Source: Microterricola gilva
Lineage (GTDB): Bacteria; Actinomycetota; Actinomycetes; Actinomycetales; Microbacteriaceae
Direction: 5' to 3'
DNA: 64,000 nucleotides
Assembly: GCF_004217495.1 (NCBI RefSeq)
Contig: NZ_SHLC01000001.1
Coordinates: 2,480,001 to 2,544,000, forward strand
Below, in pieces: positions 1 to 64,000 of this stretch. The translations under genes were made by a program, and so were the position numbers. The notes under the pieces were generated by a model. That model searched no databases. It was not told the origin of the DNA and was given only the letters and a program-made list of their open reading frames with translations. How positions within the stretch are numbered: the first letter of the stretch is position 1; the number at the start of each line of letters is the position of its first letter.

Positions 1-1464
1 ACCGACCCTGCGACGGCGGTGCAGGTCTTCCACGAACCGGACGAGCGCTACTGGGTGGGCGTCGGCGAGACACGCAGCCGCAAGTACCTCGTGATCGAGC
101 TCGGCTCGAACATCACCAGCGAGACCCGGCTGCTCGACGCGAACGACCCGACCGGCGAGTTCGAGCTCGTCTGGCCGCGCGTCGAGGGGGTCGAGTACGA
201 CGTCGAGCACGTGGTCGTCGGCACGCAGGACCGCCTGCTGATCGTGCACAACCACGACGCGATCAACTTCGAGTTGGTGAGCGTCGCGGCATCCGACCCC
301 CGCGGCGAGCGCCGCGTGATCCTGCCGCACAACCCCGATGTGCGCCTCGAGGGCGTCGAGGCGTTCCAGGATTTCGTCGCGATCGAGTACCGCCGAGAGG
401 GCCTGACCCGTCTGGCCATCGCCATGGTGCCGAAGAACGGCGGGCGCTACGAGGACACCCCGCACGAGCTCAGCTTCGGCGAGGAGCTGTTCGCCGTCGG
501 GCTCGCCGGCAATCCCGAGTGGGCGCAGCCGACGATCCGCCTCGGCTACACGAGCTTCGTCACCCCGTCGACGGTCTACGACTACGTGGTCGAGAGCAAT
601 GAACTGCGGATGCTGAAGCAGCAGCCCGTGCTCGGCCACTTCGATCCGGCGCGCTACACCCAGCGCCGCGACTGGGCCATCGCCCCCGACGGCACCCGTG
701 TGCCGATCTCGCTCGTGTACCGCAGCGATCTCGTCACGGCGGGCGAGCCGGCGCCGACGCTGCTCTACGGTTACGGCTCCTACGAGGCCAGCATGGACCC
801 GGGTTTCGGCATCGCCAGGCTCAGCCTGCTCGACCGTGGCATCATCTTCGCCATCGCGCACGTGCGCGGCGGCGGCGAGCTGGGCCGGCTCTGGTACGAG
901 AACGGCAAGAAGCTGCACAAGCGCAACAGTTTCACCGACTTCGTCGCCTGCGCGAAGCACCTGATCGACCGCGACATCACGGCCAGCGACCGGCTCGTCG
1001 CCGAGGGCGGCAGCGCCGGCGGCCTGCTCATGGGCGCTGTCGCGAACCTCGCGCCGCAGTTGTTCTCCGGCATCCTCGCCGAGGTGCCATTCGTCGACCC
1101 GCTGACGTCGATCCTCGACCCCTCGCTGCCGCTGACGGTGATCGAGTGGGACGAGTGGGGCGACCCGCTGCACGACGAGGAGGTCTACCAGTACATGAAG
1201 GGCTACTCGCCGCTGGAGAACGTGCACGACACCCACTACCCGCGCATCCTCGCCGTCACGAGCATCAACGACACCCGGGTGCTCTACGTCGAGCCGGCCA
1301 AGTGGGTGGCGAAGCTGCGCGAGGTCGGCGCTGACGCCCTGCTGAAGACCGAGATGGCGGCCGGGCACGGCGGCGTCTCCGGACGCTACAGCGCCTGGCG
1401 CGAGCGGGCGTTCAACTACGCCTGGGTGATCGATGCCGTGAACGCGCACCCCTCCGGCGAGTAG
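1..1464 (+). CDS. ptrB: Oligopeptidase B (S9 prolyl oligopeptidase family), 5' end outside window
   Basis: Cytosolic serine peptidase that cleaves short peptides after basic residues. The reading frame is open from base 1, so the N-terminus lies upstream. The visible part holds the end of the beta-propeller (EPDERYWVGVG region) and the whole alpha/beta hydrolase domain: nucleophile in GGSAGG (Ser codon near 1012), catalytic Asp in SINDTRV (near 1270) and His in AAGHGG (near 1366). The sequence GYGSYEASMDPGF is typical of the family. Stop is TAG at 1464. It is followed by an inverted-repeat element and then a gene with its own promoter. Family assignment is secure; distinguishing oligopeptidase B from a prolyl oligopeptidase rests on overall sequence feel. 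Confidence 0.93.
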   Translation, partial: TDPATAVQVFHEPDERYWVGVGETRSRKYLVIELGSNITSETRLLDANDPTGEFELVWPRVEGVEYDVEHVVVGTQDRLLIVHNHDAINFELVSVAASDPRGERRVILPHNPDVRLEGVEAFQDFVAIEYRREGLTRLAIAMVPKNGGRYEDTPHELSFGEELFAVGLAGNPEWAQPTIRLGYTSFVTPSTVYDYVVESNELRMLKQQPVLGHFDPARYTQRRDWAIAPDGTRVPISLVYRSDLVTAGEPAPTLLYGYGSYEASMDPGFGIARLSLLDRGIIFAIAHVRGGGELGRLWYENGKKLHKRNSFTDFVACAKHLIDRDITASDRLVAEGGSAGGLLMGAVANLAPQLFSGILAEVPFVDPLTSILDPSLPLTVIEWDEWGDPLHDEEVYQYMKGYSPLENVHDTHYPRILAVTSINDTRVLYVEPAKWVAKLREVGADALLKTEMAAGHGGVSGRYSAWRERAFNYAWVIDAVNAHPSGE

Positions 1465-1482
1465 CTCCCCCGCACCCGGTTC

Positions 1483-1560
1483 GTAACTCAGGCAGTTCTC
1501 GCGCTGCGGTAGCGAAAACAGGCAGATTCGGCGCTCTGGCGACGACGTTGCCTGAGTTAC
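1483..1560. repeat. Intergenic inverted-repeat element, family C
   Basis: GTAACTCAGGCA (1483-1494) and its exact reverse complement TGCCTGAGTTAC (1549-1560) flank about 54 bases. These contain GCGAAAACAGGCAGATTCGG, which recurs in inverted form at 19771-19795. It sits just past the ptrB stop, so it may act as a terminator, but it looks like a dispersed element. Confidence 0.7.
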
Positions 1561-1575
1561 CGACGGCCACCAAGC

Positions 1576-1615
1576 CACGCCGGCTGAGGGAGCGCCAGCG
1601 ACTGATGCCCTGAGC
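1576..1615. repeat. REP-like element, family B (half unit)
   Basis: ACGCCGGCTGAGGGAGCGCC followed by a decayed tail. Related copies occur near 8747, 20539, 46401-46740 and 61911-62275. Confidence 0.55.
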
Positions 1616-1646
1616 GCATCGCGGAGGAGCTGTCGGCCGGCCGTGA

Positions 1647-1652
1647 CACACT
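1647..1652 (+). promoter_or_regulatory. Putative -10 box of a leaderless SNF2 transcript
   Basis: CACACT lies six bases before the ATG at 1659, which would put the transcription start on or next to the start codon. The same geometry is seen before 10069, 11427, 12994, 52997, 53764 and 60778. Confidence 0.45.
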
Positions 1653-1658
1653 GGGAGC

Positions 1659-4600
1659 ATGATCGCTCCCACGTACCCGCTCGTGGACGTGGGCGACATC
1701 ATCCGCCTCGTCGGGCGCGGGATCTACGAGCGCGGCCGCGGCCGTGCCCGCGACGGCTCGGTCAGCGCCGTCGTCTGGCATGAGTCCTCCGAGACCCTCA
1801 CCGGTGTTGTGACGGATGCCGGCTCCGACCCGCTCGCGGTCTCGGTGCGGATCGAGCCGACCACCCGCGGTTTCGGCACCCCGTTTGCGAGCGGCTGCGG
1901 TTGCCCGCTCGGCGGGGACTGCGCCCACGTCGCGGCCGTGATCCTGAACGCGAACGCCGCCGCCGCCCGCCGCAAGACGGAGGAACTCGCCGACCCCGAC
2001 GCCGACACCCGCTGGTCGAGCAGCGACGAAGGAGACACCCGCTGGTCGAGTAACGAGGAACGAGCGTATCGAGACCGGGATGCGGACGGCGCGAGCTCCG
2101 GCCACAGGTCCGGCGGCGCGTACGGCCGCGCGTCCGACGGCCTGCAGCGCGGCGCCGCCCAGCGCACGTGGTGGCCGTCCGACGGCGACGACGAGGCCCC
2201 GCAGTGGGCGCCCGACGAGACTCCGGACGAGCTAGCCGACGAGTTCGCCGACGCCGGCTCCGGCCCCCGCGGTTCGCGCGCTGCCGGCTCGGACTCCGGC
2301 TCACACTCCACCGCGCCCACCCGCCAGCCGCCAGCCCCCGCGTGGAAGCGCGCGCTCGGCCCGATCGCGCAGCCGCCAGGCGACGCCCGCCTCCGCAGCG
2401 ACGACGAGGGCGCCCCGACCGGCTCCCGCACCGGGACGGCCCGGGTCGCCGCCGGGCCGACAGCGATGGGTCTGCAGTTCGAGCTCCGGGAGGCCAATCG
2501 GCGCCCGGCCAGCCGCTGGAGCACGCAACAGTGGGGCGGCTCGAGCAACCGGCCGCCTCGCCCGAGCTTCGGGGCGGGAACCGGTCGCCGGACGGCATCC
2601 GGCGCCGCACCGCTGCAGCTCGCCGTCCGCCCGGTGATGCGCAATGAGCGCGGCAGCTGGGTGCGCAGCGGCATCAGCTGGGGCACGCTCAGTTACCAGT
2701 CGAACCGGCTCAACCTCGAGCCGGCGCAGCACCGCTGGTTCTGCGAATTCGGGGCGCTCTACCGCGCCGCCCGTTTCACCTACACCGGCGAGGACGCCGA
2801 TTGGATCGTGCTCGACGAGTTCGCGAGCCCGCTGCTCTGGCAGCTGTTCGAACGGGCGGAGGCGCTCAAGATCCCGCTCCTCGGCGCCACCAAGACCGTG
2901 TCGGTGCGCCTCGCCGGCCACGCGGTGCTGAGCCTCGACGCGACCGAGGCCGCTGCCGACGCCGACGTTGTCGGCACCGAATCCGCGCGCACGGGTGCCG
3001 CGGCATCCGCGGCCGGCCTGCTGCTGACCCCCGTGCTCACCGTCGACGGCGCCACCCACTCGACGGCCCTCGCGGCCGCGATCGGCGAGCACGGCGTGTA
3101 CCTGCGTGAGGTCACCGAGATCGTCGAACCGGTGCGTTACGGCCGCCGCACCAGCGCCCAGAAGGTGGCCGATGCGCTGGCCGCAAACGCGGGGACGGCC
3201 ACCGCCGCCGAGAATACGAATGCGAAGGCGAAGCCGGCCGAGCACACGAGCATCACCCTCGCCCCGCTCGACGCCCCGCTCTCCCCCGAGCTGCGCGCGC
3301 TCCTCGGCCAGGCGAAGCCGCTCGAGGTTCCGGCTGAGGAGGTCAGCGAGTTCCTCGAGGGCTACTACCCGCAGCTGCGCCGCCGCATCGAGGTCACGAG
3401 CAGCGACGAATCGATCGAGCTGCCGGCCCTGCAGCGCCCGACGCTCGTGCTCACCGCCACGTTCCGCCCCAAGCACGTGCTCATGCTGCAGTGGGCGTGG
3501 GAGTACCTGGACGGCCGCGAGCCCGGTGACGATGAGGAGGCGGAGGCCGAGATCGCCGAACGCCTCTACGACGAGGCCCACGTCGAGCCGGAGACGCAGG
3601 CCCGGCTGCTCGAGGGCATCGACGCGGCCGAGTTCTGTGCGACCGTGCTGCCGCGCATCGAACGCATCGACGGCGTGCGCGTCGACGTGCAGGGCACCCG
3701 TCCCGACTACCGCGAGCTCACCGAGGCTCCGGAGCTCACCATCAGCACCGTCGAGACCGATCAGACCGACTGGTTCGACCTCGGCGTGGTCGTGACGGTC
3801 GGCGGACGGAAGGTGCCGTTCGGCCCGCTGTTCAAGGCGATGGCCAAGGACAGGAAGAAGCTGCTCCTCGTCGACAACAGCTACCTCTCGCTCGAACACC
3901 CGGCCCTCGACCGGCTGCGGGTGCTCATCTCCGAGGCCAAGGCGCTCTCCGAGTGGGAGACGGGGCTGCGCATCAGCCGCTACCAGACCAGCCTCTGGGC
4001 CGACTTCGAAGACCTCGCCGACTACACCGAGCAGGCGCAATCCTGGCGCGCCGCCGTGTCTGGGCTCAACGGCATCCTCGACAACCGCGATGCCCTTGAG
4101 CCGACCCCGGTTCCGGATGCCGTCGCCGCCACCCTGCGGCCCTACCAGCACGACGGCTACAACTGGCTCACCTTCCTCTGGCGGCACGGACTCGGCGGTG
4201 TGCTCGCCGACGACATGGGACTCGGCAAGACGCTGCAGACGCTCGCGCTCATCGCCCACGCGGTCGAGAACACGGCGCCGGCCGAGCGCCGGCCCTTCCT
4301 CGTTGTCGCCCCCACCTCCGTCGTCTCCAACTGGGCGGCAGAGGCGGCCCGCTTCACGCCCGGCCTCACCGTGCACACCGTAAAGACGACGGAAGCCAAG
4401 CGGCGCGGCAAGCAGACGCTGGCGGATCTGGCATCCGGGGCCGACATCGTCGTCACCTCCTACGCGTTGTTCCGCCTCGACGAGGCCGCCTACGGCGCGC
4501 TCGGCTGGGCGGGGCTCATCCTCGACGAGGCGCAGTTCGTCAAGAACCACAAGGCGCGCGCACACCAGGTGGCCAAGGACCTCGCCGTGCCCTTCAAGCT

Positions 4601-5543
4601 CGCCATCACGGGCACACCGATGGAGAACAATCTGCTCGAACTGTGGTCGATGTTCTCGATCACGGCGCCCGGGCTGTTCCCCAGCGCGCGGAAGTTCACC
4701 GAGAACTACGTGCGTCGGCTGGAGAAGGGGGTCGACAAGCAGGAGAACCGCGAGCTGCTGGCCACTCTTCGCCGGCGCATCCGCCCGCTGATGATGCGCC
4801 GCACCAAGGAGCTCGTCGCCCCGGAGCTCCCGGCCAAGCACGAGCAGACCCTCGCGATCGACCTCGAGCCGCGGCACGCGAAGCTCTACGAGACGATGCT
4901 GCAGCGGGAACGCGCGAAACTCTTCGGGCTGATCGACGACATGAACAAGAACCGCTTCATCGTCTTCCGCTCGCTCACCCTGCTGCGCATGCTCAGCCTC
5001 GACGCCTCCCTCGTCGACGCGAAGTACGCACACATCCCGTCGAGCAAACTCGACGCCCTGCTCGAACAGCTCGACGACGTCGTCGCCGAGGGGCACCGCG
5101 CGCTCGTGTTCAGCCAGTTCACGAGCTTCCTGCAGAAGGCGGCGGCGCGGCTGGAGGAACGCGGCATCGCCTACGCCTACCTCGACGGCTCGACCGGCAA
5201 GCGCTCCGAGGTGATCGACAGCTTCAAGACGGGCGATGCGCTGGTGTTCCTGGTGAGCCTGAAGGCCGGCGGTTTCGGCCTCAACCTCACCGAGGCCGAC
5301 TACGTCTTCCTGCTCGACCCGTGGTGGAACCCGGCCAGCGAGGCGCAGGCCGTCGACCGCGCGCACCGGATCGGTCAGACGAAGAACGTGATGGTCTACC
5401 GCATGGTCGCCACCGGCACGATCGAGGAGAAGGTGATGGCACTCAAAGAGGCGAAGGCGCGTGTGTTCAGCGCCGTGCTCGACGATGACGCCGCCTTCAG
5501 CGCCGCACTCACGGCCGACGACATCCGGGGCCTGCTCTCCTAG
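1659..5543 (+). CDS. SNF2-family DNA translocase/helicase with N-terminal SWIM zinc finger
   Basis: A 1294-residue Swi2/Snf2-type ATPase (RapA/HepA-like) that probably translocates on DNA or remodels bound complexes. The N-terminus has a SWIM zinc finger ([12 protein letters not shown], residues about 78-90). A low-complexity Asp/Ser/Arg-rich linker follows to about residue 320. The C-terminal half carries motif I DDMGLGKT (about 850-857), DEAQ (about 955), and motif VI with [11 protein letters not shown]. The linker contains an in-frame dispersed repeat (2011-2076) giving the peptide [15 protein letters not shown]. The start has no Shine-Dalgarno at normal spacing and is probably leaderless. 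The gene stands alone. The helicase core is certain; the biological role is inferred only from the family. Confidence 0.92.
2011..2076 (+). repeat. REP family A copies inside the SNF2 coding sequence
   Basis: GCTGGTCGAGTAACGAGGAA onward to GTATCGAGACC (2041-2076) nearly matches the intergenic copy at 8849-8884. A shorter partial copy (GCTGGTCGAGCAGCGACGAA) precedes it at 2011. The insertion stays in frame within a disordered linker. Confidence 0.8.
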
Positions 5544-5592
5544 GCTGATTGAACTCTCAGGCTGATTCGGCCCGTTCTCGCCAAATCGGACG

Positions 5593-5598
5593 TACGAT
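5593..5598 (+). promoter_or_regulatory. Putative -10 box for the APC permease
   Basis: TACGAT, about 88 bases before the ATG at 5686. A GGGAG ribosome-binding site precedes that start. No convincing -35 box was identified. Confidence 0.3.
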
Positions 5599-5685
5599 AT
5601 CCCCGATCAGATCGCTCATCGCCGAACGACCGCACTGACCCCGCTCTGCCGCCTCTCGCGACGGCCGCCGTGTAGGGAGATCCTG

Positions 5686-7293
5686 ATGTCATCGATTGTT
5701 CCGCCGTCATCGGATGCCGCGGCATCCGCCCCGGACCCCTCATCGATCACCGTCGACAGCAAAGGCCTCAAGGGCGGGGCGCTCGGCCTGATCTCCAGTG
5801 TGGTGATCGGCGTCTCGTCCACCGCCCCGGCCTACAGCTTGGCCGCCAGCGTCGGCTTCATCGTCGCCAGTGGCGGATCGCTGCTGGCCGGAACGAAGGC
5901 ACCCGGAATCGTGCTGCTCGCCTTCGTGCCGATGTACATGATCGCCGTCGCATACGCGGAGCTGAACAAGGCGGAGCCGGACTGCGGCACGACGTTCACC
6001 TGGGCGACGCGGGCGTTCGGTTCCGTCACCGGCTGGATGGGCGGGTGGGGCATCATCGTCGCCGACATCATCGTGATGGCCAATCTGGCGGCCATCGCCG
6101 GCTCCTACTCCTTCATCTTCCTCGGCGAACTCGGCGTGCCCGGCGTCGCCGAACTCGCCGACAACGTCGTGTGGTCCACCGCCGCCGGTCTGGTGTGGAT
6201 CATCGTGATGACCTGGATCTGCTACCGCGGCATCGAGCTGTCGGCCCGCATCCAGTTCGTGCTGCTCAGCATCGAGGTGGTCGTGCTGATCCTCTTCGCG
6301 GCGTTCGCACTGGTGCGGGTCTACACGGGTACCGCCGAGTCGTATTCGATCGTGCCGAGCCTCGACTGGTTCAATCCATTCACACTAGACTTCGGCAGCG
6401 TCATCGCTCCAGCCATGCTCACCGCGATCTTCATCTACTGGGGCTGGGACACCGCCGTGTCGGTGAACGAGGAGACCTCTGAACCGTCCAAGACCCCCGG
6501 CCGCGCGGCCGTGATCAGCACCCTGCTACTGCTCGTCACCTACGCGCTGGTCACGACCGCGGCCGTCGCCTTCGCCGGGGTCGGCACGACGGGTATCGGG
6601 CTCGGCAACGACGCCAACGCCGACGACGTGTTCACAGCGATCGGCCCGGCGCTCTTCGGCGACAGCCCGATCGGCCAGTTCTGCATGCTGCTGCTCGCGG
6701 CATCCATTCTCACCTCGGCGTCGGCGTCCACCCAGACGACGATTCTGCCGACGGCGCGCACGGCCCTGTCGATGGCCGCGTTCAAGGCTATCCCGGAGCG
6801 CTTCGCCCGCATCCACCCGCGCTTTCTCACCCCCACATGGGCGACGATCGGCATGGGAATCGCCTCGTGCGCGTTCTACCTCGTCTTCACGCTGATCAGC
6901 CCGAATCTCCTCAACGCCCTGATCGGCTCCATCGGGCTCATGATCGCCTTCTACTACGGGCTCACCGGTCTCGCCTGCGTCTGGTTCTACCGGCACACCC
7001 TCACCGTGTCCGCGCGGAACTTCATCATGCGGGGCATCTTCCCCATGCTCGGCGCGCTCATCCTGTTCGCCGTCTTCATCTACGGAACCGTGCAATTCGC
7101 GGCCCCCGATTGGTTGACGGATGCCGACGGCAACAACGTCACGATCTTCGGCATCGGTGCGGAGGCCGTCGTCGGCATCGGCGGACTCCTCATCGGCTTC
7201 GTGCTGATCGCGATCTGGTGGGCACGGAAGCCCGACTTCTTCCGCGGCAAGACGCTGCCGCGCCGGGTGGCGGAGCGCGAGGTGTCTGGCTGA
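5686..7293 (+). CDS. APC-superfamily amino acid/polyamine permease
   Basis: A 535-residue integral membrane transporter expected to import or exchange amino acids or polyamines across the cytoplasmic membrane. After a short polar N-terminus, about 12 hydrophobic segments begin near residue 30 (GGALGLISSVVIGVSSTAPA, the conserved unwound TM1 region of APC transporters). GWDTAVSVNEETSEP resembles the TM6/7 loop motif. GTAG GGAG lies upstream at good spacing. It stands alone and is followed by a hairpin terminator. The substrate cannot be read from sequence. Confidence 0.88.
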   Translation: MSSIVPPSSDAAASAPDPSSITVDSKGLKGGALGLISSVVIGVSSTAPAYSLAASVGFIVASGGSLLAGTKAPGIVLLAFVPMYMIAVAYAELNKAEPDCGTTFTWATRAFGSVTGWMGGWGIIVADIIVMANLAAIAGSYSFIFLGELGVPGVAELADNVVWSTAAGLVWIIVMTWICYRGIELSARIQFVLLSIEVVVLILFAAFALVRVYTGTAESYSIVPSLDWFNPFTLDFGSVIAPAMLTAIFIYWGWDTAVSVNEETSEPSKTPGRAAVISTLLLLVTYALVTTAAVAFAGVGTTGIGLGNDANADDVFTAIGPALFGDSPIGQFCMLLLAASILTSASASTQTTILPTARTALSMAAFKAIPERFARIHPRFLTPTWATIGMGIASCAFYLVFTLISPNLLNALIGSIGLMIAFYYGLTGLACVWFYRHTLTVSARNFIMRGIFPMLGALILFAVFIYGTVQFAAPDWLTDADGNNVTIFGIGAEAVVGIGGLLIGFVLIAIWWARKPDFFRGKTLPRRVAEREVSG

Positions 7294-7300
7294 GCCACCC

Positions 7301-7322
7301 GCTGAATCCCGCGCGATTCAGC
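7301..7322 (+). terminator. Hairpin after APC permease
   Basis: GCTGAATC, a 6-base loop, and GATTCAGC form a perfect 8-bp stem just past the permease stop. There is no T-tract. Confidence 0.55.
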
Positions 7323-7375
7323 CCCGGCGGAGTAGACTCACAGCACGCACTCAGGCTCGACACATGGAGGCTCTC

Positions 7376-7807
7376 ATGGTTCCGGAAATCAACTACTGGG
7401 CGGTTCTCCTCGCGACGCTGTCGAGCATGGTCGTCGGCTCGATCTGGTACACCCCGAAGGTGTTCGGCAACTACTGGATGAAGGCCGCGAAGGTCACGCC
7501 GTCCGGCAACAGCAAGGACGCGATCTGGCCGATCATCGTCACCGTGATCGTCAGCTTCGTGACGGCGTGGGTGCTCTCGGGCGCCGCCTTCATCGCCTGG
7601 GACTTCTACGGCGGCAGCTTCCTGCTCAACACGATCTTCACCGGCATCATCCTCTGGGCAGGCTTCACCGCAGCCCGCTTCATCACGCACGACGCCTTCG
7701 ACGGCCGCCCGACCGGGCTCACCATCCTCAACATCGCCCACGAGCTCGTCACGATCGTGATCATGTCGCTCATCATCGGCGTCTGGCCTCCGGCCGGGTC
7801 CGTCTAG
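7376..7807 (+). CDS. DUF1761 family membrane protein
   Basis: A 143-residue protein with about four membrane segments. The opening NYWAVLLATLSSMVVGSIWY followed by TPKVFG and W-M is the signature of DUF1761, a small family of unknown function. I chose the ATG at 7376 over the one at 7364 because GGAGG (7366-7370) overlaps the first ATG and sits five bases before the second. It ends three bases before the GTG start of the FBPase-like gene, so the two may be cotranscribed, though no functional link is evident. Confidence 0.8.
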   Translation: MVPEINYWAVLLATLSSMVVGSIWYTPKVFGNYWMKAAKVTPSGNSKDAIWPIIVTVIVSFVTAWVLSGAAFIAWDFYGGSFLLNTIFTGIILWAGFTAARFITHDAFDGRPTGLTILNIAHELVTIVIMSLIIGVWPPAGSV

Positions 7808-7810
7808 CCG

Positions 7811-8719
7811 GTGGCGTTGGCCGCAACTCCCCCGCCCGCGACGGTGATCGGGGGCGAGAACTTCGCGCCAGAACTCGTCGCCGCGATCGTGCGGTCGGCG
7901 GATGCCGCAGCGGCGGCATCCGCGGCGATGGTCGGCTCGGGCGACAAGAACGCCATCGATGAGGCGGCGGTCGCGGCCATGCGCGCCGTGCTGCTGCGCG
8001 CACCGTTCGCCGGGACGGTCGTGATCGGCGAGGGCGAGAAGGACGACGCCCCAATGCTTGCCAACGGGGAGCAGCTCGGGCTCGGCTTCGACCGGAGCCT
8101 CAGCCCCGAGGAACGCGCTAGCTACCCCGCCTGCGACATCGCCGTCGACCCGCTCGACGGCACCCGCCTGGCCGCCGAGGCGCTGCCCGGCGCGGTCTGC
8201 GTGATCGCGCTCGCGCCGCGCGGCACCCTGTTCGACCCGCGCGACGCCTTCTACATGCACAAGCTCATCGCCGGCCCCGCCGGGGTCGGCGTGCTCGACC
8301 TCCGCCTCTCCGCAAGCGAGAACCTGCGCCGGCTCGCGGATGCCGGCGGGCGCCGCGTCGCGGATCTGACCGTCGCCGTGCTCGACAAGCCGCGGCACGC
8401 GGCGCTGATCGCCGAGTTGCGCACCGCCGGGGCGCGTCTGCACGTGGTCGGCGAGGGCGACATCGGCACGGCGATCGCCGCTGCGACGCCCGGCTCCGGC
8501 ATCGACGTGGCGATGGGCATCGGCGGGACGCCGGAGGGCGTGATCGCGGCCTGCGCGGTGCGCGCGCTCGGTGGTTTCATGCAGGGCAGGCTCGCCCCGC
8601 AGGGCGACGCGGAGCGGGCAGCGGTGCTCGCGGCCGGACACTCATTGGAGCGCGTGCTCGGTCTCGACGAGCTGGTGGCGAGCGAGCACGTGCTCTTCGC
8701 CTCCGCGCCCGTCACGTAG
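7811..8719 (+). CDS. Class II fructose-1,6-bisphosphatase-like protein (GlpX family), divergent
   Basis: GlpX enzymes remove the 1-phosphate of fructose 1,6-bisphosphate in gluconeogenesis using a divalent metal. Family motifs are present: GSGDKN, VVIGEGEKDDAPML (metal-binding Glu/Asp), DIAVDPLDGT and GIGGTPEGVIAACAVRALGG. Unusual points: the usual GTTLTA stretch after DPLDG reads GTRLAA, and the protein is 302 residues with its C-terminus ending soon after the EHVLFASA motif. It starts at GTG 7811 with only three bases between it and the DUF1761 stop. Many actinobacteria have a longer canonical GlpX, so this may be a second copy with altered specificity. Family membership is secure; FBPase activity is not. 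Confidence 0.82.
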   Translation: MALAATPPPATVIGGENFAPELVAAIVRSADAAAAASAAMVGSGDKNAIDEAAVAAMRAVLLRAPFAGTVVIGEGEKDDAPMLANGEQLGLGFDRSLSPEERASYPACDIAVDPLDGTRLAAEALPGAVCVIALAPRGTLFDPRDAFYMHKLIAGPAGVGVLDLRLSASENLRRLADAGGRRVADLTVAVLDKPRHAALIAELRTAGARLHVVGEGDIGTAIAAATPGSGIDVAMGIGGTPEGVIAACAVRALGGFMQGRLAPQGDAERAAVLAAGHSLERVLGLDELVASEHVLFASAPVT

Positions 8720-8746
8720 CGCGGACACTGTCACTCGCCATCACCC

Positions 8747-8789
8747 ACGCTGGCTCGAGCGACCGGAGCGCAGCGGAGGCCGCGAAGCC
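8747..8789. repeat. REP-like element, family B
   Basis: ACGCTGGCTCGAGCGACCGG followed by AGCGCAGCGGAGGCCGCGAAGCC. Matches the pattern at 20539-20620 and at 46401-46740. Confidence 0.65.
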
Positions 8790-8807
8790 AAGTGGACTCT
8801 GACGCGC

Positions 8808-8884
8808 GGTTTCGACAGGCTCAACCAGCGGGTACTCGCCGCAGTCTTGCTGGTTGAGTAGCGAGGAACGAGCGTATCGAAACC
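8808..8884. repeat. REP family A, paired inverted copy (BIME-like)
   Basis: GGTTTCGACAGGCTCAACCA (8808 onward) faces TGGTTGAGTAGCGAGGAACG and ...GTATCGAAACC (8850-8884). The outer arms GGTTTCGA/TCGAAACC and the inner arms CAACCAGC/GCTGGTTG can pair. This is the only full two-arm intergenic copy in the window. Single arms occur inside genes at 2011, 46778, 46820 and 50299-50449. Confidence 0.8.
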
Positions 8885-8961
8885 TCACGGGCCGGAGCTT
8901 TCGCGCGGCACATACGCAAACGACCGGGGGCGCGTGCCCCCGGTCGTCGTGTGCGAAGCGA

Positions 8962-9873
8962 CTACTCCGCGATGTCCTCTGTGGCTTGGAACCACGGCGG
9001 GTACACGGCGACCTTGGTCTTCTGGCCGGCATCCGCGAGGATGCCGCGCACTGTGGCGCGCACCTTGTCGTTGGCGACGCCGATCAGCGAGATCTGCTCG
9101 AACGGGAAGGTGTCGGCGACCAGCACCTCGGCGCCGAGGATGCTCTCGGACTCGTCGTCGGCGCGCAGACGCTTGAGCATGCGCTCCGCGTCGGCACGGC
9201 TCGTGGCGAAGTTCGTGAGCAGGCCGACGGCGTCACCGTCGGCGACGGCGAATCCGCCGAGGGAGCCGTCTGCGGCATCCGCTGCGTCGGAGTCGGTGGC
9301 GGCAGCGGCCTGGGCGGTGGCGGCCTCGAAGGCGTGCTTGACGGTGCTGACCAGCAGCACGAATTCGGATGCCGCGTAGCCGAGCGCCTCGAGGGTGAGG
9401 CGCGGGTCGTCGTGGCCGGCGCGGATGCTGTTCCAGACGTGCGCGTTCGGCGAGAGGTAGAACGGCACGTAGTCGGCGACGACGCGGGGCCCGATGTCTT
9501 CGCTGAGGACGCGCTCGTCGACGGTCTTGGCGCGGCGGGCCTCACGCACACCGGCGGAGGAGATGTTCACCGGCGGCTTGGCGAAGTCGGCGAAGAGCTG
9601 ACCGGCCGCGAGGATGCCGGCGAGGTTGTCGACATGGGTGACGTGGTAGATGCGCAGCTCGGCGACCTTGGTCGGCGCGGCCTCCACTTTGAGGGTGACC
9701 GGTGCGGCACCGCGGGTCGTCGACTTGACGACCGGGGCCTCGCGCAGCGACGCGGGCTTGACACGGGCGACACGCTTGACCGGCGGCGTCAGGGGCTCCG
9801 TGACGGGCGGCGGGAAGCACTGCGCGCACAGTCCGTCATCAAAACCGTGGATACATTCGTCGCTCAAGGCCAA
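8962..9873 (-). CDS. DarT-like ADP-ribosyltransferase (DUF4433) with N-terminal zinc knuckle, no antitoxin partner
   Basis: DarT enzymes ADP-ribosylate thymidine in single-stranded DNA using NAD and are normally paired with the macrodomain antitoxin DarG. Here residues 1-20 hold a C-x-H-x6-C-x2-C knuckle (C7, H9, C16, C19). A Pro/Val-rich linker follows. The DarT domain then starts at IYHVTHVDNLAGIL (H77, H80), continues with the Arg-rich REARR segment and DYVPFYLSPNAHVW (about 134-147), and has a likely catalytic Glu249 in GAEVLVADTFPF. No DarG or macrodomain gene lies on either side: neighbours are a GlpX-like protein and a GNAT. It may be a solo housekeeping-like version or be neutralised in another way. 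The family call is good; the toxic activity is inferred. Confidence 0.78.
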   Translation of the reverse strand: MALSDECIHGFDDGLCAQCFPPPVTEPLTPPVKRVARVKPASLREAPVVKSTTRGAAPVTLKVEAAPTKVAELRIYHVTHVDNLAGILAAGQLFADFAKPPVNISSAGVREARRAKTVDERVLSEDIGPRVVADYVPFYLSPNAHVWNSIRAGHDDPRLTLEALGYAASEFVLLVSTVKHAFEAATAQAAAATDSDAADAADGSLGGFAVADGDAVGLLTNFATSRADAERMLKRLRADDESESILGAEVLVADTFPFEQISLIGVANDKVRATVRGILADAGQKTKVAVYPPWFQATEDIAE

Positions 9874-10055
9874 CCTTCCGTCTGTGTTGCACTCGCCAGC
9901 CCCCGAGTCGTTCTACGGGCACTGGTGCGGATTCCGCGGAAAACGCAAAGTGCCAACCCTCTAGGGTACGCCGGAAGCGGGCGTGCCCGTTACCACTTGA
10001 GACTATCCGCCCGCTGTGCATGCGCCACCGGCGAGTCTCGGGCCCGCCAGGCGAA

Positions 10056-10061
10056 CTACGC
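10056..10061 (+). promoter_or_regulatory. Putative -10 box of leaderless acetyltransferase transcript
   Basis: TACGCT seven bases before the ATG at 10069. The GGAGG in between is one base from the start and too close to act as a ribosome-binding site. Confidence 0.45.
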
Positions 10062-10068
10062 TGGAGGC

Positions 10069-10353
10069 ATGGCTCTCACCTTTGCCAATGAACCGGATGC
10101 CCGCCGCTACAGCATGCGCGACGGCAACACGCTCGTCGGTGTGCTCGACTACGCGGTCAACGCCTCGACAATCGCCCTGACCCGCGCATTCACTCAGCCG
10201 CCGTTCCGCGGCAAGGGCTACGCGGCCGAGCTGATGGAGTTCGCGGTCAACGACATCGAGTCGACGAGCACCCTTCGGATCGTGCCGAGCTGCTGGTACG
10301 CGGCACAGTGGTTCGATCGCAACCCCGAGCGCGCCGGACTGCTCAGCCGCTGA
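10069..10353 (+). CDS. Small GNAT-like N-acetyltransferase (YjdJ type)
   Basis: A 94-residue protein of the minimal acetyltransferase family. It has a beta-rich start (RRYSMRDGNTLVGVLDY), then PPFRGKGYAAELMEFAV, which is the acetyl-CoA pyrophosphate-binding loop (R/Q-x-x-G-x-G/A), and a final IVPSCWYAAQWFDRNPE segment. The substrate is unknown. The ATG at 10069 is preceded by TACGCT, which suggests a leaderless mRNA. A second protein of this type is encoded at 43468. Confidence 0.82.
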   Translation: MALTFANEPDARRYSMRDGNTLVGVLDYAVNASTIALTRAFTQPPFRGKGYAAELMEFAVNDIESTSTLRIVPSCWYAAQWFDRNPERAGLLSR

Positions 10354-10418
10354 CGCCGCGCCGCATCACTGAGCGTTTCCGCGCCGGCTGAGCTCCAGCC
10401 CGCCGGGCCAGCGCTCGC

Positions 10419-11345
10419 TCAGGAGGCGAATACCGGCGCGACCTCTGCGGCGATCAGTTCCAGGTGGTCCAGATCGCTGAGGTCCAGGATCTGCAGATAC
10501 ACCGTCTCTACGCCGATGTCGGCGAGCGCGCCGAGCTTGTCGACGGCCCGCTGCACCGTGCCTCCAAGCGAGTCCACGCGGAACTCCCCCGGATCCTCGC
10601 CGATCGCCACGGCGCGGCGGCGGTACTCGGCCTCCGTCGAGCCGATCGCGGTCGTGATTGCCGTCGAGTAGATCAACGAATCGGCGGCGCGGCCGGCCTG
10701 CTCGCAGGCGGCGCGCACACGGCCGAAGGCGGCATCCGTGTCGGCGAGCGGCACGAACGGCACGTTGTACTCGTCGGCGAAGCGGGCGGCCAGGCGCGGT
10801 GTGCGCGCGGCCCCCGTGCCGCCGACGATGACGGGGATGTGCTGCTGCGTCGGCTTCGGCAGCGCCGGCGAGTCGAGCAGCGTGTAGTGCTCACCGCTGT
10901 AGTTGAAGCGTTCGCCGAGCGGGGTGCCCCAGAGACCGGTGATCACCTCGAGTTGCTCCTCCAGCATCCCGAAGCGCTTGGCGGGGAACGGGATGCCGAA
11001 GGCGTCGTGCTCGGCCTGGAACCAGCCGGTTCCGAGGGCGAACTCGACCCGGCCGCCCGACATCTGGTCGACCTGGGCCACCTGCACGGCCAGCAGCGCC
11101 GGGTGTCGGAAGGTCGCCGAACTGACGAGTGTGCCGAGGCGGATGCCGCTGGTCTCGCGGGCCAGCGCGGCCAGTGTCAACCAGGCATCCGTCGGGCCGG
11201 GCATCCCGCTCACTCCGCCCATCGCCAGGAAGTGGTCGCTGCGGAAGAAGGCGTCGAAGCCGAGGCGCTCGGTGGCCTGGGCGATCGCGAGCTGATCGTC
11301 GTAGCTGGCGCCCTGCTGGGGTTCGGTGAAGATGCGGAACTTCAT
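10419..11345 (-). CDS. LLM-class F420-dependent oxidoreductase
   Basis: A 308-residue luciferase-like TIM-barrel flavin/F420 oxidoreductase. The start MKFRIFTEPQQGASYDD, the WFRSDHF-like FFRSDHFLAMGG, VSSATFRHPALLAVQVAQVD and GTGWFQAEHDAFGIPFP blocks are typical of the actinobacterial F420 subgroup. I chose the ATG at 11345, which follows GTGAGG on the minus strand. An upstream in-frame ATG at 11384 would add a non-conserved tail. Cytosolic; substrate unknown. It is transcribed divergently from the PH-like gene at 11427. Confidence 0.9.
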   Translation of the reverse strand: MKFRIFTEPQQGASYDDQLAIAQATERLGFDAFFRSDHFLAMGGVSGMPGPTDAWLTLAALARETSGIRLGTLVSSATFRHPALLAVQVAQVDQMSGGRVEFALGTGWFQAEHDAFGIPFPAKRFGMLEEQLEVITGLWGTPLGERFNYSGEHYTLLDSPALPKPTQQHIPVIVGGTGAARTPRLAARFADEYNVPFVPLADTDAAFGRVRAACEQAGRAADSLIYSTAITTAIGSTEAEYRRRAVAIGEDPGEFRVDSLGGTVQRAVDKLGALADIGVETVYLQILDLSDLDHLELIAAEVAPVFAS

Positions 11346-11414
11346 GGCCTCACTCTGGCAGCGATTCGGCCACGACAGCGCCATTGCAGCCCCAGACGCT
11401 CGGGGCGCGTCGCC

Positions 11415-11420
11415 TACACT
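11415..11420 (+). promoter_or_regulatory. Putative -10 box of leaderless PH-like gene
   Basis: TACACT, six bases before the ATG at 11427. Confidence 0.45.
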
Positions 11421-11426
11421 GGCACG

Positions 11427-11846
11427 ATGACTCGTCGACCTCGCGTTATGGTTCCCGGCGAGACGCCACTGCTTTCAAGGAATGCGAGTTTCCTGGTAAA
11501 TCCGATCGATTACGGGCGCAAGCCGGCATTGCGGGACGCGCTCCTCGGCGGCCGTATCGCCATCGGCGGCACATTGATGCTCACCAACTACCGCCTCGCG
11601 TTCTCCGCGTCACCGCTGGTCAGCACCATCGGCGAATTCGGCTTCTCGCTGCCCCGAGTGCTTGAGGTCACTGACACCTCGCGTGGCGTGCTCCGCACGA
11701 TCCGGGTGCGCCACGAGGCCGGCGACTGGTCGTTCATCGTCCACGGAATCCCCACGCTGTTGTCCGCCATCCATTCGGCGAAGGCGGCGTTCGATCTGAC
11801 GGACCTCGCGCGCATCGAGGGCACTGAGCCAAGCCCGAGCAGCTGA
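11427..11846 (+). CDS. Small PH/GRAM-like domain protein
   Basis: A 139-residue protein. The pattern GGRIAIGGTLMLTNYRLAFSA followed by IPLPRVLEVTD-like strands (GFSLPRVLEVTDTSRG) and a C-terminal helix (TLLSAIHSAKAAFDL) is that of a bacterial PH/GRAM fold. No membrane segment or catalytic motif is visible. Its role is unknown. It ends nine bases before the convergent HicB gene. Confidence 0.6.
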   Translation: MTRRPRVMVPGETPLLSRNASFLVNPIDYGRKPALRDALLGGRIAIGGTLMLTNYRLAFSASPLVSTIGEFGFSLPRVLEVTDTSRGVLRTIRVRHEAGDWSFIVHGIPTLLSAIHSAKAAFDLTDLARIEGTEPSPSS

Positions 11847-11855
11847 GCGTCGCCC

Positions 11856-12359
11856 TCACCGTCGTTTCCTCCCCGCGGCCCGTTCGCTGAGCTCGGTCAG
11901 GGCGACCTCGCGACTGCCCGCCAGCCGCGAGATCGCCAGAAGGTGCGGCTCCACCTGCTGCTCCCGCGCCGATGCGGCGAGGCGCGCGTACAGCTCGACC
12001 GGCACCAACACCGGCACCACCTCGGCCAGGCCGGGCCGTTCCACGCTGGCCGGATCCCGGCTCGCGCCGAGTGAGCAGAAGGCCTCCGGCGGCGGCCGGC
12101 CGCCGTCCACCGCTTCGGCCACGGCCTCGCGCGCACGATTGCGGATGCCGGCGAGCGCCGCGGTGTGCTCTCCGGCCAGCCAGCAGAGCGTCGGCATCTC
12201 GTCGACGGTTCCTTTGAAGGCCTGCTCGTCTGGCGACCACACGACCCGGTAGCTGTAGTGCTCGCTCACATCGACCGCGGTGGCCGGGTGCGCCTGCAAC
12301 GTGGCGATCAGGGAGCTGAGCGCCGCGGCCGAGCGCTGCTCGTTCTCGCGCACCGTCAT
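11856..12359 (-). CDS. HicB-family protein without an adjacent HicA
   Basis: A 167-residue protein. The HicB partial RNase H fold is visible at YSYRVVWSPDEQAFKGTVDE and MPTLCWLAGEHTAALAGIRN, with a ribbon-helix-helix-like C-terminus (VPVELYARLAASAREQQVEP). HicB usually neutralises the mRNase HicA and represses its own operon. No HicA-sized gene lies next to it, so it is either an orphan regulator or one of the widespread solo actinobacterial HicB proteins. The upstream gene on the same strand (12402-12821) is not HicA-like. Confidence 0.75.
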   Translation of the reverse strand: MTVRENEQRSAAALSSLIATLQAHPATAVDVSEHYSYRVVWSPDEQAFKGTVDEMPTLCWLAGEHTAALAGIRNRAREAVAEAVDGGRPPPEAFCSLGASRDPASVERPGLAEVVPVLVPVELYARLAASAREQQVEPHLLAISRLAGSREVALTELSERAAGRKRR

Positions 12360-12401
12360 GGCGCCGCTCCCGCCCTTGGCGTCGGCCGCCCACCGCCACG
12401 C

Positions 12402-12821
12402 TCAGAGCAGGTCATCGGGTGCCACCCATCGCACACCGTCGTCGTGACTGATCAGCTGGGCGCGCACCGAGACGCCGGCATCAGCGCAGGCCGCCGCGAG
12501 CGCGCGCGCCCAGCTACGGTCCAGATGGCTGACCCGGTGGCCGCCCGGGCGTTCCCAGACGAAGATCGCCTGCGCCGCCCCCGTCTCGTACACGGTCTCG
12601 GCGACGCGGGCCGCAAGCAGGCCGGCGGCGCCGCCATTCGGGGTCTTCGGATAGTCGGCCATGGGGATGATGAGCGGGATCTGCCGCCCCGCCTCGTCCA
12701 GGAGCAGCATCCACCACTGGCGCCGACAGGCGGCACCGATGAGGTGTTCGACGCGCGCCTGCACGGCGGCGTCGCTGTCGAGCGGAATCTGTCGGAGTTC
12801 GTCGGCTTCGAGTGATGTCAT
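12402..12821 (-). CDS. Conserved hypothetical protein
   Basis: A 139-residue protein I do not recognise. ATG at 12821 follows GGGGGA on the minus strand. The sequence alternates hydrophobic strands (WWMLLLDEAGRQIPLIIPM, AQAIFVWERPGG) with an amphipathic helix (RSWARALAAACADAGV) and ends VRWVAPDDLL. The layout suggests a compact alpha/beta fold of about 130 residues. There is no signal peptide or membrane segment. The gap to the downstream HicB gene is 42 bases, so they may form an operon. Confidence 0.6.
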   Translation of the reverse strand: MTSLEADELRQIPLDSDAAVQARVEHLIGAACRRQWWMLLLDEAGRQIPLIIPMADYPKTPNGGAAGLLAARVAETVYETGAAQAIFVWERPGGHRVSHLDRSWARALAAACADAGVSVRAQLISHDDGVRWVAPDDLL

Positions 12822-12980
12822 TCCCCCATGCTGCGCGCCGGCCGTCGCCTCATACGAGGAAGCTCTCAGACTGTGGAGAACCATCGACCAGAAGCCGCCT
12901 GTGCGGGGCAGAAAGGGGGCGGGAACGAGGGCAAGGCTGGAGCGGAGTCTGTGCGGCACGGCGGCGCCCAGCAGGCACCC

Positions 12981-12986
12981 TACTGT
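12981..12986 (+). promoter_or_regulatory. Putative -10 box of leaderless SulP gene
   Basis: TACTGT, seven bases before the GTG at 12994. Confidence 0.4.
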
Positions 12987-12993
12987 TGAAGCC

Positions 12994-14484
12994 GTGCCAC
13001 GCAACTCCTCCCCCACACCCGCTGCCCCGACCACCGTGCTCGCCGTGCTCCGCAACCCGCGCGCGCTCAGCGTGGAGGTGCTCGCCGGCATCGTCACCAC
13101 CCTCGCGCTCATCCCCGAGGTCATCTCCTTCTCGGTGATCGCCGGCGTCGACCCGCGCGTGAGCCTGGTGGCATCCGTGGTGCTTGCCGTGTCGATGTCG
13201 TTCCTCGGCGGCCGCCCGGCCATGATCACGGCCGCAGCCGGCGCCGTGGCCCTCGTGGTCGGCCCGTTGGTCAAGGAACACGGCGTCGAATACCTGTTGC
13301 CGACCGTCATCCTGGCCGGCCTGGTGCAGATCCTGTTCGGGGTGACCGGGCTCGCCCGCCTCATGCGCTTCATCCCGCGTTCGGTGATGCTCGGCTTCGT
13401 CAACGCCCTCGGCATCCTCATTTTCGTCGCCCAGGTGCCGCACCTGCTCGGCGTGCCGTGGCTCGTCTACCCGCTGTTCGCGCTCACCGTGCTGATCGTG
13501 CTCGGCCTGCCGCGCCTGACCACCGCCGTGCCCGCCCCGCTCGTGGCGATCGTCGTCGCGACGGTGATCACGATCGTCGCGCACCTCAGCGTCCCCACCG
13601 TCGGCGACGAGGGCGCGATCGGCGGCGGGCTGCCCGGATTCACCGAGCTGCTCGTGCCGCTGAACCTCGACACGCTCGCGCTCATCTGGCCGACGGCGCT
13701 CAGCGTGGCCTTCGTCGGCCTGATGGAGACGCTGCTCACTGCCAAACTCGTCGACGACATGACGGACAGCCGCTCGAACAAGGGCCGCGAGTCGTGGGCG
13801 CTCGGCGTCTCCAACATCCTCGCCGGCTTCTACGGCGGCATCGCCGGCTGCGCGATGATCGGCCAGACCGTCGTGAACGTGAAGCTCGGCCGCGCCCGCA
13901 CCCGCATCTCCACCTTCGTCGCCGGCGTCGTCCTGCTGCTGCTCGTCACCGCCCTCAGCGACGTGATGGAGCAGATCCCCATGGTGGCCCTCGCCGCCGT
14001 GATGATGATCGTCGCGATCAAGACCGTCAACTGGCACAGCCTCGCGCCAGCCACCCTGCGCCGGATGCCGCTCTCCGAGACCGTCGTCATGCTCAGCACC
14101 GTGGCGATCGTCGTCCTCACCCAGAACCTCGCCGTCGGTGTCGCGGCCGGGGCGGTGCTGGCGATGGTGCTCTTCGCCCGCCGTGTCGCGCACGTCGTCA
14201 CCGTGACGCGCACCCTCTCCGAGGACGGATGCCGCGCCCACTATGCCGTCGCGGGACCGCTGTTCTTCGGCAGCTCCAATGACCTGGTCGAACAGTTCTC
14301 CTACGGGCAGGACCCCGCCGAGGTGAACGTGGACTTCAGCGACGCGCAGATCTGGGACGCCTCGACGGTGGCCGTGCTCGACTCGGTGCAGCAGAAGTAC
14401 ACCGAGCACGCGGCATCCGTCACGTTCACCGGGCTCGACGAGCGCAGCACGGCGCTGCACGGCAGACTCAGCGGCCACCTCTAG
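12994..14484 (+). CDS. SulP/SLC26 family anion transporter with STAS domain
   Basis: A 496-residue membrane transporter for an inorganic anion (sulfate, bicarbonate or similar). The membrane domain spans about residues 25-400 and opens with EVLAGIVTTLALIPEVISFSVIAG, the SulP signature region. It continues with MLGFVNALGILIF and SNILAGFYGGIAGCAMIGQTV. The C-terminal STAS domain (about 405-496) has DFSDAQIWDASTVAVLDSV, with the conserved Asp-Ala-Ser-x-Val pattern. The GTG start is chosen because the protein begins there in family alignments I remember and a TACTGT box lies seven bases upstream. The substrate cannot be determined. Confidence 0.88.
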   Translation: MPRNSSPTPAAPTTVLAVLRNPRALSVEVLAGIVTTLALIPEVISFSVIAGVDPRVSLVASVVLAVSMSFLGGRPAMITAAAGAVALVVGPLVKEHGVEYLLPTVILAGLVQILFGVTGLARLMRFIPRSVMLGFVNALGILIFVAQVPHLLGVPWLVYPLFALTVLIVLGLPRLTTAVPAPLVAIVVATVITIVAHLSVPTVGDEGAIGGGLPGFTELLVPLNLDTLALIWPTALSVAFVGLMETLLTAKLVDDMTDSRSNKGRESWALGVSNILAGFYGGIAGCAMIGQTVVNVKLGRARTRISTFVAGVVLLLLVTALSDVMEQIPMVALAAVMMIVAIKTVNWHSLAPATLRRMPLSETVVMLSTVAIVVLTQNLAVGVAAGAVLAMVLFARRVAHVVTVTRTLSEDGCRAHYAVAGPLFFGSSNDLVEQFSYGQDPAEVNVDFSDAQIWDASTVAVLDSVQQKYTEHAASVTFTGLDERSTALHGRLSGHL

Positions 14485-14569
14485 GCGGCTGCACCCGCGC
14501 AGCACCCGCGCAGCACCCCACGCTCCCACATGCCCAGGCCAACGCCCCCACTCCCGAAAAAAGGAGTAC

Positions 14570-14598
14570 ACTCATAAATGAGTCAACTCAGTTATTGA
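14570..14598. promoter_or_regulatory. Operator of overlapping palindromes upstream of the TetR gene
   Basis: ACTCATAAATGAGT (14570-14583) and TGAGTCAACTCA (14579-14590) overlap. The whole stretch up to TTATTGAG (14598) is itself a near-dyad centred on 14584-14585. It lies about 45 bases before the TetR start, where an autoregulatory site is expected. Confidence 0.75.
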
Positions 14599-14639
14599 GC
14601 TGATCGGGCCGTGAGCCCGTCGAGCGAGGTGGTGCAGAG

Positions 14640-15389
14640 ATGTCGGAGACAATCGGGCAGGAGCCCACCCCGGCCGCACCCGGCCGCCGCGAGCGGAACA
14701 AGCAGGAGAAGCAGCAGCGCATCTTCGACGCCGCCGCCGAGCTCTTCGCCGCGCACGGCTACGCGGCCGTCACCACGCAGCAGATCGCCGAGCGGGCGGA
14801 CGTCGCCGCCGGCACCCTGTTCCGCTACGCGGCGAGCAAGGCCGAGCTGCTGCTCATGGTGCACAACGAGTACTACCGGCGGGCCCTGGCGACGGCCGAG
14901 CGGGCGCTCCCCCGCAGCGCCGACGTCGCCGACTGCACGGCCGCGCTGCTCACGCCGATCGTGGAATCCGGGCGGCAGAGCGACGAGAACACCGCCGCCT
15001 ACCAGCAGGCCGTGATGTTCGGCGGTCCAAGCGACCGCTACCGCGGCGAGGCGCTTGAGCTCATCGCCCGGCTGCAGGAGCGCCTGGCTGCCACGCTCGC
15101 CGAGGCGTGGGCCGGCCGGCATCCGCTCGGATCGACCGCCGGCGAGCAACTCGCGGCACCGGATGCCGCGGCGGCGGCCCGCGCGATCTTCGCCGTGCTG
15201 CAGCTCGAGACGGCGCACGCCACCCTCACCGCCGTGCCGCTCGAGCAGCAGCTCGACGACATCCTGAACCAGGTAGACGTGATCACCCGCGGCTACCTCC
15301 ACACCGCGCCGGCGCACAACGCCATCGGCGCACCGGAGCCGACTGACCCCAGCCGACTCACATCGAGTAAGGAACAAGGAAATGACTGA
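14640..15389 (+). CDS. TetR-family transcriptional regulator
   Basis: A 249-residue regulator. The N-terminal TetR helix-turn-helix is clear: RIFDAAAELFAAHGYAAVTT, QQIAERADVAAGTLFRYAAS and KAELLLMVH. The ligand-binding C-terminal domain is not recognisable. It overlaps the hydroxyacyl-CoA dehydrogenase gene by eight bases (TetR stop at 15387-15389, next ATG at 15382), so the two are translationally coupled. The upstream palindromes at 14570-14598 make autoregulation likely, with an acyl-CoA or related ligand as the inferred inducer. Confidence 0.9.
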   Translation: MSETIGQEPTPAAPGRRERNKQEKQQRIFDAAAELFAAHGYAAVTTQQIAERADVAAGTLFRYAASKAELLLMVHNEYYRRALATAERALPRSADVADCTAALLTPIVESGRQSDENTAAYQQAVMFGGPSDRYRGEALELIARLQERLAATLAEAWAGRHPLGSTAGEQLAAPDAAAAARAIFAVLQLETAHATLTAVPLEQQLDDILNQVDVITRGYLHTAPAHNAIGAPEPTDPSRLTSSKEQGND

Positions 15390-16242
15390 CATTCGCACCG
15401 TCACCGTGCTCGGAACCGGCGTGCTCGGCTCCCAGATCGCCTACCAGACCGCCTTCAGCGGTTTCGCCGTGACGGCATACGACATCAACGACGAGGTACT
15501 CGAGGGCGCCGCGAAGCGTTTCGCCGGTCTCGCCGAGACGTACAAGGCCGAGGTGACCGGAGCCGCAGACGGCGCAGCGGATGCCGCGCTCGAGCGCCTC
15601 ACGCTGAGCAGCGACCTGGCCGCGGCCGTCGCCGACGCCGACCTCGTGATCGAGGCGATCCCCGAGAACCTCGAGATCAAGCGCGACACCTACGCGAAGC
15701 TCGCCGAGCTCGCCCCGGCCAAGACGATCTTCGCCACCAATTCCTCCACCCTGCTGCCGAGCGATATGGTCGGCTTCACCGGGCGCCCGGAGAAGTTCCT
15801 GGCCCTGCACTTCGCCAACCGCGTCTGGGCGCACAACACTGCCGAGGTCATGGGCACGCCGGAGACCGACCCGGCCGTGTTCGCCGCGGTCTCGACGTTC
15901 GCCGGCGAGATCGGCATGGTTCCGATCGAGATCAAGAAGGAGAAGGCCGGCTACCTGCTGAACTCGCTCCTCGTGCCGTTCCTCAGCGCGGCCGGCGAGC
16001 TGCTCGTCGACGGCATCGCCGAGCCCGACGCGATCGACAAGACCTGGCGCATCGGAACCGGCTCGCCCATGGGCCCGTTCCAGATCTACGACATCGTCGG
16101 CCTCACCACCGCCTACAACGTCAGCGTCAACGGCGGCCCGAAGCAGCAGGCCTTCGCGCAGCTGATCAAGGAGAACTACATCGACAAGGGCAAGCTCGGC
16201 GTCGCCACCGGCGAGGGCTTCTACAGCTACCCCGCGAAGTAG
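15382..16242 (+). CDS. 3-hydroxyacyl-CoA dehydrogenase (FadB2/Hbd type)
   Basis: A 286-residue stand-alone NAD(P)-dependent dehydrogenase that interconverts 3-hydroxyacyl-CoA and 3-ketoacyl-CoA in fatty acid or butyrate-type metabolism. The Rossmann fold starts at VTVLGTGVLGSQIAYQTAF. DLVIEAIPENLEIK, FATNSSTLLPS and ALHFANRVW correspond to conserved blocks; the usual HFFNP reads HFANRVW, with the catalytic His kept. The C-terminal helical domain ends KGKLGVATGEGFYSYP. It is cotranscribed with the TetR regulator and followed by hairpins at 16241 and 16353. Confidence 0.9.
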   Translation: MTDIRTVTVLGTGVLGSQIAYQTAFSGFAVTAYDINDEVLEGAAKRFAGLAETYKAEVTGAADGAADAALERLTLSSDLAAAVADADLVIEAIPENLEIKRDTYAKLAELAPAKTIFATNSSTLLPSDMVGFTGRPEKFLALHFANRVWAHNTAEVMGTPETDPAVFAAVSTFAGEIGMVPIEIKKEKAGYLLNSLLVPFLSAAGELLVDGIAEPDAIDKTWRIGTGSPMGPFQIYDIVGLTTAYNVSVNGGPKQQAFAQLIKENYIDKGKLGVATGEGFYSYPAK

Positions 16243-16258
16243 CCGCCGGCGGGCGGCT
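16241..16258 (+). terminator. GC-rich hairpin directly after the dehydrogenase
   Basis: AGCCGCC, GGCG loop, GGCGGCT form a perfect 7-bp stem starting within the stop codon. Confidence 0.5.
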
Positions 16259-16352
16259 GGGCGACTGGCTGCCGAGGTCGCGCCCGGATGCCGGTACCCG
16301 GCGCGGCATCCGACATTCGCTGCGGCATCTGCTGCGGAGGAGATAAGCGGGT

Positions 16353-16396
16353 CGGGAGGACGGAATCGCGAGATTCCTCCTCCCGTTCTGCTTTTC
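16353..16396 (+). terminator. Rho-independent-like terminator with GCGA tetraloop
   Basis: The stem CGGGAGGA(c)GGAATC / GATTCCTCCTCCCG (14 bp with one bulge) is closed by GCGA and followed by TTCTGCTTTTCT. It lies in the 321-base gap between 16242 and 16564. The rest of this gap has no gene I can support. Confidence 0.7.
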
Positions 16397-16563
16397 TCCT
16401 CCCGTGCGGTCCAACCACCCACACAGCTGGCTCGGCGGACGACCGCAGACGGCCGCGGCCGGGGCCCGCGCCCGGCACTCTCCCAGCTGAGACATGGCCG
16501 GATGCCGCAGAGTAGAGCCTGCGGCATCCGCCCGTTTCAGCCCCGTTCAGACCAGGAGTCCGC

Positions 16564-17736
16564 GTGACGAGCTCACTCATCCTCGACATCGTCGTGGGGC
16601 TGATCCTGCTCTCCGCCGCCGTCTCCGGCTGGCGCACCGGGCTGTTCCGGAGTGCCTTCGGCGCGCTCGGACTCATTGCCGGCGGCGTCGCCGCCTACCT
16701 GCTGCTGCCGCAGATCTCGGCGTGGGCGCCCGCCCCCGAGTGGCGCGCGGCGATCGTGATCGGCTGCGGTGTGCTGCTGCTGATCCTCGGCAACGCGCTC
16801 GGCTCGCTCATCGGCGGGCTCCTCAGCCGCGGCATGCGGGTGATCAAGCTCAGTGTGCTCGACCGCCTCGCCGGCATCGCGGTGAGCACCGTCGTCACCG
16901 CGCTCGTGCTCGCGACCGTCGCCGGCGGCGTGAGCAGCATGGGCGTTCCGCCGGTCACGCAGACGATCGCGGGCAGCGCCACCCTCGGCACGATTGACCG
17001 GCTCACCCCCGACCCGGTCAAGTCGTTCCTCGCCGGTGTGCGCGCCTCCGCCGTCAACGACGCTCTGCCGTGGGTCATCGACACGATCGCGCCGCCGGAG
17101 AGCATCCCGCCGGTCGCCGACGTCGACGCGGGTTCGCCGGCGCTGACGGCGGCCGCGGCATCCGTGGTGCGCATCACGGGCACCGCGCACCAGTGCGGCG
17201 TCAGCCTGGTCGGCAGCGGCTTCGTCGTCTCGGACGACCGCGTCGTCACCAACGCGCACGTCGTGGCCGGCGTCGACGAGGCCGTGGTCGAGGCGCCGGG
17301 CGAGCCGCCGCGAGCGGCCCGCGTGGTCTACTTCGACGCGGCGACCGACCTGGCCGTGCTCGCCGTCGGCGATCTGGATGCCGCAGCCCTTCCCCTCGGC
17401 AGCCAGCTCGCCCGTGGCGCCGGCGCGGCCGTGCAGGGCTACCCCTTCGGCGGACCCTTTGTCTCGCTGCCGGCCACCGTGGCCGAGGTGACGGCGATCC
17501 CCCGCGCCGACGGCAGCTTCAGCCGCGAGGTCTACGCGCTCTCCGCCGACATAAACCAGGGCAACTCGGGTGGGCCGCTGCTCAGCCCGGACGGCTCCGT
17601 CGTCGGCGTCGTGTTCGCCAAGTCCGCCGTCGTCGACGACATCGGCTACGCGCTCACGCTCGCCGAGCTCGCGCCGGTGGCCGCCGCCGCACCCGGCCTC
17701 GGCGACTCGGTGTCCACGGGCGCCTGCGCGGGCTGA
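16564..17736 (+). CDS. Membrane-anchored trypsin-like serine protease (CvpA-protease fusion, MarP type)
   Basis: A 390-residue protein. Residues 1-130 carry four hydrophobic segments of the CvpA/colicin V production family. Residues about 190-385 form a chymotrypsin-fold protease with catalytic His232 (TNAHVVAG), Asp262 (TDLAVLAV) and Ser335 (GNSGGP). This is the layout of mycobacterial MarP, a periplasmic protease for acid and oxidative stress. Cys in HQCGVS and in TGACAG could form the disulfide used to switch MarP. The GTG start has AGGAG about six bases upstream. Function is inferred from architecture. Confidence 0.88.
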   Translation: MTSSLILDIVVGLILLSAAVSGWRTGLFRSAFGALGLIAGGVAAYLLLPQISAWAPAPEWRAAIVIGCGVLLLILGNALGSLIGGLLSRGMRVIKLSVLDRLAGIAVSTVVTALVLATVAGGVSSMGVPPVTQTIAGSATLGTIDRLTPDPVKSFLAGVRASAVNDALPWVIDTIAPPESIPPVADVDAGSPALTAAAASVVRITGTAHQCGVSLVGSGFVVSDDRVVTNAHVVAGVDEAVVEAPGEPPRAARVVYFDAATDLAVLAVGDLDAAALPLGSQLARGAGAAVQGYPFGGPFVSLPATVAEVTAIPRADGSFSREVYALSADINQGNSGGPLLSPDGSVVGVVFAKSAVVDDIGYALTLAELAPVAAAAPGLGDSVSTGACAG

Positions 17737-17812
17737 GGCACCAACGCCGGTCACCGCCAGCAGCTCGACGCGGGTCATGAGCGCCGCCGCCTCGCAGCGA
17801 CGGCCGCGGCCG

Positions 17813-17874
17813 TCATCCACTCGCCAAAGATGGTTCCAAAACTCGGGTTTTGGCGCATTCTTTGGCGAATGGAT
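17813..17874. repeat. Nested inverted repeat after marP-like gene
   Basis: The outer arms TCGCCAAAGA (17821-17830) and TCTTTGGCGA (17859-17868) match perfectly, extended by CATCCA/TGGATG with one mismatch. The inner hairpin CCAAAAC-TCGG-GTTTTGG (17836-17853) also matches perfectly. It could be a terminator or a small mobile element end. Confidence 0.65.
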
Positions 17875-17924
17875 GCCGCGGACGGGCCGCTCAAACAGCT
17901 GGACGAGCGGGCAGGCAGCCCCGC

Positions 17925-17930
17925 TAGGCT
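17925..17930 (+). promoter_or_regulatory. Putative -10 box for PPOX gene
   Basis: TAGGCT, about 35 bases before the ATG at 17966. AAAGGA serves as ribosome-binding site. Confidence 0.35.
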
Positions 17931-17965
17931 GGCGCAACCCGTTTGCCAGCACGAAAGGACCGTCC

Positions 17966-18421
17966 ATGACCGCGAGCAGCGAGCCAGCCGCCATCCGCCT
18001 CGACCCCGCCGACGAGGTGCAGGGCCGCGCGATCGCCCGCCTCGAGCGCGAACGGATCGGGTGGCTCACGAGCATGCGCGCCAACGGTTTCCCGCACGCA
18101 GTGCCGATCTGGTTCCTCTGGCACGACGACGAGCTGATCGTGCTGAGCGAGCCGGGGGCTGTGAAGGTGCGCAACATCCGGGGCAACCCGAAGGTGCTCC
18201 TGCACCTCGAGGCCGGCGCCAACGGCGACGAGCTCACCGTGCTGCAGGGCATCGCCGAGATCTCACCGGACCCGACGGCAGCCTGGGTCGATCGCATCGG
18301 AGCGGCGTATGGCGCGAAGTACACGACGGGCCTCGCCGACCTCAACATGACGATGCGGAGCATGGCCGCGCAGTACAGCGCCGTCATCCGCATCACGCCG
18401 ACGAAGCTCATCGCCTGGTAG
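17966..18421 (+). CDS. PPOX-class F420-dependent oxidoreductase
   Basis: A 151-residue split-barrel protein of the pyridoxamine-phosphate-oxidase-like, F420-binding group. Diagnostic stretches are RIGWLTSMRANGFPHAVPIWF (substrate/F420 pocket strand), KVRNIRGNPKVLLHLE and the C-terminal RITPTKLIAW. It is cytosolic and likely reduces small organic compounds with F420H2. The ATG at 17966 was chosen because AAAGGAC lies seven bases upstream. It stands alone. Confidence 0.88.
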   Translation: MTASSEPAAIRLDPADEVQGRAIARLERERIGWLTSMRANGFPHAVPIWFLWHDDELIVLSEPGAVKVRNIRGNPKVLLHLEAGANGDELTVLQGIAEISPDPTAAWVDRIGAAYGAKYTTGLADLNMTMRSMAAQYSAVIRITPTKLIAW

Positions 18422-18443
18422 CCCGGCGCGCAGCCTTCACGCG

Positions 18444-18496
18444 GCAGAAACCGCACTTGCGCGGTACACGCTTCTGGCGCGATTGCGCAGTTTCTA
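18444..18496. repeat. Imperfect inverted repeat after PPOX gene
   Basis: CAGAAACCGCACTTGCGCGG faces GCGCGATTGCGCAGTTTCTA. Arms pair with a few mismatches. Possible terminator or dispersed element. Confidence 0.5.
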
Positions 18497-18624
18497 CAGC
18501 GCCCGGCGATGAAGCCGACACAACTCACAGCCGGCGCGCAGCTTCGGCGGAACACTCCGGCCACGCCATCCGTTCTCCTCAGTGACTCCGAATAGTCGGT
18601 GTCCGCAACACCAGGAGGAATGAC

Positions 18625-19668
18625 GTGTCACACGATTACAGCAAGACTCCCGAGGCGCTCGCCCGCCTCACGCCCGCGCAGTACCGGGTCACGCAGGAGG
18701 CGGGCACGGAGCCCGCCTTTCGCAACGAGTACTGGAACAACCACGAGGACGGCATCTACGTCGACGTCGTCTCGGGCCAGCCCCTGTTCGCCTCGACGGA
18801 CAAGTACGACAGCCGCACCGGCTGGCCGAGCTTCACCAAGCCGATCGAGCCGGACGCCGTCACCGAGAAGGTCGACCGCGCCCTCTTCATGAAGCGCGTC
18901 GAGGTGCTCTCGAGCGGGGCGGGCAGCCACCTCGGGCACGTCTTCACCGACGGGCCAGCGGATGCCGGCGGCCTCCGCTACTGCATGAACTCCGCGTCGC
19001 TGCGTTTCGTTCCGCTCGCACAGCTCGAGGCGGAGGGGTACGGTCGATACCGGTCGTTGTTCCCCGCGGCGGGCGCCCCGGCATCCGATTCACCGCCCGC
19101 AGAATCTCAGGCAGACGCCACCACCGAACCCAATCTAGGAGAACGCAGCATGAGCACCGCAACCGAAACCGCCATCCTCGCCGGCGGATGTTTCTGGGGC
19201 ATGCAGGACCTGATCCGCAAGCGCCCCGGCGTCATCTCGACCCGGGTCGGTTACAGCGGCGGCGACGTGCCGAACGCGACCTACCGCAACCACGGCACGC
19301 ACGCCGAGGCGATCGAGATCGTCTTCGACCCGAGCGTGACGAGCTACCGCGAGCAGCTCGAGTTCTTCTTCCAGGTGCACGACCCGACCACGCCGAACCG
19401 CCAGGGCAACGACCGCGGAACCAGCTACCGCTCGGCCATCTTCACGCTGAGCCCCGAGCAGGACGCGATCGCGCGCGACACCATCGCCGATGTCGACGCC
19501 TCCGGCCTCTGGCCCGGCAAGGTCGTCACCACCGTGTCGCAGGCCGGCCCGTTTTGGGAGGCCGAGGAGGAGCACCAGGACTACCTCGAGAAGTACCCGA
19601 ACGGCTACACCTGCCACTTCGTGCGCCCCGGCTGGGTGCTGCCGAAGCGCGACGCCGCCGCGGTCTAG
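18625..19668 (+). CDS. msrBA: Fused methionine sulfoxide reductase MsrB-MsrA
   Basis: A 347-residue bifunctional repair enzyme that reduces R- and S-methionine sulfoxide. Residues 1-140 are MsrB ([20 protein letters not shown], catalytic Cys in [11 protein letters not shown]). Residues about 176-347 are MsrA ([13 protein letters not shown] with catalytic Cys, [18 protein letters not shown]). The MsrB part lacks both zinc CxxC pairs: the positions read YVDVVSG and SSGAGS. The GTG start has AGGAGGA seven bases upstream. AGGAG at 19137-19141 and an ATG at 19150 inside the frame could also start a free MsrA. The linker is Pro/Ser/Ala-rich. Confidence 0.93.
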
Positions 19669-19685
19669 GGCGCGCACCGCGCCCT
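19667..19685 (+). terminator. GC hairpin overlapping the msrBA stop
   Basis: AGGGCGCG-CAC-CGCGCCCT is a perfect 8-bp stem with a 3-base loop. No T-tract. Confidence 0.5.
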
Positions 19686-19710
19686 CGACCGGACCGTGGA
19701 GGGCGCGCCC

Positions 19711-19795
19711 GTCGCGAAAACAGGCGGCAGCAACGGCTGCGCGCCGGAAGAGCCTGTTCTCGCGCACGGTCGGGCGAATCTGCCTGTTCTCGTGA
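19711..19795. repeat. Intergenic inverted-repeat element, family C
   Basis: GCGAAAACAGGC (19714 onward) faces GCCTGTTCTCGC (19752 onward), followed by GGCGAATCTGCCTGTTCTCG (19773 onward). The last stretch is the reverse complement of the core seen at 1513-1533. Confidence 0.6.
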
Positions 19796-19799
19796 CCAC

Positions 19800-20198
19800 C
19801 TAGACGGCGCGCAGCCGCACCCGTACTCGGTCGACGCACCGCTCCACGACGGTTCCGTCGCGGAGCGGTGCGGCAATCGCGCAGAGCGCGCTCGCGATGC
19901 CATCGGCATCGAACCCGCAGCTGCATCCACCGCGGACCGCGTCCTCGTGCGTTGTCTCGAGGCAGGCGACGTAGCCCTCATATGTGAGCCCCTCGAGGTC
20001 ACGCACCAGCGCCGTCGAGGTCACCGCGCCGCTGACGATGCCGCAGAAGGTGATCCCGCAGTCGCACCATGCGCTGTAGGGAAACCGCCTGCTGTCCGGG
20101 CAGACATCGACCATGTAGACGAGTTCACCCTCGATGGCGTCCATCACATCGCTCGGCCGGGTGCCCTGGCCCAGCTCACTAGCAACCAGCACTTTCAT
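19800..20198 (-). CDS. DUF7715-like small cysteine-rich protein
   Basis: A 132-residue protein starting MKVLVASELGQGTRPSD. The opening, EGELVYMVDVCPDS, then WCDCGITFCGIVSGAVTSTALVRD recall the actinobacterial DUF7715 family of unknown function. Six or more Cys residues (CDCGITFC, GGCSCGF) suggest a metal-binding or structural role. GGAGAGA precedes two adjacent ATGs (20201 and 20198); the second has the better spacing. It is encoded convergently to msrBA. Confidence 0.6.
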   Translation of the reverse strand: MKVLVASELGQGTRPSDVMDAIEGELVYMVDVCPDSRRFPYSAWCDCGITFCGIVSGAVTSTALVRDLEGLTYEGYVACLETTHEDAVRGGCSCGFDADGIASALCAIAAPLRDGTVVERCVDRVRVRLRAV

Positions 20199-20666
20199 CA
20201 TTCTCTCCAGCCCGGCACGAGCGTCTTCGATTGATTGCCCAGAGGCTACGCCGGGCCACCGACAGGCCTCGTGCGCAGTCGGCCCCTCGGCATCCGCACG
20301 CCTGCCACTGGCCAACCGCGCCGGTTGCCGTGCTTGCGCCGGAAACGACTGCGTCATGGCGCGGGAGGTGGCGCTCTTGCGCGCGGAGTCCGGGAACGCC
20401 GCAGCTTGTGCCGCGGCTCACTCGGCTCGATGACGGTTGTGTCCGCGTGTGTCAGGGCTTCGGGTGCGGCCTCGTTCCTCGGCTGCTCCCTCAAGCCATC
20501 GTGAAAATGCCCGCCGGCTTAGGCGGCGACAATTCGTACGCTGGCTCGAGCGAGCGGCAATCCCCACGCTGGCTTGAGCGAGCGGGTCGACGAGGAACGA
20601 GGAGGCCCGCCCGCGAAGCCCTGAGCGGATCCGTGAACACCCCCGCCCCGGCATCCGCAGCGTGCC
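20199..20666. repeat. Gene-free stretch with family B REP cluster
   Basis: Bases 20450-20655 carry three family B arms: GGCCTCGTTCCTCGGCTGCT (20472), ACGCTGGCTCGAGCGAGCGG (20539), and ACGCTGGCTTGAGCGAGCGG (20567) followed by GACGAGGAACGAGGAGGCCC. Bases 20199-20449 show no gene or structure I can support. Confidence 0.6.
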
Positions 20667-21260
20667 TCAGCGCAGCACGCGGTACCTCACGTGCGTCACG
20701 AGCGTCGAGCTCGTCACCCCGAGCTGCTCCAACCGCAGATCGTGCACGCCCTCGAACACCCGCTCGCCCGTCCCGAGTACCACGGGTGCGATGTGCAGCC
20801 GCAGCTCGTCGATCAGCCCGAAGTTCAGGAATTGCCGCACCGTGTCGGCTCCCCCGGCGATCGAGATGTTGCGGCCGCCGGCGGATTCCTTCGCCAGCTC
20901 GAACGCCGCCGCCACGCCCTTCGTCACGAAGTGGAAGGTTGTACCGCCCTCCATCTCGAGCGGCGCACGCTCGTGATGCGTGAGCACGAAGACGGGTCCG
21001 TGGTACGGCGGCTCCTCGCCCCACCAGCCGCGCCAGTCCCCCGACCACTCGCCGCGAATGGGCCCGAACATGTTCCGCCCCATGATGAACGCGCCGGCAT
21101 CGACGATCGCATCGCGCTCGGCGGTGTGCAGCTCCGGCTCCTCGAACATCCAGCGGTGCAGCTGCTCGCCACCCTCGCCGAGCGGCTCGGTCTGGCTCTG
21201 GTTCGGTCCGGCGCTGTAGCCGTCAACCGAGATTCCGATGTCACAGGTGACGTAGGCCAC
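20667..21260 (-). CDS. Dihydrofolate reductase-like (RibD C-terminal) family protein
   Basis: A 197-residue NAD(P)H-binding reductase-like protein of the RibD_C/DHFR superfamily. Typical blocks are YVTCDIGISVDGYSAGPNQS, GAFIMGRNMFGPIRGEW, GPVFVLTHHERAPLEM and ISIAGGADTVRQFLNFGLID, the last ending in DELRLHIAPVVLG. The GTG start at 21260 is preceded by GAGGAGGG at proper spacing. Upstream in-frame ATGs would add a low-complexity tail. The substrate is unknown; such genes are widespread singletons in actinobacteria. Confidence 0.85.
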   Translation of the reverse strand: MAYVTCDIGISVDGYSAGPNQSQTEPLGEGGEQLHRWMFEEPELHTAERDAIVDAGAFIMGRNMFGPIRGEWSGDWRGWWGEEPPYHGPVFVLTHHERAPLEMEGGTTFHFVTKGVAAAFELAKESAGGRNISIAGGADTVRQFLNFGLIDELRLHIAPVVLGTGERVFEGVHDLRLEQLGVTSSTLVTHVRYRVLR

Positions 21261-21427
21261 GATGCCCTCCTCAGCAGCCGCTCGGCCCGCCCGAGATCGC
21301 GCCCCTCGCGCCGAGCTCGCACGAGCTCCCACGATTCGATTGCCGCTGCACCGGGCGGCGCGTAGCATCTGAGCATTATTCATGAAACCGCGCCAATGCG
21401 CCACCGCGCGCCGTGCAGGAGGTTCCC

Positions 21428-22309
21428 ATGTCGATCGACAGCAGCTACGAGAAGCCCGAGGAGAAAGACCCGGGGCGTCCGCTGGAGGAGATCTTCGCGG
21501 ATGCGTCGAAAAGGGCGCGCATCTCCTTCCGGCACTCGTGGGAGCGGGCGGAACTCGTGGCGCAGACCGTGTCCCAGCTCGATGAGCGCTTCATCACCCT
21601 GGCCGACAGCCTGAGCACGATCGAGGCTCCGGCCTTCGCCGCGCACCACCTGGCGAGCGATCAAGGCATGATGCACACGCTCAGCCTGAACACACAGGGC
21701 AGCAGCGACCGACTGTTCATCGCTGTGCCGCCGTACGACACCGCGTGGACGACGTTTCAACCCCCGGGCGCAGCCGGCACCCAGGCGCGCGGCCCCAGCG
21801 CCGACAAGACGCGCGGTTCCATGTCGATCGACCTGATCGAGACGTACGTGGATCGGCCAGTGGCCGAGGACGGCTGGATGTATGCGGGTGCGGGCATCGG
21901 CGTCTGGTTCAAGCCGAAGTCGCCGAGCACCTATGTGCGGGTGTCGGCGCTCACCTCCTACGACTACGACTGGGCCGACAGCTCCAGCCTGCAGGTGGCC
22001 CACAACCGCGCGCAGATCTGCAAGCTCGTGCTGCGCTGGGTCGGACCGGGCCAGCTGGAGACCGTGCTCGACCGCCGCGATCAGCTCTGGAACGACGGAA
22101 CGGGCTGGTACGAAGACCACTCCGACAGCCAGAACGGCTACTGGTCGAACCAGGACTACTTCTGGGCCTCCAGCAACGAGTGGTACCTGGTGTGGATCTG
22201 GTGCAACGGCGGCATCGACTTCGCCACCAAGACCACCTTCGGCTCCAGCAAAGCACGGCAGACCTGGCGAGTGCGGGTGCCACTGATCGTGTTTGAAGAG
22301 TGGGCGTAG
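21428..22309 (+). CDS. Hypothetical protein, aromatic-rich C-terminal half
   Basis: A 293-residue protein I do not recognise. AGGAGG lies five bases before the ATG. Residues 1-70 are helical and charged (ARISFRHSWERAELVAQTVSQLDERFI). Residues 130-293 are beta-rich and unusually full of Trp, Tyr and Asp (GVWFKPKSPSTYVRVSALTS, YWSNQDYFWASSNEWYLVWI). The pattern resembles a beta-sandwich or lectin-like fold, but no family could be named. No signal peptide is evident, so a cytoplasmic place or non-classical export is possible. It ends in a strong hairpin terminator. Confidence 0.65.
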   Translation: MSIDSSYEKPEEKDPGRPLEEIFADASKRARISFRHSWERAELVAQTVSQLDERFITLADSLSTIEAPAFAAHHLASDQGMMHTLSLNTQGSSDRLFIAVPPYDTAWTTFQPPGAAGTQARGPSADKTRGSMSIDLIETYVDRPVAEDGWMYAGAGIGVWFKPKSPSTYVRVSALTSYDYDWADSSSLQVAHNRAQICKLVLRWVGPGQLETVLDRRDQLWNDGTGWYEDHSDSQNGYWSNQDYFWASSNEWYLVWIWCNGGIDFATKTTFGSSKARQTWRVRVPLIVFEEWA

Positions 22310-22330
22310 CCGCACCTTTGCGTGCGACCC

Positions 22331-22371
22331 CTGGGCGGATGCCGCTGCGCTGCGCGCCGGCATCCGCCCAG
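22331..22371 (+). terminator. Strong hairpin terminator
   Basis: CTGGGCGGATGCCG and CGGCATCCGCCCAG form a perfect 14-bp stem with a 13-base loop, 22 bases past the stop of the preceding gene. The arms contain the genome's abundant GGATGCCG octamer. Confidence 0.75.
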
Positions 22372-22401
22372 CCGCACGATCGACGGGCTCGCCAAATTCC
22401 C

Positions 22402-22431
22402 CCTTGACGCCACCTGAACGGGGGGTCAAGG
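22402..22431. promoter_or_regulatory. Inverted repeat upstream of M14 carboxypeptidase
   Basis: CCTTGAC and GTCAAGG are separated by 16 bases, 35-64 bases before the ATG. TTGACG could double as a -35 box. Possible operator; no regulator is adjacent. Confidence 0.4.
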
Positions 22432-22465
22432 ATGGGTACCGTTCGGCTAGCACAAGGGAGTGCTC

Positions 22466-25400
22466 ATGTTCCGTCAACTCGCCATCGCCACCGTCGCCGC
22501 GCTCGTCATCACCGGCGTCAGCGCAGCACCGAGCATGGCGAGCGCACCGCCGCCTGAGGCATCCGATCACCTCTCCGTCTACACGGGCAGCGTGGATGCT
22601 GCAGGTCTCGCGGCACTCGTCGACCTCGGTGTCGACCGCCACGACGTCGCGGCCGCCCCGACGGAGGGCGGCGGTTTCGACGTGCAGGTGATCCTGAGCG
22701 GCGAGCAGGCGAGCGAGCTCGCCGAGGCGGGCACCGAGCTGGAGCTGAAGGCGACACCGGATGCCGGCCGCCGCATGCTCCAGGCCGAGGGCGTCTATCG
22801 CATGTACAGCGGCGCAGGCGGCCTGCAGGAGGAGCTCGTCGCCCAGGCGGCCGCCTTCCCGAAGATCGCGCAGCTGCAGCAGATCGGCAAGACCGTCAAC
22901 GGGCAGGACATCACGGCGGTGCGCGTGACGAAGAACCCCAAATCGGGCAAGCAAGGCGCGAAGCCGACGACTGTCTTCATCGGCGCTCAACACGCCCGCG
23001 AGTGGATCACGCCCGAGATGGTGCGGCGCCTGCTCAACGAGGTGCTGACCGGCTACGGCAGCGACCCGCGCATCACGAATCTCGTGAACACCACCGAGAT
23101 GTGGTTCATCCCCGTCGCCAATCCCGACGGCTACGACTTCACCTTCCAGGACGGCCAGCGGCTGTGGCGGAAGAACCTGCACGACAACAACGGCGACGGC
23201 GTGATCGGCACGGGTGACGGCGTCGACCTCAACCGCAACTACCCGACCCGCTGGGGCTACGACAACGAGGGTTCGTCGCCGAACCCGGCCAGCGAGACGT
23301 ACCGCGGCACCGCGCCGGCATCCGAGCCGGAGACGCAGGCGCTCGATTCCCTGTTCAAGCGCCTCACCCCCGAGTTCTTCATCAACTACCACTCCGCCTC
23401 GGAGCTGCTGCTGCACGGCATCGGCTGGCAGGTGGCCACCCCGTCGCCGGATGACGTGATCTACGAGGCGATGGTCGGCGACGACGAGAACCCGGCCGTG
23501 CCCGGCTACGACCCCGACATCTCGGCCGAGCTGTACACGACCAACGGCGACACCGACTCGCACATGCAGGAGGCCTACGGCACGCTCGGCTTCACCCCCG
23601 AGATGACGACGTGTGAGACGGTGTCCGACTCGATTCCGGATGACGCCTGGGAGTCCGGCGACTGCCTGAGCGGCTTCAACTTCCCGGACGACGAGGGCCT
23701 CATCCAGGCCGAGTTCGAGAAGAACGTGCCGTTCGCTCTGGCCGTCGCCGAATCGGCGCTCGACCCCGACGACCCCGTCTCGGTCGTCAACCGTGACGCC
23801 GCCGACTTCCAGGTCGACAGCTTCACCGTCTCCTACGGCGACCCGCAGCCGGTGGCCGTCGTCGCCAAGCGCGCCCTGCAGAAGAAGCAGCTGAACTACT
23901 CCATCAACGGCGGGCCCGCCAAGCGCGGCGCCGTGGAGGAGTGGATGGGCGGTGAGCGCTACGGCTCCGAGAACACCGACTACTACGCCGAGTACCGCGG
24001 CACCGTGACGGGTGCGAAGCCCGGCGACAGCGTCGAGGTGTGGTTCACCGGCCGCGCGCACCCCAAGGACACGAAGGGCAGCGCCGCCGCCCGCACCGTC
24101 GAGAGCGAGCACTTCACGTACACGCTCGCCCAGGACACCGGCAACCCGGCGCTGGTCATCGCCAACGAGGACTACACCGGCGTGAACCCGACCTACCCGG
24201 CCGGCACGACCGCCCCGAAGTACCTCGACGAGCACGTCGCGGCGCTCGAGGCCAACGGCGTGACCCCGGACGTCTGGGATGTCGACGCGCAGGGTGTGCC
24301 GCATCCGCTCGCCGTGCTCAGCCACTACGACGCGGCGCTCTGGTACCTCGGCGACAACCGCCTCACTCAGGATCCAGAGGACGAACTCACCGAGTTCGGC
24401 AGCCAGGCGCTGCCCGACCTCTCCGTGGCCGAGCGCACGCAGTACCTGACGATCGCACTGCGCGACTACCTCAACGAGGGCGGCAAGCTCGCCTACGCCG
24501 GTGAGACGACGGGCTACTTCGGCATCCTCGCCGGCACACTCGGCGGCATCTACTACGGCCTCGACGGCCACCCCGACCAGCCCTGCGCCGTCACGCAGGA
24601 CGCCTTCGCCGACTGCCTCCTCTACGCCGACGACTTCACCCAGTACTGGTTGGGCGAGTACGGTCGCACCCCGCTCGCGGCGAGTGGCGTCATCGGAACC
24701 GCTCCCCCGCTGGACGGCATCTCGGCCCTCTTCGGCGGCCCGGCCACGGTCGACAACCCCGTCGACGAGGCTGGCGCCCTCTCACCCACCAGCGCGACGC
24801 TGCCGGTCGAGGAGTTCCCGCAATTCGAGAGCGCGGCGGTCGCCGACTACGCCGACCCGCAGGGACCGTTCATCGCGATCGAGGGTTCGTGGGCCATGGC
24901 CGCGTCGCACATCGATGACGGCTACCAGCGCCTCACGCGCAGCTACGACCTCAGCGCGCTGACCGCGGCGGACACCCCGGCGTTCGAGGCGCAGTTTTCC
25001 TTCGACACCGAGGAGGGCTACGACCACGTGATCGTCGAGGCTCGCACCGTGGGCGGTGACAACTGGACGACGCTCGCGGATGCCGACAACGGCACCCCCG
25101 GCGACATCGCCACGACCAGCGACGTCCCGTTCGAATGTGAGGCGGGCTTCTTCATGGAGGAACACCCGCAGCTCGCGAACTACCTCACGCTCGCCAACCC
25201 GTGCCTGCCGAGCGGCAGCAGCGGCGACTGGAACTCGTTCACCGCCAGCTCCGGCGGCTGGGTGCCGGTCTCCTACGACCTCAGCGCCTTCGCCGGCCAG
25301 CAGGTGGAGCTCTCGGTCAGCTATGTCACCGACCCGTCAACGGGCGGCACCGGGCTGATCGTCGACGACACCAAGCTCGTGACCGCTGCGGGCGAGTCGG

Positions 25401-25627
25401 AGGCCGAAGGCTTCGAGACAGGCCTCGGCGCCTGGACCGTTCCCGGAGCACCGGAGACGAGCCCCGGCAACGCCTCGGACTTCGTGCGCACGAACGGCCT
25501 CGGCGGCATCGTCTCGGCGGTCACCACCCCCGACACGGTGATGCTCGGCTTCGGCCTCGAACAGCTCGCGACCGACGCGGACCGCGCCGCCGTCGCCGGC
25601 CGCCTGCTCAGTCACCTGCTCGGGTAG
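22466..25627 (+). CDS. Secreted M14-family zinc carboxypeptidase, large multidomain form
   Basis: A 1053-residue exported metallopeptidase. A Sec signal peptide (MFRQLAIATVAALVITGVSA) starts at the ATG that lies five bases after AAGGGAG. Then come a short propeptide-like region and the M14 catalytic domain: zinc ligands His176 and Glu179 (HAREWITPE) and His309 (NYHSASE), with the likely catalytic Glu379 in GFTPEMT. From about residue 560 onward it has an alpha/beta region (LGDNRLTQDPED, AGETTGYFGILAG) and beta-sandwich segments resembling the C-terminus of immune inhibitor A-type peptidases. It probably digests extracellular peptides. The endogenous substrate is unknown. Confidence 0.88.
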   Translation: MFRQLAIATVAALVITGVSAAPSMASAPPPEASDHLSVYTGSVDAAGLAALVDLGVDRHDVAAAPTEGGGFDVQVILSGEQASELAEAGTELELKATPDAGRRMLQAEGVYRMYSGAGGLQEELVAQAAAFPKIAQLQQIGKTVNGQDITAVRVTKNPKSGKQGAKPTTVFIGAQHAREWITPEMVRRLLNEVLTGYGSDPRITNLVNTTEMWFIPVANPDGYDFTFQDGQRLWRKNLHDNNGDGVIGTGDGVDLNRNYPTRWGYDNEGSSPNPASETYRGTAPASEPETQALDSLFKRLTPEFFINYHSASELLLHGIGWQVATPSPDDVIYEAMVGDDENPAVPGYDPDISAELYTTNGDTDSHMQEAYGTLGFTPEMTTCETVSDSIPDDAWESGDCLSGFNFPDDEGLIQAEFEKNVPFALAVAESALDPDDPVSVVNRDAADFQVDSFTVSYGDPQPVAVVAKRALQKKQLNYSINGGPAKRGAVEEWMGGERYGSENTDYYAEYRGTVTGAKPGDSVEVWFTGRAHPKDTKGSAAARTVESEHFTYTLAQDTGNPALVIANEDYTGVNPTYPAGTTAPKYLDEHVAALEANGVTPDVWDVDAQGVPHPLAVLSHYDAALWYLGDNRLTQDPEDELTEFGSQALPDLSVAERTQYLTIALRDYLNEGGKLAYAGETTGYFGILAGTLGGIYYGLDGHPDQPCAVTQDAFADCLLYADDFTQYWLGEYGRTPLAASGVIGTAPPLDGISALFGGPATVDNPVDEAGALSPTSATLPVEEFPQFESAAVADYADPQGPFIAIEGSWAMAASHIDDGYQRLTRSYDLSALTAADTPAFEAQFSFDTEEGYDHVIVEARTVGGDNWTTLADADNGTPGDIATTSDVPFECEAGFFMEEHPQLANYLTLANPCLPSGSSGDWNSFTASSGGWVPVSYDLSAFAGQQVELSVSYVTDPSTGGTGLIVDDTKLVTAAGESEAEGFETGLGAWTVPGAPETSPGNASDFVRTNGLGGIVSAVTTPDTVMLGFGLEQLATDADRAAVAGRLLSHLLG

Positions 25628-25666
25628 CCCGAACCCCGCTGACGCTCTCTCGTTGCGACCGTTGCG

Positions 25667-26020
25667 ATGCTCGCCCTCTTCACCGCGCTGTGCCTGGCGG
25701 TGAATTTCTACTGGCCGCTCCCTCTCTGGTTCCTGGGCGTCTACGGCGTGGCGAGCATGGTGACTTACATCGCATATGCCATCGACAAATCAGCGGCGAA
25801 AGCGGGGCGTTGGCGCACCTCCGAGAACACTGTTCTCCTACTTGGTCTCCTGGGCGGCTGGCCCGGCTCTCTCATCACCCAGCAGCTGCTCCACCAAAAG
25901 AGGCAGAAGCACAGCTTCCGGGTTGCATTCTGGGCCACCGTCTGGGCCACCGTGTTGGTGTTCGTGGTGGTCTCGACGCCCGTGCTCGCGCGGCTTCAAG
26001 AGGCATCGGACTTGCGCTGA
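25667..26020 (+). CDS. DUF1294 membrane protein
   Basis: A 117-residue protein with three to four hydrophobic segments and the DUF1294 core YAIDKSAAKAGRWRTSENTV, GGWPGSLITQQLLHQKRQKHSF. The same domain is the C-terminal half of the cold-shock fusion at 52997-53698. Here no cold-shock domain precedes it: an in-frame TGA at 25640 closes the frame. No ribosome-binding site is evident before the ATG. It may be a stand-alone member or a truncated copy. Function unknown. Confidence 0.72.
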   Translation: MLALFTALCLAVNFYWPLPLWFLGVYGVASMVTYIAYAIDKSAAKAGRWRTSENTVLLLGLLGGWPGSLITQQLLHQKRQKHSFRVAFWATVWATVLVFVVVSTPVLARLQEASDLR

Positions 26021-26212
26021 ACGAGCCGAACGCAGCTGTCGGTTGCACTGCTGCTGTGGAGACCGAAAGCGCTCCACGAGCTGCGGCTCGAACCTGCTCC
26101 GTTTGGGTTCGGATGCACGGCGGGGTCGCGCTCGTGCCGACTACTTCGCTGTTGCCGCGCGAGGGCGTATCCCCCGTGACGCAGTATGCGTCCGCTGCGA
26201 TTGGGTGCGGGA
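26021..26212. other. Left edge of the defence island, no supportable gene
   Basis: Several frames are open for short distances but none looks like a known or conserved protein. It lies between the DUF1294 gene and the truncated ATPase, so it probably contains the junction of foreign DNA. Confidence 0.4.
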
Positions 26213-26452
26213 TCAGCCGCCCCGGTTCGTCCCGTATGCACGATTACCGTTCTGGAAGCTAGCCTTCTCATCGTTGAAACTGAAGTACGCGTTGAGCGAC
26301 CGAAGGATGGACGACTTCCCCGATCCACTCTGACCGGCTGGCGCAGCGGCGTCACCCAGCTCCAAATCCGCGGAGCCGATCGCCCGAAACTTGTCGATCT
26401 TGAGGCGTGCGAGCCGGTCGCCATCGGGCTGCGGTGGCGGCGTCGGCGGCAT
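26213..26452 (-). pseudogene. Truncated OLD/RecF-like AAA ATPase (N-terminal stump)
   Basis: 79 codons read RLARLKIDKFRAIGSADLEL then GQSGSGKSSILRSLNAYFSF, the N-terminal strand and Walker A of OLD-type or RecF-like ATPases. It stops about 20 residues after Walker A, where a working protein would need some 300 more residues. It begins 18 bases after the stop of the Res gene, so it was the last gene of that operon before deletion. The Walker A Lys and Ser are intact, which suggests recent loss. Confidence 0.72.
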
Positions 26453-26470
26453 TGCTGATGTCAGTGACTA

Positions 26471-29400
26471 TTACGCCCCTACAAGTTGGAGGAGCGAGTC
26501 GTAGCTGTCAACGACGTCGTACTGCACGCCGGAGACGTCTGCGCTGTCGTTCAGCGACGCGAAGAACTTGCGGGCGCACTCTATCTTGGCGTCCTCGATG
26601 CCTTTGAGCTGGAGGGTGGACATCGAGCCCTTGGTCTCGGCGACGAAGTACACGTGCTTGACGCTGCCTTCGCGGAACGCGATCGCCCAGTCGGGGTTGT
26701 AGTCGCCGACAGGTGTCGGGATGAAAAACCCTCGGGGCAGCTTCGAGAACACGACGACCTCGTCGCTAGTGTCGAGTTCGGTGACGAATGAGCGCTCGAC
26801 CTTGGAGTCAGTGACGACGTACTCGTAGACGCTCTTGCTGAGCTTGTCGCCGGCTTTCGACAGGTCCTGAGCAGTCTGGTTCTCGGTGAAGATCGACGAG
26901 TCGTAGCGGTCATTGAGCGCGTCGTACGTGAGGTGCTCGACGATGACTGTCGCCTTCTGCTCGTTGATGAGCCGCGCGGTCTCGGTGATGAACTGCTCGG
27001 CGTTCTGCTTGAACTTCGCGAACGTCGCGGGGTTGATACCGGTGAGGATTGCGGCGCATGTGCGGCGGGTGAGCTGGGTCTTCTCCGCGATTTCGCCGAG
27101 AAGGTCGTACTTGACCGTCGAACCGGCCGACAGCGCCGACTCTTCAACCTTGGTGGTCGTGACCTTGAAGCCCTCGCCCGTCTCGAGCTGTTCGGCCTCG
27201 AGGGAGGCGAGTTGGACGCCCTTCTGCACGACGTACTGCATGACGGTCACCTTCAGCGACTTGTCGAGGGCTTGAATGCAATTCTCGATCAACTCGGCCG
27301 AGTCGAACTCCACCTGGTAGACGGCCTTGTGGTTGATGCGGCCCCAGAGTTCCTGGAACTCGCGCTTGTGGAAGTTCACCTCGTTGAGGGGAACCTTCTT
27401 CGGCTTGCGCCCGTCGGTCGGTGCGGGAATGTCCAGGTGCAGAGAGTCGATCAGCTCGGCGATCTGATAGTGGTACTGGTCGAGGCCGGCGGGCATCGGC
27501 GGCATGTCGATGTCGCCACGGCTGATCCACTTGTCGGTGAGGTGCTGCTCGTAGTCGATGAAGCCGTTCGTCGTGAGCCAGAACTGCAGCTGTTTGGCTT
27601 GGTCGTCTGTGATCGCGACCTTCTCGCCGGTCGTGGGGTTCTCGACGATCTTGCCCGCGAAGAAGTCGGGGCTGGCCTTGCGGGGCCTGGCGCTGAGCGA
27701 CTCGAGGATCTCCTTCTGCAGTGAGGTCACGAATTCCGTGTACGACTCGTCGGTCACGACCGTCAGTTCGTTGATGTCGTGCACAGTGACAGGGTTGTCC
27801 ATTCGCTCACCGTGCTGGTCGACCGAGAGCCGCAAACCACGGCCGATCTCCTGACGCCGCGTCGTGGTGTTGTCGCTCTTCTTGAGCATGCCCATGACGA
27901 AGACGTTCGGGTTGTCCCAGCCCTCCCGTAGCGCAGAGTGCGACCAGATGAACCGTACCGGCTCCTCGAACGACAGGAGTCGCTCTTTGTTCTTCAGGAT
28001 CAGGTCGTAAGCTGCCACGTCATCGGACTGGCCGGCGGTTTCACCCGTCTTCTTCACCGACCCGTCGACTTGGCGCCCGGATTTCTTGTCGATCGAGAAG
28101 TAGCCCTGGTGGGTCTTGCCGACCGGGATCGACGTCAAGTGGGCGCGATACCGCTCCGATGCCTCATCGAGATCCATCTGGCCGAGGTAGTCGGCGACGA
28201 TCGCCTCGTATTCCTCTTCGAAGACACGCGCGTAATCGCCGAGGGTGTCCTCCCGGGTGTAGTCGCGATACTTGGCGACCTCATCGATGAAGAACAGTGA
28301 AAGCGCTTTGATTCCCTGCGCGTACAGCTCCCGCTCCTTGTCGAGGTGCGCGCGGATGACCTCACGGATCTGGATGCGGCGCTTCGCGTCGTCGGTGAGA
28401 TCGTTGGTGACCTCCCCGGCAAAGATGCGTTCGCCGTTCGACAGTTCGATGAAGTCCTGGTTCGCGTCGACGTCGACGACGACGAGATCCTTGTAGGCCT
28501 CGATGCCGTTCGAGATGTCGTGAAGCCTGGACCCTTTCGAGAGGCGCACAGACTTCGGCTTGGGACTCGCACTTCCGGCCGGTTGTACATAGAGCTCGAC
28601 GCGTGCCTTCGGGAAGTCAGCGCCCTTGCCGACCTCGAGCCCGTCGACGTAAAGGTACGCGGTGCTTCCAGGCAGGCCCTTCACCGTGATGCCGCGAACT
28701 GCGATCTTCTTCACGAGCTTCTTGTTATAGGCATCCAACGCATCGAGGCGGTGCACCTTCGTGCGTTCGATTTTGTGCGTCGCCGAGTACCTCAGCGCGA
28801 ACAGGGCGTTGAACAGCCCCAAGGCCGTCAGCGATTTAGATGCCTTCTTGGCGTCGCCCTCGATCTTCTGGGGTTCGTCGATGATGAGGATCGGCCGGTT
28901 CGCGGCGATCACATCGATCGGCTTGCGCGACTGGAAGTCGTCGAGCACCTCGTAGATGCGACGGGCGTCTTTGCCGGTCGCGTTGAAGGCCTGCGTGTTG
29001 ATGATCATCACCTGCACGCCGGCGTCAGAGGAGAATCGCTCGAGCTCGTGAAGCCGCGATGAGTTGTAGACGAATGTGCGGGGCTTCGTGCCGTAGAGCT
29101 GTTGGAAGTGGTCGGCGGTGATGTCGAACGACTTCTTCACACCTTCGCGGATCGCGATGCTCGGAACGACCACGATGTACTTCGACCATCCGTAGCGCTT
29201 GTACAGCTCCATGATCGTCTTGATGTAGACGTACGTCTTGCCAGTTCCGGTCTCCATCTCGATGTCGAGATTGATCGGTGCGGCCGGTGACGTCACGAGG
29301 CTCTTCGACAGCGGCAGTCCGCGAGGCTTCTGGACTACGTGGAGGTTCTCCAAGAGCTGCGGCGCCGACACGCTGATCGCGGAGTTGCGCAGGCCCGCAT

Positions 29401-29542
29401 CCTCGAGAAGCGTCGGCGCACTGGCCTTGCCCGGGTCGATGCGGAACTTGACTCCGTCGGCGAACGGCTGGCCCGCGAAGACGTCCACGACGGCGTCAAC
29501 GGCCTCGGTCTGGTACTGCTGGACCTTGAACTGGAGTTTCAC
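26471..29542 (-). CDS. Type III restriction enzyme Res-like subunit (helicase-nuclease)
   Basis: A 1023-residue ATP-dependent restriction subunit. Residues 1-60 open with LQFKVQQYQTEAVDAVVDVF. Walker A is METGTGKT (96-103) and the DEAD-like box is DEPQ (222-225). WDNPNVFVMGMLKKS and RRQEIGRGLRL are motifs V and VI. The C-terminal PD-(D/E)xK nuclease is visible as Asp951 (NPDWAIAF), Glu969 and Lys971 (VAETKG). The GTG start at 29542 follows AGGG by five bases; the longer frame upstream lacks similarity. Type III Res works with Mod to cut DNA between two unmethylated sites. Here it is separated from mod by an AlbA_2 protein gene. Confidence 0.88.
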   Translation of the reverse strand: MKLQFKVQQYQTEAVDAVVDVFAGQPFADGVKFRIDPGKASAPTLLEDAGLRNSAISVSAPQLLENLHVVQKPRGLPLSKSLVTSPAAPINLDIEMETGTGKTYVYIKTIMELYKRYGWSKYIVVVPSIAIREGVKKSFDITADHFQQLYGTKPRTFVYNSSRLHELERFSSDAGVQVMIINTQAFNATGKDARRIYEVLDDFQSRKPIDVIAANRPILIIDEPQKIEGDAKKASKSLTALGLFNALFALRYSATHKIERTKVHRLDALDAYNKKLVKKIAVRGITVKGLPGSTAYLYVDGLEVGKGADFPKARVELYVQPAGSASPKPKSVRLSKGSRLHDISNGIEAYKDLVVVDVDANQDFIELSNGERIFAGEVTNDLTDDAKRRIQIREVIRAHLDKERELYAQGIKALSLFFIDEVAKYRDYTREDTLGDYARVFEEEYEAIVADYLGQMDLDEASERYRAHLTSIPVGKTHQGYFSIDKKSGRQVDGSVKKTGETAGQSDDVAAYDLILKNKERLLSFEEPVRFIWSHSALREGWDNPNVFVMGMLKKSDNTTTRRQEIGRGLRLSVDQHGERMDNPVTVHDINELTVVTDESYTEFVTSLQKEILESLSARPRKASPDFFAGKIVENPTTGEKVAITDDQAKQLQFWLTTNGFIDYEQHLTDKWISRGDIDMPPMPAGLDQYHYQIAELIDSLHLDIPAPTDGRKPKKVPLNEVNFHKREFQELWGRINHKAVYQVEFDSAELIENCIQALDKSLKVTVMQYVVQKGVQLASLEAEQLETGEGFKVTTTKVEESALSAGSTVKYDLLGEIAEKTQLTRRTCAAILTGINPATFAKFKQNAEQFITETARLINEQKATVIVEHLTYDALNDRYDSSIFTENQTAQDLSKAGDKLSKSVYEYVVTDSKVERSFVTELDTSDEVVVFSKLPRGFFIPTPVGDYNPDWAIAFREGSVKHVYFVAETKGSMSTLQLKGIEDAKIECARKFFASLNDSADVSGVQYDVVDSYDSLLQLVGA

Positions 29543-29687
29543 CGATGCCCTGCTTCGCTTGGATAGATGGCTTGGATATTGATTAGCTTTCGGCGCCGCC
29601 CTATACAAGAAGTTCCCCGTGTTTCCGGGGTTCTCCACGGCATGCGATGTATATCGTTTGTGTAGCTCGCCATTCCCACACACATGT
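29543..29687 (-). promoter_or_regulatory. AT-richer leader before res with small hairpin
   Basis: This 145-base gap is the only sizeable one in the operon. It contains CCCCG-GAAACA-CGGGG (minus strand, about 29608-29627) and AT-rich stretches such as TTGTATAGG. It may give res its own promoter or an attenuating hairpin. Confidence 0.35.
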
Positions 29688-31337
29688 TTAAACAAGCTCC
29701 CAACGGGGATTCTGCTGGGTGCCGACGTTGTGGATCCTTCCGTCCCGCCGCATCTTGCTGAGCAGATTCGTCACTTTGGATCGTTGCTGAGTCGCGTCCA
29801 GTACGTCGGGTAGATACTTGCCCAGAAGCGCATCGATTTCCTTCCGGGACGCTCCACCGTACTGGTTGAGGTAGTCGATGATGAGCTGGGCGAAGTGTGC
29901 GTCGTCTTGTGCGCGCGTGCGGATGTAGTCGGCCTTCCGCTCCGTCATGGCAGCAACGGTTGCACTCACGTGTAGATGGGGGCGTCTCCCCTCGATGAGC
30001 TTGGCTTTGCGTAGCCGTGAGACCGCCTCATCGGTGATCGGCAGTCGCTTCTGCACGCGGTCAAGTGCGAGCACGTCGTCCAGCGGCAAATCGGTACGAA
30101 CCATGAGCAGTCGTGAATATGCCTCGTCGATGACCGCGCCGGAGATAGTCAGCGTGACTTCGCCGGGGTCCGAGAGGTCGTAGTCGGGCAGAGGCAGGAA
30201 CCTTCGAACCTGGTCTTGCACCATCCGGTGGATGCCGTTGCCCATATGGTCGATGAGGTTGAGCTCGGTCATCGCAGCGACCAGGAACGGGTTGCGGTAT
30301 CGGCGAGGAACCTGATCACTGAGCATGTACTCCTCGGGCGTGCGGTCAAAGAACTCGCCGACACTGATGAACTCGACACGATCGACGTGCTCGACAACGA
30401 TCACGCGGGAGTTGCGTCGATAGTCCTGGTGAGCGATGCAGTTGTAGATGGCTTCGAGGAGGCTACGTTCGTCATACTTGCTGATCTCGCGGTAGATCAG
30501 CTCGTTCGGGGGCAGCAGGCGGATCTGAACGTTCCGGATTCGGTTCTTGAGCGACGTGGCGGTCAGCAGGAACGGCAGGTGGAAGTGTTCATAGGCTGAC
30601 TCCTGCCCGACGAGCTTCCAGGTGAGCTCGAGGGGATGAGGGCTGAGGAGATGCTCCGAGGTGCGGTCGCCAAGCAAAATCAGCGCGGCCCTCGTGATGC
30701 CGCCATCGACGGTCAAGCGCGCCTTCTCCAAAAAGACGGCGTCGTTCCACGTTTGGATTTCCTCCGCCAGGCGTGGGTTCCGCTCAGTGAACCCCAAGCG
30801 AGCACGGGCGATCGCCGTCGGATCGAGGTGCTCGATCGTTGCGGATGGGACAACAGCTGCGGTCCAGTCCGTGGCAAGCGTCTGGGCGCGGATCTCGTCG
30901 AGCTTGGACAGATGCAGCGAGTCCAGGCTCTCGCCGCTGCGTGCGTAGTAGTGCCCCTTCCATGCGATGGGGATGCCACGAGGTGCCGGTGGGACCTTCA
31001 GAAGCAGGACCCGGCCGTCGGGATGCGCGAGCTCGAGGATCTCGCTGAAGGTTGCGCTGGGATCGGCATTCTCAGCGATTTGCATCTTCAGACCCTGCAG
31101 CCGTTCCGGCTCTGGGCGGTAGGCAGTGCCGACGACCTTTCGAGTGCTGTTCTTGACACCGAACACCAACCAGCCTGAGTCCGCGCCCCGCAGATTGGCT
31201 TCGTTCGACAGCGCCGAGAAGTACTCGCCGATCTTGTCGGTCGAGTAGCCGTCGCCGGCTTCCTTGAACTCGACAACTTCGTTCTCCCAACCGGCGAGAA
31301 GTCGGTCGAGGAGTGCAGTCATTTCGGCGGGGGTCAT
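29688..31337 (-). CDS. AlbA_2/Schlafen-like ATP-binding protein in RM operon
   Basis: A 549-residue protein. Residues about 15-130 match the Schlafen AlbA_2 domain: NEVVEFKEAGDGYSTDKIGE, then NLRGADSGWLVFGVKN and HYYARSGESLDSL. Residues about 290-400 resemble the GHKL-like HATPase_c_4 domain (DERSLLEAIYNCIAHQDYRR, VEHVDRVEFISVGEF, NPFLVAAMTELNLIDHMGNG). A winged-helix region ends the protein. Such proteins are often labelled transcriptional regulators or Schlafen-like; some act in phage defence. Its start lies 11 bases after the mod stop. Role in this operon is inferred to be regulation or an extra effector. Confidence 0.8.
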   Translation of the reverse strand: MTPAEMTALLDRLLAGWENEVVEFKEAGDGYSTDKIGEYFSALSNEANLRGADSGWLVFGVKNSTRKVVGTAYRPEPERLQGLKMQIAENADPSATFSEILELAHPDGRVLLLKVPPAPRGIPIAWKGHYYARSGESLDSLHLSKLDEIRAQTLATDWTAAVVPSATIEHLDPTAIARARLGFTERNPRLAEEIQTWNDAVFLEKARLTVDGGITRAALILLGDRTSEHLLSPHPLELTWKLVGQESAYEHFHLPFLLTATSLKNRIRNVQIRLLPPNELIYREISKYDERSLLEAIYNCIAHQDYRRNSRVIVVEHVDRVEFISVGEFFDRTPEEYMLSDQVPRRYRNPFLVAAMTELNLIDHMGNGIHRMVQDQVRRFLPLPDYDLSDPGEVTLTISGAVIDEAYSRLLMVRTDLPLDDVLALDRVQKRLPITDEAVSRLRKAKLIEGRRPHLHVSATVAAMTERKADYIRTRAQDDAHFAQLIIDYLNQYGGASRKEIDALLGKYLPDVLDATQQRSKVTNLLSKMRRDGRIHNVGTQQNPRWELV

Positions 31338-31348
31338 AGATGCGGGCC

Positions 31349-33322
31349 TCAGATCGTTCGCAATTCAGTCTCGGGCGACACCTCACGGAAAATCTGCTCG
31401 GCGTTGATCCGTGCAGAGTCGGTGGCGAAGCCCGCGTCCAGGAACACCGCCCGGAGTGGATGCCGCGCTGCGATTGTCTTCACGATGTCGTCGGTGATCT
31501 CGTTGGAGAAGCACGCGATCAGGGCGTCGTCGTCAACAGACAGCAAGCGACTGGATCCGGCCTCCTCGGCAGCGATCGGGGCAGCGAGGTCGAGTCCCCA
31601 GTCGAGGAGTACCTGGAACAACAGATCTTCATCAGTGCGGTCGGGCTTCACGCTGCCGACAGACTCGGTGAGCGCGATTTGTACCAGGTCGTCTGCTGTC
31701 GAGAGCGTGTCGGCCATGTTGGTCGTGTCAACCCTCAGCGCGCGGAAACCGAGATCCAGGGCCGGCCAGTCGCGTCCTGCCTGCTCGTGAATCTGCAGGC
31801 CCGCCCGTCTTATCCGCTCGCGAGCAACCTCTGCGATTGATTCGTACGAATGGTGCTGAATTTCCTCGTCTAGTTGCACGAGGATGTAGCGCCGACGTCC
31901 TCCATCAGCCGCGTTTAGGTCCATCACAGCATGGGATGTGGAGCCCGAGCCACCAAAGAAGTCCAGGATCAGGGCATCGGGCTCCGACTGGGTGACCAGG
32001 TTGATCCAGCGGGCGAGTACACGCTCATCCTTGGGGAAGTCGAAGATCCCCTCTCCAAGCAGCGCCCGGAGCCTGTTGGATGCGGCTCGACGATCGGCGT
32101 AGAACGTTGGCATGACTGTTTGAGTACTCGTCTCATCGAGGTAGCGCTTCATCGTTGGGCGCGTTGTCTCGTCTAGCCCAAACTTCACGCGACCTTCCGA
32201 CAGCAATCGCTTCATGTTTTCTGGCGCGTACGCCCACCCGTTGGGGTGCATGTTGACCGGTTTGCCAGTTACGGGATGGATGATGTCGTACCGCGAGGTC
32301 GACGTTGGCGCAGGTTTGCGCATGTCACCCCCGAAGAACACGACGCCTGGCCGACCGTCGTCGCCATCCACCTGGTTGTAGTGCTCGGAACCCCGTTTTT
32401 CATCGTCGGGAGCGAGTCTTGCCCACCACTGCTTCAGGCGTCGGGTCGCCTCATCCGCGTTGTGGTTCGACTCTTCCCATGCCCGGCGCCCGGCCTCCAG
32501 GATCGCGTCAACACCGGGTTTAGGTTCGCGCCATCGAACATTGTGAAGGGCGGCCATGTCACGTGCATAGATAAGCATGTAGTCGGTCGATGGAGACAAA
32601 AACTGCGCGTCATTTTTGCGTCCGCCTTGCCACACAACATCAGCAATGAAGTTGTCGGCCCCGAAGACGAGATCCATGAGCATGCGAAGGTCGCCGTGCT
32701 CATTATCGTCGATTGCCGCAATGATGACGCCGTCGTCCTTCAGCAGACTCCGCGCAAGCTTGAGCCGCGGATACATCATACTCAGCCAGTCGGAGTGGAA
32801 CCGGCCATTCGACTCAGGGTTCGCGACGAGGCGGTCACCGGTCTCCGACTTCTGGCCCGACCGGGCGAGGTACTCGGCGCTCGACTCGGCGAAGTCGTCT
32901 TCGTAGACGAAGTCGTTGCCCGTGTTGTAGGGCGGGTCGATGTAGATCAGCTTGACCTTGCCGAGGTAGGACTCCTGAAGCAGTTTCAGCGCGTCGAGGT
33001 TGTCTCCCTCGATGAAGAGGTTCTTCGTGGTGTCGAAGTCGACGGACTCCTCGCGCACCGGGCGCAGTGTCTTCGCGATAGGGGCGTTCGCCGCGAACGC
33101 GGCGGCACGCTTCCCGGGCCAGTCGAGCTGGTAGCGCTCCTGCGGCCCCTCGACGATGTGGTCGGCCAGTTCCTGGCGGAGCAGATCGAAGTTGATGGCG
33201 CGGCGCGGTGCACCACTCTCATCCACGGACTCGGTAACTACGGTCGGGAAGAGTTCGGCGAGCTTGTCGATGTTCACTTGGGTGAGGTCGGGGGATGTCA
33301 TCCGGAGCTTCTCCATGGTCAC
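31349..33322 (-). CDS. Type III-like DNA methyltransferase Mod
   Basis: A 657-residue beta-class amino-methyltransferase (N6-adenine or N4-cytosine). Motif IV DPPYNTGND (residues 129-137) precedes motif I DFFGGSGSTSHAV (near 450), the order of Type III Mod proteins. The central region holds the target-recognition part (KRYLDETSTQTVMPTFYADR). GTG start and the DUF4391 stop overlap as GTGA (33319-33322), so translation is coupled; an ATG six bases further in is an alternative. Together with Res it should form a Type III-like restriction-modification pair. The recognition site cannot be read from sequence. Confidence 0.9.
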   Translation of the reverse strand: MTMEKLRMTSPDLTQVNIDKLAELFPTVVTESVDESGAPRRAINFDLLRQELADHIVEGPQERYQLDWPGKRAAAFAANAPIAKTLRPVREESVDFDTTKNLFIEGDNLDALKLLQESYLGKVKLIYIDPPYNTGNDFVYEDDFAESSAEYLARSGQKSETGDRLVANPESNGRFHSDWLSMMYPRLKLARSLLKDDGVIIAAIDDNEHGDLRMLMDLVFGADNFIADVVWQGGRKNDAQFLSPSTDYMLIYARDMAALHNVRWREPKPGVDAILEAGRRAWEESNHNADEATRRLKQWWARLAPDDEKRGSEHYNQVDGDDGRPGVVFFGGDMRKPAPTSTSRYDIIHPVTGKPVNMHPNGWAYAPENMKRLLSEGRVKFGLDETTRPTMKRYLDETSTQTVMPTFYADRRAASNRLRALLGEGIFDFPKDERVLARWINLVTQSEPDALILDFFGGSGSTSHAVMDLNAADGGRRRYILVQLDEEIQHHSYESIAEVARERIRRAGLQIHEQAGRDWPALDLGFRALRVDTTNMADTLSTADDLVQIALTESVGSVKPDRTDEDLLFQVLLDWGLDLAAPIAAEEAGSSRLLSVDDDALIACFSNEITDDIVKTIAARHPLRAVFLDAGFATDSARINAEQIFREVSPETELRTI

Positions 33323-33984
33323 TTCTGCTCTTCCAGTTCTGCTTGCTTCATCTTCAGCATTCGTCGCAGCTCCATCTTTCGATTGAGCTGCGGCTCTGAG
33401 CGGATCTTGCGTTCGAGTCCAGCGACTTCTCGCTGGAGCCGTCGCACCACTTCCAGTCTCTCGGCAACATCAGACACTTCCTCACCCGGTCGCACGTCGA
33501 TGGGAGTAAGTGGGGCGAGGAGCTCCGCGTAGAGAGCAGGCAAGGAGATCGCCGTCGGCAACGCCGAGCGCTCGGCATCTGCGGGCATCCATCGCGTGGA
33601 GTAATAGCCGTTCACCATTGGCGTTCGGGCGCCGCGCGTTTTGTGGGCTGCGACCATGCGGACTTCACGGCGCCCGGTTCTCTCTCGGGAGATCTCGAAG
33701 ATGATCGGATTGGGCACCGCCTTGTCGATGGCGGTCAGCACGGCGTCGGCGACATCGTCGGCCTTGCTGTCGATCTCAAATATCTCGATCTCGGGCACCG
33801 CCGTCGTGCCCGTGAGGTTGATCGTCTCTTCGGCGAGCTTGTGGGTCCACGTGATCCGCTGCACGTCCGAGACGAACTTCTCGCGCACTGCCGAGCTGAC
33901 CCAACCATACTCGTAGAACTTCTCCTTCGGCACGCGTGCGCCGAAGCGCGCACCGGTCGGCCACTTATACAGGATGTCACTCAC
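33319..33984 (-). CDS. DUF4391 protein
   Basis: A 221-residue protein with the DUF4391 signature: YKWPTGARFGARVPKEKFYE, WTHKLAEETINLTGTTAVPEIEIFEI and a C-terminal coiled coil (VVRRLQREVAGLERKIR, KMELRRMLKMKQAELEEQ). The family is known only from genes lying between a helicase and a methyltransferase in restriction-like loci; its biochemical role is not known to me. Its central beta region (PIIFEISRERTGRREVRMVA) could be nuclease-like but I see no confident catalytic motif. It overlaps both neighbours by four bases (GTGA), so all three are translationally coupled. Confidence 0.82.
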   Translation of the reverse strand: MSDILYKWPTGARFGARVPKEKFYEYGWVSSAVREKFVSDVQRITWTHKLAEETINLTGTTAVPEIEIFEIDSKADDVADAVLTAIDKAVPNPIIFEISRERTGRREVRMVAAHKTRGARTPMVNGYYSTRWMPADAERSALPTAISLPALYAELLAPLTPIDVRPGEEVSDVAERLEVVRRLQREVAGLERKIRSEPQLNRKMELRRMLKMKQAELEEQK

Positions 33985-36900
33985 CAGGCATCCGTTGGAT
34001 CGACGACCGCGATGAACGCGATCAACTCGAAGTCATCGAGCCCCGCGATCTGCTGTGTGAGCGCGGTCGTGTGCCCACCGCGGAACAGACTGTCGATGTC
34101 GCGTTGCTCGGTGATGTCGATCATCGAGTGAATGGCATCCGTCAGCAGCGCCGAGTACTTGCCCATGTCTGCGCCCTCGCGGGTGGCGTCGTTGAAGACG
34201 CGTGTGACCTCGGCCACGGGCTCATCATGCGGGCGAGACCCGGCACGGACGAGGTCGAGCAGCCGCTTCGCCTCGGTGTGGTCGGCGATGACGTCGCCGT
34301 TGTCGTCGACGTAGACGAGGTAGTGCGGGTGCAGGCGGTTGCCGCGGTTCACCGCAGGATCGGCGTTGACGTTCTTCAGCGCGAAGATCACGCCAGGGAG
34401 GAGACCGATGGAGAGGTCTGCGGGGATGACGGCGTGCAAACCCCGCGGTGCTGTTACGATGTCGCCGTACTCGTTCATGTAGGCGAGCAGGTCCATCCGG
34501 AAGTCGTTGAGGCCGAGATCGGTGATCGAGACACCCGCGCGTACGTCTTCGAGCTCGATGTTCTCGCCCTGCAGCTTGCGAAGCTGCTCCTTGCGGAACG
34601 CAGCATCCGAGTCCTCGGGGTTTAGCACGTTGTCATCGGCAGAGCCGGCGAGATCAGCAATCACCATCCGGTTCTCGACGCGCTCCTTGAGGTTGATGTA
34701 CTCATCGAGGGAGATATCGGGCCAGAAGTTGACGAGCTGAATGACTTCGTTCGTCGATCCGATGCGGTCGATTCGACCGAACCTCTGGATTATCCTCACC
34801 GGGTTCCAGTGGATGTCGTAGTTGATGAGGTAGTCGCAGTCCTGAAGGTTCTGACCTTCGCTGATCACATCCGTGCCGATCAGCACGTCGACGTCTCGCG
34901 TCTCGTTGGGCATCGTGAGGTGACGCTGCTTGGACCGGGGCGAGAACATCGACATGATCTGTTGGAAGTCGAAGCCCGTACCGAGCGTCGACTTCGCACC
35001 GTGGCTGCCGCCCGTGATGACGGCGCTCTCCAGCCCCGCCTGCTGGAGCGCCGGCGCGAGCTCGCGGTAGAGGTAGTTCGCGGTGTCGGCGAAGGCGGAG
35101 AAGATCAGCACCTTGCGGTTGTCGGTGTTAAGCGGATGCTCCGCCTTCTGCTGGACCAGCTGATGAAGTTTACGGAGCTTGAGGTCATGCGCCGGCGCGA
35201 CCTTCCGCATCTCGTCGATCAGCTCGCGCAGAGTCTCGCGGTCGTTCCACAGGTCTCGCTGCCAGGAGGCGACATCGATGTCATCGATGTCGATCCTGAT
35301 CTTCTCGCCGAACGACAGCGCCTCGACATTGGCGTCGTCCTCATCGTCGAGGTCGAAGTCGAGATCGTCCAGGTCTCGGATCTCGGGAATAGCCCCCGCA
35401 TGGTTGCTCAGTCGCGTGAGAGTGCTGCCTGTGGCATCCTCGATCTTCGCAAGCGTGAGTCGGAAGGCCTCAACTGAACTCTCGAGCCTCTTCAGCAGGT
35501 TCACTGTCATGAGCTTCTTCAGGCCCTCTTCGCGACCCTTCTGGCCGAGGTTCGAGCGGGCGTTGCCGGTCGTGACGTTGTAGAGGTCCTCGTACTTGCT
35601 GATGCGGCTTGGGAAGACGTATCGGAGCGGGGTGTAGACCGCGAGCTCGAGGGCTTGCAGCTGCTCGAAGATCTCGTTGAACGAGGGAACGTCGGCAAGG
35701 TCGGTGAGTGGTTCGTGGATGGACGCCGGTGGCAGGCGCTTCGGGAAGGCGCCGATCTCACTCGTGTCGTAGAACGCCTGGATGTGCTTTCGGGACCGCG
35801 CGATGGTGACCGCGTCGAGCAGTTCGAAGAAGTCGAAGTCGAGCATCTGCAAGATGCGATCGGCGGTGCGCTCCTCAGTGGGCAGCTTCGACCACTCGTT
35901 GAACACCGTCTGGGCATCGCGGAACACCCGCTCGACCGATGTCGACAGCGTGAGCTTCGCGGCGAGTGTGTCGCTTTCACCCTCGTACGCCAGCTGCAGC
36001 TGGTTCTTGAGATCGTTGAATCGGTTGTTCACCGGCGTCGCCGACAGCATCAGCACCTTGGTCTTCACGCCTTCGCGGATGACCTGCCGCATGAGGCGCT
36101 GATAACGCGATTCCTTCTCTTCGGCGTAGTCGGCGTTGCGGAAGTTGTGTGACTCGTCGATCACGACGAGGTCGTAGTTGCCCCAGTTGATGCGGTCCAA
36201 GCGGAGGCCAAGTGATTCACCGCGTGTGCGGGAGAGATCGGTGTGCGCAAGGACGTCGTAATTGAATCGGTCGCTCGAGAAGATGTTCGTCGTGAGGTTG
36301 GCGTTGTAATTCGTCCAGTTCTCGGCCAGCTTTTTCGGAGCCAGAACCAGGACGGACTTATTGCGCAGCTCGTAGTACTTGATGACCGCCAGCGCGGTGA
36401 ATGTTTTTCCGAGCCCGACGCTGTCGGCAAGGATGCAGCCGTTGTACGTCTCGAGCTTGTTGATGATGCCGGTCGCGGCATCCCGCTGGAAGTTGTACAG
36501 GCTCTGCCAGACCTTAGTTTCCTGATAGCCGGTGCGGTCGTTCGGGAGCACATCTTCGCTGATTTCGTCGAGGAACTCGGCGAAGAGGTTGTAGAGGATG
36601 AGGAAGTAGATGCGGGCCGGCGAATTCTCGGCGTACACGCTCGCGATGTGGTCGTGCACGGCCTGTGTCACGTCGTTGAGTTGACCGGGGCTTGCCCAGA
36701 TCTGATCGAACAGATTGAGGAAGCTGCTCGTCTCGGGGGCGCTCTCGAACTTCGTGACCATGTTGGACACGGCGTTGCCACGCTCGTAGCCGAGATCGGC
36801 CGTCGTGAAGCCCTGAAGCGGCATGTACGCGGCGCGGTCATCGACCACGGCGAACTGCTGCATCTGGTGACCGCTGGCATTGGTTCGGAACGTGACCTTC

Positions 36901-37235
36901 TCACGCACCCACGCCGCGCACTCTCGAGCGATCGCGCGCTGCGTCAGCTTGTTGCGGAGGCGAACCTCGAACTCTGACCCGTAGAGGGATGACTCGGCGT
37001 GTGGGATGAAGAACTCTCGGCGGTCCTTGCGGAGCTTGTCTGTCACCTGGCCGTTGCTGAACGACGGCGATGTGAAGATGAATTCCAGTTCCTCGACATG
37101 CTCAAGCTCTTTGCGCAACGCCTCGAATGCGAAGATTGAGAAGGTCGATGCGGCGATGCGCACCTTCGAGCCGCGGCCGAACTCGGACTTGAGGTCGTCG
37201 CCGAGAAGATCGGAGACGTTGTCGATGATCCGCAT
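33981..37235 (-). CDS. SNF2-like helicase with N-terminal PLD-like domain
   Basis: A 1084-residue ATPase. Residues 1-200 resemble the phospholipase D-like domain found before such helicases (VRIAASTFSIFAFEALRKEL, HAESSLYGSEFEVRLRNKLT). The expected HxK-x4-D reads HQMQQFAVVDD, so the nuclease centre is probably degenerate. The helicase core has ADSVGLGKT (about 268-276), APKKLAENW, DLVVIDESHNFRN (near 359), LSATPVNNRFND, TDVISEGQNLQDCDYLINYD and RFGRIDRIGS. It starts four bases after the HTH gene stop and overlaps DUF4391. It may translocate on DNA for the restriction complex. Confidence 0.88.
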   Translation of the reverse strand: MRIIDNVSDLLGDDLKSEFGRGSKVRIAASTFSIFAFEALRKELEHVEELEFIFTSPSFSNGQVTDKLRKDRREFFIPHAESSLYGSEFEVRLRNKLTQRAIARECAAWVREKVTFRTNASGHQMQQFAVVDDRAAYMPLQGFTTADLGYERGNAVSNMVTKFESAPETSSFLNLFDQIWASPGQLNDVTQAVHDHIASVYAENSPARIYFLILYNLFAEFLDEISEDVLPNDRTGYQETKVWQSLYNFQRDAATGIINKLETYNGCILADSVGLGKTFTALAVIKYYELRNKSVLVLAPKKLAENWTNYNANLTTNIFSSDRFNYDVLAHTDLSRTRGESLGLRLDRINWGNYDLVVIDESHNFRNADYAEEKESRYQRLMRQVIREGVKTKVLMLSATPVNNRFNDLKNQLQLAYEGESDTLAAKLTLSTSVERVFRDAQTVFNEWSKLPTEERTADRILQMLDFDFFELLDAVTIARSRKHIQAFYDTSEIGAFPKRLPPASIHEPLTDLADVPSFNEIFEQLQALELAVYTPLRYVFPSRISKYEDLYNVTTGNARSNLGQKGREEGLKKLMTVNLLKRLESSVEAFRLTLAKIEDATGSTLTRLSNHAGAIPEIRDLDDLDFDLDDEDDANVEALSFGEKIRIDIDDIDVASWQRDLWNDRETLRELIDEMRKVAPAHDLKLRKLHQLVQQKAEHPLNTDNRKVLIFSAFADTANYLYRELAPALQQAGLESAVITGGSHGAKSTLGTGFDFQQIMSMFSPRSKQRHLTMPNETRDVDVLIGTDVISEGQNLQDCDYLINYDIHWNPVRIIQRFGRIDRIGSTNEVIQLVNFWPDISLDEYINLKERVENRMVIADLAGSADDNVLNPEDSDAAFRKEQLRKLQGENIELEDVRAGVSITDLGLNDFRMDLLAYMNEYGDIVTAPRGLHAVIPADLSIGLLPGVIFALKNVNADPAVNRGNRLHPHYLVYVDDNGDVIADHTEAKRLLDLVRAGSRPHDEPVAEVTRVFNDATREGADMGKYSALLTDAIHSMIDITEQRDIDSLFRGGHTTALTQQIAGLDDFELIAFIAVVDPTDAW

Positions 37236-37238
37236 TTT

Positions 37239-37427
37239 CTACGCAGCACCCCCGGCGCTGCTGCCACCACTACGCACCCACGCGTCCACCTCACTCGCCT
37301 GGAACTTCCACAGGCGCCCGACCTTGTGCGCCGGCATCCCCTTTTCAGCAATCCAGGCATAAATCGAGTCCTTCGTGACGCCCAGATGCTCGGCGATGTC
37401 GTCGGCGGACAGCCACGGCTCAGACAT
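37239..37427 (-). CDS. Small excisionase/MerR-type helix-turn-helix protein
   Basis: A 62-residue DNA-binding protein of the HTH_17 type: WLSADDIAEHLGVTKDSIYA followed by KVGRLWKFQASEVDAWVR. It is the first gene of the island operon, three bases before the helicase. GGGGG precedes the ATG at 37427 by five bases; an ATG at 37439 is possible. Proteins of this kind act as excisionases or as small repressors. Position at the operon head, next to the inverted repeat at 37450-37463, favours autoregulation. Confidence 0.85.
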   Translation of the reverse strand: MSEPWLSADDIAEHLGVTKDSIYAWIAEKGMPAHKVGRLWKFQASEVDAWVRSGGSSAGGAA

Positions 37428-37449
37428 ACAGGCCCCCATGCGGATCGAA

Positions 37450-37463
37450 CCGGATTCTTCCGG
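37450..37463 (-). promoter_or_regulatory. Candidate operator of the island operon
   Basis: CCGGATTCTTCCGG has perfect 5-bp arms (CCGGA/TCCGG) and lies between the putative -10 box and the HTH start. Confidence 0.45.
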
Positions 37464-37472
37464 GTATGCCCG

Positions 37473-37478
37473 ATCCTA
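37473..37478 (-). promoter_or_regulatory. Putative -10 box of the island operon
   Basis: TAGGAT on the minus strand, about 45 bases before the HTH start. Confidence 0.4.
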
Positions 37479-37749
37479 GCTGCACCCGGCCATGACCTTG
37501 GTTGCATTCGGCTGACGGGTGGGTGACCGCCGAGCGCGGTGTGGCACCCGACACCACCCCAGAGGCAACACCCCCGGCTCACTGAACTCTTCGGCGAGCC
37601 CGAAAGCCGTTAACGGGCGCGCAGATTCAGCGCCCGGCGGCATGGCACTCTGGCGAGCGCCTTCAGCAACGACGAAAACGCAACGGAAACGCAGACTCGT
37701 CCCCGAACTTCCTTGAGGGCGATCCCGTTTGCGGGCCGTTCTGCGACGA
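37479..37749. other. Gene-free part of the island upstream region
   Basis: No coding sequence or repeat that I can support. A minus-strand frame at 37610-37858 is open only because it reads through the hairpin at 37750. Confidence 0.4.
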
Positions 37750-37788
37750 GTTTCGCGAACAGCCCCTCAGTTGGGCTGTTCGCGAAAC
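37750..37788. repeat. Long perfect hairpin in the island
   Basis: GTTTCGCGAACAGCCC (37750-37765) and GGGCTGTTCGCGAAAC (37773-37788) are perfect 16-bp arms with a 7-base loop. Each arm also contains the near-palindrome TTTCGCGAA. No T-tract follows on either strand. Confidence 0.8.
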
Positions 37789-37944
37789 GCGTCAGGGCGC
37801 GAATCACAAGCCACCACCCAACGCGTTTTCCTTCACATCGAGCGCCCTTTTCCTCCACATTTGTCGAGGATCTGCTTACCCTGCAGGAAATACTGGCAGC
37901 GGTGACCGGTCACCGCAGGTCAGGGAGTCAACCGAAGCTGCAGC

Positions 37945-38090
37945 AGTCCACCCAACTGGAACCGCAGCGCGGCATCGACGACGAACGCCACCAACTCTTG
38001 TGATTCGCCGTCACTCTTGCCGCCGAGCGAGGAGTAGGAGCTGAGCACCTCGCCCTGTTCGCCGACGCGAGCCGCCGTCGCGCTTCCGCG
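37945..38090 (-). pseudogene. Relic of a jetC (Wadjet SMC-like) gene, C-terminal signature region
   Basis: About 48 codons read SSYSSLGGKSDGESQELVAF then VVDAALRFQLG, matching STYSSLGGKSGGESQELVAF of the complete jetC at 46754-50251 almost residue for residue. The nucleotide match is also close. The match fades at both ends, and no Walker A or Walker B remains. It therefore derives from a second, largely deleted Wadjet locus or a duplication. Confidence 0.82.
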
Positions 38091-38109
38091 CTCCGAGTGG
38101 CACCAGCAT

Positions 38110-38685
38110 TCAAAGAATGAGTCCGACACGGTCGCACTCGGTGTTCCACGAGCATGCTCCCCGCGCAGCGGCCCTATCGACTTGATTGCCCTTCACTGCG
38201 CTCGCCGCGGACCTCCCGTGATCGTGTGCTTCTTCCGGGCTTGCGCACTCTACCCACGCGAGGTCGCACTCCGCGATCCACTGGTTGACGATTGCGACCT
38301 GCGCCGGTGATAGCACTGACGGTCGCGATCTAGCCGTAGCTCGATCGACTCCGAGCAGCCGAACGGCGACGCTTGCTCGAAACGTGGTCCGACTCAAATC
38401 GTGACCGATCGCAAGATGTGCCTGGAGCCGGCCACGCAATCCTTTCTTGCCCCGCGCCTCGCCCACGTAGATTGGCTCGTCGTCGCGAAACCATACATAG
38501 ACGCCCGGCGCAGAAGGGACGTCGGATAGTTCCACCGCGTCAGCTGCGCAGAGCATCTCGCTCCGCACACGCGCCCAATCCGCACCTCGGTCATCGAGAG
38601 GCTCGCCGGTCTCACCATTGGCTTGGTCAAGCGCATCATGGATTGCACCCAATTCGTTGGCGTCCTCAGCGCCGTAGATCTGCAA
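38110..38685 (-). CDS. GIY-YIG domain protein
   Basis: A 191-residue protein. The GIY-YIG core is seen at APGVYVWFRDDEPIYVGEAR (residues 59-78) with the conserved Arg in GLRGRLQAHL (82-91). The domain normally ends soon after WVECASPEEA; here the frame then runs through about 47 residues of low-complexity sequence toward the jetC relic. The C-terminus may therefore be replaced by unrelated sequence. Catalytic residues look mostly intact, so it could be a nuclease or an inactive recognition domain. It lies 186 bases downstream of the DUF262 gene on the same strand. Confidence 0.7.
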   Translation of the reverse strand: MQIYGAEDANELGAIHDALDQANGETGEPLDDRGADWARVRSEMLCAADAVELSDVPSAPGVYVWFRDDEPIYVGEARGKKGLRGRLQAHLAIGHDLSRTTFRASVAVRLLGVDRATARSRPSVLSPAQVAIVNQWIAECDLAWVECASPEEAHDHGRSAASAVKGNQVDRAAARGACSWNTECDRVGLIL

Positions 38686-38871
38686 GTCCGAGAGAGTGAG
38701 TTCTTCGCGCGTGGCTAGAACCTATCGGAAGCGATCATGCGACGCAGGTGGCTGCGTAGAAGCCGGACTCGACAGCGGGGAGCGCCCTCGTTGGTTCTGC
38801 CGTTGCTCCGTGCGGAACGGGGGGGGCAGCCCAAAAGGCTGGAGAGTGCCGGGCGCCGATCGGGTGTGCTC

Positions 38872-40734
38872 TCATTGCGCAAAGAGCTGATTTCCAGCAA
38901 TCGCGGGTTCACGGACCTGATCGAGGCTCGGCCTGTCGCCGGCGCACAGAAGCAACATTGCTCCCCCCACCAGCTTTACCCGCTCATCGAGGAACACGTT
39001 CAAATCGGATCCAACCGCCTCGCGGAGGGCTTCGCCTTCGAGGTGGCCGTATGGGCCTGCTGCCGCAAGTTCGGCGTACGGGACCATGTGCGTTGCAAGC
39101 CGACGCGAAATCTCGGAGGCATTCCCTATGGCGCCATCAGCCCTCGCCTCGAGGTAACGGACCGGGTCCAGCCGCCCGATCGTGCGGTTTGTACGCCAGG
39201 TGATTAGCGCGCAATTCAGGGCGAGATCAGAATCAATTCCCGCATCCTCAAGCAGCTTGTCAGGGAAGAGGTGATGGTACTCACGGTGGAGAACCGTCTC
39301 CGCCGTGATGGTTCGGGAATCGGCAAAGTCCTCGGCCCCAAACTTGAGGGATGCCGCGAGAATTGCTCGCGCTAGCACACGTTTGCTTGCGGGCCAGCCA
39401 GCTGACCTCAGTTGTTCCGCGGTAGGCAAAGGAAAGAGCGTTCGATCAAGGACTGCAACTCCAGAACCATCGAACGTGCTTCGGCCGCCCGCTGATGCTT
39501 CCAGCGCTTCGGCTAGCGCTTTGAAGTCACTGTATGCCCGGCTGGCAACGGAATTCTCATAGCGGGAGGTGAAGAATGAGGACCATAAGTAGGATCTGAG
39601 TACTTTCTCCGCGTTGGCCACCTCATCTCCGTAGTCCGGAATGAGCACGTAGAGAGCTGCGATTACTGGCAGCGGGGCTGCGGTCGGAAGTCGCTTCGCA
39701 TCGTAGATGTGCGCGTCCTCCAGCAACGAGACGGTCCGGCGCAGCCCTCGCTCCAGCTTGTCCCAGTTGGTGATCATTTCAGCCATGTCCATGTCTAGCT
39801 CGCCGCGCGCATTGGGAACCTTTCCCTGCAATAGCGCACTAGCTTGCAAAACGAGATCGCCAACGTTGCCGTACCGCGAGATGCCGTCGACGCGCCTGCC
39901 CAGGTCGACCAGCTTGTCGTGAAGCAGCTCGCCCGTCGCGTTCTCCACTTCGGCAACGATCACGTCGTAAGTACTTAGCGGCTTGCTATTGGTGTTCATT
40001 TTGATGAAGACGTCAAGGGCGACGTGCTTCGGCGTTGCGGCTTTGAGCAGGAGATAGGGGATGTTGTAGTTGCTCACGATCCCGCGGAGCGGTTGGAGAT
40101 AGACATCCTTCAGTTCATCTCTGCGCGCCACATGCTCGCCTTGGAGCTGTCGAAACTCGGAAAGCTCCGTCACGTCATCGCCTGGGGCGAGGTGCGCGGT
40201 AGCGGCTTCAGCCCACGCGATCGACTCACCGGACGCGTCAGGTCGGAGCAATTGGACCGGGATCAGTCCGCGTTCGAGGCACTGGCGGGGGTCATCCACC
40301 CAAAGAGGCATGCGGCGCCCGTTCTTGGTCCACCGCGTGACAAGACGCACTCCAAGTTCCTCGTCATCGTTACTGGGATCCGCGTCAAGCTGGGGCACGT
40401 GTACGAAGAACGTCACATCCTCGTAGTTGTTGTTGAACGCTCGCCAAAGAGCGGTTAACCTCTGCTGCCCATCAAGCAAATGCTCGTTCGGCTTCACGTC
40501 GAGGTTCGGCGCCGTGACCAACGGCCGCGAAACAAAACGCTCTTCGTCGCCCACTTCAAGCACGAGCGCGACCCCCAGCGGCAAGTCGCGGATGACGGTG
40601 TCGAGCATGCTCATCACTCGACCACGGTCCCAGGCCTCAGCGCGCTGAAAACTGGGCAGCACAATTCGGCCGCCCTCAATCTGACTAAACCAGTCCTTGA
40701 GCGTTCGGTCCTGTGCGCGCGTCGATGTGCTCAT
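38872..40734 (-). CDS. DUF262 (GmrSD-like) protein with C-terminal HNH-like region
   Basis: A 620-residue protein. The N-terminal DUF262/ParB-like nucleotide-binding domain has LPSFQRAEAWDRGRV and the diagnostic LLDGQQRLTALWRAF (DGQQR at 88-92). The C-terminal third has HREYHHLFPDKLLEDAG followed by LNCALITWRTNRTIGRLDP, which fits the DUF1524/HNH His-Asn pattern. This is the layout of single-chain GmrSD-type enzymes, which restrict modified phage DNA using NTP. It sits in a defence island next to a GIY-YIG gene. A type IV restriction role is inferred. Confidence 0.82.
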   Translation of the reverse strand: MSTSTRAQDRTLKDWFSQIEGGRIVLPSFQRAEAWDRGRVMSMLDTVIRDLPLGVALVLEVGDEERFVSRPLVTAPNLDVKPNEHLLDGQQRLTALWRAFNNNYEDVTFFVHVPQLDADPSNDDEELGVRLVTRWTKNGRRMPLWVDDPRQCLERGLIPVQLLRPDASGESIAWAEAATAHLAPGDDVTELSEFRQLQGEHVARRDELKDVYLQPLRGIVSNYNIPYLLLKAATPKHVALDVFIKMNTNSKPLSTYDVIVAEVENATGELLHDKLVDLGRRVDGISRYGNVGDLVLQASALLQGKVPNARGELDMDMAEMITNWDKLERGLRRTVSLLEDAHIYDAKRLPTAAPLPVIAALYVLIPDYGDEVANAEKVLRSYLWSSFFTSRYENSVASRAYSDFKALAEALEASAGGRSTFDGSGVAVLDRTLFPLPTAEQLRSAGWPASKRVLARAILAASLKFGAEDFADSRTITAETVLHREYHHLFPDKLLEDAGIDSDLALNCALITWRTNRTIGRLDPVRYLEARADGAIGNASEISRRLATHMVPYAELAAAGPYGHLEGEALREAVGSDLNVFLDERVKLVGGAMLLLCAGDRPSLDQVREPAIAGNQLFAQ

Positions 40735-40824
40735 GCCGGGAGCTTATCGGTCGCCGCGTCAGAATCCTGCGCCACCCTCAGCCAAACCAAGCCGAGAAGC
40801 GCGGTCGACACCGCGACGGCTGCC

Positions 40825-40848
40825 GCCCCACCATTGGACAAGTGGGGC
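40825..40848 (-). terminator. Hairpin between NERD and DUF262 genes
   Basis: GCCCCAC and GTGGGGC form a 7-bp stem with a 10-base loop, just past the NERD gene stop. Confidence 0.45.
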
Positions 40849-40897
40849 CGCATGTTTCCTTTGCATGCAGACATGCACACGCCGCGGTCCACGAATG

Positions 40898-41716
40898 TCA
40901 CTGGCCGAAGAGCGGGCCCATCACGAGCGGGACGAGCGTCGGCAGCAGCGCCAACGCGCCGACGGCGAGCACGAGCAGACCGGCCATCCCCGCCAGCGCC
41001 CAGAGACGGCGCCGACCCCGGGCCGAGCGCACCTCATCGTGTAGCTCCGCGAACTGGCGCCGGGCCTCGGCGGGGTCGCCGGCATCCGTCGCCCGCCAGA
41101 GCGCGGGGTCGTCGATGATGGCCAGCAGGTCGCTGACCGCAGCGGGGTTGAGTGCGTCCGGCTGCTGCTTCAGCCAGCGGCGCACCTCGTGTGAGTTCAG
41201 CACGCGCACGCGCTCCGGCTGCGCCTTCACCATGATGCGCTTGGGATCGACGAACACGATCAGCGGGTGCACGGGCACCGGATGCGGCATCCGCTCGCCC
41301 AAGAGCCGAGCGACCTTGCCGGCCTCCCCCTCGGCCTTGGGGATGTGCTGCTCTCGTTGCCCATCGACCAGCACGGTACGCCCGGCGACCCAAATGTTCT
41401 GGCCAGCGTGGTGCTTCGTATTGATGGTGAAGACGCCGCCGGGCCCGATGACCAGGTGGTCGATGTCGGTTTCCTTGGTTCCGATGGGCAGCGCGTGGCG
41501 GGCGGACCAGCCGTCTGGTAGGCGTTCGAGGATGTCGCCGACAGCGATCTCACCGACCGCGCCGAGGTACCAAGGGCGCGCGTCATCCGACAGCGGGCAG
41601 CTCCCGAAGAAGCGCTGAACGGTGGTGCGGGGCGGCACGTCGAGCTGCCTTCGCAGCGTCTCGTCGATGACGAGCTGTCCCGCGAAGCGATCGCGCATCG
41701 TTGCGGTAGTCGCCAT
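40898..41716 (-). CDS. NERD nuclease-related domain protein, membrane anchored
   Basis: A 272-residue protein. The NERD domain (about 50-170) has WYLGAVGEIAVGDILERLPD, GTKETDIDHLVIGPGGVFTI and NTKHHAGQNIWVAGR, with a Glu/Asp/Lys pattern like an endonuclease fold. A hydrophobic C-terminus (LWALAGMAGLLVLAVGALAL) anchors it. ATG at 41716 follows AGGGGAG; the GTG at 41743 is an alternative. A second NERD protein at 53764-55233 shares the NTKHHA-x-x-VWVAGR-type motif. Role unknown; NERD proteins are common in actinobacteria. Confidence 0.82.
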   Translation of the reverse strand: MATTATMRDRFAGQLVIDETLRRQLDVPPRTTVQRFFGSCPLSDDARPWYLGAVGEIAVGDILERLPDGWSARHALPIGTKETDIDHLVIGPGGVFTINTKHHAGQNIWVAGRTVLVDGQREQHIPKAEGEAGKVARLLGERMPHPVPVHPLIVFVDPKRIMVKAQPERVRVLNSHEVRRWLKQQPDALNPAAVSDLLAIIDDPALWRATDAGDPAEARRQFAELHDEVRSARGRRRLWALAGMAGLLVLAVGALALLPTLVPLVMGPLFGQ

Positions 41717-41804
41717 CGGCTCCCCTGAGAGTTTCTCAGTCACCGTAGCCCGCGCGCGCCCGCGGTGGCACCCCCCGAACGGGGAGTTCGGCCGATGTTC
41801 GCGC

Positions 41805-42506
41805 CTAGTTCACCAGGGCAGCACGGTAGCGCGCGTACTTGCGCGCGCCGACCGTGCGCCAGATCAGACGCACCGGCCCCGGCAAGTGCTTGTGCTGCCA
41901 CTCGGTGCCGCCGTCCGGCTGCGCGGCGAGAATCGCGCCGAGCTGGATCATGGTCTTGCCCTTCGGCGTGGCGTTGCGGCCGTGCTCGGCGAACCACTCG
42001 ACCTCCTTCTGCGTCAGCGTCGTCTCCATCACCGGGACGATGTTGGTCTCCTCGTCTGGCAGGTGCACGGCGAGGGCAGTGTTGATTCCGGCGAGCGCTT
42101 GCGTGACGGATGCCGCGTCCTGAGCGCGCCCGCTGGCCCGCCACACGGGCAGGCCCGCGTCGAGGGCCTGCAGGTGGGTCAGCATGACGGCGTGCTGCTC
42201 CTTCATCCGCGCGACGTGCGCCGCGCAGGCGGGAGCTCTGGTTTCGAGACGATCCCAGAGCATCGTGTCCTCGCCCTCGTGGTGGGCGTGCAGCCCGATC
42301 GAGAGCATCGTCAGGTGGTCGCCGACACGGTCAGCGTGTGCGGCATCCCCCTCGGTGACACCGGCGATGAGCGCGGGGCCTTCGCCGAATCCGGCCCGGA
42401 AGAACCGGTGGATCTCAGCCATACCGCTGGCGTCGCAGGTCTTCAATCCGCTGGCCTGGTTGTCGTTGGGCTGGTCTCCGCTGGAGGGCAGTGCGGTGGC
42501 GGGCAT
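41805..42506 (-). CDS. Hemerythrin HHE domain protein
   Basis: A 233-residue protein. A four-helix hemerythrin-like domain is indicated by spaced His residues: HRFFRAGF, HLTMLSIGLHAHHEGEDTML, MKEQHAVMLTHLQ and HLPDEETNIVPVM. These could bind a di-iron centre for oxygen or NO sensing or storage. The C-terminal part (GPVRLIWRTVGARKYARYRA) is typical of a large actinobacterial subgroup. ATG at 42506 is chosen because GGAGA lies four bases upstream. Confidence 0.85.
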   Translation of the reverse strand: MPATALPSSGDQPNDNQASGLKTCDASGMAEIHRFFRAGFGEGPALIAGVTEGDAAHADRVGDHLTMLSIGLHAHHEGEDTMLWDRLETRAPACAAHVARMKEQHAVMLTHLQALDAGLPVWRASGRAQDAASVTQALAGINTALAVHLPDEETNIVPVMETTLTQKEVEWFAEHGRNATPKGKTMIQLGAILAAQPDGGTEWQHKHLPGPVRLIWRTVGARKYARYRAALVN

Positions 42507-42580
42507 GGCGTCTCCGATCGTCCGTGACTCTGCGCAGGCACGATACGCCTCGGCCGCTGGCACGGCAAGCGGTGGCGCCC

Positions 42581-43372
42581 CTATGGGGCCAAGCCGTCGA
42601 GCAACGCGGAGAGCGGCCCGGACGGTAGCGCGATCCAGCCCTCGCGGGCCGCTTGGGCGCGGTGCTCCTCGGGCACGGGGAAGGTCTGGCCGACCAGGTG
42701 GGCGCGGGTAGTGAGGGCGGCGAGCAGGGCGTCGAGGGCGTCATCCGTGCGCAGCAGTTCGTCGATGTGCGGGCCGAGGTCGAGCCATGGGGCCTCGGCC
42801 GTCAGGCCCTGGAGCAGGCGTTCGCGGGCGTCACGGTCGACCCGGTACTTCGGAACGAGGAGGCCCCAGATGCGGAGCGAGGCCCCGGGGTACACCTCCG
42901 CGACCTTGCCGGCGCCGGATCGATCGACTGAGCCGATGCGGTCGCCGATCGCGTCCAGGAGCGCCGCGCAGTGCATCGCGGTGAGCCCGAGCCGATCGGT
43001 CGCGACGCTGAGTGGCCAGCGCCCCATGCGGCGGTGCACCTCGCGGTCGGTCTCGCGGTAGGCCAGTCGCCGACGCCACGCCATCCCCTCGTCGTTCGAG
43101 AGATCGACTCGGTTGCTCTGGGCGTGCCCCGAGACGAAAGCGACGAAGTCGTCGGGCCAGCCGAAGGCGCAGTCGATGCCCATCGAGTCGACCTGCTCCG
43201 CCGCGTCGACGATCGCAGCGTCGTCCACGCCGACGGCGAGGGACACCAGCCGGGCGCCGCGCGCGGACCAGTCGACGATCGCCAACGCCGTCTTCTTCGG
43301 CTCGGCAGCGAGGTCGACGCCGGCCGTCAGCACGCTGCGTGGCGCGACATCCGGTGCGATCGCGTTCTCCAT
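42581..43372 (-). CDS. DUF429 family protein
   Basis: A 263-residue protein of the DUF429 family, whose fold is related to RNase H-like enzymes. Family marks are AGVDLAAEPKKTALAIVDWS (first strand with Asp), GIDCAFGWPDDFVAFV and YRETDREVHRRMGRWPLSVA. It also has EVYPGASLRIWGL and RTDDALDALLAALTTRAH, with acidic residues that could bind metal. It is cytosolic; its substrate is unknown. ATG at 43372 is chosen; a GTG two codons upstream is possible. Confidence 0.82.
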   Translation of the reverse strand: MENAIAPDVAPRSVLTAGVDLAAEPKKTALAIVDWSARGARLVSLAVGVDDAAIVDAAEQVDSMGIDCAFGWPDDFVAFVSGHAQSNRVDLSNDEGMAWRRRLAYRETDREVHRRMGRWPLSVATDRLGLTAMHCAALLDAIGDRIGSVDRSGAGKVAEVYPGASLRIWGLLVPKYRVDRDARERLLQGLTAEAPWLDLGPHIDELLRTDDALDALLAALTTRAHLVGQTFPVPEEHRAQAAREGWIALPSGPLSALLDGLAP

Positions 43373-43467
43373 GGTCACCACTCCCGCACTCGTTGACGCA
43401 TGACTCCGAGGGTATCGAGCGCGGGCACCGCGCCGCGCGTAGGGTGAGGAGCAAAGGAGAGGCAGAC

Positions 43468-43830
43468 ATGGGAGACGATCGACTGAGCAACGCGTCCGAG
43501 GATGGGGTCGCGGATGAGACCGTGGATGCCGCCGCACTGCAGTTCCGGCGAAACGACGAGGCTCACCGCTACGAGGCCGTGCTCGGCTCGGAGATCGCGG
43601 GGTACGCGGAGTTCGTGCTCCGGCCGCCGGCGCGGATCGTGTTCACCCACACGGTGACCGAGCCCGCCTTCACCGGCCACGGCATCGCGACACGGCTCGT
43701 CGAGTGGGCGCTCAGCGATGCCCGCGACCGCCAGCTGCGGATCGTGCCGCGCTGCCCGTTCATCGCCAGTTACTTGGAGACGCACTACCAGTTCGACGAC
43801 GCGCTGGAGGGGCGCTCCCCCGCGAGCTGA
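43468..43830 (+). CDS. Small GNAT-like N-acetyltransferase
   Basis: A 120-residue YjdJ/minimal acetyltransferase: YEAVLGSEIAGYAEFVL, HTVTEPAFTGHGIATRLVEW (acetyl-CoA loop) and RIVPRCPFIASYLETHYQFD. AAGGAGAGG lies upstream of the ATG. It is a longer relative of the protein at 10069. Substrate unknown. The gene is convergent with the hydrolase at 43848. Confidence 0.85.
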   Translation: MGDDRLSNASEDGVADETVDAAALQFRRNDEAHRYEAVLGSEIAGYAEFVLRPPARIVFTHTVTEPAFTGHGIATRLVEWALSDARDRQLRIVPRCPFIASYLETHYQFDDALEGRSPAS

Positions 43831-43847
43831 GGGAGCGCCGCTCGGGC

Positions 43848-44606
43848 TCAGCGTTCGGCTGCGGTCGAGATCGTGGCGGCGAGCTCTACCGGCCGGCTCC
43901 ACATCGGCCAGTGCCCGGTCGGCAGGTCGACCAGTTCAAGGTCGCGGAGCGAGGCCACCTCGGCCATCATCTCGTTGCCCGCCCGGGCCATCTGCATCAG
44001 CACCTCCGAGGGGAACGAGCAGGCGATGATCGTGGACGGCACGTCCCGCCGAGCATCGTTCGTGAGATGCACCACCTGTCGCATGACGGGGCCGGGCTGC
44101 GGCACCGCCCGCTCGCGGAACACGCGAAGGTCCTGCTCGCTCACCCCGTCCGGGCTCGCCTGGAGCTGGTCGAACGGCGGGAGCTCCGAGTCTGCCTGCT
44201 CCGCCGGGAAGTCGGCGTCGAACACTGAGCCGTCACCCGACGGGCCACTGTCGACGTAGACGACGCGGCTGACCGCGGTGGGGTCCTGGTCGAGGAGCAG
44301 CGAAACGGGAACGCCCGCCCCGCTGTGTGCGACGAGCACGACGGCGCTGCCGTCGGCGGATGCCGCGGCCACGGCCTGCCGCAGTGCCTCGGCCTGGTCG
44401 TCCAGTGTCCGCGTCGCACGATCCGGGTCGTCGGGGTCAAGGCCGGGCAGCGTGACCGCGGTGACGGCGTGGCCCCGGGCGCGGAGCTCGGACGCGACGC
44501 CGTCCCACGCCCAGGCGCCGAGCCAGTGGCCGGGAACGAGAATGAGCGAGGGCAGAGTGTTTGTGGGCAGAGAACTTGTGGGCAGAGTATTCGTGGTGTG
44601 GTCCAT
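43848..44606 (-). CDS. Alpha/beta hydrolase
   Basis: A 252-residue cytosolic hydrolase. SLILVPGHWLGAWAWDGVAS holds the oxyanion-loop HW motif, and LVAHSGAG holds the nucleophile Ser. The late His is in LPTGHWPMW. The N-terminus has a short Thr/Leu/Pro duplication (TNTLPTSSLPTNTLP) reflecting a nucleotide tandem repeat at 44553-44600. It is divergent from the WYL regulator with an 81-base spacer that carries operator-like repeats, which suggests control by that regulator. Substrate unknown. Confidence 0.86.
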   Translation of the reverse strand: MDHTTNTLPTSSLPTNTLPSLILVPGHWLGAWAWDGVASELRARGHAVTAVTLPGLDPDDPDRATRTLDDQAEALRQAVAAASADGSAVVLVAHSGAGVPVSLLLDQDPTAVSRVVYVDSGPSGDGSVFDADFPAEQADSELPPFDQLQASPDGVSEQDLRVFRERAVPQPGPVMRQVVHLTNDARRDVPSTIIACSFPSEVLMQMARAGNEMMAEVASLRDLELVDLPTGHWPMWSRPVELAATISTAAER

Positions 44607-44615
44607 GTATCCATC

Positions 44616-44659
44616 GTCCGGCAGCCACCGGACAGCAGTATGTCACTATTCCTGTCACT
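44616..44659. promoter_or_regulatory. Shared control region of the hydrolase/WYL pair
   Basis: GTCCGG-CAGCCA-CCGGAC (44616-44633) is a perfect inverted repeat. TGTCACT occurs twice (44641 and 44653), 12 bases apart on the same face of the helix. Both lie between the divergent starts. Confidence 0.55.
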
Positions 44660-44687
44660 TTCTTTGCCATTCTGCGATCATGGACGG

Positions 44688-45374
44688 GTGAACCGTACCG
44701 AGCGCCTGCATGCCCTCACCGAGTCGCTGCGCCGCGCCCCGGCTCGCGGGCGCACGGCCCAGCAACTCGCCGACGAGTTCGAGGTAACCACCCGCACGAT
44801 CAAACGCGACCTCGCCGCGTTGGAGGCCGGCGGCCTGCCGGTCTGGGGCCGCACGGGCCCCGGCGGCGGCTACGGCCTGGCCGAGATCACGAGTCTGCCG
44901 CCGGTGAACCTGACCGCCGCGCAGGCGCTGGCGATCAACACGGCGGTCGCGGTCGCGACGCAGGCACCGTACTCGGATTCTGCGCGTGCAGCAGCCAACA
45001 AGATTCGCGACGTGCTCGACCCGGGCACCCGGCGGCAAGCCGCGGATCTCTCCCGACGGGTCTGGGTCGACGTCGGGCCGAGCGCCCCGCGCCGCGTGAT
45101 GACCGTGCTCGAGAAGGCCCTCGTCGAACAGGTCACCGTGAACATCGACTACGTCGACGCCCGCGGGCAGGCCACGCGGCGTGAGGTGGAACCGATGATC
45201 TTCGCGTTCACCGGCGGGCGATGGCTGCTCGTGGCGTGGTGTCGCCTGCGCGACGACGTGCGCTGGTTCGCCCTGCACCGCGTCCAACGGGCGACGGCCA
45301 CCCGGAGCCCCTGCGCCGGGCACTCAATCGACGAGATCGGCGAGCCGCCGGTGTCGGCGCGACCGGTCGGTTGA
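44688..45374 (+). CDS. YafY-type HTH/WYL transcriptional regulator
   Basis: A 228-residue regulator. The N-terminal winged helix (ERLHALTESLRRAPARGRTA, QQLADEFEVTTRTIKRDLAA) is followed by GPGGGYGL and a WYL domain (VNIDYVDARGQATRREVEP, FTGGRWLLVAWCRLRDDVRW). WYL domains often bind nucleic acid or a small ligand. The GTG start at 44688 fits the conserved beginning NRTERLHALTE. It is divergent from the alpha/beta hydrolase, the usual arrangement for YafY-like regulators and their target. Confidence 0.88.
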   Translation: MNRTERLHALTESLRRAPARGRTAQQLADEFEVTTRTIKRDLAALEAGGLPVWGRTGPGGGYGLAEITSLPPVNLTAAQALAINTAVAVATQAPYSDSARAAANKIRDVLDPGTRRQAADLSRRVWVDVGPSAPRRVMTVLEKALVEQVTVNIDYVDARGQATRREVEPMIFAFTGGRWLLVAWCRLRDDVRWFALHRVQRATATRSPCAGHSIDEIGEPPVSARPVG

Positions 45375-45512
45375 TCGCGGCGAGGGCGGGCACCGGGCGG
45401 GTGCTCCTTCAGCGACGGCACGCTCGCCGCGGCCGAGGCGGCACATCCGGGAACTCCCTGTAGCTTGGCGACCGACTGATCCGCCAGAATTGCGGCGGAA
45501 AGGGGTCGGCCC

Positions 45513-46400
45513 ATGCTGATTGTGATCGTGTGCAGCGCACTGGCGCTGTGTGGTCTGGTGCTGATGGTGCTCTGGGGCCGGCTGAGCCTGAGCCCACCGG
45601 ATGCCGCCGACACGGGTGCCGCCGACACGGATTCCACGGACACCGCGGCCGCGCCGGCATCCGCCCCGCGCGCGCGTCGCGTTAGGCTCGCGCTCCGCCG
45701 CTACCTCTGGTGGGCGACGGTGGTCACGGTCGCGAGTTTCGGCACGGCGCTGCTCTGGACGCTGCCCGCCTCCCGGCTGATCATGCGCGCCCTTGCGCTT
45801 ACGTCGCCCGATGCGACCGACTTCTTCACCGAGGCACAGGCCTTTGTCGGCACGATCTCGTTCGAGGGCACGCTCAGCCTGTTCCTCTTCGGCGCGCTGC
45901 CCGGCGCCTTCCTCAGCGCGGTCGTGTTCGCGTTCATCTACCGCTGGCTGCCCCGCGGATGGCTGGGCGGCCTCATCTACGGGCTGCTGTTGCTGGTGAT
46001 CGGCGCCCCCAACGAGGATCCACTGCGCCCCGATAACCCCGACTTCGGCTTCATCGAGCCCGGCTGGCTCGCGGTCGTGCTGTTCTCGATCCTCCTCATC
46101 GGGCAGGGGATGCTGCTCGCCGCGGTGTTCGGCTGGTACAGCAGGCGGTTGCCACTGCGGCCGAGGCGCCCGTGGCTGGCCGCGTCCCCGCTGCTCGCGA
46201 CCGTGGTCTACGTGCCGATCGGCGTCGTGCTGCTCATCGGCGCCGGTGTGACCGCGCTCGGTGCACTGGTGGTGCCGAGCATCGGACGGTGGTGGGTCTC
46301 GCGCACCGTGCGCTGGGCCGGGTTGGTTGTGCTGGCGGTGCTGACGCTGATCGCGCTGCCCGGGTTCATCGGGGCGGTCACGTTCATCGCGTCGCACTGA
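45513..46400 (+). CDS. Multi-spanning membrane protein of unknown function
   Basis: A 295-residue protein with about seven hydrophobic segments (MLIVIVCSALALCGLVLMVL, YLWWATVVTVASFGTALLW, LSLFLFGALPGAFLSAVVF, LGGLIYGLLLLVIGA and later). A charged Asp/Thr/Ala loop follows the first segment. GGAAAGGGG lies upstream. No family was recognised. It ends next to the REP cluster that separates it from jetC, in the position where jetD would lie in a complete Wadjet operon, but it has no similarity to JetD and is on the other strand. Confidence 0.7.
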   Translation: MLIVIVCSALALCGLVLMVLWGRLSLSPPDAADTGAADTDSTDTAAAPASAPRARRVRLALRRYLWWATVVTVASFGTALLWTLPASRLIMRALALTSPDATDFFTEAQAFVGTISFEGTLSLFLFGALPGAFLSAVVFAFIYRWLPRGWLGGLIYGLLLLVIGAPNEDPLRPDNPDFGFIEPGWLAVVLFSILLIGQGMLLAAVFGWYSRRLPLRPRRPWLAASPLLATVVYVPIGVVLLIGAGVTALGALVVPSIGRWWVSRTVRWAGLVVLAVLTLIALPGFIGAVTFIASH

Positions 46401-46753
46401 TGGTGGCCTCGCCGCCCGGGGCGACTCGATCACGGCCGACACTTGGCTTCGGGGGCGGCCTCGTTCCTCGGCTGCTCCCTCGAGCCAGCGTGGAGTGTGC
46501 GCGATCCTCGCGCCCCCACTGCCTCCCGCACGCCGGCTGAGGGAGCGCCAGCGTGAGTTTCGCGAGCGAGTCTCCGCCACGCCGGCTCGAGCGAACGAGC
46601 TGACGAAGGAGGCTCGCTCGCGAAGCCCCGAGCGGATCCGCGGACACCGATGCCCCGGCATCCGCGGCAACTCGATCACGGCGGACACTTGGCTTTGGGG
46701 GCGGCCTCGTTCCTCGGCTGCTCCCTCGAGCCAGCGTGGAGTGTGCGGGTCGG
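46401..46753. repeat. REP family B cluster downstream of jetC
   Basis: GGCCTCGTTCCTCGGCTGCT with CCCTCGAGCCAGCGTGGA occurs twice (46457-46495 and 46702-46740). Between them lie opposite arms (ACGCCGGCTGAGGGAGCGCC at 46531, ACGCCGGCTCGAGCGAACGA at 46579) and CGAAGCCCCGAGCGGATCCG. This fills the space where jetD is expected. No gene can be supported here. Confidence 0.75.
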
Positions 46754-52885
<6,132 letters not shown>

Positions 52886-52984
52886 CGGCTGTGCCCCCTT
52901 TTCTGACCTCAATAACCGTAGTCGCCCGCCCGAGTAGGCCGAAAACGGAGGGGTGCTGCGGCGTGCCGCCGAGGCCGCCGCCGC

Positions 52985-52990
52985 TACGAT
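52985..52990 (+). promoter_or_regulatory. Putative -10 box of leaderless cold-shock/DUF1294 gene
   Basis: TACGAT, six bases before the ATG at 52997. Confidence 0.45.
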
Positions 52991-52996
52991 CGACGG

Positions 52997-53698
52997 ATGG
53001 GGACTGGGGCTGAGCGCAGCTGGGGAACACTGACCAGCTGGAACGATGAGCGCGGCTTCGGCTTCGTCGAGTCCCTCGCGGGCGCGAAGGTGTTCGCGCA
53101 CATCTCGGCCTTCCCCGCCCGGGCCGAACGACCGCAGCACGGCGAGAGCATCAGCTATCTGGTCGAGCGCGGTGCCGACGGCAAGAGCCGGGCCCGCGAC
53201 ATCCGCTACACCGGTCCAGGCGCTGAGAGCCGGCAGAGGTCTCCCCAGCAGCGCGGCTCGCAGAGGCCGCGGAGCCCGCTGCCGCAGCGCGACCACGCCT
53301 CGGGTGGTGCCCGCAGACGACGTGCTGCCGGGGCCGGCAACTGTCTGGTGATCCTCGCATTCATCGCATTCGCGCTCGTGGTGAATGCGAACTGGCCGAT
53401 TCCGCTTTGGGTCGTGGGCCTGTACGTGCTCGCGAGCGTCATCTGCTTCGCGGTCTATGCCTCCGACAAATCGGCGGCCAGGAAGGGCAGCTGGCGCGTC
53501 CCGGAGAACACCCTGCACCTGCTCGCGGTGATCGGCGGCTGGCCCGGTGCGATCTGCGCCCAGCAGATGCTCCGGCACAAGACGCAGAAACGAAGCTTCC
53601 GCGCGGTGTTCTGGGTCACCGTCGCGGTGAACGTGCTCGTGTTCGCGGTGCTGACGACGCCGATCGCAAGGCTGCTGCTCGCCGCACTGTCCGGCTAG
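52997..53698 (+). CDS. Cold-shock domain fused to DUF1294 membrane domain
   Basis: A 233-residue protein. Residues 8-75 are a cold-shock (OB-fold) domain: GTLTSWNDERGFGFVESLAG followed by KVFAHISAFPARAERPQHGE, holding the RNP1-like GFGFV. A basic Gln/Arg/Ser linker follows. DUF1294 (about 120-230) has several membrane segments and VYASDKSAARKGSWRVPENT plus GGWPGAICAQQMLRHKTQKR. The fusion is common in bacteria and suggests a membrane-tethered nucleic-acid binder. It is divergent from jetA. A DUF1294-only relative is at 25667. Confidence 0.9.
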   Translation: MGTGAERSWGTLTSWNDERGFGFVESLAGAKVFAHISAFPARAERPQHGESISYLVERGADGKSRARDIRYTGPGAESRQRSPQQRGSQRPRSPLPQRDHASGGARRRRAAGAGNCLVILAFIAFALVVNANWPIPLWVVGLYVLASVICFAVYASDKSAARKGSWRVPENTLHLLAVIGGWPGAICAQQMLRHKTQKRSFRAVFWVTVAVNVLVFAVLTTPIARLLLAALSG

Positions 53699-53752
53699 GC
53701 CGCCCGCGCTTCACCCCGCCATTGGGGCCAGCGCCTCCAACGAACGGCGCGA

Positions 53753-53758
53753 TACCGT
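53753..53758 (+). promoter_or_regulatory. Putative -10 box of leaderless DUF2510-NERD gene
   Basis: TACCGT, five bases before the ATG at 53764. Confidence 0.4.
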
Positions 53759-53763
53759 GACGG

Positions 53764-55233
53764 ATGCCCGGTCGCCACGCTCTTGCCGTCGACGACGAGG
53801 GGCTCCAGCCTGCACCGCCACAACCGCCCTCGGGCTGGTACGCCGACCCGGTGGATGACGCCCAGTGGCGTTGGTGGTCGGGCGAGGCGTGGGAGGAGCA
53901 TCGGCATCCACGCGACCCACTCTTGGCCAACGAATACGCACAGCCCGGCACAGTCAAAGCCGCACAGAGCACAGTGCAGCCTCTGGCGTCTCTACCGGAG
54001 CCGGAGACAGCGCCGACCGTCTTCGATCCCCGCGATCTCCGCGGCCGAATCCCGGCCCAATCGCTCATGGAACAAGTCCTTCGTCTCAGCGCAGAGGCAA
54101 CCACCGATGCGCACAACGGTCGCCGAAAGCTGCCGGACGAGATTCACTCGTGGTACGCCGGCGCCGTGGGTGAACGCCGCGTTGCCGACATCCTGAGCCG
54201 CCTTGGCGATGAGTGGACGGTATTGCACTCGGTGCCTGTCGGCAGCGAGGGCAGCGACATCGACCATGTGCTGATCGGGCCCGCCGGTGTCTACACGATC
54301 AACACCAAGCATCACGCCAACAAGGATGTCTGGGTCGCCGGTCGCGCATTGCGAGTGAGCAACCATCCGCAGCATCACATCTCGAACGCTGCTTTCGAAG
54401 CGCGGCGTGCCGCGAAACTGCTCACGCAGGCCAGCGGGCTCACGGTCGAGACCGCAGGCGTCGTTGTCGTGGTCGGCGCCCGCAAGCTTGTGATCAAAGC
54501 CGCACCGGACGGCGACGATGTAACGGTCGGTGTCGAGCGCGATTCGGAACTGCTTGGTGCACTACAGTCGCGCCGCATCTACAGTGACGAGCAGGTGCAA
54601 CGCATTGTGGATGCCGCGGTGCGACCTCGCACCTGGAGCTTGCTACCGGTGTCGACCGTGGATCCGCGGGACCTCCAGAGCCACTTCGAGGCGCTAGAGC
54701 CTGAGCTCGCAGCCGACGCAAGAAGGCTCAGCCAAGTCGCATCGAAGGGGGCTGCCACCGCGCGACCGCAGCGCACCGCTCCGAGCCGTCCGCCGTCGCG
54801 TCGACCGTCAAAGAAGCGCCGCTCAATCCTCCCTGGGCTCATGAAGCTTGCGGTGTTCGCAGTCGCCCTCATCATTGCCGTCAACTACCTGGGCAGTCTC
54901 GGAGCGCCTTCCGCACCGGCCCCCGCTTCATTTGCGTCGGCCGAGCTGGAGCAATCCGCACTCTCTCAGGCCGCAGGGACGGCGGCGTTCGCACTCGACC
55001 AGTTGAGCCCGTCGGGCGTCCGGCCTGCGTCACTCGTGATTGGTGAGGACTCAACTCTCAAGACGCCGGATGGGTCCGTGGTCGTGGCGTTGCCGGTTGG
55101 CACCACAGCCGATTATGCACCAAGCGCCGATGGTCTTTCCTACACCCTCACACTCACTGGACCGCAGCACGGCAGCGCGGTGACAGTGACTCCGGAGGCC
55201 GGGGTCGTGCCGGCACCGGCGACCGCCTCATAG
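53764..55233 (+). CDS. DUF2510-NERD domain membrane protein
   Basis: A 489-residue protein. DUF2510 is at residues 20-50 (GWYADPVDDAQWRWWSGEAW). The NERD domain (about 125-260) has WYAGAVGERRVADILSRLGD, GSEGSDIDHVLIGPAGVYTI and NTKHHANKDVWVAGRALRV. After a basic linker, one membrane segment (LPGLMKLAVFAVALIIAVNY, about 357-376) precedes a beta-rich extracytoplasmic domain. DUF2510 is typical of actinobacterial membrane proteins. Function is unknown; a DNA-handling role is only suggested by NERD. It is a paralogue of the NERD protein at 40898. Confidence 0.85.
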   Translation: MPGRHALAVDDEGLQPAPPQPPSGWYADPVDDAQWRWWSGEAWEEHRHPRDPLLANEYAQPGTVKAAQSTVQPLASLPEPETAPTVFDPRDLRGRIPAQSLMEQVLRLSAEATTDAHNGRRKLPDEIHSWYAGAVGERRVADILSRLGDEWTVLHSVPVGSEGSDIDHVLIGPAGVYTINTKHHANKDVWVAGRALRVSNHPQHHISNAAFEARRAAKLLTQASGLTVETAGVVVVVGARKLVIKAAPDGDDVTVGVERDSELLGALQSRRIYSDEQVQRIVDAAVRPRTWSLLPVSTVDPRDLQSHFEALEPELAADARRLSQVASKGAATARPQRTAPSRPPSRRPSKKRRSILPGLMKLAVFAVALIIAVNYLGSLGAPSAPAPASFASAELEQSALSQAAGTAAFALDQLSPSGVRPASLVIGEDSTLKTPDGSVVVALPVGTTADYAPSADGLSYTLTLTGPQHGSAVTVTPEAGVVPAPATAS

Positions 55234-55379
55234 CCGGCAACCAGGCGTCCGCCACGATCGACTCGACGCGATCTCAGATCGAATGTCCGTGCGTGCTGGC
55301 AGGATGACGGCATGACCTCGAATCCTCCTCCCCTACCCTGCCCACCCGGGCGGGGAGTGAACGGGAACGGAGAAATTCG

Positions 55380-55535
55380 ATGGCACATTCACCCCATCGT
55401 CGTCACCGCGGCTGCGCGCTGTGCAAGCCGCACCAGTGGCGCGGCCAGGGGCCCGCGCGGCGGGCGCCCTTCGCAGTGAACCGGCAGATCGGCGCGAAAC
55501 GGCGCTGGCGCCGGCACGACACTGACGAACGCTAG
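55380..55535 (+). CDS. Small basic protein with C-x2-C motif
   Basis: A 51-residue protein. It opens MAHSPHRRHRGCALCKPHQW and ends RRWRRHDTDER, with about one third Arg, His or Lys. CALCKPH resembles a zinc knuckle half-site or an RNA-binding tail. GGAG lies seven bases before the ATG. I recall similar short actinobacterial proteins with an H-x-GC-x-x-CKPHK core but know no function. A ribosome- or RNA-associated role would fit the charge. Confidence 0.6.
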   Translation: MAHSPHRRHRGCALCKPHQWRGQGPARRAPFAVNRQIGAKRRWRRHDTDER

Positions 55536-55596
55536 CCTGGTCCGATCCGTGGGGGCGTGACTGCGCGCCCTCGCGGAGCAGGCTCAGGATCGGACG

Positions 55597-56337
55597 TCAG
55601 GACAGCGGCAACGGCCCCGGATCGATGTGCGCGCCGGCATCCGCGCCGTCCACACCCTCCCGGGCTCCCAACACCAGGTCCTCGATCTCGGGGAAGCCCT
55701 CGGCGACAGTGACCCACATCATTTGCTCGTCGACGCGACTGTAGTGCTGAACGACGATCTCCTGGCTGCGGGCGACCAGTGACCACATCGGATCGTCGAA
55801 GCGCTCGGGGTCGGCCGCGACGAGCAGCCGGGCCAGCTCGCCCACTCGGGTGGTGAGCGCCTCGCAGGCCAGCGGCAGTGCGGCATCCTCGCGGAAGGCG
55901 TCCCGGCCGCGATCGACGATCTCGGACGCGGTGGCGAGGGTGACGTCGAGCCCTCGAAGCCAGCGCTCGATCTGCTCGCTGTGCTCGACCGGATCGACCG
56001 GAGGGACCTGGTCGGTCGGCGGCACCGAGTCCGCCGGGCGAGCTGAATCGGCGTCGGCGTCAAGCTGCGACGTGTGGCCCGCGCCAGGGCCGTCGCTGCC
56101 GAGTTCCGGGCGCGTGTCCTGGTCCCGCTCGGCCACGCGCTCGTCGGTGACACCGGCGGCGGCGAGCAGAATCTGCTCGAAGCGCGCGTACGGCATGATC
56201 ACGGCCTCCGCCTTACGGTGCGATCCGAGCACGACTGGCGGCGCTCCCGCCGGGTCCGCCCGGAAGCTGCGCAGCACTCCGGAGAGCCCCGCGCGCGCAT
56301 CGGCCACCGTCGTCACGGTGAGGGGGCGGGCGTTCAT
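55597..56337 (-). CDS. Fused Phd/YefM-type antitoxin and HepT-like toxin domain
   Basis: A 246-residue protein. Residues 1-60 are Phd/YefM-like (VTTVADARAGLSGVLRSFRA, APPVVLGSHRKAEAVIMPYA, RFEQIL). An acidic Pro/Asp/Ser linker covers about 65-118. Residues 120-235 resemble HepT/DUF86 (IERWLRGLDVTLATASEIVD, REDAALPLACEALTTRVGEL, PMWSLVARSQEIVVQHYSRV, DEQMMWVTVAEGFPEIEDLV). The HepT RNase motif R-x4-6-H is loosened to R-x7-H here. Antitoxin and toxin are usually separate genes. A perfect TGTACA-centred palindrome lies just upstream. The toxin domain may be inactive or self-inhibited. Confidence 0.72.
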   Translation of the reverse strand: MNARPLTVTTVADARAGLSGVLRSFRADPAGAPPVVLGSHRKAEAVIMPYARFEQILLAAAGVTDERVAERDQDTRPELGSDGPGAGHTSQLDADADSARPADSVPPTDQVPPVDPVEHSEQIERWLRGLDVTLATASEIVDRGRDAFREDAALPLACEALTTRVGELARLLVAADPERFDDPMWSLVARSQEIVVQHYSRVDEQMMWVTVAEGFPEIEDLVLGAREGVDGADAGAHIDPGPLPLS

Positions 56338-56363
56338 GCCTTCCAGAATAGAGCCATCGTCGA

Positions 56364-56387
56364 AAATATGTACATATTTATGTACTA
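56364..56387. promoter_or_regulatory. TGTACA-centred operator between phd-hepT and the HNH nuclease
   Basis: AAATATGTACATATTT (56364-56379) is a perfect 16-bp palindrome with TGTACA at its centre. ATGTACT follows at 56380-56386. YefM-type antitoxins are known to bind TGTACA hexamers, and the adjacent gene encodes a YefM/Phd-like domain. Confidence 0.8.
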
Positions 56388-56420
56388 GTTTTGAAGGCCG
56401 GCGCCAAACACAAGGGATTC

Positions 56421-57233
56421 ATGGGCAACAACACACGAGCCGGCCGCGCGCGGGCACGAACACGACTGACCCGCACGGCGTGGCTCCTCGTTCCGCTCCT
56501 CGCGGTGCTGGCCTACACGGCGATGACCGCCCTCACGGGCCCGGCGAACGTGGCACCGGGCGTCGAGGCCGGCAGCGCCGAAGTAGAGGTGCCGAGCACA
56601 GCAGTGCCGGTGCCGATGCCTACGCTGGAGCCGCCGGCATCCGAGGGCACGGGCACCACCGCCGCTGAGCTGCTCGCCACTCTTCCGGTGAAGGGCCGCG
56701 CGCCGAAGACCGGCTACGACCGCACCGAGAGCTTCGGCAGCGCCTGGCGCGACGTCGACCAGAACGGTTGTGACACCCGCAACGACATCCTCGCCCGCGA
56801 CCTCACGAGCATCGATCGGCCGAGCGGATGCCGCGTGTTCAGCGGCCTGCTCGCCGACCCGTACACGGGCACGAGCATCGACTTCGTGCGCGGCCAGGGC
56901 ACGTCGCAGGCCGTGCAGATCGACCACGTCGTCGCCCTCATGAACGCGTGGGAGACCGGGGCGCAGCAGCTCACGGCCGAGCAGCGACTGGCCTTCGCCA
57001 ACGACCCGCTCAATCTGCTCGCCGTCGACGGGCCGAGCAACTCCCGCAAGGGCGCGAGCGACGCCGCCACCTGGCTGCCGCCGGCGAAGGGCTTCCGCTG
57101 CGAGTACGTCGCTCGCCAGGTCGCGGTGAAGTCGGAGTACGGGCTCTGGGTGACGGCGCCGGAGCGCGACGCGATCGCGCGCGTGCTCGACGGCTGCCCT
57201 GGGCAGCTCGCCCCCTCCGCATCCGCACGATGA
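56421..57233 (+). CDS. Membrane-anchored HNH (DUF1524) nuclease-like protein
   Basis: A 270-residue protein from the ATG at 56421 (a TTG at 56391 would give 280). One membrane segment near the start (AWLLVPLLAVLAYTAMTALT) is followed by a Pro/Glu-rich linker. The DUF1524 HNH domain (about 120-255) has GYDRTESFGSAWRDVDQNGC, the HNH His in QIDHVVALMNAWETGAQQL, and FANDPLNLLAVDGPSNSRKG then DAATWLPP. Such proteins are widespread secreted or surface nucleases of actinobacteria. It is divergent from the Phd-HepT gene and shares its AT-rich operator region. Confidence 0.87.
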   Translation: MGNNTRAGRARARTRLTRTAWLLVPLLAVLAYTAMTALTGPANVAPGVEAGSAEVEVPSTAVPVPMPTLEPPASEGTGTTAAELLATLPVKGRAPKTGYDRTESFGSAWRDVDQNGCDTRNDILARDLTSIDRPSGCRVFSGLLADPYTGTSIDFVRGQGTSQAVQIDHVVALMNAWETGAQQLTAEQRLAFANDPLNLLAVDGPSNSRKGASDAATWLPPAKGFRCEYVARQVAVKSEYGLWVTAPERDAIARVLDGCPGQLAPSASAR

Positions 57234-57503
57234 CGGCACTTACTCGAAACTTGCGGTGGGCACCGCTTCGGTCAAGTATCAAGATGCAAGGATCATCCCT
57301 GATCAGCTGAGTGCGAACCGGTCATTTCGCGGCACGATCACGCATCGGCGTCGGATCTCGCGTCTTGGAGCGATACCTAACCGACAAGGTCGCACGATGA
57401 GCTCGCCGCTCCGCGAACCAACTTCATGGCGACTGTCGCATCGCACCGGCACAGGGCAATTCATGCCGCGATCAGGTTCCTTCGGTACGTGCAAGTTGCA
57501 GCA
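57234..57503. other. Intergenic region, no feature seen
   Basis: Neither strand has a convincing gene, repeat or RNA. Base composition falls from GC-rich backbone to the AT-richer kinase gene. Confidence 0.4.
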
Positions 57504-58673
57504 CTAGCGATCGCGAGAATGCGACGTGCCGGTCTTCCTCACCCGAAAGCTAAAGGTTGTCTCGAAGTAGCCGGGGAACCCCGAAGCGGCCGTGCTCCGC
57601 TGAGACACGCGTGCGTCAAGGTCCAGGGCATCAGACAGCTCCTTTACCACCCCCAAGCCAACGCCTTGACCGGTTGGTTCAAGTTCGCGTGCGGCAACCC
57701 CGCGAATGCGCGGGAGAAAGATCCTGCCCGTCTCATCCGCGCTAATCCGAGGACCCAAAGAATTGAAAGCAATGCGCACCTCATCCTCTCCCTCGTCAAT
57801 ACTGATCGTCCCGCTAGAACTGGCAGGTGCGTACTTCACCATGTTGTCCAAGAAACCCTGGACGATCGCGATGATCGCATCGGGATTGTAGTAACAGACG
57901 GCGAAGCAGCGGCCGTTCAAGTTGAGCTTGAGGTTCTTCTGCTTGGCCTGCCAGGCGTAAATTCGAACGTACTTCAACAGGAGTGGATGGATTTCGAAAC
58001 GACGCAGATCACCAAAGGCGCGGTTCACTTCGTTCAAGAATGCTAGCGAGTCAACCTTAGACGCCATCAACGTGGTTGCGAAGAAGATCGCGCCCTCGGT
58101 GGGCTCCTGCTCTGCCGCTTCCTCTGGCGGAAGATTCGGATGCTTCTGGAGCAGAAGCACCTCCGCGTGGCCGCGTATGACTTTCACAAGCTGAAGGAAG
58201 TCGTGGCTCTGACTGAGATTGTCTTCAAGGTCTTTGCGGAGCACGTTGCCGACGGCAGCCAATAGTGCTGGGTCCGTCTTCAAGCTCTCAAGTACAAGTT
58301 CTCGCTGCACGTGCATGTCGTCTACGAGACCCGGGGCTGCCTTGCGGACTGCCTCTACAGCGCGGTGGACTGCCTCCACGCGCACATGTCGCTCCCGCTC
58401 GTTCTGAAAGCGCTGCCGCGCACGGGGGGATGGATTAAGCAGATTTGCGCCGACGAGCCCCACGACCCGCCTCGTGTCATCGATCGGTGCGTATAGCAGG
58501 CCGTAGCGACAAACTGCGGACTGGCCAGGGACCGTCTGCTCGTCTTTGACACACTCACGAGAACTACATCTCTCACAATCTGGGTGCGTTGGCACAGTCG
58601 ATCCAGCGGTAATTTCACCGAGTCGGAGCGTGGGGTACGGGAAGACGCTCCAGAGCCCCGAATCACTTTGCAA
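57504..58673 (-). CDS. Atypical histidine kinase with N-terminal Cys cluster
   Basis: A 389-residue soluble protein. A Cys cluster C33-x2-C36-x4-C41-x13-C55 suggests a metal or redox site. The middle is helical, with a likely phosphoacceptor His157 in LSQSHDFLQLVKVIRGHAEVL, similar to the H-box of HisKA kinases. The C-terminal GHKL ATPase has an N-box Asn277 (FLDNMVKYAP) and a G-box GQGVGLG (336-342). There is no membrane segment. It overlaps the receiver-domain gene by 11 bases. Codon use is clearly less GC-rich than in flanking genes, which suggests transfer. The signal sensed is unknown. Confidence 0.75.
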   Translation of the reverse strand: MQSDSGLWSVFPYPTLRLGEITAGSTVPTHPDCERCSSRECVKDEQTVPGQSAVCRYGLLYAPIDDTRRVVGLVGANLLNPSPRARQRFQNERERHVRVEAVHRAVEAVRKAAPGLVDDMHVQRELVLESLKTDPALLAAVGNVLRKDLEDNLSQSHDFLQLVKVIRGHAEVLLLQKHPNLPPEEAAEQEPTEGAIFFATTLMASKVDSLAFLNEVNRAFGDLRRFEIHPLLLKYVRIYAWQAKQKNLKLNLNGRCFAVCYYNPDAIIAIVQGFLDNMVKYAPASSSGTISIDEGEDEVRIAFNSLGPRISADETGRIFLPRIRGVAARELEPTGQGVGLGVVKELSDALDLDARVSQRSTAASGFPGYFETTFSFRVRKTGTSHSRDR

Positions 58674-59298
58674 ATTCGCTCAGCACCTTGAACCCTGCAG
58701 TGACTATCGACACGATAATCTTCACTTTCTGCTCATCATTGAGCGTTGATTCCAGATAGCGCGCGAGCGGCGAGATATTTCCTGTGCGCAAGGCCTTCAA
58801 GGCTTTTGGAATGAGTCTCGGAACTGACGCGGCATCACCGCCGAGTTCACGGTTGATAGTCGATATGAAATACCCAGGTGTCGCGCCGGACACCAGAAAC
58901 TTATCGATCTCGACGCGGAAGTTAACATACGACTCACCCTTGTCGAAAATCGCATCCGCCTTCGTGAGAATCGGCGTTGAAGAAATGAGCTGTCGCTTTG
59001 CCGAATAGACGATGACTCGCTGCGATGGATTCGTGCGCTTGATATAGTCCAGAATTCCAATGCCCTGACCCTTGGGGTCCTCCTTTAGACCTACTCCATG
59101 GATGTCCAACAGGATCAGAGAGTAGTACCCGTCGGTCAGACGGGAAAGGCTCTGAACGTCCGGCCATCGTTCAATGTGGTAGCCCTCCGAGGCTAGAGCA
59201 GCTTGATATGGCCATTCTTGGTCGTCGATCACAAGGATCTGGGCATTCTTGCGGACCGTCTCAATATCAAGGCTTGCAGACTTAGGTGTGCCGAACAT
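58663..59298 (-). CDS. Receiver-domain protein with unknown helical C-terminus
   Basis: A 211-residue protein. A CheY-like receiver covers about 18-125: ILVIDDQEWP (Asp25, Asp26), phosphoacceptor Asp65 in LILLDIHGVG, Ser99 in VIVYSAK and Lys120 in IFDKGESY. The remaining 85 residues (GYFISTINRELGGDAASVPR, IPKALKALRTGNISPLARYL, VKIIVSIVTAGFKVLSEFAK) are helical and match no output domain I know; no DNA-binding helix-turn-helix is visible. It is first in a two-gene operon with the Cys-rich kinase. Its base composition is among the most AT-rich in the window. Confidence 0.8.
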   Translation of the reverse strand: MFGTPKSASLDIETVRKNAQILVIDDQEWPYQAALASEGYHIERWPDVQSLSRLTDGYYSLILLDIHGVGLKEDPKGQGIGILDYIKRTNPSQRVIVYSAKRQLISSTPILTKADAIFDKGESYVNFRVEIDKFLVSGATPGYFISTINRELGGDAASVPRLIPKALKALRTGNISPLARYLESTLNDEQKVKIIVSIVTAGFKVLSEFAK

Positions 59299-59800
59299 GC
59301 CCTCACTCTAGGGGGCATCAGACGCAAAAGACCAAGCCTCGACGCGTTTCACCTGCCGGATCGACTGCTGAGCGCTTACCACGCCGTAGCCATTCTGAGC
59401 GGATGCCGACCGGGAGTTGCCCCACGCAAGCCCCATGCGACTTTCAGGACTCGCACCAACGCGCCGACCCGTATTCGCTGCCGTTACAGCTGCGCTGAAA
59501 CGATTGCCGGCCATCCCGCCCGCAGGAAACGGCCGGGAAGCCGTGATCAGGCGAGCTGTGCCGTGATCCAGCTCGCCACCGCGAACTGGCGTGGCCAGAT
59601 ACCCCTAGCCAAGGAAACATCCGAATCGAACCACTAGCGGTGAAGCTCGGCTGGATCCCACACAAGTTATGACGTGCCTCACGTCTCACACGCACGTCTC
59701 GCACGCACTCGCACTCGCACTCGCACTCGCACTCGCAAACGACTGTGCGATCCGCCACAGGTGGGGCGGCCACATGTGTCAGATCAGCGCGGCAACGAGA
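59299..59800. other. Intergenic region with hexanucleotide microsatellite
   Basis: No gene is supported. GCACTC is repeated five times in a row at 59705-59734. The rest shows no repeat or RNA structure. Confidence 0.5.
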
Positions 59801-59828
59801 ACGGCCGTCCACCGAGGTGGACGGCCGT
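59801..59828 (-). terminator. Strong hairpin terminator of the SDR gene
   Basis: ACGGCCGTCCACC and GGTGGACGGCCGT form a perfect 13-bp stem around GA (11-12 bp with a realistic loop), 15 bases past the SDR stop on the minus strand. Confidence 0.75.
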
Positions 59829-59842
59829 TGCTGGCGACAGCG

Positions 59843-60598
59843 CTACTTGGCGGTGTAGCCGCCGTCGACGAGGTGGTAGCTGCCGGTGACGAAGCTGGCG
59901 GCATCGCTGGCGAGGAACGCGACGAGGGCCGCGACCTCCTCAGGCTGGCCGAGGCGACCGATCGGGTGCAGGCTCTCGAGGTAGGCCTGCGCGTCGGCAT
60001 CCATGGTGGAGTCGATGAGCGGCGTCTTGATGAAGCCGGGTCCGACGGAGTTCACGCGCACACCCTGTGAGGCGTACTCGATGGCGGCGGTCTTTGTCAG
60101 CCCGACGACGCCGTGCTTGGCCGCGACGTAGGCCGGCGCGTTGGCGAAACCGACGCTGCCGAGGATGGAGGCGACGTTGACGACCGCGCCGCCGCCGTTC
60201 GCGGCGATCGCGGGCAGCTGTGCGCGCATGCCGTAGAACAGCGAGTTGAGGTTCACCTCGATGACCTTCGACCAGCCGTCGAGCGGGTACTCCCCCACCG
60301 ACGAGGCGGGCCCGCCGATGCCGGCGTTGTTCACGGCGATGCGCAGTGGGGCCAGGGCGTTCGCCGCCGCGATCGACGACTCGTTCCAGGCCTGGTCGGT
60401 CACGTCGCCGACGGACGCCTCTGCGGTGCCGCCGGCCGCGCGGATCTCCTCGACCACGGCCGCGGCGGCATCCGCGTTGAGGTCGTTGACCAGCACCGCT
60501 GCGCCACTTGCCGCCAGCTCGATCGCCACCGCGCGCCCGATGCCGCTGCCGGCTCCGGTCACGATCGCCGATCGTCCAGCTACGTCGTAAACAGCCAT
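59843..60598 (-). CDS. Short-chain dehydrogenase/reductase (SDR)
   Basis: A 251-residue classical SDR. The cofactor motif TGAGSGIGRAVAIELA is near residues 14-29, with NNAGIG, catalytic Ser in NVASILGSVGF, and YVAAKHG as YxxxK. The ending FLASDAASFVTGSYHLVDGG is typical of FabG-like enzymes. It oxidises or reduces an alcohol or ketone with NAD(P). ATG at 60598 follows GGAGAG by four bases; the longer upstream frame is not conserved. The gene stands alone. Confidence 0.92.
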   Translation of the reverse strand: MAVYDVAGRSAIVTGAGSGIGRAVAIELAASGAAVLVNDLNADAAAAVVEEIRAAGGTAEASVGDVTDQAWNESSIAAANALAPLRIAVNNAGIGGPASSVGEYPLDGWSKVIEVNLNSLFYGMRAQLPAIAANGGGAVVNVASILGSVGFANAPAYVAAKHGVVGLTKTAAIEYASQGVRVNSVGPGFIKTPLIDSTMDADAQAYLESLHPIGRLGQPEEVAALVAFLASDAASFVTGSYHLVDGGYTAK

Positions 60599-60777
60599 CA
60601 CACTCTCCATCTCAAAACAAATGTTGCGTTCGGAGCACCGGGGCGAAGGCGTTGCCGCGTTCGATTCCGGCCTCACTTCGACGCTATGCCCGCAGTTTGT
60701 GCGCCCCCTGAGTGCCAGTTGTGCGCGGGCTCGGCGCGTGCCGGATGCCGCGGTAGACGAGCTGAGAGAATGGCGAT

Positions 60778-61560
60778 GTGAGCACCGACACCGAGAAGCC
60801 CCGCCCGACCCGCCCGCGCGGCAGGCACCGCGTCCGCACCGCCGTCCTGTGGGTGCTCAGCATCCTGGCACTGCTCGTGCTCGGCGTGCTGTTCTGGGCG
60901 CACTCGGTGATGATGGGCGAGCGGCCGGCCGCGCTCGAGGTGTGGGAGAACCCCGACATCGTCGTGACGTCCACCGACCACTCGGTCGTGCTCGCGCCGG
61001 CCGAGAACGCCTCCGCCACGGGCCTCGTGTTCATCCCGGGCGCCAAGGTCGACCCGTACGCGTACATGTACAAGCTCTCCGGCATCGTCGAGGAGACCGG
61101 CGCGACGGTCGTCATCACCAAGCCGACGCTGAACCTGGCCTTCTTCGACACCCGGCCGCTCGACACCTTCACCGCCGACGCACCCGCCGTGGACGAGTGG
61201 TACGTCGGCGGGCACTCCCTCGGCGGCGTGCGCGCCTGCCAGCTGGTCGACGCGCCGGATGCCGCCGACGACGGCGTGGTGGGTCTCGTGCTGTTCGGCA
61301 GCTACTGCGCCAACGACATCAGCGACTCCGGGCTGCAGGTGCTCAGCATCAGCGGCAGCGAGGACGGCCTGAGCACGCCGGAGAAGATCGACGGGGCCGC
61401 GCACCTGCTGCCGGAGGACGCGGTCTTCGTCCAGATCGACGGCGCGAACCACGCCGGCTTCGGGGACTACGGCGTGCAGCCGGGCGATGGCACAGCCACG
61501 ATCGACAGCCCGCAAATCCAGGCGGCGATCACCGAGGCGCTGGTGGCGTTCGGGCTGTAG
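60778..61560 (+). CDS. Membrane-anchored alpha/beta hydrolase
   Basis: A 260-residue protein. One N-terminal membrane segment (TAVLWVLSILALLVLGVLFW) anchors an extracytoplasmic hydrolase. LVFIPGAKVDPYAYMYKLSG, the nucleophile elbow in GGHSLGGVRACQL, SGSEDGLSTPEKID (acid) and DGANHAGFGDYG (His) complete the triad. This is the alpha/beta hydrolase fold-5 type. The GTG start is six bases after GAGAAT, so the mRNA may be leaderless. Substrate unknown. Confidence 0.87.
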   Translation: MSTDTEKPRPTRPRGRHRVRTAVLWVLSILALLVLGVLFWAHSVMMGERPAALEVWENPDIVVTSTDHSVVLAPAENASATGLVFIPGAKVDPYAYMYKLSGIVEETGATVVITKPTLNLAFFDTRPLDTFTADAPAVDEWYVGGHSLGGVRACQLVDAPDAADDGVVGLVLFGSYCANDISDSGLQVLSISGSEDGLSTPEKIDGAAHLLPEDAVFVQIDGANHAGFGDYGVQPGDGTATIDSPQIQAAITEALVAFGL

Positions 61561-61582
61561 CCGGCGGGCGTGCGCCGCACGC

Positions 61583-61879
61583 TCAGAACTCGACGAGCTC
61601 CAAGGAGACCGACACCGGAGCGTCCTCCTCGAGCCCTTCGGCGACGCGCACGGCCTTCTTGATCGGCAGCCAGTGGCCACCGGTGCGGGAGTCCGGGAAC
61701 ACCGAGGTGCTCCAGGTTGAGCCGCCGACGGTGACGCGCACCTTGATAGCGCCGAAGCCGCGCGGCATCCGGGGCACCTCGCGGATGTCCTCGCTGACCT
61801 CCTCCGGCAGCGTCACGAAGTACCAGGAGGCGCCCTGCGAGTCCCACTTCCAGAGCGGGGAGGTGAAGTCGAAGCGCAT
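61583..61879 (-). CDS. DUF1905 family protein
   Basis: A 98-residue beta-barrel-like protein. FTSPLWKWDSQGASWYFVTL and RGFGAIKVRVTVGGSTWSTS followed by VFPDSR match DUF1905, and the region KKAVRVAEGLEEDAPVSVSL completes it. DUF1905 is of unknown function. It is convergent with the hydrolase gene, 22 bases away. Confidence 0.88.
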   Translation of the reverse strand: MRFDFTSPLWKWDSQGASWYFVTLPEEVSEDIREVPRMPRGFGAIKVRVTVGGSTWSTSVFPDSRTGGHWLPIKKAVRVAEGLEEDAPVSVSLELVEF

Positions 61880-62280
61880 GAGGGGATGCTACCCCGGGGC
61901 GGATGTGTTCGGCGGGGCACTCGGCTTCGCGTGCGGCGCTGCTCCTTCGTCGCGGCTCCGCTCGCTCGAGCCAGCGTGAGTGTGAGCGGCAGCCCCCAAC
62001 GCCGGCTGAGCGAGGAACGAGCGAGGCCCTGACACGGCCGAACAGCGTGTGCGGCGGGGCACTCGGCTTCGCGTGCGGCGCTGCTCCTTCGTCGCGGCGC
62101 CGCTCGCTCGAGCCAGCGTGAGTTCGTGCGGCGAGCCACCCCTCACGCCGGCTGAGCGAGGAACGAGCGAAGCCCCGACACGGCCGAACAGCGTGTGCGG
62201 CGGGGCACTCGGCTTCGCGTGCGTCGCTGCTCCTTCGTCGCGCCGCCGCTCGCTCGAGCCAGCGTGGGTTTGGGCGCGGG
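61880..62280. repeat. Tandem REP family B array (2.5 units) upstream of DUF1905
   Basis: GGCGGGGCACTCGGCTTCGC begins at 61911, 62053 and 62199, so units are 142 and 146 bases and the third is half-length. Each unit pairs CTCGCTCGAGCCAGCGTGAG with ACGCCGGCTGAGCGAGGAAC in opposite orientation. The array fills the gap between DUF1905 and the 3' end of sufU. No gene lies inside. Confidence 0.88.
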
Positions 62281-62730
62281 TCAGTGGGCGGCGCGGACCT
62301 CGAGCAGGCAGGCCTCGGCGGCGACCCACGCGAGCATCGCGCACTTGATCCGCATCACGAACTTCGAGACGCCGTGGAAGGCGACCGCATCGCCGAGCAC
62401 CTCGTCGTCCGGCTCACCGGCGCCACGCGAGCGCAGCATCTCGCGGAACTCCTCGATCAGCTTCTGCAGTTCGTCGATACTCATGCCGGGAGCCAGCTCG
62501 GAGAGCACGGAGGCGGAAGCCATCGAGATGCTGCATCCGCTGCCCGTCCAGCCGAACGACGCCACCCGGTCGGTGCCCGGCTCCATGGCGAGCTGCACGG
62601 TGATCTCGTCGCCGCAGCTGGGGTTTCGCTCGAAGTGCTCGGCATCGTGGTGGTCGAGCACCCCGTCGCCCGCGCGCTTCTTGGAGTGGTCGAGAATCAG
62701 CTGCTGGTACAGCCCGTCGAGGCTGCTCAT
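62281..62730 (-). CDS. sufU: SufU-type iron-sulfur assembly scaffold/zinc sulfur-transfer protein
   Basis: A 149-residue protein that accepts sulfur from SufS. The zinc/catalytic residues are Cys39 and Asp41 (NPSCGDEI), Cys66 (GSGCSIS) and Cys130 (RIKCAML). The insertion MLRSRGAGEPDDEVLGD before FHGVSKFVMR is typical of SufU rather than IscU. It overlaps sufS by ATGA, so they are translationally coupled. It completes the SUF pathway with genes that lie beyond the window. Confidence 0.95.
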   Translation of the reverse strand: MSSLDGLYQQLILDHSKKRAGDGVLDHHDAEHFERNPSCGDEITVQLAMEPGTDRVASFGWTGSGCSISMASASVLSELAPGMSIDELQKLIEEFREMLRSRGAGEPDDEVLGDAVAFHGVSKFVMRIKCAMLAWVAAEACLLEVRAAH

Positions 62731-64000
62731 GCGCCGGCCTCCGCGCCAACAGAATCCGTGACACCGAAGTAGCCGCGCACGCCGGCGACGGCGGCGAGGA
62801 AACGGTCGACCTCCTCGGTGGTCGTGTACAGGTAGGCGCTGGCGCGCGTCGTCGCGGTCAGGCCGAGGCGGCGGTGCAGCGGCTGTGCGCAGTGGTGGCC
62901 GACCCGCACGGCGATGCCCTGCGCGTCCAGGAACTGACCGACATCGTGGGCGTGGACCCCGTCGACGTCGAAGCTCACGAGCCCGGCGCGCGGGACGCCC
63001 GCTGCGGGGCCGACGATGCGGATGCCGTCGATCTCGGCGAGCCCCGCCAGCATCCGCTGGGCGAGTTCGTCCTCGCGGGCATCGATGCGCTCGAGCCCGA
63101 CGCGCTCCAGGTAACGCACGGCCTCGGCCAGTGCGACGGCCTGCGACACCGGCTGTGTGCCGGCCTCGAACCGCTGCGGGGCGGGCAGGAAGGTGGACGA
63201 CTCCATCGTGACGGTGCTGATCATCGACCCGCCTGTACGGAACGGCGGCAGCGCGTTCAGCAGCTCGGCGCGGCCCCAGAGCACGCCGATGCCGGTCGGG
63301 CCGAGCATCTTGTGGCCGCTGAAGGCGAGGAAGTCGACGCCGAGCTCGGCCACGTCGAGGCGGCGGTGCGGGGCCGACTGGCAGGCGTCCAGCACGACGA
63401 GCGCGCCGTGCTCGTGGGCCAGGGCGGCGATCTCGGCGATGGGCGCGATGAATCCGGTGACGTTGGAGACGTGGCCGATGGCGACGATGCGGGTGCGCTC
63501 GGTGAGGAGGGCCGCGGCATCCGCCAGCGTGTAGATGCCGTCGTCGTCGACGGGGATGAAGCGCAGCGTTGCGCCGGTGCTGGCTGCGAGCTCCTGCCAG
63601 GGCACGAGGTTGGCGTGGTGCTCCGCCTCGGTCACGACGATCTCGTCGCCTGCCGCGAGCGCGAAGCGGCCGGCGGCTGCTCCCCCGCGACCGCGGGATG
63701 CGTTGCCGATGCCGTAGGCGACGAGGTTGAGCGCGTCGGTGGCGTTGGCTGTCCAGACGATCTCGTCCGGCTGCGCACCGATGAAGGCGGCGACGGTCGC
63801 GCGGGCGTCTTCGTAGGCCTCAGTCGCGAGCCCGGCGAGGGTGTGCGCGCCGCGGTGCACGGCGGCGTTGCTGTGGATCAGGAAGTCGTGTTCGGCATCG
63901 AGAACGGATGCCGGCCGCTGCGCCGTCGCCCCGGAATCCAGGTACGCGAGCGGCTGCCCGTTCACCTCCTCGGCGAGTGCCGGGAAGTCGCGGCGCAGCT
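62727..64000 (-). CDS. sufS: Cysteine desulfurase SufS, 5' end outside window
   Basis: A PLP-dependent enzyme that takes sulfur from cysteine and hands it to SufU. The frame is open to base 64000 (LRRDFPALAEEVNGQPLAYL precedes DSGATAQRP), so the start lies outside. The PLP Lys is in FSGHKMLGPTGIGVL (near 63310). The active-site Cys is in RVGHHCAQPLHRR (near 62888), the group II (SufS) setting. AEHHANLVPWQEL is also characteristic. At least 420 residues are present, close to the family's usual length, so only a few N-terminal residues are missing. Confidence 0.95.
   Translation of the reverse strand, partial: LRRDFPALAEEVNGQPLAYLDSGATAQRPASVLDAEHDFLIHSNAAVHRGAHTLAGLATEAYEDARATVAAFIGAQPDEIVWTANATDALNLVAYGIGNASRGRGGAAAGRFALAAGDEIVVTEAEHHANLVPWQELAASTGATLRFIPVDDDGIYTLADAAALLTERTRIVAIGHVSNVTGFIAPIAEIAALAHEHGALVVLDACQSAPHRRLDVAELGVDFLAFSGHKMLGPTGIGVLWGRAELLNALPPFRTGGSMISTVTMESSTFLPAPQRFEAGTQPVSQAVALAEAVRYLERVGLERIDAREDELAQRMLAGLAEIDGIRIVGPAAGVPRAGLVSFDVDGVHAHDVGQFLDAQGIAVRVGHHCAQPLHRRLGLTATTRASAYLYTTTEEVDRFLAAVAGVRGYFGVTDSVGAEAGA

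What the first reader, a model, noticed from the sequence alone, without database searches (positions are those of the whole stretch)
26213..37478. Six-gene Type III-like restriction operon with extra helicase, DUF4391 and AlbA_2 genes
The sequence shows one tight minus-strand operon: HTH, PLD-like/SNF2 helicase, DUF4391, Mod, AlbA_2 ATP-binding protein, Res, then an OLD-like ATPase stump. The junctions are 3 bp, GTGA, GTGA, 11 bp, 145 bp and 18 bp. Ordinary Type III systems need only Mod and Res. A second helicase and two uncharacterised proteins, coupled by stop-start overlaps, suggest one larger machine. I know no accepted name for this exact set. It is less GC-rich than its flanks, has a candidate operator and promoter, and lies among other defence genes.
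Basis: partly seen in the sequence, partly recalled or inferred. Interest (0 to 1): 0.78.

Follow-up and report, generated by a model that had tools for sequence, protein, structure and literature searches.

The report
Extended Type III restriction-modification defence operon
A bacterial anti-virus gene cluster joins a classical DNA-cutting restriction pair to a conserved motor protein and an uncharacterised partner, and carries one gene in a slot that other bacteria fill with different defence genes.

Summary
Mod and Res are EcoP15I homologues with intact catalytic motifs. Helicase, DUF4391, Mod and Res form a conserved core: of 68 non-redundant helicase-bearing loci with at least 5.5 kb downstream, DUF4391 is present in 63 and all four genes in order in 57. 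In a helicase-seeded subset DUF4391 is in 52 of 58 loci. In four of the remaining six the helicase is followed by one large Type IIG-like methyltransferase, three of these with a DUF4391-like N-terminal domain. AlbA_2 is not core: it occurs in 5 of 60 loci. Two positions, before and after Mod, hold changing cargo, including known defence genes (IetS, HEC-01, AbiP2, GmrSD, OLD types). The PLD-nuclease label and the sigma-70 promoter were not borne out; the operator is undecided. I found no name for this set in the libraries and papers searched. Best reading: a Type III system with a regular SNF2 helicase-DUF4391 module and swappable defence cargo. The module's biochemical role is inferred.

The parts
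37239..37427 (-). Small HTH (excisionase/MAD1-like) protein, 62 aa, probable regulator
   Evidence: HTH_17 53.5 bits; NCBIfam MAD1 72.2 bits, cut-off 80; similar HTH upstream in 20 of 86 loci
33981..37235 (-). SNF2/RapA-like helicase, 1084 aa; core gene 1
   Evidence: Helicase_C and SNF2 domains; PADLOC C3a139 406 bits; ADSVGLGKT, IDESH and QRFGR[IV]DR each in 49 of 49
33319..33984 (-). DUF4391 protein, 221 aa; core gene 2
   Evidence: PF14335 E 1.2e-48; AlphaFold2 pLDDT 88.7, no Foldseek match at E<=0.001 in PDB or BFVD
31349..33322 (-). Type III Mod (DPPY methyltransferase), 657 aa; core gene 3; central region variable between relatives
   Evidence: PADLOC MTase_III 701 bits; EcoP15I Mod E 7.8e-66; against 7 Mod sequences of 5 loci, residues 1-200 54-96%, 201-450 6-50%, 451-600 34-64% identical per 50-residue block
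29688..31337 (-). SLFN_AlbA_2 + HATPase_c_4 protein, 549 aa; cargo in the Mod-Res slot
   Evidence: Pfam; homologues in the same slot in L008, L040, L029, L134, and in L142 after the Mod of L043
26471..29542 (-). Type III Res (SF2 helicase + PD-(D/E)XK endonuclease), 1023 aa; core gene 4
   Evidence: PADLOC REase_III 1016 bits; RE_endonuc; EcoP15I Res E 4.1e-64; Walker A, DEPQ, PDW and E[TS]K in 49 of 49
26213..26452 (-). 79-aa remnant with a Walker A-like stretch, probably of an AAA/SMC-type ATPase
   Evidence: Sequence, SMC_N E 0.0071, below cut-off; no match to the 16 post-Res ORFs of relatives compared
25628..40921 (.). Variable locus that holds the operon
   Evidence: In genus relatives G003 and G001 the flanks align with 3.3 and 5.1 kb of other DNA between them
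38872..40734 (-). GmrSD_N/DUF262 protein next to the operon
   Evidence: GmrSD_N 69.5 bits

Best explanation
It is a Type III restriction-modification system extended by a conserved SNF2-family helicase and a DUF4391 protein, with an exchangeable extra defence gene (here AlbA_2) between mod and res. Mod recognises an asymmetric site through its central region and methylates adenine; Mod-Res cuts DNA with unmethylated sites (known for EcoP15I; inferred here from homology and intact motifs). DUF4391 is the adapter that ties the helicase to the methyltransferase: its gene is coupled to the helicase gene, and a related domain is fused to the methyltransferase in a sister architecture. The helicase would translocate on DNA held by Mod, to clear bound proteins or to license cutting (inferred). 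The AlbA_2/ATPase protein is a separate second-line effector that shares the operon (inferred).
For: Conserved order helicase-DUF4391-Mod-Res: 56 of 68 non-redundant loci with >=5.5 kb downstream as labelled, 57 with L037. Helicase-seeded loci: DUF4391 on the same strand in 51 of 58 as labelled, 52 with L137. Actinomycetota: 13 of 396 genomes carry DUF4391, 12 of the 13 with the helicase adjacent; all 11 genomes with helicase >=350 bits carry DUF4391. Coupling: the helicase-DUF4391 junction overlaps in 37 of 56, 28 of them by exactly 4 nt (6 overlaps beyond 30 nt are probably start-codon choices); Mod-Res <=50 nt in 41 of 41 direct junctions. Gene distances correlate, Pearson 0.70-0.94 over 49 loci, 0 of 999 permutations reaching each. 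DUF4391-like domain in Type IIG-like methyltransferases behind the same helicase: Pfam E 8.6e-5 to 1e-3, below the curated cut-off, in 3 of 4; profile score 34.8-40.6 against at most 21.9 in 46 unrelated segments. Slot occupancy changes 14 and 13 times on the helicase tree, shuffled means 16.4 and 16.4. Variable central Mod region.
Against: No functional data. Eleven of the 68 loci still lack the full set (broken or cut loci, the Type IIG-like architecture, and L118 with helicase and Res only). G435 has DUF4391-Mod-Res without the helicase, and G401 has Res 133 kb away. In the same sample 11 genomes have Res >=200 bits without DUF4391. The locus pool is partly DUF4391-seeded, and one search kept the best 80 of 104 helicase hits. 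DUF4391 has no fold match, so 'adapter' rests on context and on a weak fusion signal (hhalign probability 71%, 20% with the other alignment). Correlated distances can also come from shared descent. Slot B occupancy and AlbA_2 are somewhat clustered on the tree (38 and 4 of 1000 shuffles at or below the observed changes).
Confidence: 0.68

Rival explanations
1. Ordinary Type III system plus an independent helicase-DUF4391 defence unit: the two pairs travel together as neighbours but work separately.
For: Mod-Res pairs without DUF4391 occur in the same sample (L143, L144, L146-L149, L152). Some cargo genes belong to systems that are self-contained elsewhere (IetS, HEC-01).
Against: Order and coupling across many loci, helicase-Res distance correlation 0.94, no helicase >=350 bits without DUF4391 in 396 genomes, and the fusion-like architecture.
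Confidence: 0.17
2. One large machine in which AlbA_2 is also an essential subunit.
For: This AlbA_2 subfamily keeps to the slot between Mod and Res in 5 of 60 loci, from Actinomycetota to Alphaproteobacteria plasmids, with fewer changes on the tree than most shuffles. Of 5 plasmid records with a relative at E<=1e-20, 3 have it in this operon; one (Sinorhizobium) is in pieces without labelled core genes within 12 kb; one (Hymenobacter) was not opened.
Against: 55 of 60 loci lack it. The nearest helicase relative of the window in the tree (L004, 81%) has no AlbA_2. 31 of 59 loci have no slot ORF.
Confidence: 0.07
3. A DISARM- or ARMADA-like system that has exchanged its methyltransferase for Type III Mod-Res: it blocks phage DNA by helicase action, with Res as an add-on.
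For: Helicase similarity to DrmD (127.5 bits PADLOC, 159.6 NCBIfam); a sister architecture with a large Eco57I-type methyltransferase; ARMADA pairs a RapA/Snf2-type helicase with a PglX-like methyltransferase (PMC12458937, passages).
Against: The NCBIfam DrmD cut-off is 610. No match to the MZB zinc-binding domain (PF09369) in the window's whole genome; that DrmB and YprA-type helicases carry it is recalled. Res has intact nuclease motifs in 49 of 49.
Confidence: 0.08

Closest known systems
Type III restriction-modification (EcoP15I)
   Same: Mod and Res match the EcoP15I subunits; DPPY and PD-(D/E)XK motifs present.
   Different: Adds a SNF2 helicase and DUF4391 upstream of Mod, plus cargo slots.
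DISARM (DrmD-DrmMI pair; composition recalled)
   Same: SNF2 helicase paired with an adenine methyltransferase.
   Different: Helicase far below the DrmD cut-off; the nine proteins scanned gave no DrmB or DrmC in the hits shown, and DrmA only as a 79-bit cross-hit of the helicase.
ARMADA (ArmA-ArmB)
   Same: RapA/Snf2-type helicase next to a methyltransferase (PMC12458937, passages).
   Different: No MZB domain (recalled as typical of YprA-type helicases) in the genome; Type III Mod instead of a PglX-like methyltransferase.
MADS
   Same: HTH resembles MAD1 (72.2 bits, cut-off 80).
   Different: None of the other operon proteins shows a MADS model in the hits shown (PADLOC lists of helicase and Mod are cut at 25).
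Type I systems with an embedded guard gene (EcoprrI with PrrC; recalled, from no call)
   Same: A second defence gene inside a restriction operon.
   Different: Here Type III, with two slots and many alternative cargoes.

Membership tests
Type III restriction-modification | Mod with DPPY motif, homologous to EcoP15I Mod | tested here: met
   E 7.8e-66; DPPYN in 49 of 49
Type III restriction-modification | Res with SF2 ATPase and PD-(D/E)XK nuclease | tested here: met
Type III restriction-modification | Two inverted unmethylated asymmetric sites needed for cutting; one-strand methylation | not testable with these tools
   Needs biochemistry or methylome data
Type III restriction-modification | Variable target recognition region in Mod | tested here: met
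   Residues 201-450: 6-50% identity per block; residues 1-200: 54-96% (7 sequences of 5 loci)
DISARM | DrmA, DrmB and DrmC present | tested here: not met
   Nine operon and neighbour proteins: no DrmB/DrmC in the hits shown, DrmA only as a cross-hit of the helicase (lists cut at 25); no MZB domain in the genome. The rest of the window was not scanned with Drm models
DISARM | DrmD helicase above curated cut-off | tested here: not met
   159.6 bits against 610
MADS | MAD1-MAD8 set | tested here: not met
   Only a MAD1-like HTH, 72.2 against 80; a 23-bit MAD6 hit (cut-off 460) in the flanking NERD protein; nine proteins scanned
PLD/HKD helicase (PADLOC C3a139 label) | HxK...D motif in the N-terminal domain | tested here: not met
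   Pattern in 2 of 49, both aligned with window residue 167 in a region without the motif in the others; no Pfam PLD hit. Fold not tested
ARMADA | YprA-family helicase ArmC | tested here: inconclusive
   No ArmC model used; no MZB domain in the genome

The most novel reading that the evidence does not exclude
Helicase-DUF4391 is a general plug-in for DNA methyltransferases: it attaches to Type III Mod-Res in one architecture and is partly fused to a Type IIG-like enzyme in another, and turns them into a multi-layer immune chassis whose two fixed slots hold interchangeable second-line systems (IetAS-like, HEC-01, AbiP2, GmrSD, AlbA_2, pAgo) that the restriction core regulates or triggers.
Probability: 0.3. 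Interest if true: 0.82.

Novelty: new variant of a known kind. Interest (0 to 1): 0.62.

Why it matters
EcoP15I, the model of Type III, is a two-gene system (passage in PMC12707154). If a whole branch regularly uses an SNF2 motor and a protein of unknown function, its restriction mechanism need not be the one studied. DUF4391 gets a testable role. The slots give a natural catalogue of proteins that live inside restriction operons; 10 of 34 slot ORFs scanned had no Pfam hit at E<=0.01. Bare four-gene versions sit on E. coli plasmids (two opened). A DNA search with one of these DUF4391 genes matched 10 of 5426 E. coli genomes, 9 of the 10 places on plasmids, a lower bound as more distant copies are missed. 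Tests are therefore practical in laboratory E. coli.

Tried and rejected
Helicase as a PLD nuclease: not supported; the fold itself was not tested. Stub as a remnant of the post-Res ORFs of relatives: no match to any of 16. DUF4391 by Foldseek: no match at E<=0.001 in PDB or BFVD, which does not prove a new fold. DUF4391 profile against PDB sequences: none at E<=5. Sigma-70 promoter upstream of the HTH: none found; one terminator-like site, 0.8 expected. Operator: only a tandem 11-nt direct repeat, undecided. tRNA and Rfam matches in the window: none. The genome-contig scan used a single protein and returned one locus. AlbA_2 profile in viral contigs: one distant locus without labelled core genes. 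Helicase structure: I submitted the single sequence instead of an alignment; mean pLDDT 33, unusable. Paper searches: DUF4391 is in one paper, in a table, and 'restriction' does not occur in its main text; 'SNF2 helicase' with 'type III restriction-modification' 0 papers; AlbA_2 with 'type III restriction-modification' 0 papers; searches showed no description of this gene set in what was listed (one search listed 20 of 175 papers and 8 of 11,381, so these two say little). A figure legend of PMC11090510 (passage) lists both SWI2/SNF2 ATPases and Mod/Res among abbreviations; the figure is not held and I could not tell whether it shows this set. Papers were seen as listings and passages only; none was read whole.
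Full report
OBSERVATION. The operon stands as described: minus strand, HTH 37239-37427, SNF2 helicase 33981-37235, DUF4391 33319-33984, Mod 31349-33322, AlbA_2 29688-31337, Res 26471-29542, stub 26213-26452, with the stated junctions. Mod and Res are Type III proteins (701 and 1016 bits) related to EcoP15I. Not borne out: the PLD-nuclease label and a sigma-70 promoter. Undecided: the operator (a tandem 11-nt direct repeat at 37672-37693). The OLD-like label of the stub rests on a weak SMC_N hit.

THE PLACE. The operon lies in a lower-G+C stretch, 25628-40921 (0.612 against 0.69). Genus relatives G003 and G001 share the left flank up to 25627 and resume at 40922 and 40972, with 3.3 and 5.1 kb of other DNA between. 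In G001 that DNA encodes a GmrSD/HEC-06-like protein and a DruM2-like cytosine methylase. G004 shares the left flank (to 25631) but its NERD-gene match lies on the other side. G002 has only two fragments of the left flanking gene and was not compared. The locus looks like an exchange site.

RECURRENCE IN GENOMES. DUF4391 is rare: 2 of 59 relatives and 13 of 396 Actinomycetota genomes, own genome included. Of those 13, 12 have the helicase adjacent and G435 does not. Mod follows in 13 of 13. Res is within the stretch examined in 11: G320 is on a 4.2-kb contig, and in G401 Res lies 133 kb away with an 87-aa Mod piece beside it. From the other side, Res above 800 bits occurs in 14 genomes, 12 with DUF4391; at 200 bits or more in 23 genomes, 12 with DUF4391. 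Helicase at 350 bits or more occurs in 11 genomes, all with DUF4391; the next genome scores 262 bits. These thresholds were set after seeing the scores.

RECURRENCE ON PLASMIDS AND VIRAL CONTIGS. Thirty-eight plasmid records hold DUF4391. I opened 15 of the 38. All 15 have the helicase upstream and Mod downstream (helicase in pieces in L044; Mod in pieces in L044 and L040). Res is seen in 14, and for L043 across the record start in L142. Viral contigs gave 19 DUF4391 loci and 77 helicase loci, the latter from the best 80 of 104 hits. Pooled and reduced at 95% helicase identity there are 89 loci. With at least 5.5 kb downstream there are 68: DUF4391 labelled in 62, all four genes in 56. A search of the raw frames adds DUF4391 in L037, giving 63 and 57. 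Mod was labelled in 63 and Res in 58, one of the Mod labels (L132) being a 26-bit hit. The pool is partly DUF4391-seeded. The helicase-seeded part gives DUF4391 on the same strand in 51 of 58 loci with at least 800 nt downstream, and L137 makes 52. The six others are L118 (helicase-Res only), L120, L121, L123, L132 and L125 (cut by the contig end). IMG/VR contigs may include host DNA.

SISTER ARCHITECTURES. In L120, L121, L123 and L132 the helicase is followed, directly or after one ORF, by a 1200-1560-aa protein with an Eco57I methylase domain (PADLOC calls that of L120 Type IIG). Three of the four have a PF14335 hit below the curated cut-off at about residues 105-228. Profile comparison with DUF4391 gives E 3.7e-5, probability 71%, and E 0.0012, 20%, with the other alignment. 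The score in the script is 34.8, against at most 21.9 in 46 unrelated segments. Separately, of nine Res loci opened in genomes without DUF4391 (two more not opened), three (G429, G353, G132) have a DrmD-type SNF2 helicase (PADLOC DrmD 581-703 bits) before Mod, with one extra ORF between in G132. Pairing of an SNF2 helicase with Type III Mod-Res thus appears in more than one helicase lineage.

CORE AGAINST CARGO. In 59 four-gene loci, slot A (before Mod) is filled in 19, slot B (between Mod and Res) in 18, both in 9, and neither in 31, by an ORF call of 90 aa or more. Slot A here includes two loci (L127, L130) with an ORF between helicase and DUF4391. Some small ORFs may be spurious. Tandem Mod genes (L026, L029, L056, L130) were counted as core. 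I scanned 34 slot ORFs with Pfam (18) plus two post-Res ORFs, and 18 slot ORFs plus one post-Res ORF with PADLOC. Found: AlbA_2 (window, L040/L008, L029, L043/L142, L134, which has a second AlbA_2-domain protein in slot A), IetS (818 bits) with an adjacent AAA ATPase, and RhuM (L050/L102), HEC-01A/B (L009), OLD-type (L007, L030), AbiP2 reverse transcriptase and RhuM (L106), GmrSD types (L124, L135), AbiJ_NTD4 (L034), UvrD-type (L005, L058; L009 by clustering), PLDc_2 (L049), Abi_C (L097), DUF2971 (L122, L127), Bro-N (L046, L127), and pAgo (879 bits) after DUF4391 in L133, where no Mod or complete Res was seen. Ten of the 34 had no Pfam hit at E<=0.01: two in L088 and one each in L051, L031, L060, L063, L038, L097, L130 and L056. 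On a 60-locus helicase tree (quick method), occupancy changes 14 (A) and 13 (B) times; shuffled means are 16.4 and 16.4, with 99 and 38 of 1000 shuffles at or below the observed value. AlbA_2 (5 of 60) changes 3 times, shuffled mean 4.9, 4 of 1000 at or below. So turnover is high, with some clustering for slot B and AlbA_2. The four core genes have correlated distances (r 0.70-0.94, 49 loci), which shared descent alone could also give.

MECHANISM. Shown: motif integrity, a variable central Mod region as expected of a target recognition domain, co-directional coupled genes. Inferred: Mod-Res acts as in EcoP15I; DUF4391 bridges helicase and methyltransferase; the helicase translocates on target DNA; AlbA_2 is an independent second-line effector. 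The DUF4391 model (pLDDT 88.7) is an alpha/beta domain followed by two long C-terminal helices (170-196 and 200-220), which would suit a docking role (inference).

KNOWN SYSTEMS. By the features tested it belongs to Type III, and not to DISARM or MADS. PADLOC calls its Mod and Res Type III and its helicase 'C3a139 HKD+Snf2', and has no hit for DUF4391 at E<=0.01. The paper library, open-licence papers only, gave no description of the set in what was listed. One figure legend (PMC11090510) names both SWI2/SNF2 and Mod/Res and could not be resolved. REBASE and DefenseFinder were not available, so an existing name is possible.

VERDICT. A real, widespread and little-described extension of Type III restriction-modification, with a four-gene core and exchangeable cargo.

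Noticed in passing
L120:5449-9522, L121:12383-15982, L123:3336-8015, L132:10532-14452: The same helicase family is followed by a large Eco57I-type methyltransferase, three of four with a weak N-terminal DUF4391-like hit.
   Followed up: partly
L143 (G429), L144 (G353), L146 (G132): Type III mod-res preceded by a DrmD-type SNF2 helicase without DUF4391.
   Followed up: partly
L050:10714-17043 and L106:13964-18553: Known defence genes (IetS with an AAA ATPase; AbiP2 reverse transcriptase) and RhuM genes sit between the core genes.
   Followed up: partly
L133:4442-6493: A prokaryotic Argonaute (PADLOC pAgo 879 bits) directly follows helicase-DUF4391; no Mod seen, only a 177-aa Res piece upstream.
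   Followed up: no
L145 and L030 (G401): Operon apparently split: helicase-DUF4391-OLD-Mod and Res about 133 kb apart, with an 87-aa Mod piece beside Res.
   Followed up: partly
L088:14106-16872; L051:12617-13285: Cargo proteins without any Pfam or PADLOC hit: a 527/394-aa pair, and a recurrent ~224-aa slot B family (5 loci, L051 and L052 with near-identical helicases).
   Followed up: no
window 25628-40921: Exchange locus between a carboxypeptidase gene and a NERD gene; two genus relatives hold other, partly defence-related DNA there.
   Followed up: partly
window 37672-37693 and 29557-29578: Short direct repeats: a tandem 11-nt pair upstream of the HTH gene and a 9-nt pair just before Res; no chance estimate made.
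   Followed up: no
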